DNA of 33,494 nt from Cyanobium sp. (GCA_007135755.1 SLIG01000126.1:1-33494), one strand, 5' to 3'. Positions 1-33,494 are shown, counted from the first letter of the stretch. Numbers and translations: made by a program. The notes: generated by a model not told the origin, from the letters alone.

Positions 1-1
1 C

Positions 2-2770
2 AGCGGCGCCTTTCACCCCGAGCCCGATGCCCCGGGCGAGCCGTTCAGCGTGGTGATCCCGCCGCCGAACGTCACCGGCAGCCTGCACATGGGCCATGCC
101 TTCAACTCGGCCCTGATCGACACGATCGTGCGCTTCCAGCGCCTGCGCGGCAGGAACGTGCTCTGCCTGCCCGGCACCGACCACGCTTCGATCGCCGTGC
201 AGACGATCCTCGAGAAGCAGCTCAAGGCGGAGGGCCAGCGCAAGGAGGATCTGGGCCGCGAGGCCTTTCTGGAGCGGGCCTGGGCCTGGAAGGCCGAGAG
301 CGGCGGCACGATCGTGGGCCAGCTGCGCCGCCTGGGCTACTCGGTGGACTGGCAGCGGGAGCGCTTCACCCTCGACGAGGGCTGCAGTGCCGCGGTGATC
401 GAGGCCTTCAACCGCCTGCACGAGCAGGGGCTGATCTACCGAGGCGAATACCTGGTGAACTGGTGCCCCGCCTCCGGCTCGGCGGTGAGCGATCTGGAGG
501 TGGAGATGAAGGAGGTGGACGGCCACCTCTGGCACTTCCGCTATCCGCTCAGCGCCCCGGCCACGGCTGCTGCAGCAATCGGCCGCACCCACCTGGAGGT
601 GGCCACCACCCGCCCGGAAACCCTGCTGGGCGACACGGCCGTGGCGGTGAACCCCAAGGACCCGCGCTACGCCGACCTGGTGGGCCAGACCCTCACCCTG
701 CCGCTGGTGGGCCGCGAGATCCCGATCGTGGCCGACGACCACGTGGACGCCGACTTCGGCACGGGCTGCGTGAAGGTGACCCCCGCCCACGACCCCAACG
801 ACTTCGCCATCGGCCAGCGCCACGACCTGCCGCTGATCACGGTGATGAACCGCGACGGCACCATGAACGAAGCGGCCGGCCGCTTCCAGGGGCTCGATCG
901 CTTCGAGGCGCGCCAGGCCGTGGTGGCGGCCATGGAGGCCGAAGGCTTCCTGGTGAAGGTGGAGCCCTACCGCCACAGCGTGCCGTTCTCCGATCGCGGC
1001 AAGGTGCCCGTGGAGCCCCTGCTGTCCACCCAGTGGTTCGTGAAAACCGAGCCCCTGGCGGCTCGCTGCCGGGAGGCTCTGGATGCCGCCGCCGCCGGGC
1101 CCGAGCCCCGCTTTGTGCCCGAGCGCTGGGCCAAGGTGTATCGCGACTGGCTCACCGACATCCGCGACTGGTGCATCTCCCGCCAGCTGTGGTGGGGCCA
1201 CCGCATCCCCGCCTGGTTTGTGGTCAGCGAAACCGGCGGTGTGATCACCGACAACACCCCCTACGTGGTGGCCCGCGATGAGGCCGAGGCCCGCGCCAAG
1301 GCGGAGGCCCAGTTCGCCGGTGGTGTCCATGCCCACCCCGTGGTGCTGGAGCAGGACCCCGACGCCCTCGACACCTGGTTCTCCAGTGGCCTCTGGCCCT
1401 TCTCCACCCTCGGCTGGCCCGATGCCCAGGCAGCCGATCTGGCGCGCTGGTATCCCACCAGCGTGCTGGTGACGGGCTTCGACATCATCTTTTTCTGGGT
1501 GGCCCGGATGACGATGATGGCCGGCGCCTTAATGAGCGATCGGGAAGGGTCTGGAATCCCGTGGATTCCATTCAGAGATGTGTACATCCACGGCCTGGTG
1601 CGGGATGAGAACAACCGCAAGATGAGCAAGAGCGCGGGCAACGGCATCGACCCGCTGCTGCTGATCGAGCGCTACGGCGCCGATGCCCTGCGCTTCGCCC
1701 TGGTGCGCGAGGTCGCCGGCGCCGGCCAGGACATCCGCCTCGACTACGACCGCAAATCCGACACCTCCGCCACGGTGGAGGGGGCGCGCAACTTCGCCAA
1801 CAAGCTCTGGAACGCCACCCGCTTCGCCCTCATGAACCTGGGCGGCGAGACGCCGGCCAGCCTGGGTGAACCCGATCCCGCGGCCCTGCAGCTGGCCGAT
1901 CTGTGGATCCTCTCGCGCCTGGCGCGGGTGAATCGCGACACGGCTGAGCGCTACGCGACCTACGGCCTGGGCGAGGCGGCCAAGGGGCTGTATGAGTTCG
2001 CCTGGAACGAGGTGTGCGATTGGTATGTGGAGCTGATCAAGCGGCGCCTGCAGGTGCCGGCGGATCTGGAGGGCGCGGCCCGCGAGGTGGCTCTGGCTGA
2101 CCAGCGCACCGCCCGGCAGGTGCTGGCCAAGGTGCTAGGTGAGCTGCTGGTGATGCTGCATCCGCTGATGCCTCACATCACAGAGGAGTTGTGGCATGGA
2201 TTGACTGCTGCACCTTCTCACGAATTTCTCGCCATGGCCTCTTGGCCTGCCGCAAGCAATCGCATTCAAAACTATAACCCTGGGGTTGAAAATAGCTTTG
2301 CGATTGTGATTGAAGCCATAAGAATCGCCCGCAACCTCAGGGCTGTCGCTGGCGTCAAGCCATCCCAGAAGGTTCCCCGGCTAATCATTATTGACTCTGG
2401 CTCTGCCTCTGTCAGCGAGATCTACGAGGGGGCGGCTGAAGATATTAAGGCTTTGGCGAAAGTTAAATCGCTTTCAGTTCATAGCGATGATCTGGGGAAT
2501 GCCGGGATGCGCTGCTTGGCCGGTGTAAGCGGAAGCCTGCAGGTCCTGCTACCGCTTGCTGGCGTTGCAGACATTGATTCTCTTCGAAGTCGGCTGAAAA
2601 AAGACCTTGCAAAGGCTGAGAAAGAGGTTGCCGCCTTAACAGCCCGACTTGGCAACCCAAACTTTGCCGAAAAGGCTCCACCTCTCGTGGTGGCTGAATG
2701 TCGGGCCAATCTCAACGAGGCTGAAACCCAGGCCGATCTGGCCCGCAAGCGACTAGCCGATCTGGCATGA
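2..2770 (+). CDS. valS: Valyl-tRNA synthetase (5' end outside the window); chimeric with a lower-GC 3' segment from about 2190
   Basis: Frame is open to the window edge ([32 protein letters not shown]...). HIGH-type motif HMGH, KMSKS motif ([14 protein letters not shown]), and C-terminal coiled-coil ending [10 protein letters not shown]. Confidence 0.96.
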
Positions 2771-5700
2771 TCCAACATCCACCAGTCTCTCCACAATCTC
2801 CCGCACAAAGTTGCGGAAAAGCGGGTTGTCCTTGAACTGCTTGTAAAACTCTGTCTGATCGAGAAACAGCGGATCTACGGCTCGATTCAGTGCGGCATCG
2901 AGTTCGATAGCGGCTGTGTTCGGGGTGTTCGCCTTGGCATTGCGATAGCGCTGGTCTTGGGCCACCTGGGGAGCGATCTCATCACGGATCAGGCGGCGGA
3001 TGCGATCTTCATCGCTGAAGCTGGTGCCGAACTGCTCGTTGAAGTTGGTGACGATCACTGAGAGCGGTTCGAGGTCTGGTTGGGGCCTGAAGCCACCGGC
3101 TGAAACGGGGGCAGGATCCAACGTGGAATCCTGATCAGGAAGGGGTACGCCGCGTTGCTCCTGCTTTTCGATGCGGTAGCTGTCCATGTCGATCAGCTCC
3201 AGCATTCCCTTGGTGAGGTCATCCTCTTCTGGGGCCGGCAGAGCACGCACCAGCAAGGTGAGGAAGATGGAGAGCTTCTCCCACTCCGGATTGTCGTAGG
3301 TGAGGATTGTGGCCAGGAAGTCGTAGCTGCGAACAAACGCTTTAGCCTTGCTCTTGAAGGCCACCTGGTCGTCTTCGCTGAGCTGCTCGATATAGATCTG
3401 GCGGCACTCGTTCAGGATCGGCTGCAGGGCTTCGCGATCGCTGTTGCCAAGGAAGAGTCCCACGAACTCCTCCACCTGCTCCCAGGTGTAGACCCGCAGC
3501 TGATCGAGACTGTCGCGGAGATCGTGCAGTTTGTTGGGATCGGTTTCCTCGCTCAGCAGAGTGGTCTTGTAGTAATCGGCGAAGGCCGCTTCCACGGCGG
3601 CGGTGTTGTCCTGGAAATCGAGCACAAACACGCGCTTCTTCCCCGGGGCGGCGCGGTTGAGGCGCGAGAGGGTCTGCACCGCCTGGATGCCGCCCAAGGC
3701 CTTGTCCACATACATGGCCTGCAGCAGCGGTTCGTCGTAGCCGGTCTGGAATTTGTCGGCGCAGATCAGGAAGCGGAAGGGATCCTCCTGGATGCGGCTG
3801 GTGATCTCGCTGGAGGGAAAGCCGTTGAGGGAGGCCTCGCTCACGGGGCCATCGCCGAAGTCGTGGTCGCCGGAGAAGGCCACGATCGGCAGGAAGGGGC
3901 TGCGGCGCTCGCGTAGGTAGGTGCGAACGGCAAGAAAATACTGCACCGCCCGCTCAATGGAGCCAGTCACCACCATCCCGCGGGCTTCCCTTTTCATCTC
4001 CCGCAAAGGCAGCACATCGTCGAGGAAGTGATCCACCATGATCTCAGCCTTGTTGCGGATGGCCGTGTCGTGGCTTTCCACGTAGCGGCGCAACTTGGAG
4101 CGGGCGCGCTTGCTGTCGAATAGAGGGTCAGCCTCGATCGTTTTCACCAACCGGTAGTAGCTGCTGATCGGGGTGTAGTACTGCAGAACATTGAGGATGA
4201 ACTTCTCCTCAATGGCTTGCTTCATTGTGTAGACGTGAAAGGGCCTGCGGCCGATCTTGCCCTCACCATCGGGCGGCATTGGGGTGCCGAACAGTTCGAG
4301 CGTCTTGGCTTTGGCGGTAGCGGTGAAGGCGAAATAGCTGGCGTTTGGTCGCAGGCGCCGGCTTTGCATCCGCTGCTCAATCACCGTGTTCACGAAGTCT
4401 TCAATGTCGACGTCATCGGCAAGGGGCTGCCCATCAGCGGCCAGGGCCTGGTTGAGGGCGGCAGAGGCCTTGCTGCCCTGGCTGGAGTGAGCCTCATCGA
4501 TGATTACCGCATAACGGCTACCTTGGGGAGCTACGTCGAGCTGGCGGCAGAGCTCCGGGAAGGTCTGCAGGGTGCAGATGATGATCTTCTTGCCTGCTGC
4601 CAGAAACTGCCTGAGCTGCTCGGTCTTGGAGCTGCCGCGGCCGGTGACGGCGCCCACGGTGGCGCCCACCTGCACAAAATCGAGGATGTTGCGGCGCAAC
4701 TGCTCATCGAGGTTGCGGCGATCGGTGACGACGATCACCGAGTCGAACACGCGCTGACCGTTGTGGATTACGTCGGCGACCTGATGACTGAGCCAGGCGA
4801 TCGAGTTGCTCTTGCCGCTGCCCGCGGAGTGCTGGGCCAGGTAGCAACGCCCTGCGCCATGGGTGGCCACATCCGCCAGCAGGGAGCGCACCACATCGAG
4901 CTGGTGGTAGCGGGGAAAGATCTGCTTGTAGCTCCTGCGGACAGCGCGCGGGTTTGTCTTTTCCACCACCTGGGCATAGTTCTCCAGGATGTCGGTGAGA
5001 CTTCTTGGGGTGAGGATCTGCTGCCAGAGATAGGCCGTAGAAAGACCTTCGGGACCGGGGGGATTACCTGCACCACCGGAGGCGGTGCCGCGGTTGAAGG
5101 GCAGAAACTCGGATTCCTTGCCGATGAGGTAGGTGCAGAAGTGCACCTCCTGCTCGTCCACGGCGAAGTGCACGAGGCAGCGGGCGAAGGCGAAAAGTGG
5201 CTCGCGAGGATCCCGGTCGTTTTGGTACTGGCGGATCGCGTGTTTAACGCTCTGGCAGGTGAGGTTGTTCTTGAGCTCAAAGGTGGCCACCGGCAGGCCG
5301 TTGATGAACAGGCCTAGGTCGAGGGCGCGGCGGGTCTGGTCGTTGCTGTAAGCGAGCTGGCGGGTGAGGCTGAAGCGGTTGAGGCCGAACAGCTCTGCGG
5401 CGCGGATGTTGCCGGGGGAGGGCGTGCCGTAGAAGAGCTGGATCTCGTGGGGCCCGTGGCGGATACCCTTGCGCAGCACTTTCACAACGCCCTGCTCGGC
5501 GATCTGTTTCTCCAGCCGCGCCAGGAACTGCCGGCGGGTGGGCCCATCCACGGCGATCGACACAGCTTCGGCGATCCGCGGCTGGGTGGCCTCCAGAAAA
5601 CCCTGCAGCTGCACCAGATCAACGCAATGGCTGCGGTCGTAGTGGTGAGGGTCGCCCAGCAGCCAACCGGTGCCGCCACTCACCGGCACGGCGGATGGCG

Positions 5701-5794
5701 TGGCCTGGTGGGGAGGCTCCAGCAGGTGGGTGCGTCCGGTCATGGCCCGGGTGATCAGCGCTTCTAGTCCCGGCTCGCTGGTGTCGGTGGGCAT
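2753..5794 (-). CDS. hsdR: Type I restriction enzyme R subunit (ORF can extend to 5842; [20 protein letters not shown] at 5794 is the more likely start)
   Basis: Nuclease-like motif [15 protein letters not shown], Walker [22 protein letters not shown] box [12 protein letters not shown]2 helicase motifs ([31 protein letters not shown]). Confidence 0.95.
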
Positions 5795-5891
5795 GGGGCC
5801 GGGTGGTTGTGGCTGGCCTGGGGCCAGTCTGGGGCACGCCATTGGCTTGTGCCGTTCGGGAGCTCTGCTATGGGCTTTGCTAACTGCTCTG

Positions 5892-7594
5892 CTAATCGCC
5901 GGCTATGGAGCCGCCCTTAGTAGAGTCCTCGGCTGCCGCCCTGAGGATCCATCGTGCGCCCTCCAGGGTGCCAATCCGCTCGATTCGACCAGCGCGGCGC
6001 AGCTCCTGCATCAGGTTCTGAACCTTTCTGAGCTTCTGCTCTTCGCTCAAACGCTCAGGCAGCTTGGGCAGCAGGAGGGCATCCACCTCCTTGCGGGCCA
6101 CGGGGCCGTGCTGGCGGACGAGTTTGAGGATCAGGTCGAGGTAGTACTGCTTCTCGAAGCCGCTCTCGCGGATGTGGCGGGCTGTTTCGCCCGTGGCTCG
6201 GGCCATGGCGGCCGAGACGATCAGATGGGGGAACCGGCCCTCCACCAACCGCTGCTTCTTGAGCTGCTGGTGCTCGTCGCGGCTGATCGGGAGGCCCTTT
6301 TGGATGCGGTCGAGCAGGATCACCTGTGTGAGGGAGAGGTCGGGCTGCTGCATCAGCAGCCGTGTGTAGCGCTCATCGAGGATGCGGCCGGGAATGGTGA
6401 CCTGCACCCGATCCGAGCCGCTGAGGTCGTAGTCGGGCAGGGGGAAGGAGCGGCGTCGCTGGGTCTCGAACATGCGCTTGATGCCGCCGCCCTGGGTGTC
6501 GATCAGGTTGAGTTCCACCATGGCGTCCGCCAGCATGGGGTTGCGATAGAGCTCCTGAGGGGCGTCCTGCTCGATCACGGTTCGGATCGTGCCGGGGAGA
6601 AAGTCGCCCACGTTGGTGATCAACACGCGGTCGGGAAACTCCACCACGGTGATGCGGCCATGGCGGCCGTAGTCCTGATGGGCAATAGCGTTGTGGAGGG
6701 CTTCGCGCAGCACCCAGGGGTCGTACTGGCTGAGTTCCTGCGGGAAGAGCGTGCCACTCGGCAAGGCGCGCACCGTGAGGTTGCGCAGGCGTTGCAACAG
6801 CTGATCACCGGCCAACAGAAACGGAGGGCCGATGTGGGCGTAATCGAGTTCGTGGTTGTCGGCGTCCTTGAGGATCCAGGACACCTTGGCCACGGCCGGC
6901 GATAGCAGCGTGGCGGCCTCAGACCGGCCCAGAAGCAGAACAGCGGTGTGGGTGATTGCCCCCGGCGCAGCAGCCGGGCCTTATTGAGGAAGGTGCGGTC
7001 GTCCCAGGTGGTGAGCTCCTGGGCCTGCAGGGGATGTTTGATCTGAAACTGCTCGCGGGCCTTGGCGATGGCCTCGGGATCGAGATCCGCCAGGCTGGCG
7101 CCGTCGCAGACGATGGCAGACCAGTCGACACCATGAGACCAGAGCCGGCGCGCTTTTTCCGGGTGATTGGCGAGCTTGGTCTTGCTGGTGCCGGCACGGC
7201 AATAGCCTTGCCCCTGAAACTCCACGGGCCGCCCCCGGGCGGGGCCAACCGCGAGCAGAGCAACCCTGCCATCGGGGTGCTCGAGGCGGTGAGGCTCGAT
7301 TCCGGGGTTGGGCTGCAGATGGGCGGCCAGCCAGGGCAGCAGATCCTGATTGCCCTTGGCTTTGGCGATGTAAGGATCGAATCGAGTGCCGACCACGGCG
7401 TGGCTGGCATCCTCGATGCCAAAGATCAGATAGCCGCGGGGCTGGTTCAGTAAGGCAGATTCATTGGCCAGGGCGGAGAGGTATTCGCCGATCTCCTGGG
7501 GATCTGCATTGTTGTGCTTGAACTCCAGCCACTCGGTTTCTTTGGGCAGCCCGCGTAGGCGATCAACAAGGGAAATGAGCGCTTTCTCGTTCAT
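5892..7594 (-). pseudogene. AlbA_2 (Schlafen-like) DNA-binding plus GHKL-type ATPase protein, split by an apparent single-nt frameshift near 6959-6963
   Basis: N-terminal half in ORF 6620-7594 (ETEWLEFKHNNADPQEIGEYLSALANESALLNQPRGYLIFGIED, AlbA_2-like). C-terminal half in ORF 5892-6893 (DPWVLREALHNAIAHQDYGRHGRITVVEFPDRVLITNVG, HATPase_c_4-like). Restoring one nt at the C5 run gives continuous RRGAITHTAVLLLGRSEAATLLSPAVAKVSWILKDADNHELDY. Could be a sequencing error rather than a true pseudogene. Confidence 0.75.
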
Positions 7595-9009
7595 GGCAGC
7601 TCGGAATCCACTTCTTCGTCGGGCTCGAGTTCTTCGATCTCGTCGCCCGGCTCGCCGGCACCCAAGGGCTCGATTTCCTCCGGCAGCCCCGCCGCCGCCT
7701 GCCGCACATCAAGATTGCCAGTGGCCACATCGGCGATTAAACGTGTGCGGTATTCGCGGAGGAGGGTGATTTCGCGCTCTGTGTCAGCAATGGCTCTACC
7801 GAGATGCTGGGTTTCACCGTCAATAAAAGAAAGAATCTGTTGCTGTTCTTGGATCTTAGGCAGCAGCAATGGGAACGCCTTGAGTGTCGTGCTGTTGGTT
7901 GAAGCTAGATTGGTCGTTTTTTTCGCGGTTATTTGAAAATAACCCCGCCCATGTGCCGAACCCATAAGGGCCACCAAAAAGCCAGGGTGCAGACCACTAC
8001 TGCATCGGACAGCGAACACATGGTTCTGATGTAGGCAGCCATCAAGCTGCCCGGACCACAGGCACCCCCGCCCCAGCTTGTCGATATCGCCGCCTTCAGT
8101 CATCAAAACGTCGCCATGCATCAGAGTCGAGCGCCTGGCCTCCACTTCAGGCACAGCGACATGTTTTACGTTCCGCAGATCAAGACGATCGGACTGAACA
8201 TTGGCCACCCGAAGATATGGATATAGCGAGATTGGGGTCGACCCGTAATCCTTGCCGAGCGTGATTCCGGTTTGCACTGTGGCAAGGTCTTTAAGCCTTC
8301 GCACCTCCCAGTGCTGCGGAATATCCCCCAGCCAGGGAATGCCAGAATCCTTGAGCGGCACGGAGGGATCCAGTCCCAGTGTCACGGCGCGATGAATGAT
8401 GGCCTGCTTCTGCTCATTCAGCAGGGCGATGATCCTGCGTTTTTCCCGGATGGTGCGATCCAGGCGGTTGGTGGCCCAGGTGAGGAAGCGAACAATGGCG
8501 TTCTGTTCCTCAGTCGGTGGGCAGGGAGTGGGAATCTGTTTGAACTGATCCCAATAGAGACGGTTTCTGTCCTTGACAATGCCTCGCGAGAATGCATCTA
8601 TCTCTGCTAGGTACTCATCTGTCCGAAATAGCGATGCAAAGTAAGCAGGATTCACATTGGGCAAAGGCTTGGCCACCACATAGGCAGGGCTCACCAGGCC
8701 GTCAACCGGTGCAATCCCGGCTGCCCCTTGCCACATCCTCATCATGTTGTAGACGTAGTCCCCTTTGGCAGCGCATTTGTATTTCGCCTTATCGCTCATG
8801 ACTTGCTTGCGCTTTGATGATCCGAACTCGCGGATCCGCACCCCCGTTCTCAGAGAAACCTCAAGAATGGGCAAATCAGGCTCGCCAACGGCGGTGCGCT
8901 GCTGAAACAGGCTGCCATTGCGTTTGATCTCCCAATGCGCCGGAATGTGCCCCAGCCATGCCAATCCGGAGACCTTGGTCTCCGGATACGGCTTCAGATC
9001 CTCAATCAC
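7591..9009 (-). CDS. hsdS: Type I restriction-modification specificity (S) subunit
   Basis: Two target-recognition-domain starts (LAWLGHIPAHWEIKRNGSLF and IPWLGDIPQHWEVRRLKDLATVQTG), each followed by a coiled-coil spacer (EEQNAIVRFLTWATNRLDRTIREKRRIIALLNEQKQAIIHRAVT; IQEQQQILSFIDGETQHLGRAIADTEREITLLREYRTRLIADVATG). 4-bp overlaps with both neighbours. Confidence 0.95.
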   Translation of the reverse strand: MIEDLKPYPETKVSGLAWLGHIPAHWEIKRNGSLFQQRTAVGEPDLPILEVSLRTGVRIREFGSSKRKQVMSDKAKYKCAAKGDYVYNMMRMWQGAAGIAPVDGLVSPAYVVAKPLPNVNPAYFASLFRTDEYLAEIDAFSRGIVKDRNRLYWDQFKQIPTPCPPTEEQNAIVRFLTWATNRLDRTIREKRRIIALLNEQKQAIIHRAVTLGLDPSVPLKDSGIPWLGDIPQHWEVRRLKDLATVQTGITLGKDYGSTPISLYPYLRVANVQSDRLDLRNVKHVAVPEVEARRSTLMHGDVLMTEGGDIDKLGRGCLWSGQLDGCLHQNHVFAVRCSSGLHPGFLVALMGSAHGRGYFQITAKKTTNLASTNSTTLKAFPLLLPKIQEQQQILSFIDGETQHLGRAIADTEREITLLREYRTRLIADVATGNLDVRQAAAGLPEEIEPLGAGEPGDEIEELEPDEEVDSELP

Positions 9010-9389
9010 GCCTCCTCCTCCGCAGGCCCGGCCTGCCAGCCTCTTGTCACAGCGAAGTCGCGTAGGCGTTTGCTGATGGCCTTGCGCTGTCCTGTGGTTT
9101 TGCCGACAAAACTCACAGACACATGCTCTGGATCAGGAACACCGTCGGCAATCACAAGCAGAAATTCGCCAGCACATTCGTCCACTGTGAGGCCCATCAC
9201 GCCGATGGAAGCCAGGCCACGGGGCCCCGTGTGTCGCTTCCAGGCGGCTTCCGCCGTGATGAGGCTGCCGTCGTCGAACGACAGAAGATCCTGGTCTTTC
9301 GGTGTGGGTCGGAAAGCCTGGCTGCCGGGTTGGCCGCGAACCATGAACGAAGGATGAATCTGCCGCCAGAGAGGAGTTTCGGGATTCAT
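9006..9389 (-). CDS. Uncharacterised 127-aa protein embedded in the hsd operon
   Basis: Complete ORF with 4-bp ATGA-type overlaps with hsdS (9009/9006) and with the 386-aa ORF (9389/9386). Confidence 0.8.
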   Translation of the reverse strand: MNPETPLWRQIHPSFMVRGQPGSQAFRPTPKDQDLLSFDDGSLITAEAAWKRHTGPRGLASIGVMGLTVDECAGEFLLVIADGVPDPEHVSVSFVGKTTGQRKAISKRLRDFAVTRGWQAGPAEEEA

Positions 9390-10546
9390 ATCACCCCGGC
9401 CTCCTGGCTATCTGCGCGGAGGTTGCCGCCATCTGCCAGAACAGCTTCCAGCTTCTTACCCAGTGCTTGCAGCTTTTCAGCGTCGTGGAGGGGCACGGTG
9501 TCTTCTTCAACCGTATTGCGATCCAGATCCATGGCGTGCCACTGCACCGTATTGCTGCCTGGCACGAACTCAATTGAAAGATCGAGCCGCCCGATCAACC
9601 ACTCGGCTTCCACGCCTCCCTCCGGCGTGGGGTATAGCCTGGGGAACTGCTCGCCACGTAGGTGGCTCTCAAGCCAGGCGCTGATCTGGTCCAGCAGTTG
9701 ACCAGATGGAGGCACCCCCTGCCCATCGAGCCAGCCAGCCGGCAGCTGCCTGAGTTGCTCAATCTGGACGATGGGATCGAGGGGATCCAGCAGTTCAATC
9801 GAATCGGCTTCCTCCAGGCGCAGGAGCTGTTGGCTGGTATCCAACATGCCGATTCCACTGATCAGGGCCCAGCGTTCTCCGAAATCACCCACCCGCACAT
9901 CCCTCAGATCCGCTACCTGTTGATCGTTGATCACGCAAAGGATCACACGGCCATCCTTCAGCTCAATGGGCATCAGGTGATCCCTTGGACGCACATCAAC
10001 CACCTTGGCAACAACTTCTATCTCTTCCGTGAGTGGCTTGCTTCCTGGGCGGCTGAGCAAGAGCTCCCGGCGGATCTCCCTGGTGAGCCGTACTTCTACA
10101 CTCTTCGTAGAAGCCATGCGGATGCCTTCATCTTGGTGCAACCCTCGGCCGAATTTCTCCACGTAGGGCCAGGCGGTATCGGGCAGCGAGGGAGGAGGCC
10201 CCTGCCTTTGCTCCTGTACGTGGGCCAGAACTTCCAAAAAGCGATCGCAGGCCGAGCGTGCCCGTTGCATACGCGGGTCACAACCTTCCAGAAGGGCGTC
10301 GTCTGTGATCAGGGCCACTTCCGCAACAAAGCTCCCACCGCGGGTGCTCAGGTGAAGTTCCAGTTGTCCACTGAAGCCTCGGGGAATGCGCTGGCGGTTT
10401 GGATGGCTCTGTTTGTAGTCGCTCTTGGCGATTTCCAGAATGATCCCTTGGAGTGCCTCCAGGTCACGCAGAAGGGCAAAGGGAAGGGTCTGATTGCGAA
10501 AACGCCTGCCTTCGAAGTGGGGCTCAAGCAGGATCTCTCTGCTCAT
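9386..10546 (-). CDS. Uncharacterised 386-aa protein embedded in the hsd operon
   Basis: Complete ORF (MSREILLEPHFEGRRFRNQTLPFALLRDLEALQG...), overlaps its downstream neighbour by 4 bp. No domain recognised by eye. Confidence 0.8.
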   Translation of the reverse strand: MSREILLEPHFEGRRFRNQTLPFALLRDLEALQGIILEIAKSDYKQSHPNRQRIPRGFSGQLELHLSTRGGSFVAEVALITDDALLEGCDPRMQRARSACDRFLEVLAHVQEQRQGPPPSLPDTAWPYVEKFGRGLHQDEGIRMASTKSVEVRLTREIRRELLLSRPGSKPLTEEIEVVAKVVDVRPRDHLMPIELKDGRVILCVINDQQVADLRDVRVGDFGERWALISGIGMLDTSQQLLRLEEADSIELLDPLDPIVQIEQLRQLPAGWLDGQGVPPSGQLLDQISAWLESHLRGEQFPRLYPTPEGGVEAEWLIGRLDLSIEFVPGSNTVQWHAMDLDRNTVEEDTVPLHDAEKLQALGKKLEAVLADGGNLRADSQEAGVI

Positions 10547-10674
10547 GATTCATCTCTGGCGAGCGGTGCGCCGGCATCCATCATGGCTCTCAATTCGCCC
10601 ATGGTAATGGCTACCTTCACTAAGGGCTGCCCAAAGGTCACATACCCATCGCTGCCTTTCCTATGGCCACCCAA
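10543..10674 (-). CDS. Candidate small protein of 43 aa, not in the supplied ORF track
   Basis: TTG codon directly after the hsdM TGA stop (10675-10677). Reads LGGHRKGSDGYVTFGQPLVKVAITMGELRAMMDAGAPLARDES* and its TGA overlaps the ATG of the 386-aa ORF (ATGA, 10543-10546). An internal ATG (MGELRAMMDAGAPLARDES) is an alternative start. Confidence 0.5.
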   Translation of the reverse strand: MGGHRKGSDGYVTFGQPLVKVAITMGELRAMMDAGAPLARDES

Positions 10675-12975
10675 TCACCCCGCCCCCACCAGCAACCCAT
10701 CGAGCAGCCCCAGGGCCTCCTGCTCGATCGCGCGGATGTCGGCGGCGATCTCGGCTAGGGAGCGCAGTGGCTTGGGTTTGTAGAAGTGGCGCGTGAAGCT
10801 CACTTCGTAGCCAACTTTGGTGGCTTCGGCGTTGATCCAGGCATCTGGCGTGTAGGGCAGCACCTCGCGGCGGATGAAGGCCTCGATGCCACCCTCCTCC
10901 AGCAATGGCACCTGTTCGCTGTCGCGCAGGTCCACGTCCGGCTCGTAGTCCACCACGCAGGCCTTGCCGCCGATCTCGGCTTCGTACCGGCCATGTAGCG
11001 GATCTGCTTCAACCTTGCTTGGTTTGTACATCTTGGCGATCACCGGTGGTGCATCCTCCTCCCGCCAGCTGGTTTCCTTCAGCAGCGGCTTCAGATCGGT
11101 TGCCGTCAACTTGATGCCCTTCAGCTTCAGGCCCTTGCGTACCTCGGCACGGAAGTGGTTGTGATCGGTGAACAGCTCATCGCCGAACAGCTCCCGCAGC
11201 GCCTCAGCGGCAGCGACCAGCTGCTCATCCCGCTGCCAGGTGGCGGCATCCAGCAGCTTCTTGCGCCGTTTCTCAGGGAGCACCCGCTTCGGCGACGCGT
11301 CGCCCTCCTCCTCGTCGCCTGCATCCTCGGCTCCCCAGTCGTCGAGGAAAGCCTCCAGCCGGGGCCGCAACGCGGTGAACTCCGTCACCAGCCCATCGCC
11401 GAACTCCTCCAAGGCCGCTTCCCGGATCTCCCGGTCGCCCGAGGCGGTGCGAAGAGCCGTGATCGCGGCTGGGGTGATGCGGCTGTGCAGCCGCAGCGGT
11501 CGCTCCACCGTCACCTTCCAGTAGCCAAAGGCCTCATTGGCGAACACCTTGGACTGTTCGCTCTCCTCCATAGTGTTGTAAGCGACCATCACTCGCTCGA
11601 TGTCCGCAAGGCCCAGCTCGCAGTTCTTCTTGCCCAAGTTCTTGCGCAGGGGTTGGCTCCAGCCGCTGGCATCGATCAGCTGCACCTTGCTCTGCCGTTC
11701 GGGGGTTTTGCGGTTGCTCAGAAGCCACACGTAGGTGGCGATGCCCGTGTTGTAGAAAAGATTGAGGGGCAGGGCCACGATCGCTTCCACCCAGTCGTTC
11801 TCGAACAGCCAACGGCGGATGTTGCTCTCGCCCGAGCCCGCGTCGCCTGTGAACAGCGACGATCCGTTGTGCACCTGGGCGATGCGGCTGCCAAGGGGTG
11901 AATCATGATTCATCTTGCTGGTCATGTTTGCCAGAAACAGCATCTGGCCATCGCTGGAGCGCGTCACCAACGACAGCAGCTCATCACGGTGGTTCACCTG
12001 GAAGCGCGGATCCTTCATCTCCTTCTTGCCACCCATGGCATCGAGATCCTTCTTCCAGCTCTTGCCATAGGGCGGATTGGAGAGCATGAAATCGAAGACG
12101 CGTGCTGGGAAGGCGTCGTGCGACAGGGTCGACCATTCAGCCCCGCCCACGATGTTGTCGGCGTTCTCGCCCTCCCCCTTGAGCAGCATGTCGGCCTTAC
12201 AGACCGCATAGGTTTCGGGGTTGATCTCTTGGCCATAGAGGTGGGTCACCACCTGCTCGCCATGGCCTGAGGCCAGCTCCCGCAGCGTTTCATCGGCCAC
12301 CGTGAGCATGCCGCCGGTGCCGCAGGCGCCGTCGTAGAGCAAATAGCTGCCGCTCTTCACCTGGTCGGCGATCGGCCGAAAGATCAGGTTGCTCATCAGC
12401 CGCACTGCGTCGCGCGGTGTCCAGTGCTCGCCGGCTTCTTCGTTGTTGTCTTCATTGAATCGGCGCACCAGCTCCTCGAACACTGTGCCCATGGCGTGGT
12501 TGTCGAGCGCAGCCGGGCTCAGATCGATCTGGGGATCAAGGAATTTGCCGATCAGCGTGCCGAGCGAATCCGAGCGCGACAGGGTAGGGATGTGATTCCG
12601 GAACTTGAAGTTCTCGAGCACGTCCTGCACGTTGTCGCTGAAGCCTTCCAAGTAAGCCTCGAAATCGGCCCGCAGCTTCTGCTCACTGCCACGCGTGGTG
12701 AGGTCGCGCAGCACGAAGGGCGACACGTTGTAGAAGGCCTGGCCTGCCGCTGCCCGCAGGGCCGCGTCCTGCTCCTTGATCTGGGCGGCGTCGAGCTTCT
12801 GCTTGGCCTCCAGCACCCTAGGCTTGGTGGGCTCCAGCACCGCATCCAGCCGCCGCAGTACGCACATTGGCAGGATCACATCCGGATACTTGCCCCGCCG
12901 GAAAAGATCGCGCAGCACGTCGTCGGCGATGCCCCACAGGAATGACACGATCCTGTTGTGGGTGGCCTGGTCCAT
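10675..12975 (-). CDS. hsdM: Type I restriction-modification DNA methyltransferase (M) subunit (ORF can extend to 12999; MDQATHNRIVSFLWG at 12975 is the more likely start)
   Basis: SAM-binding motif LYDGACGTGGML, catalytic motif FMLSNPPYGKSW, HsdM N-terminal domain (IVSFLWGIADDVLRDLFRRGKYPDVILPMCVLRRLD). Confidence 0.96.
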   Translation of the reverse strand: MDQATHNRIVSFLWGIADDVLRDLFRRGKYPDVILPMCVLRRLDAVLEPTKPRVLEAKQKLDAAQIKEQDAALRAAAGQAFYNVSPFVLRDLTTRGSEQKLRADFEAYLEGFSDNVQDVLENFKFRNHIPTLSRSDSLGTLIGKFLDPQIDLSPAALDNHAMGTVFEELVRRFNEDNNEEAGEHWTPRDAVRLMSNLIFRPIADQVKSGSYLLYDGACGTGGMLTVADETLRELASGHGEQVVTHLYGQEINPETYAVCKADMLLKGEGENADNIVGGAEWSTLSHDAFPARVFDFMLSNPPYGKSWKKDLDAMGGKKEMKDPRFQVNHRDELLSLVTRSSDGQMLFLANMTSKMNHDSPLGSRIAQVHNGSSLFTGDAGSGESNIRRWLFENDWVEAIVALPLNLFYNTGIATYVWLLSNRKTPERQSKVQLIDASGWSQPLRKNLGKKNCELGLADIERVMVAYNTMEESEQSKVFANEAFGYWKVTVERPLRLHSRITPAAITALRTASGDREIREAALEEFGDGLVTEFTALRPRLEAFLDDWGAEDAGDEEEGDASPKRVLPEKRRKKLLDAATWQRDEQLVAAAEALRELFGDELFTDHNHFRAEVRKGLKLKGIKLTATDLKPLLKETSWREEDAPPVIAKMYKPSKVEADPLHGRYEAEIGGKACVVDYEPDVDLRDSEQVPLLEEGGIEAFIRREVLPYTPDAWINAEATKVGYEVSFTRHFYKPKPLRSLAEIAADIRAIEQEALGLLDGLLVGAG

Positions 12976-13015
12976 GGGGTGGTGTGTGTGGCTCAGCACT
13001 CACCGGCCACCGTAG

Positions 13016-13285
13016 GCAGAGGCGGGGGCCCTGGCCGGTGTGAGCGGCGAGTTGCAGGTGCTGCTGCCGATCGAGGGCCTGGTGGATCTCGAAGCGCTGC
13101 GCGGCCGCCTCGAGAAAGACATCGCCAAGGCCGAGAAGGAGATCAAGGGCCTGGCCGGCCGCCTCGCCAATCCCAACTTCGCCGGCAAGGCCCCGCCCGA
13201 CGTGGTGGCTGAGTGCCGCACCAACCTGGCGGAGGCGGAAGCCCAGGCGGAGCTGGCCCGCAAGCGCCTGGAAGACCTGGGCTGA
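13016..13285 (+). pseudogene. valS: Displaced 3' fragment of valS (C-terminal coiled-coil only)
   Basis: AEAGALAGVSGELQVLLPIEGLVDLEALRGRLEKDIAKAEKEIKGLAGRLANPNFAGKAPPDVVAECRTNLAEAEAQAELARKRLEDLG* aligns without gaps to the C-terminus of the ORF ending at 2770. An in-frame TAG (13013-13015) precedes the homology. Confidence 0.93.
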
Positions 13286-13288
13286 AAA

Positions 13289-13490
13289 GCTGCCCGGGCT
13301 GGATCTTCATTGGCTCCGAGGGGTTCAGCTGCAGGGTGTCGATGGCAGAGATGTCGAGCCCGTCGTTGAACAGGTCGACGGCGAAGAGGATCAGCTGTTC
13401 ACCGGCCTGAAGGCGGCGCAGGGCCTCGGCGGCAAAACCGGCGGCGCGGATGCGTTCGGCCCTGTAGCTGGTGCCTTCAAGTCCTCTCTC
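13289..13490 (-). pseudogene. Fragment of an SF2 (DEAD/DEAH) helicase C-terminal domain
   Basis: Minus-strand frame reads YRAERIRAAGFAAEALRRLQAGEQLILFAVDLFNDGLDISAIDTLQLNPSEPMKIQPGQ, resembling the helicase motif V region FAVDLFNEGvDiPevDTvl.LrPTeS; truncated at the valS remnant. Confidence 0.6.
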
Positions 13491-13662
13491 AAGCCTTGTG
13501 GAATGCCACCTCACAGCCTGCCTCGGTTGTACGGACAGTGGCCAGTTGTTTGCGTGGGGAACGTATCACCATCGTTGCCATCGAGGGAGTCTGAGCACCT
13601 CCGCCGTGACTATGGTGAGGGATGCACCGTCTGTCTGGGGCTGCTGTTCGATCGCAAGACCT

Positions 13663-14484
13663 ATGAGCAAGAAGCAACGACCATCGCCCATCGAGACGAT
13701 CGAGGAGATGCAGAACAATCTTCCCTACGACGAACCGATCGGCAAGAAGGACTACAAACGAGACCTCGAATTGCTCCAGATCGAACTGCTCAAGGCGCAG
13801 CGTCACATCAAGGCTGTCGGACAGCGCGTGGTGATCCTGTTTGAAGGTCGTGATGCGGCGGGCAAGGGTGGAGCGATCAAGCGCTTCCGCGAGCACCTGA
13901 ACCCTCGTGGTAGTGACCATGTCGCGCTGGCGAAACCCAACGATGCCGAAGTGACCCAGTGGTACTTCCAGCGTTACGTTCCGCACCTGCCATCGGCCGG
14001 AGAAATCACCATGTTCGATCGGTCGTGGTACAACCGGGCCGGCGTGGAGAAGGTGATGGGCTTCTGCACACCACAGGAGCATGCCCTGTTTCTCCGCCAG
14101 GTTCCCGCCTTCGAACAGTCACTCGTCAGCAGTGGGATCATGGTCTTCAAGATGTGGTTCACCGTGTCGCAGGGCCGACAGAAGCTGCGCTTCGATGACC
14201 GGCGTGAGGATCCGCTCAAGCAATGGAAGATGTCGCCCATCGACGAGGTCAGCGTGGCGAAGTACGACGAGTACACCAAGGCTCGCAACGAGATGCTGCT
14301 CGCCACCGACACCCTCGTGGCGCCATGGACGGTCATCAACTCAAACGAGAAGAGGAGGGCCCGTCTCGGCGCCATCCGCAGCGTTCTGTACGCACTGGAC
14401 TACGAACACAAGGACCACGACGTCGTCGATGAGCCCGATCCGCGGGTCGTGCTTACGGCACATTCGATGTTTATCGACAACTGA
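13663..14484 (+). CDS. ppk2: Polyphosphate kinase 2 family protein
   Basis: Walker A FEGRDAAGKGGAIKRF, lid/Walker B region TMFDRSWYNRAGVEKVMGF, KWFTVS-like segment, C-terminal WTVINSNEKRRARLGAIR. ATG (MSKKQRPSPIETI) chosen inside the longer ORF 13471-14484. Confidence 0.93.
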   Translation: MSKKQRPSPIETIEEMQNNLPYDEPIGKKDYKRDLELLQIELLKAQRHIKAVGQRVVILFEGRDAAGKGGAIKRFREHLNPRGSDHVALAKPNDAEVTQWYFQRYVPHLPSAGEITMFDRSWYNRAGVEKVMGFCTPQEHALFLRQVPAFEQSLVSSGIMVFKMWFTVSQGRQKLRFDDRREDPLKQWKMSPIDEVSVAKYDEYTKARNEMLLATDTLVAPWTVINSNEKRRARLGAIRSVLYALDYEHKDHDVVDEPDPRVVLTAHSMFIDN

Positions 14485-14690
14485 GCTGGTCGCCCCACGT
14501 GGGGAAGATGCCACCGAAAACCGGAATCACAATCACCGTGGTGCGCCGCTGGCGGCTGTAGCGGTAGGGCTGGATGCCGTAGCGAGCGCCGCAACAGCGC
14601 CACCAACAGGTGGCGCGACCACTGATCGGCGAGCGAGAAGCGGAACTCCACCGGCGGTTCCTGTCCGGCCTGAAGCGTTGTCAGTGAGGG
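14480..14690 (-). pseudogene. Frameshifted remnant of a short conserved gene
   Basis: Minus strand reads LQAGQEPPVEFRFSLADQWSRHLLVALLRR, then after a 1-nt shift YGIQPYRYSRQRRTTVIVIPVFGGIFPTWGDQLSCR*. The first part resembles a short conserved hypothetical family recalled from cyanobacteria (recollection, not searched). Confidence 0.45.
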
Positions 14691-16342
14691 GGCTGGCTGT
14701 CTTCGTGGCGTTGTTGCTGGTCTGCCATCAGCCGGCGCTCCAGCTCCGGCGAGAGGCGCAGCTCCAGGGCTTCGCCGCTGAGGTGCAGATCCCGCTGGGG
14801 GAAGGGCACGGTGATGCCCCGCTCGCGCAGCAGGGCCTCGATGCGGAAGTTGAGGTCGCTGGTGATCTGGTACTGGCGCATGGGCTCGCGGATCCACACC
14901 AGCAGGGTGAAGTTGAGGGCGCTGTCGCCGAAACCGCTGAACAGCACCCGCGGCGGCGGCTCGATCAGCACCAAGGGCTGGCCCTCGCAGGCGGCGATCA
15001 GGGCCTCGCGCACGGTTGTGGTGTCGGAGCCGTAGGCCACCCCCACCGGCAGCCGCAACCGGGACAGCGGGCTGCCATGGCTCCAGTTCACCACCCGGGA
15101 ATCGAGGAATTCCGAGTTGGGCACGATGATCGCGATGCGATCGAGGGTTTCCACCACCGTGCTGCGCAGTCCCAGCTTCTGCACGGTGCCCTGCAGATCG
15201 CCGATCTCCACGAAGTCGCCCACCTGGACGGGGCGCTCGAAGATGATCACCATGCCGCTGAGCAGGTTCTTGCTGATCGTCTGGAAGCCCAGGCCCACAC
15301 CCACGCCCAGCACGCTGGCGAACAGGGTGAGGGAGCTGAGGTCGAGCCCCCAGAGCTGCAGCAGCACCAGGGCCCCGAAGAACAGCAGCCCATAGCGGGT
15401 GAGGAAGGCCACCGCCTCCTGCCCCCCCAGGCTCATGCCCGTGTAGCGCAGCACCCGGGTGCGCAGCAGCCGCAGCACCACGCCCACCGCCCGCACCAGC
15501 AGCAGCAGCAGCGCCAGCAGGATGACGGCATCCAGCAGCGAATAGCTGCGCGCTCCCAGGGGCATGAACGGCACCACCAGCCAGCGGCTGGCTGCCTGGA
15601 GCGCGGCGGTCCGGGTACTGCGGGTGAGTGGAAACTGGTCGCTGATCCACACCAGGGCCCCGATCCACATCCCGGCCTGCAGCAGCACCAGCGCGGCGCG
15701 CTGCAGCAGCCGTCCGGCGCTGGCCTGGGGGTCGGCGCCCTCCGCCGGCTGGATCGCCCACGCCTGGGGAAAGCGGCGGCGCCAGAAGGCCTGCAGCCCC
15801 CAGTGCAGGGCGGCGGCGAGGGCCAGCACCGCCAGCACCCGCGGCAGCTGGCGGCGCAGGTGCTCCGGTTGCCGCTCGGCCCGGGCCCGGGCCAGGGCCT
15901 GCTCCAGCCGCTGGCGCCAGGTCTCCGCCTGCTCCATCGCCTCCATCCCCTCCGGCACGTCCCGTGCGGTGACGGTGAGCAGGGTGCGGCCGTTGAGCAC
16001 CAGCACCGGCAGGTTGTTGCTCGTTGCCAGCTCCAGCACCACCCCGTCCTCAGCCGCCGCCGACTCGGCCAGCTGCTGGTTGATCGTCTCGCTGCGCTGC
16101 TCGGCACTGAGAGTGCTGGAGGGCCAGATGTGGAACAGGGTGCGGCCATCGAGCACGATCGGCGCCGGCAACCGGGAGGCCTCACTGCCCGCCAGCCCTG
16201 GGGTGAGGCCCTGGGCCCTGGCGGCCGCCGCCCCCGGCCCGCCCCACAGCGGTGCCAACGCCAGAGCCAGGGCGAGCAGCGCTGCCAGCAGGGGCCCGCG
16301 CCAGCGGGCGCGTGTGCCGGAGCGGCGGCGGGCAGGCCTCAT
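14681..16342 (-). CDS. MscS-family mechanosensitive ion channel with N-terminal signal and periplasmic domain
   Basis: MscS pore/beta domain SGMVIIFERPVQVGDFVEIGDLQGTVQKLGLRSTVVETLDRIAIIVPNSEFLDSRVVNWSHG, several hydrophobic segments, N-terminal signal-like leader. Confidence 0.92.
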   Translation of the reverse strand: MRPARRRSGTRARWRGPLLAALLALALALAPLWGGPGAAAARAQGLTPGLAGSEASRLPAPIVLDGRTLFHIWPSSTLSAEQRSETINQQLAESAAAEDGVVLELATSNNLPVLVLNGRTLLTVTARDVPEGMEAMEQAETWRQRLEQALARARAERQPEHLRRQLPRVLAVLALAAALHWGLQAFWRRRFPQAWAIQPAEGADPQASAGRLLQRAALVLLQAGMWIGALVWISDQFPLTRSTRTAALQAASRWLVVPFMPLGARSYSLLDAVILLALLLLLVRAVGVVLRLLRTRVLRYTGMSLGGQEAVAFLTRYGLLFFGALVLLQLWGLDLSSLTLFASVLGVGVGLGFQTISKNLLSGMVIIFERPVQVGDFVEIGDLQGTVQKLGLRSTVVETLDRIAIIVPNSEFLDSRVVNWSHGSPLSRLRLPVGVAYGSDTTTVREALIAACEGQPLVLIEPPPRVLFSGFGDSALNFTLLVWIREPMRQYQITSDLNFRIEALLRERGITVPFPQRDLHLSGEALELRLSPELERRLMADQQQRHEDSQPPH

Positions 16343-16463
16343 GGCACCTGGGCGGTGGCCGCAGGTTAGGAACGGCCTTCTACCCGGCAGCCGGCACCTG
16401 GACCAACCGCGTCCCTGTGGCAGCGGTGACGCGCGGCCGTGCTGCGCTGGGCTGATTCAGGAA

Positions 16464-16508
16464 GTCCGAGTGTTGCGTCGGACACAGGCCGGGTGGCTGC
16501 CCGCCACC
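16464..16508. promoter_or_regulatory. Two adjacent inverted repeats upstream of the carotenoid-oxygenase operon
   Basis: GTCCGA-(8 nt)-TCGGAC at 16464-16483 and GGTGGC-TGCCC-GCCACC at 16492-16508, ending about 30 bp before the GTG start at 16540. Confidence 0.3.
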
Positions 16509-16539
16509 AGGATCGGCCGGTTGAACCTGGGGAAAGCCT

Positions 16540-19020
16540 GTGGACCCGCATCACCCACAGCCCCAGTCCAGCCCGCTGGCACCGCCGCTGCCGGTTCCCT
16601 TCCCGGCTTCGATCGGACTGCTCCGGCGCAAGCGGCTCAAGGATGTGACGCTCCATGTGCTCGAGGGGGTGCTACCGGACGACCTGCACGGCCATGCCTT
16701 TTTCATGGGCCCCGGTGGCTTTCTGAACAGCAAGCCGCAGGGAGCCGATGGTCTGATCCATCCTTCCGCCGACGGCACGCCGCTGTTCAACGGCGATCCG
16801 CTGCTGCACCGCCTCGATTTCGGCGGCGGCAAGGTGAAGATCACCAGCCGGATTCCCAGGACGCCCTGCTTCTACACCGAACGGCACTTCCTCAGCAAGG
16901 CTGACAAGAAGCGCTACCCCTATCGCTATGCCAACCATGGGCTGGCGCGCCTCTCCTTCCAACTGGGTTTCCGCAATGAGGTGAACACGGCCGTGGTGCC
17001 GATGCGCTTCAACAAGGCCGAGGGCAATCGGCTGATCATCACCTGGGATGCGGGGCGTCCCTTCGAGATCGATCCCTTGAGCCTAGAGATCGCCACGGCC
17101 GTGGGTTTCAATCAAGAATGGCGGGAATGGATCCCCCTGCCACTGCCCTTCGGCATCGTCAACACAGCCGCCCATCCGGCCTTCGATCCCCATCCGGCCC
17201 CGGAGGCGGCCGTTTCCGATGGAGGGGGCGCGCGGCTGTTCAGCCTCAACTACGGCAAATCGATCGGCACGGCGCTGCATCCGATCCGGAAACGCTTTGC
17301 GGATGCCCCCTTCGACCGAAAGGATGCTGATCTGCAGGCCGATTTCGATGAGCTGATCACGCTGGCGGAGCGCCTGCTCGGTGGGGCCCGCCGTTTGTTG
17401 CGGCTGATCCTCTGGCTGGAGAAACGCCTTCACCCCTGGCTGGGGCATTCGCTCCGGGGTGGCCTGCGCGGGCTGCTCCGTCCGAGCCGTGCCGTTCTTG
17501 GCTCTGCTGTCGCCGCACCAACCGTCGGCAAGCGCCATGTGGCGTCTGAACTGCTGGCCCTGCTGGAGGAGCAGCTGGAAGAGGGGGCGCAGAAGACCAC
17601 CGACCACGTGAAGGAACTGCTGCGCTTGCTGAAGGTGGCGCGTGGGCTGCTCGCCGATGCCGACAAGATGGCCGATTTTGTTGATCTGATCAGCTGGGAT
17701 GGCCAGCAACAGCAGCTGCAGAAGTGGGCCGTGCGCGTGGAGGATGGCAGTGGCAGCAGCGATGGATCCCCGCGCATCCTGCAGAGCATGCACCAGATGG
17801 GGGTGACGCAGGACTACGTGATCCTGATGGACACCGTGTTCAAGCTCGGTGTCGAGCAGTTGCTCACCGCTCCCTCGCCGGAGTACCCGGCCGTGGAGCG
17901 GGCGCTGCGAAACCTGCTGGATTTTCGCCAGAGTGATTATACGGTTCTCTATATCATCAGCCGCTGTGATCTGCGTTCGGATCGAAAGAAGGTGACAGCC
18001 CGCCGGGTGAAGATTCCCCGTGGCACAGCGCATTTCCTGGTGGATTACGACAATCCAGGCGGCCAGATCACCTTGCATTGTGCCCACAACATCGGCTGGG
18101 ATGCCGCGGAGTGGAATCGTCCCTTTGACGACTATGACAACGCTCCCTTCCCCGGCTTTTCTCAGGGCACCTTCCCCGGTGTCGTGGGCATGGCCACCGG
18201 CAGCACCGACATCAACGTGCTGGGTCGCTACGTGGTGGATGGGAAAACCGGAATTATGGACGAAAGCAAAACGATGCTGGCGGAGGATCCCGGCAGGGAT
18301 CTCACCTGGATGCTGGCGCTGTGCGCCTGGTGCCAACCCGATGGTGTCACCCCGCCGCCAAAGATCGAGCACATCTTCTGGAATGGCTGGGGCAGCCATG
18401 GCGACCTGCTTCCCACCTACATCGAGCGCCTCTACGCCCCCGCCGGTCCGCGCACCTTTACGGTGGAGGAGGCCGCCGAAGTGGCCCGCCGCGGCTTGCC
18501 CGCCACGCTGGTGCGGTTGGATACGGCCAGCATGGAAATTGCCGATCACTATGTCTTTCCGGCTGGCCGCTTCGGCAATTCCGTGCAGTTTCTGCCAACC
18601 AGTCAGTCCACACCCGGTGGCTGTGAGGGCTATCTGCTGTGTGTGGTGAACGGCAGTGATGACCCAACCCACAGTGAATTCTGGTTGTTTGATGCTGCTC
18701 AGCTTTCGGCCGGCCCCCTCTGCCGCCTTGGCCATCCCAGGCTGAAAGTGGGGATGACGATTCATTCCACCTGGGTGCCGGAGATCGCCCAGCGCACGGC
18801 CACCTACAACGTGCCGGTCAAAGAAGACTATGATCAAAGGTTTCAACACATCGAGAGCATGAAACAGAACCCCGAAATGCGCAAGAAATCAGATAGACGT
18901 AAGAAAACCAAGACAGCTGATCCCCGGCAGTTGTTCGAGCAGTACGTCTATCCTCATTTCCCTGACATCTCCGACTCCTCAGATACCTCAGCCACGTCGC
19001 ATCCGCAGACCCTGCTTTGA
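16540..19020 (+). CDS. Carotenoid oxygenase (RPE65/CCD family), long 826-aa form
   Basis: GTG start. Four His-containing signatures of the family: AHPAFDPHP, MHQMGVTQDYVIL, LHCAHNIGWDAAEW, IHSTWVPEI; also FNGDPLLHRLDF near the N-terminus. Confidence 0.9.
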   Translation: MDPHHPQPQSSPLAPPLPVPFPASIGLLRRKRLKDVTLHVLEGVLPDDLHGHAFFMGPGGFLNSKPQGADGLIHPSADGTPLFNGDPLLHRLDFGGGKVKITSRIPRTPCFYTERHFLSKADKKRYPYRYANHGLARLSFQLGFRNEVNTAVVPMRFNKAEGNRLIITWDAGRPFEIDPLSLEIATAVGFNQEWREWIPLPLPFGIVNTAAHPAFDPHPAPEAAVSDGGGARLFSLNYGKSIGTALHPIRKRFADAPFDRKDADLQADFDELITLAERLLGGARRLLRLILWLEKRLHPWLGHSLRGGLRGLLRPSRAVLGSAVAAPTVGKRHVASELLALLEEQLEEGAQKTTDHVKELLRLLKVARGLLADADKMADFVDLISWDGQQQQLQKWAVRVEDGSGSSDGSPRILQSMHQMGVTQDYVILMDTVFKLGVEQLLTAPSPEYPAVERALRNLLDFRQSDYTVLYIISRCDLRSDRKKVTARRVKIPRGTAHFLVDYDNPGGQITLHCAHNIGWDAAEWNRPFDDYDNAPFPGFSQGTFPGVVGMATGSTDINVLGRYVVDGKTGIMDESKTMLAEDPGRDLTWMLALCAWCQPDGVTPPPKIEHIFWNGWGSHGDLLPTYIERLYAPAGPRTFTVEEAAEVARRGLPATLVRLDTASMEIADHYVFPAGRFGNSVQFLPTSQSTPGGCEGYLLCVVNGSDDPTHSEFWLFDAAQLSAGPLCRLGHPRLKVGMTIHSTWVPEIAQRTATYNVPVKEDYDQRFQHIESMKQNPEMRKKSDRRKKTKTADPRQLFEQYVYPHFPDISDSSDTSATSHPQTLL

Positions 19021-21086
19021 TGCCCAAGCAGCCGCCTTTCCCCCGCTCGATGCTGCGGGCCAGCGCCGCCGAACTCACCCACGAGAAGCTGGAGGTGGTG
19101 GAGGGCGAGATCCCCGCCGAGCTGCACGGGCATCTGTTCCTGATCGCGCCGGTGGGTTCGGTGAGCTCCGGCGGCCTGCCCAACCCAGATGACAGCCATG
19201 TGTGGAACGGCAACGGGCTGATCCATCGCTTCGATCTCAACCAGGACAGCGGGACGATCCGACTCACCACCCGCCTGGCGCGCACGCCCTGCTTCTGGGC
19301 CGATCTCGCCACCCGGCCAGGCAGCGCCGCTGCCGGGCTCGGCTTCAGCGACTGGGGCATGTCGCGCTTCTCGGTGCACCTGGGCATGCGCAATCAGCTC
19401 AACACCGCCTTCGTGCCGATGCGCTTCGCGGCCGCCGAGCCCACCCGCCTGCTGCTCACCTTCGACGGTGGCCGCCCCTACGAGATCGATCCGGTGCGCC
19501 TGGCGGTGGTGACACCGGTGGGCGGCAACGAGGAGTGGCGGCCCGGTGCCGAGCTGCCCCTGCCCTTCCCGCCGGTGCTGAGCACGGCCCACCCGGTGTT
19601 CGATCCGGCCACGGCCACGCTGTTCACGGTGAATTACGGGCGCTCCACCGGCAACTTCCTCGACACCATTCCGTTGGTGGATCGGCTCGACCGGTTGGCC
19701 GGGGCGCTGGCCCAGGTGCTTCAGCCCCTGGCAACGCTGATGGGAGTGCTGCTGGCCCCCGTGCGCTCGCTGCTGGGCCGGCGGCTGAAGGTGGCCGACT
19801 TCGTGCATCTGCTGGCCTGGGACGGCCGGGGATCCCTGCGCCGCTGGTCGCTGGTGGACGACAAGGGCCAGCCCCTGCGCATCGACCAGACCATGCACCA
19901 GATCGGTCTGAGCCGCGATTACCTGGTGCTGGCGGACACCTCGCTCAAGTTCGGGCTGGAGCAGCTGCTCTCCCGCCCCTTTCGCCGCTTCCCGGCCCTG
20001 AACCGGCTGCTGCGCCGTCTGCTCACCCGTCCCCAGAAGCCGGACACCACCCTCTACGTGGTGCGCCGGGCTGATCTCAACCGGGAGGCCGCGGAGGCTC
20101 CGGAAGCTCCAGCGGGTGAGCAGCGGGAGGGTCAGACGGTGGTGGCCCGGCGGCTGGTGATCCCTCTGGAGATCGGCCACTTCTTGGTGGACGAGGCCAA
20201 CCCCGACGGGCGCATCACCCTCCACGCCGCCCACGAGTGCGCCACCGATGTGTCCGAATGGGTGCGACCGGAGGATGTGTCCGCCCTGGATGGCCGGCCC
20301 CTCGATCCGGCGCTGCGGGGCATGATCGCCGTCGGCGCCATGGATCTGGGCCGCCTGGGGCGCTATGAGATCGACGGGGAGACCGGTGCGTTGCTGGGGT
20401 CGCGCATCCTGCACGACCACCGCCTCACCTGGGGGATCGGCCTCTACACCTGCCGCCGGGACGTGGATCCGTCCGCTGCGCCCGACGGCCGCCTGTCGTC
20501 CATCTACTGGCAGTCCCTGGGGTTCCAGGCCGACCTGCTGCCGGAGTTCCTGCGGCGGCTCTATGCCGACTACCCCCACCGGCTGGTGCCGCTGCCGGAG
20601 CTGCTCAGCGGGCCCGACGCCGGCCCTGGCCGGCCCTCGGCGCTGTTCCGGGTGGACACGGCCACGATGACCATCGCCGATGCCTACCCCTTCCCCCAGG
20701 AGCAGGTGGCGGGCGGGGAGTGGCGGAGCTGGGTGTGCAACTCCCCCCAGTTCGTGCCCCGGCCCAGGCCCGATGGGGTTCCCAACCCGGGGATCGATAC
20801 CGCCACCGATGGTTGGATTGTCTGCATCGCCATCAGCGAGCAGGCCAAACAGCTGTGGATCTTTGATGCGGCCGACCTGGCCCGCGGTCCCCTCTGCCGC
20901 CTGGCCCACCCGCGCTTCGATCCGGGCTACACCATCCACACCACCTGGCTGGAGCGCATCGAACCGCGCAGTTCTGACTACTGCATCGATGCACGGGTCG
21001 ACTATGGCCCCAGACTGGAGCACGTTCCGGACGCGGTGCGCGAGCTGTTCGAGCAGCACGTGTATCCCCGCGTCGATCCGTGCTGA
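19020..21086 (+). CDS. Carotenoid oxygenase (RPE65/CCD family), tandem divergent paralogue
   Basis: TGATG overlap with the upstream gene. WNGNGLIHRFDL, AHPVFDPAT, MHQIGLSRDYLVL, LHAAHECATDVSEW, IHTTWLERI. Confidence 0.92.
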   Translation: MPKQPPFPRSMLRASAAELTHEKLEVVEGEIPAELHGHLFLIAPVGSVSSGGLPNPDDSHVWNGNGLIHRFDLNQDSGTIRLTTRLARTPCFWADLATRPGSAAAGLGFSDWGMSRFSVHLGMRNQLNTAFVPMRFAAAEPTRLLLTFDGGRPYEIDPVRLAVVTPVGGNEEWRPGAELPLPFPPVLSTAHPVFDPATATLFTVNYGRSTGNFLDTIPLVDRLDRLAGALAQVLQPLATLMGVLLAPVRSLLGRRLKVADFVHLLAWDGRGSLRRWSLVDDKGQPLRIDQTMHQIGLSRDYLVLADTSLKFGLEQLLSRPFRRFPALNRLLRRLLTRPQKPDTTLYVVRRADLNREAAEAPEAPAGEQREGQTVVARRLVIPLEIGHFLVDEANPDGRITLHAAHECATDVSEWVRPEDVSALDGRPLDPALRGMIAVGAMDLGRLGRYEIDGETGALLGSRILHDHRLTWGIGLYTCRRDVDPSAAPDGRLSSIYWQSLGFQADLLPEFLRRLYADYPHRLVPLPELLSGPDAGPGRPSALFRVDTATMTIADAYPFPQEQVAGGEWRSWVCNSPQFVPRPRPDGVPNPGIDTATDGWIVCIAISEQAKQLWIFDAADLARGPLCRLAHPRFDPGYTIHTTWLERIEPRSSDYCIDARVDYGPRLEHVPDAVRELFEQHVYPRVDPC

Positions 21087-24000
21087 CGTCCCCTGGCTAC
21101 ACCCTGATCGAGACCCTCGACGAGGGGCCCTTCGCCCGGATGGTGCGGGTGCTGGATCAGCGCGACGGGCGGCTGGTGCTGCTGCGCATGCTGCGCCACG
21201 ACCACCCCAGCGCTGAGGCGATCGCCAGCCTGCAGCATGAGGCGGCCGTGTGCGAGGGCCTCGAGGCAGAGGCCACCCTGCCACTGCTGCGGCTGGAGCG
21301 GCACCAGGATCTGCCGGTGCTGGTGTTCGAAGACCCGGGCGGCCAGACCCTGAGCCGCCGGCGCCAGGAGTTCGCGGCTGATCGGGAGCGGTTGCTCGGC
21401 CTGATCGGGCACGCCGCCCGCGCTCTGGCCGCGCTGCACCGTCAGGGTCTTCTGCACAACAACCTCAGCCCCCGCTGCCTGCTGTTGGCGGAGGATGGCG
21501 CGGTGCGGCTGCTGGCGTTGGAGCAGGCGGCACCACTGGGCACCCCGCCGCCCCAGACCCCCGAGCAGCGGCCGCTCGAGGACCTCCTCCACCTCTCTCC
21601 GGAGGCCAGCGGACGGCTGCAGCGGACCCCGGACCGTCGCAGCGATCTCTACGCCCTCGGCATCTGCCTCTACGACCTGCTCACCGGCCGCACCCCCTTC
21701 GCCGCCAGCGATCCGATGGCGGTGATCCATGGCCACCTCGCCCGCTCTCCCGAACCGCCCCACCAGCTTGAGCCCGGGATTCCGGAAGCCCTCTCGGCCC
21801 TGGTGCTCAAGCTGCTGGCCAAGCAGCCCGAGGACCGCTACCAGACCATCCACGGTCTGCTGGCCGACCTGGGGGAGTGTTCCAGCCAGTGGCAGCGCCT
21901 GGGGCGGATCGAGCCCTTCGCCCTGGGCAGCGCCGACCGTGGCGATTGCCTGGTGATTCCCCAGCGGCTGTTCGGCCGTGCGACCGACCGCCAGCGCCTG
22001 CTGGTGCGGGTGGAACAGGCCCTGGCGGGGGCGGTGGCGATGGTGGGGCTCAGCGGGGCGGCCGGTGTCGGCAAATCGAGCCTGATCGCGTCGCTGCGGC
22101 CCGCCCTGCAGCACCGGCGCTGCCTGGTCGCGGAGGGAAAGTGCGATCAGCTGGGGCTGAACATCCCCTACGCGCCCCTGATCCAGTGCTTTTCGGCGCT
22201 GGTGCGTCAGGTGCTGAGCGAAGACGCGGACGCCTTGCAGGTGTGGCACCAGCGGCTGCAGGGCGCACTCGGGGGTGCGGCTCAGCTGCTGGTGGAGGTG
22301 CTGCCGGAACTCGGGCTGATCCTCGGGCCCCAGCCCCAGCCCGAACCGCTTCCCCCGCTGGAGGCCCAGAACCGCTTCCGCCAGGTGGTGCTGCGCTTCC
22401 TGGCGGTGTTCGCCCAGCCGGACCATCCCCTGGTGCTGGTGCTGGACGACCTCCAGTGGGCCGATCAGGGCTCCCTGGCCATCCTGCGGGAACTGCTGCT
22501 CCGGGAGGGCCTGGCGAATCTCCTGGTGATCGCGGCCTGGCGGGATCAGGAGCTGGGCCCGGCCCATCCGCTGCCGGCGATGCTGCAGCAGCTCGCCAGC
22601 CAGGCGGCGCGGCTGGAGACCATCCAGCTCCAGCCCCTGCAGGCGGACGATGTGAACCACCTGCTGGCGGCCTGCTTCGGCTGCCCGGCCGCCGAGTGCC
22701 GGGAACTGGCCCGACGGCTGCAGGACACCACCGGCGGCAACCCCTTCTTCATCAACCAGCTGCTGCAGAGCCTCTTCCGCGAGGGCCATGTGCGCTTCGA
22801 CGGCCAGCGCTGGGTCTGGGATCTGGAGAGCATCCGGGCCGCCACCTTCCCTGATGACGTGGTGAGCCTGGTGCTGGACGAACTGAAGCGCCTGCCGGCG
22901 CCCGTGCAGCGCACCCTCACCCTGGCCGCCTGCCTGGGCAACCGCTTCGACGCCACGGCCCTGGCGATGGTGGGCGGCCAGCCCGGTGCCACGGTTCGCC
23001 GCCATCTGGGGGCGGGCGAGGCGGCCAACCTGGTGGCCCCTCTGGTCAGCTCCGGTTCACCGGATTCGGCCTACCGCTTTCTGCACGACCGCATCCAGCA
23101 GGCGGCCTACGCGGCCCTCGCCGACGAGCGGGAGCGGGCGGCCATTCATCTGCGGGTGGGCCGGCGCATGCTGGCCGGCCGCGACGCCCTGGCCGAGGGG
23201 CAGCTCTTCGACCTGGTGGACCACCTCAACCGGGGTCGGCTGCTGATCGACGACCCTCAGGAGTGCCTGGAGCTAGCCGGCCTGAATCTGGAGGCCGCCC
23301 GCCGGGCCAAGGCCTCGGTGGCCTACGCCACCGCCCTCGCCTACCTCGAGCAGGGGGTGGACCTGCTGCCGCCCGATGGCTGGCGGGAGCACCACGGTCT
23401 CGCCTACGCCCTGCACAAAGACCTGCTGGAGTGCCAGTACCTCTGCGGGGCGATCGAGCCGGCCCAGGACACTGCCGCCGTCCTGCTGCGCCACGTGCGC
23501 GACCGGCTGCAGCTGGCCGAGGTGCAGGGTCTGCGGATGATTCTCTGCACGGCCCTCAACCGCATGGCCGAGGTACTGGAACTGGGCTACGCAGCCCTCC
23601 GCGAGCTGGGTCTGCCCATGCCTGCCGGCCCGGCCGCGGTGCAGCGGGCCCAGCGCCTGGAAACCTGGCGCATCCAGCAGCTGCTGCTGGGCCGCTCGAT
23701 CCCGGCGCTGGCCCAGCAGCCGCCGCTGCAGGACCCCCTGCAGCAGGCACGGCTGACCCTGATGGCCCAGATGATCCCGGCCCTGTACTACCTCGACATG
23801 GAGGCCAGCCATCTCTGCTACCTGCGGATGGCCCGGCTGTCGATGCAGCACGGCCATGCGCCGGTCACGGCCATGGCCTATCTCGGCCTCGGTCGCTTTC
23901 TCGGTGAAGGGCGGGGACGTTTCCTCCAGCGCCAGCAGTTCGGGCGGGTGGGCCTGCAGCTGGCGGAGCACTACGGCAGCCAGGCTCTGCTCTGCAAGGC

Positions 24001-26275
24001 CCATTTCCTCTATGGCGGCTTCATCCACGCCTGGAGTGACTCCGCCGTCGAGGCGACGAGCCACCTGCAGCGCGCCTTTGAGGCGGGGATGGCATCCGGC
24101 GATCTGGTGTGGGCCTGTTACGCCAACAACGTGCTGTGCATGCAGCTGGTGTTCCTGGGCCGCCCCTACGGCGAGATCGAAGCGGAGAGTCAACGCTGCC
24201 TCGACCATGCCCGGCAGGTGGGTGAGCACTACACCCCGGTGTTCTTCCTGATCACGCGACAGCTGGCGCGCTGCCTGCAGGGGCGTACCCGTGGCGCCAC
24301 CGATCTCAGTGACGCCGAGTTCGACGAGCTGGCGCAGCGGACGCTGCTGGAGCAGCGGCCCGAGTTCCGCGTCGCGCTGCACTGGTATCAGCTCTGCAAG
24401 ACGCAGGTGCTGCTGCAGGCCGGGGAGCACCGTCAGGCACTGGCGATGGTGCGTGCCGCCCGATCCACCCGTGCCGCCGCCTCAGGGTTGCTGCACGCGG
24501 CCGAGGATGACCTTCTGCAGGCCCTCTGTCTGGCGGCCGTGCTGCCGCAGGAAGGCGATCCCGCCCTGCGGCGGCTCCACCGCCAGGGCCTGCGCCGCCT
24601 GGGGCGCGACCTCGATGGCCGCGCCCGCCTCTGCCCCGCCAACTTCCGCCACCGTGCCCTGCTGGTGCAGGCCGAGACCGCCTGGGTGGACGGCAGGACC
24701 GCCCAGGCCCAGGCGCTCTACGGGCTGGCGATTCAGGCGGCCCTGGAGGCCGGTCATGAACCCATGGCCGCCTACGCCCATGAGCGGGCTGCGGCCCTGC
24801 ACCGCAGCCTCGGCGACCCGGTGGCCGCCCGCGCCCACGCCGAGGAGGCCCGCTACCGCCGGGAGCGGCTGGGGCAGCTGCGGGGCGCGGGCGAGCAGGC
24901 CGCCTCCCGCCAGCCCGTGAGCGGCCTGCTGGGCAGGAGCCTGGATCTGCACAGCCTGATCGAGTCGATGCAGGCACTCTCCAGGGAGATCCTGCTCGAC
25001 AGGCTGCTGGATCGGATCGTGGAGATCCTGCTGGCCAACGCCGGTGCCGAGCGGGTGGTGCTGATCCTGGATGCGGGCGAGCAGGCCCTGATCCAGGCCG
25101 AGGGAAGCGCCGACCCCCGGCAGGTGGAGGTGCTGCAGGCCCGGCCCCTGGCGGACAGCCACGATCTGCCGCTCTCGATCGTGCGGATGGTGCGCCGGCT
25201 GCGCCGGCCGGTGGTGCTCGCCGATGCGGCCGCCGAGGGTGAGTTCCGCCACGACCCGCGGGTGATGGCGGTCGGGCTGCGCTCGGTGCTCTGCCTGCCG
25301 CTCACCCTGCAGTCCCAGGTGCTGGGGGTGGTGTATTTGGAAAACAACCTGGCCAGCGACGTCTTCGGCAGCCTGCGCCTCGAGACCATCGAAATTCTCG
25401 GCACCCAGCTGGCCATCTCCCTGGAGAACGCCCGCCTCTATGGCGAGATGGCGCGGATCAACCGCTCCTACGGCCGCTTCATCCCCCACGAATTTCTGAG
25501 CTTTCTGGGCCGCGACAGCATCCTGGACGTGGAGCTCGGGGATCAGATCCTCAAGCGGATGACCGTGCTGTTCGCCGACATCCGCGATTTCACGGCGATC
25601 TCCGAGCGGCTGACGCCGAAGGAGAGCTTCGATTTCCTCAACGCCTACCTGCGGCGGGTGGGGCCGATCATCCGCGAACACAACGGCTTCATCGACAAGT
25701 ACATCGGCGATGCCGTGATGGCGCTGTTCCCCGGCAGTGCCGCCGACGCGGTGCGGGCGGCGCTGGCGATCCAGCGCGAGGTGGCGGCCTACAACAGGGA
25801 TCGCGGGGCTGTCGATGGAGCACCCCTGCGCATCGGCATCGGCATCCACACGGGTGATCTGATGCTCGGCACCGTCGGCGAGGAGGAGCGCATGGAGAGC
25901 ACCGTGATTTCCGATGCCGTCAACCTGGCCGACCGCGTCGAGGACCTCACCAGGATCTTCGGCTGCCGAATCGCGCTCACCGCCGACACCCTCGAGGACG
26001 TCACCGCTTCCCTGCCGGTGCAGGTCCGCTCCCTCGGGGATCTGCAGGTGCGGGGCAAGTCGATGCCGGTGAAGGTGCTCGAGCTGATCGACGACGAGGG
26101 CGACCCCGGTGGCTGCGCCTCCAGGCGGGCAACCCTGGAGTGGTTCGAGACGGGTGTGGAGGCGTTCCACACCGGCCGGTTCACGACCGCTGCCGAGGCG
26201 TTCGCAGCGGTGCTCCGGGAGGATCCCGAGGACACCGTGGCCGCGGAGTTCCTGCGTCGCTGCAGCGATGGCTGA
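21080..26275 (+). CDS. Multidomain signalling protein: degenerate Ser/Thr kinase - AAA ATPase - TPR-like middle - GAF - class III adenylate/guanylate cyclase - short TPR-like tail
   Basis: Kinase-like fold (RRSDLYALGICLYDLLTGRTPF) without catalytic motifs; Walker A SGAAGVGKSSLIASL and Walker B LVLVLDDLQWAD; GAF region 25000-25430; cyclase RMTVLFADIRDFTAISERL...FIDKYIGDAVMALFPG...STVISDAVNLADRVE. GTG start overlaps the preceding stop. Confidence 0.93.
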   Translation: MLTSPGYTLIETLDEGPFARMVRVLDQRDGRLVLLRMLRHDHPSAEAIASLQHEAAVCEGLEAEATLPLLRLERHQDLPVLVFEDPGGQTLSRRRQEFAADRERLLGLIGHAARALAALHRQGLLHNNLSPRCLLLAEDGAVRLLALEQAAPLGTPPPQTPEQRPLEDLLHLSPEASGRLQRTPDRRSDLYALGICLYDLLTGRTPFAASDPMAVIHGHLARSPEPPHQLEPGIPEALSALVLKLLAKQPEDRYQTIHGLLADLGECSSQWQRLGRIEPFALGSADRGDCLVIPQRLFGRATDRQRLLVRVEQALAGAVAMVGLSGAAGVGKSSLIASLRPALQHRRCLVAEGKCDQLGLNIPYAPLIQCFSALVRQVLSEDADALQVWHQRLQGALGGAAQLLVEVLPELGLILGPQPQPEPLPPLEAQNRFRQVVLRFLAVFAQPDHPLVLVLDDLQWADQGSLAILRELLLREGLANLLVIAAWRDQELGPAHPLPAMLQQLASQAARLETIQLQPLQADDVNHLLAACFGCPAAECRELARRLQDTTGGNPFFINQLLQSLFREGHVRFDGQRWVWDLESIRAATFPDDVVSLVLDELKRLPAPVQRTLTLAACLGNRFDATALAMVGGQPGATVRRHLGAGEAANLVAPLVSSGSPDSAYRFLHDRIQQAAYAALADERERAAIHLRVGRRMLAGRDALAEGQLFDLVDHLNRGRLLIDDPQECLELAGLNLEAARRAKASVAYATALAYLEQGVDLLPPDGWREHHGLAYALHKDLLECQYLCGAIEPAQDTAAVLLRHVRDRLQLAEVQGLRMILCTALNRMAEVLELGYAALRELGLPMPAGPAAVQRAQRLETWRIQQLLLGRSIPALAQQPPLQDPLQQARLTLMAQMIPALYYLDMEASHLCYLRMARLSMQHGHAPVTAMAYLGLGRFLGEGRGRFLQRQQFGRVGLQLAEHYGSQALLCKAHFLYGGFIHAWSDSAVEATSHLQRAFEAGMASGDLVWACYANNVLCMQLVFLGRPYGEIEAESQRCLDHARQVGEHYTPVFFLITRQLARCLQGRTRGATDLSDAEFDELAQRTLLEQRPEFRVALHWYQLCKTQVLLQAGEHRQALAMVRAARSTRAAASGLLHAAEDDLLQALCLAAVLPQEGDPALRRLHRQGLRRLGRDLDGRARLCPANFRHRALLVQAETAWVDGRTAQAQALYGLAIQAALEAGHEPMAAYAHERAAALHRSLGDPVAARAHAEEARYRRERLGQLRGAGEQAASRQPVSGLLGRSLDLHSLIESMQALSREILLDRLLDRIVEILLANAGAERVVLILDAGEQALIQAEGSADPRQVEVLQARPLADSHDLPLSIVRMVRRLRRPVVLADAAAEGEFRHDPRVMAVGLRSVLCLPLTLQSQVLGVVYLENNLASDVFGSLRLETIEILGTQLAISLENARLYGEMARINRSYGRFIPHEFLSFLGRDSILDVELGDQILKRMTVLFADIRDFTAISERLTPKESFDFLNAYLRRVGPIIREHNGFIDKYIGDAVMALFPGSAADAVRAALAIQREVAAYNRDRGAVDGAPLRIGIGIHTGDLMLGTVGEEERMESTVISDAVNLADRVEDLTRIFGCRIALTADTLEDVTASLPVQVRSLGDLQVRGKSMPVKVLELIDDEGDPGGCASRRATLEWFETGVEAFHTGRFTTAAEAFAAVLREDPEDTVAAEFLRRCSDG

Positions 26276-26882
26276 GGCGCTGCTGGATCAACTGCTCCCC
26301 GCCCTGCGCTCACCGCTGGGGGCCGTGGCTTTCGTGCCCCTCTACGCCCTCTGGGTGACGCTGCTGCTGCCGGGGGTGTGGGCCTCGATGCTGGCCGGGG
26401 CCCTCTACGGCCCCTGGTGGGGCAGCGTGGTGGTGCTGGTGGGGGCCAGCCTGGGGGCGGAGGCGGCCTTCCTGCTCGGCCGGGGCTGGTTGCGGGAGTG
26501 GGCCCGCCGGCGCCTGGCGGCGGCGCCCAAGCTGCAGGCGATCGAGCAGGCCGTGAGCCGCGAGGGCCTGCGGCTGGTGCTGCTCACCCGCCTGTCGCCG
26601 GCCTTTCCCTTCAGCCTGCTCAACCTCGCCTACGGCCTCAGCGAGGTGAGCCTGCGCGACTACACGATCGGCCTGGTGGGCATCGTGCCCGGAACGATCC
26701 TGTTCTGCAGCCTCGGTGCCCTGGCCGGTGACGTGGCCCGCTTCGGCGAGGTGCTCTCCGGCCAGGCCGATGCCGTCACCTGGACCCTGCGGATCGTGGG
26801 GGTTCTGGCCACGGCGGCCACGGTGGTGCTGGCGGGCCGGGCGGCGCGGCGGGCGCTTCAGGAGCCTGAAACGTCGGCCTGA
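26268..26882 (+). CDS. TVP38/TMEM64 (DedA-like, SNARE-associated/VTT) family membrane protein
   Basis: ATG overlaps the end of the cyclase gene. MLAGALYGPWWGSVVVLVGASLGAEAAFLLGRGWLREW...LTRLSPAFPFSLLNLAYGLSEVSLRDYTIGLVGIVPGTILFCSLG. Confidence 0.9.
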   Translation: MAEALLDQLLPALRSPLGAVAFVPLYALWVTLLLPGVWASMLAGALYGPWWGSVVVLVGASLGAEAAFLLGRGWLREWARRRLAAAPKLQAIEQAVSREGLRLVLLTRLSPAFPFSLLNLAYGLSEVSLRDYTIGLVGIVPGTILFCSLGALAGDVARFGEVLSGQADAVTWTLRIVGVLATAATVVLAGRAARRALQEPETSA

Positions 26883-27064
26883 TCGGCGTCCGGCGGATCC
26901 GGCAGCCGCCAGTCGCGCAGCGCCGCGATCAGCACGAACCACACCAGCCGCAGCCGGGCCAGCGCACCGCTGCGGCTGGCCAGTTCGGCGTATTTGGCGC
27001 GGCCGCAGTCGGTCTTGATCCAGCGCGGCGGCTGGGCTGAGGCGGGAGCGTTGGGGGCGTCCAT
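26858..27064 (-). CDS. Small hypothetical protein (68 aa), converging on and overlapping the TVP38-like gene
   Basis: Complete ORF MDAPNAPASAQPPRWIKTDCGRAKYAELASRSGALARLRLVWFVLIAALRDWRLP... with one hydrophobic segment, in an otherwise unassigned gap. Confidence 0.5.
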   Translation of the reverse strand: MDAPNAPASAQPPRWIKTDCGRAKYAELASRSGALARLRLVWFVLIAALRDWRLPDPPDADQADVSGS

Positions 27065-27189
27065 GGCTGCGTCTCCGCTCGGCCGGTGGGGGTCTGCTGA
27101 TCCCAGTGTGGCGGCGGTGGCGGGGGTGGCGACGGCGACGGCGGTGGGCCCGGCGAGATCTGTTTAGGTTGCGGCTATCGCTGTCCCAG

Positions 27190-27199
27190 CCCCCCCCCC
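27190..27199. repeat. Poly-C (C10) homopolymer tract just upstream of the P-type ATPase start
   Basis: Direct read: ...gtcccag CCCCCCCCCC accgaaggccATG. Confidence 0.9.
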
Positions 27200-27209
27200 A
27201 CCGAAGGCC

Positions 27210-32062
<4,853 letters not shown>

Positions 32063-32482
32063 TCAGGCGGCCTGCTTGCGGATGCGGTCGATCCGCCACT
32101 GGTCGTCGAGCTTCACGAAGGTGAAGTCGAGGGGCAGTTCCTCCTTGGCCTCGGTGAGCAGCTTCACGGTGAGGATCAGCTGGCCGTCGTTGAGGCGCGG
32201 CCGGCCGCTCTTGAGGTTGCGGTACTTGTTGAGCTTGAGGCCCGCCAGGAAGTTGATGAACTGCTTGCGGTTCACATGGGTGCGGTAGTTCTTGGTGGTG
32301 AGCAGGTAGGCACCGTCCACCTGGCCGCTGGAGAGCTGGGTGAAGAACTGCTTGAGCAGCGGATTGATGCCGCGGGCGCTGAGCACCAGCTTCACCGCCG
32401 TCACCGTCCAGTAGAGGAGAAGGACCCCGGCGCCGGCCAGCAGGGCCCGGGTGCCGACGCCTTGCACCACTTGCCAGTCCAT
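32063..32482 (-). CDS. Hypothetical membrane-anchored protein (139 aa)
   Basis: N-terminal hydrophobic segment followed by a soluble domain (LLKQFFTQLSSGQVDGAYLLTTKNYRTHVNRKQFINFLAGLKLNKYRNLKSG...DDQWRIDRIRKQAA) with a DUF4878/NTF2-like feel; 3 nt from the ligA start. Confidence 0.8.
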   Translation of the reverse strand: MDWQVVQGVGTRALLAGAGVLLLYWTVTAVKLVLSARGINPLLKQFFTQLSSGQVDGAYLLTTKNYRTHVNRKQFINFLAGLKLNKYRNLKSGRPRLNDGQLILTVKLLTEAKEELPLDFTFVKLDDQWRIDRIRKQAA

Positions 32483-32547
32483 GGGCTGCCGACTCTGTGT
32501 TGAATGGCCCCAGAGTCTGACTGACCAGCCCTCCCCCAGCGTCCGGC

Positions 32548-33099
32548 GTGCCGCTCGAACCCCTGCTGCCGCTCTTCCACCGGCTCAACCGCGAGCACTT
32601 CGACGGCTCCCTGGCGCCCGCCGGCCGGCCGCTGGTGAGCCTGCGCTGGAGCGATGGGCGCCTGCGCCGCAGCGCCGGCCTCTACCGCAGTGGCCGCGAT
32701 GCCAGCGGCCAGGCCCTGTGCGAGATCGTGCTCTCCCGTCCGTTGCTGGAGCCCCTGCCCCGCGAGGCCCTGCTGTCCACCCTCTGCCACGAGATGATCC
32801 ATGCCTGGGTCGACCGGGTGCTGGGCCTCCGTGAGGTGCACGGGCCCCACTTCCGGGCCCGCATGGCGGCCATCAACGCCGCCCAGGACGCCTTCGTGGT
32901 GAACGTGCGCCACCGCTATCCCCTGCCGGCCGGCGCGGAACGCGGCTGCCGCTGGATCGCCCGCTGTCCCCGCTGCGGCGTCAGCGCCCCCTACCGGCGC
33001 CGGGTGCGCAACCTGGCCTGCCGGGCCTGCTGCGAGCGCCACCACGGCGGCCTCTGGGATGCCAGCTGCCTGCTGGAGTTCGTGGAGGCGGCGGCCTAG
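32548..33099 (+). CDS. SprT-like zinc metalloprotease family protein
   Basis: HExxH motif in STLCHEMIHAWVDRVLGLREVHGPHFRARM, followed by a Cys-rich zinc ribbon (ARCPRCG...LACRACC). Confidence 0.9.
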   Translation: MPLEPLLPLFHRLNREHFDGSLAPAGRPLVSLRWSDGRLRRSAGLYRSGRDASGQALCEIVLSRPLLEPLPREALLSTLCHEMIHAWVDRVLGLREVHGPHFRARMAAINAAQDAFVVNVRHRYPLPAGAERGCRWIARCPRCGVSAPYRRRVRNLACRACCERHHGGLWDASCLLEFVEAAA

Positions 33100-33122
33100 G
33101 TTCGCCGCAACCGCCCGAGGCC

Positions 33123-33218
33123 GTGAGCGTCTTTCTCTGGACCCTGCAGTGGGCCGGTGTGGCCATCGCCGTGCTGGGCCTGCTGCGCGAGCGCCGGCTG
33201 GCGCTGCGTCGCCGGTAG
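33123..33218 (+). CDS. Candidate small membrane protein, 31 aa
   Basis: GTG-initiated frame MSVFLWTLQWAGVAIAVLGLLRERRLALRRR*: single hydrophobic helix plus Arg-rich tail, between two coding regions; below the ORF track cutoff. Confidence 0.4.
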   Translation: MSVFLWTLQWAGVAIAVLGLLRERRLALRRR

Positions 33219-33227
33219 CGTTGGCCC

Positions 33228-33494
33228 ATGCCTGACCGCCGGCCCGATCTCCAGCGCCCAAGCCCGGAGCCGCGGCGTGGATCCGAGCCCCTGGAGCAGG
33301 GGTTCGACCGGCTGGTGAGCGCCGGCCGCCAGCTCGTTGATGGGGTGTCCGGTGCCCGCCCCGGCTCCCGCGGCAGCCAGCGCGGGCCGCGCCCGGGCAC
33401 CGCTGCCGGTCCGGGCCGCCCCCGCCTGGGCGAGCTGGGCCGCTGGGTGGAAGACAAGCTCGACTGGATCCTCGAGGACGAGGACGGGGACGAC
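33228..33494 (+). CDS. Hypothetical protein, Arg/Pro/Gly-rich N-terminal part (runs off the window)
   Basis: Open frame MPDRRPDLQRPSPEPRRGSEPLEQGFDRLVSAGRQLVDGVSGARPGSRG...RLGELGRWVEDKLDWILEDEDGDD to the window edge. Confidence 0.6.
   Translation, partial: MPDRRPDLQRPSPEPRRGSEPLEQGFDRLVSAGRQLVDGVSGARPGSRGSQRGPRPGTAAGPGRPRLGELGRWVEDKLDWILEDEDGDD

Follow-up and report, generated by a model that had tools for sequence, protein, structure and literature searches.

Gene content of the locus

The window, by which we mean the whole stretch of 33,494 nucleotides that was analysed, is contig C65 of a 2.75-Mb Cyanobium genome. Four open reading frames on its plus strand were confirmed at 16540-19020, 19017/19020-21086, 21080-26275 and 26109/26268-26882. 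The first, with a GTG start, encodes CCD-A, a long carotenoid-oxygenase-fold protein of 826 aa, and the second (19020-21086) encodes CCD-B, a further long protein of this fold with 688-689 aa. The third encodes a protein of 1731 aa, here called the sensor, which comprises a degenerate kinase domain, an AAA_16 domain, a long linker, a GAF domain and a class III cyclase. The fourth (26268-26882) encodes a TVP38-like VTT protein.

These assignments were borne out by Pfam, in agreement with the preliminary description of two long RPE65/CCD-fold genes followed by a gene for a pseudokinase/AAA/GAF/nucleotide cyclase protein. The RPE65 family was matched by the two CCDs with E-values of 1e-33 and 4e-32, each match falling into two stretches that flank an insert. 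In the sensor the matches were to Pkinase (4e-16; 21098-21844), AAA_16 (1.5e-35; 21965-22531), GAF (1.5e-12; 24995-25423) and Guanylate_cyc (1.5e-15; 25553-26062), and the TVP38-like gene matched VTT (1.7e-25). The three junctions read CTTTGATGCCCA, TCCGTGCTGACG and GCGATGGCTGAGG, and every one is a true gene overlap; the overlaps previously placed at 19018-19022, 21080-21086 and 26268-26275 are all present in these letters. A short gene overlap is by itself weak evidence in a compact genome, and it is because the unit is conserved elsewhere that the three-gene arrangement goes beyond chance.

Further upstream, the window holds a type I restriction-modification locus (2753-12999) in which Schlafen/AlbA-type genes lie between HsdR, HsdS and HsdM. 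The PPK2 and MscS genes stand between this locus and the cluster.

Extent of the block

The same site was located in relatives of the genus via the MscS gene to the left of the cluster. In G012 the MscS gene, the VTT gene and an ATPase gene are consecutive, with identities to the window of 92%, 98.5% and 95%, respectively, and both CCDs and the sensor are absent; the CCDs and sensor are likewise absent at that site in G004 and G006. Cyanobium sp. CH-040 (G005, locus L076) has the block at the same site as the window. Comparison of both flanks, including alignment with the empty site L271, gave an approximate extent of 16390-26267 for the block that is missing from the sister genomes, with the left boundary just downstream of 16345-16390 and the right boundary at the VTT start codon (~26267). 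Three sister Cyanobium genomes thus have MscS, VTT and ATPase in succession with none of the other three genes between them, so the block of three genes (~9.9 kb) was acquired or lost in one piece.

The unit is therefore three genes (16540-26275), and the site records the gain or loss of exactly these three. While the preliminary description had proposed a cluster of four, only its CCD-CCD-cyclase part stands; the TVP38-like gene, which adjoins MscS at the empty sites, is an ancestral neighbour outside the system and was rejected as a fourth member. Its overlap with the sensor stop codon is a boundary effect at the edge of the block.

Within the genus the block is patchy: of 13 genomes, two have long CCDs, and the kinase/AAA/GAF protein was found in both of these and in none of the five other genus genomes searched. 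Between two Cyanobium the sensor is 94% identical (window 21080-26275 compared with L036:13255-18450), as against ~77% for MscS and ~76% for CCD-A, and this high identity reflects either strong constraint or recent exchange.

The two long CCDs

Both CCDs have the propeller fold of the RPE65/CCD superfamily. AF2 models reached a mean pLDDT of 90.6 for CCD-B and 89.3 for CCD-A, and the best fold match in the PDB for both was Synechocystis ACO (E ~1e-20). In an alignment of 66 long CCDs, the four histidines of CCD-B that this alignment assigns as putative iron ligands (191, 293, 387 and 640) are kept in 65-66 rows, and a further pair, 402 and 405 in CCD-B numbering, is kept in 60 and 65 rows, respectively.

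The insert occupies one common place in both clades of the family and consists of helix. It spans ~135 residues in CCD-A (approximately residues 242-375; 17263-17664), where it was delimited from AF2 secondary structure and confidence and by insert comparison and lies outside the Pfam RPE65 match, and ~45 residues in CCD-B (approximately 210-255; 19647-19784), where AF2 and hydropathy indicate that it is partly hydrophobic. A helical insert is present at this single site in most long CCDs. It is large in the window-type members of clade A, varies widely in length and sequence, and is almost missing in a few clade A members (L130, L133).

The window genome has one canonical CCD elsewhere, with a family score of 417 bits, compared with 38-72 for pieces of the window CCDs. 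The window proteins did not reach the cut-offs of the NCBIfam equivalogs for characterised CCDs and lignostilbene dioxygenases (35-40 bits against 650-800), nor that of the model for carotenoid 13,14-cleaving enzymes (19 bits against 675). To judge by these scores the long CCDs lie far from characterised CCDs. Their nearest families cleave carotenoids, apocarotenoids or stilbenes, and stilbene-type substrates may also be considered. That these CCDs are active catalysts, and on what substrate they would act, is an inference.

In five loci (L142, L038, L140, L141, L146) the CCD genes are present as two or more open reading frames. The break in Thermonema (L142) lies near the helical insert; across these loci the junctions fall at differing places, and some resemble frameshifts or decay. 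Frameshift, decay or a naturally two-piece enzyme may each account for such genes.

The sensor and its cyclase

The preliminary description had called the sensor a pseudokinase, which is right for the window genome: the catalytic Lys, the HRD-type Asp and the DFG motif are all missing, the corresponding stretches reading VLLRML and HNNLSPRC. The kinase motifs are intact in relatives, e.g., L037, L038 and L077, and this combination of a degenerate domain in Cyanobium with intact ones in relatives suggests that the module probably does not depend on kinase activity here.

The cyclase retains its catalytic positions. In an alignment of its motifs FADIRDF, DKYIGD and STVISDAVNLADR with CyaB (3r5g) and 2w01, the catalytic metal Asp pair, the purine Lys/Thr and the transition-state Asn and Arg that mark a class III enzyme are all kept, and we take these residues to have their generally known roles in the window protein. 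The purine-specifying position is occupied by a Thr, which points to an adenylate rather than a guanylate cyclase, and the output of the window sensor is predicted to be cAMP.

The kinase-AAA-GAF core of cbSTKIII/HstK-type kinases is present in the sensor according to Pfam and to a core tree that includes free paralogues. Two features of that class are lacking in the window protein, namely intact Ser/Thr kinase motifs and a C-terminal His-kinase output, in place of which it carries Guanylate_cyc.

Linkage of long CCDs to signalling proteins in cyanobacteria

Loci were gathered by CCD sequence alone from 85,462 species genomes and 389 genomes of the class, 42 of the latter having a long CCD at E <= 1e-50. 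After removal of duplicates, 102 long CCDs in 90 distinct loci were classed by their nearest neighbours. A kinase/AAA/GAF sensor directly adjoins the long CCD in 44 of the 90 loci, and a signalling enzyme of some kind in 55. The remaining neighbours are SpoIIE (6 loci), cyclase-AAA_16 (4), cyclase (1), NB-ARC/WD40 (9), AAA_35 (3), FAD (1) and others (18), with 4 loci at contig edges. The 18 loci with other neighbours and the nine with NB-ARC/WD40 instead were counted against the reading of these genes as a module.

Searched genomes that have kinase/AAA/GAF proteins hold between 1 and ~27 of them, from which we estimate, in place of a measured control, that adjacency by chance would be expected at ~1%. 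Leaving out the four contig edges, 44 of 86 loci corresponds to a binomial probability of ~1e-64 at a chance rate of 1% and 1e-51 at 2%, figures that give the order of surprise only, because the loci are kin. The short flanks of 26 canonical-CCD loci contained no signalling gene; these loci are mostly from small picocyanobacterial genomes, and the control is weak since such genomes carry few signalling genes. That the CCDs are coupled to the cyclase protein, as had been noted in the window, is strongly supported by the conservation of the linkage in many other cyanobacteria. The search in other genomes for scattered genes, or for a cyclase situated elsewhere, left the coupling of the first three genes unrefuted. 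The further suggestion, that the coupling reflects one function, is itself only plausible.

Trees were built by quick searches under LG+G4 with SH-aLRT as the only support measure. The CCD tree has two clades, A, with the 826-aa protein of the window, and B, with that of 688-689 aa. Tandem pairs with A ahead of B are present in 11 loci (the window, L036, L077, L079, L086, L148, L091, L092, L132, L225 and L227), and in Synechococcus sp. RedBA-s the A and B genes lie at contig ends (L144, L078). Within the window group the trees of A, B and sensor have the same nesting, with L077 and L079 outermost, RedBA-s next and the two Cyanobium innermost, and this agreement fits joint inheritance.

Several other neighbourhoods were observed. 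An NB-ARC/WD40 neighbour replaces the kinase sensor in L039, L099, L118, L135, L139, L152, L233, L241 and L242, nearly all of them in one branch of clade A. In L037, L080, L081, L085, L087, L093 and L127 the order is sensor-CCD-FAD, the last being an FAD-dependent amine-oxidase/desaturase-like gene that weakly resembles HpnE and members of the CrtI family; L127 represents the sensor-CCD pair in Nostoc relatives. Secreted-looking proteins of ~850 aa stand beside some long CCDs (L131, L145, L153, L232, L243), and L124 has a related neighbour with a TPS secretion domain. L206 was rejected as a CCD-linked locus, as the single long CCD of its genome sits elsewhere.

Exchange of output domains

The CCD-adjacent sensors end in Guanylate_cyc, SpoIIE, GGDEF or AAA_35 domains, and in L084 and L114 in a His-kinase output, recognised by reading the H-box and ATPase motifs in the sequence. 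A sensor tree was calculated from 96 cores with the outputs trimmed, 44 of them CCD-linked and 52 unlinked, the unlinked ones coming mostly from two genomes. CCD linkage required 11 changes on this tree compared with 32 in shuffles, and well-supported branches force at least nine. One clade of 23 sensors is 100% CCD-linked (SH-aLRT 91 for the whole clade, 100 for 20 of its members) and contains five output types, i.e., cyclase, GGDEF, SpoIIE, histidine-kinase and AAA_35, with at least six changes between them. The window clade of six sensors, all CCD-linked, has three output types and at least two changes. A His-kinase output is found in 3 of the 44 CCD-linked sensors against 29 of the 52 unlinked ones.

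The outputs have been exchanged beside the CCD, and the cyclase was therefore rejected as the constant partner. Although correct for the window, the earlier naming of a cyclase as the partner proved too narrow, since five or more outputs can take its place or that of one another.

A counterpart in Bacteroidota

In Marivirga, Bernardetiaceae and Thermonema the neighbour of the long CCD combines approximately six hydrophobic segments with a coiled stretch and a SpoIIE domain, and a Cyclobacteriaceae genome has this membrane part joined to a class III cyclase. To judge by its architecture, this Bacteroidota partner is a membrane protein unrelated to the kinase/AAA/GAF sensor, and its output too has been swapped. 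The membrane domain occurs in 14 of 291 genomes of the order of Marivirga. Among all the copies fetched, the ten scoring >=276 bits adjoin a long CCD and the nine at <=160 bits do not; one of the ten, in Thermonema, was counted within a run of three copies around the CCD. Distant homologues of the membrane-SpoIIE protein that have no CCD neighbour were seen in L254-L262.

Interpretation of the module

We propose that the two CCDs and the kinase/AAA/GAF/cyclase protein work as a single enzyme-coupled signalling module with a constant input and interchangeable outputs, a reading to which we give a probability of about 0.5. The two paralogous non-heme-iron enzymes, acting jointly or in series, would work at the membrane, cleaving a carotenoid, or else a related polyene or alkene, by oxidation, and the AAA_16/GAF protein would read either their product or the depletion of the substrate. 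In the window genome the sensor would then drive its adenylate-cyclase domain to give a cAMP signal, and in other lineages the same input would be wired to a GGDEF, SpoIIE phosphatase, histidine-kinase or AAA_35 output. The ligand, for which the preliminary description had offered an apocarotenoid sensed by the GAF/AAA protein as an example, the domain that would sense it and the direction from CCD to sensor are the conjectural parts of this scheme. As the CCD is constant and the outputs are exchangeable, with two unrelated types of sensor, the simplest reading puts the CCD on the input side; the direction rests only on which part stays constant.

The same constancy bears on the opposite direction, in which the signalling protein would govern the CCDs as its effectors and its output would tune carotenoid cleavage, for instance under light or oxidative stress. 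Sharing an operon is compatible with either direction and the sensor-CCD-FAD arrangement looks metabolic; however, an effector enzyme common to all these loci should retain one kind of regulator, whereas here the chemistry of the output varies while the CCD stays, and we regard reverse control as unlikely. It is also rather doubtful that the CCDs are protein partners or ligand-binding co-receptors that release no diffusible product, their helical inserts docking on the sensor and the occupancy of the iron pocket being sensed. Such a complex would suit the overlapping genes, the constant A-B order and the insert at one site in most long CCDs, large as it is in window-type clade A, and the retention of iron ligands is no proof of turnover. 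On the other side, the inserts are variable and in two loci nearly missing, and the unrelated partners in Bacteroidota would require separate docking solutions.

A role in conflict or immunity appears improbable. STAND-type NTPases (AAA_16, NB-ARC/WD40, AAA_35) would here detect an invader, with the CCD or the cyclase as effector, and the CCD-adjacent AAA_16/NB-ARC proteins do resemble the STAND NTPases of conflict systems in multicellular bacteria (PMC7159879); in the window the type I restriction-modification locus lies ~3.5 kb away. However, a search of the known anti-phage systems in PADLOC-DB returned no match for either CCD, its matches to the sensor reflect kinase- and cyclase-domain similarity only, and the membrane-sensor architecture of the Bacteroidota partners does not favour such a role. 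Genomic coincidence, with a mobile block carrying functionally unrelated genes, would account for the patchy distribution in the genus and the clean boundary at the site, but it is very improbable given that the gene pair recurs across many cyanobacterial families, with the linkage changes forced on the sensor tree, and that a long CCD is paired with a different partner in another phylum. The canonical-CCD loci, mostly from picocyanobacteria with few signalling proteins, also stand against it.

Relation to known systems and significance

The window CCDs share the propeller fold and the four iron-binding histidines with Synechocystis ACO/Diox1 and the RPE65/CCD family. They differ from ACO/Diox1 in having only 12-16% identity in fold alignments, a length of 688-826 aa compared with ~490, the helical insert, the conserved His 402/405 and a co-encoded sensor. 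The catalytic domain of the cyclase is similar to the class III adenylate cyclases CyaB and 2w01, with the metal Asp and the Lys, Thr, Asn and Arg positions present, but it belongs to a protein that also has kinase-like, AAA_16 and GAF domains and whose gene follows those of two CCDs.

Lipophilic autoinducer pairs such as CqsA/CqsS share a general design in which the genes for enzyme and receptor stand side by side. The long CCDs and their sensors have the same stable gene linkage, and the Bacteroidota partner, with its approximately six hydrophobic segments and swapped output, is comparable to CqsS in design. Unlike in CqsA/CqsS, the enzyme has the fold of a CCD oxygenase, and in cyanobacteria the sensors are soluble proteins. 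CqsS has a six-helix domain to which a lipophilic ligand binds and which is able to drive a class III cyclase (PMC4821796). Among cyanobacterial proteins, a Ser/Thr kinase survey describes Anabaena Alr2258 as a Ser/Thr kinase-GAF-His kinase of the cbSTKIII/HstK type and Tery_2857 as a kinase-GAF-cyclase (PMC2176072). The window sensor has the kinase-AAA-GAF core in common with proteins of this type, from which it is set apart by its cyclase output and degenerate kinase.

Keyword searches of that survey and of a cyanobacterial CCD survey (PMC3299332) gave no mention of linkage to CCDs in the former or of CCD-sensor linkage in the latter. A linkage between CCDs and signalling proteins was not described in the literature searched, whose coverage is thin for subscription journals, so its novelty is unproven.

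The roles of bacterial CCDs have been described as not well established (PMC5133782). A CCD subfamily that stands beside output-swapped signalling proteins would make this role directly testable, and suggests an undescribed bacterial route from a lipid-derived molecule to a cell signal. More specifically, and with the odds somewhat against it, the long CCDs may belong to a dedicated form of bacterial signalling by apocarotenoids or related polyene-derived compounds, in which they would make the ligand and co-encoded proteins would read it, in cyanobacteria the soluble AAA/GAF sensors and in Bacteroidota the membrane receptors, and drive interchangeable outputs that include cAMP, c-di-GMP and phosphatase signalling. 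If this is true, apocarotenoid signalling, known in plants, extends to bacteria, and some of the numerous orphan kinase/AAA/GAF sensors in cyanobacteria would gain a candidate input, as would an unnamed membrane-sensor family of Bacteroidota.
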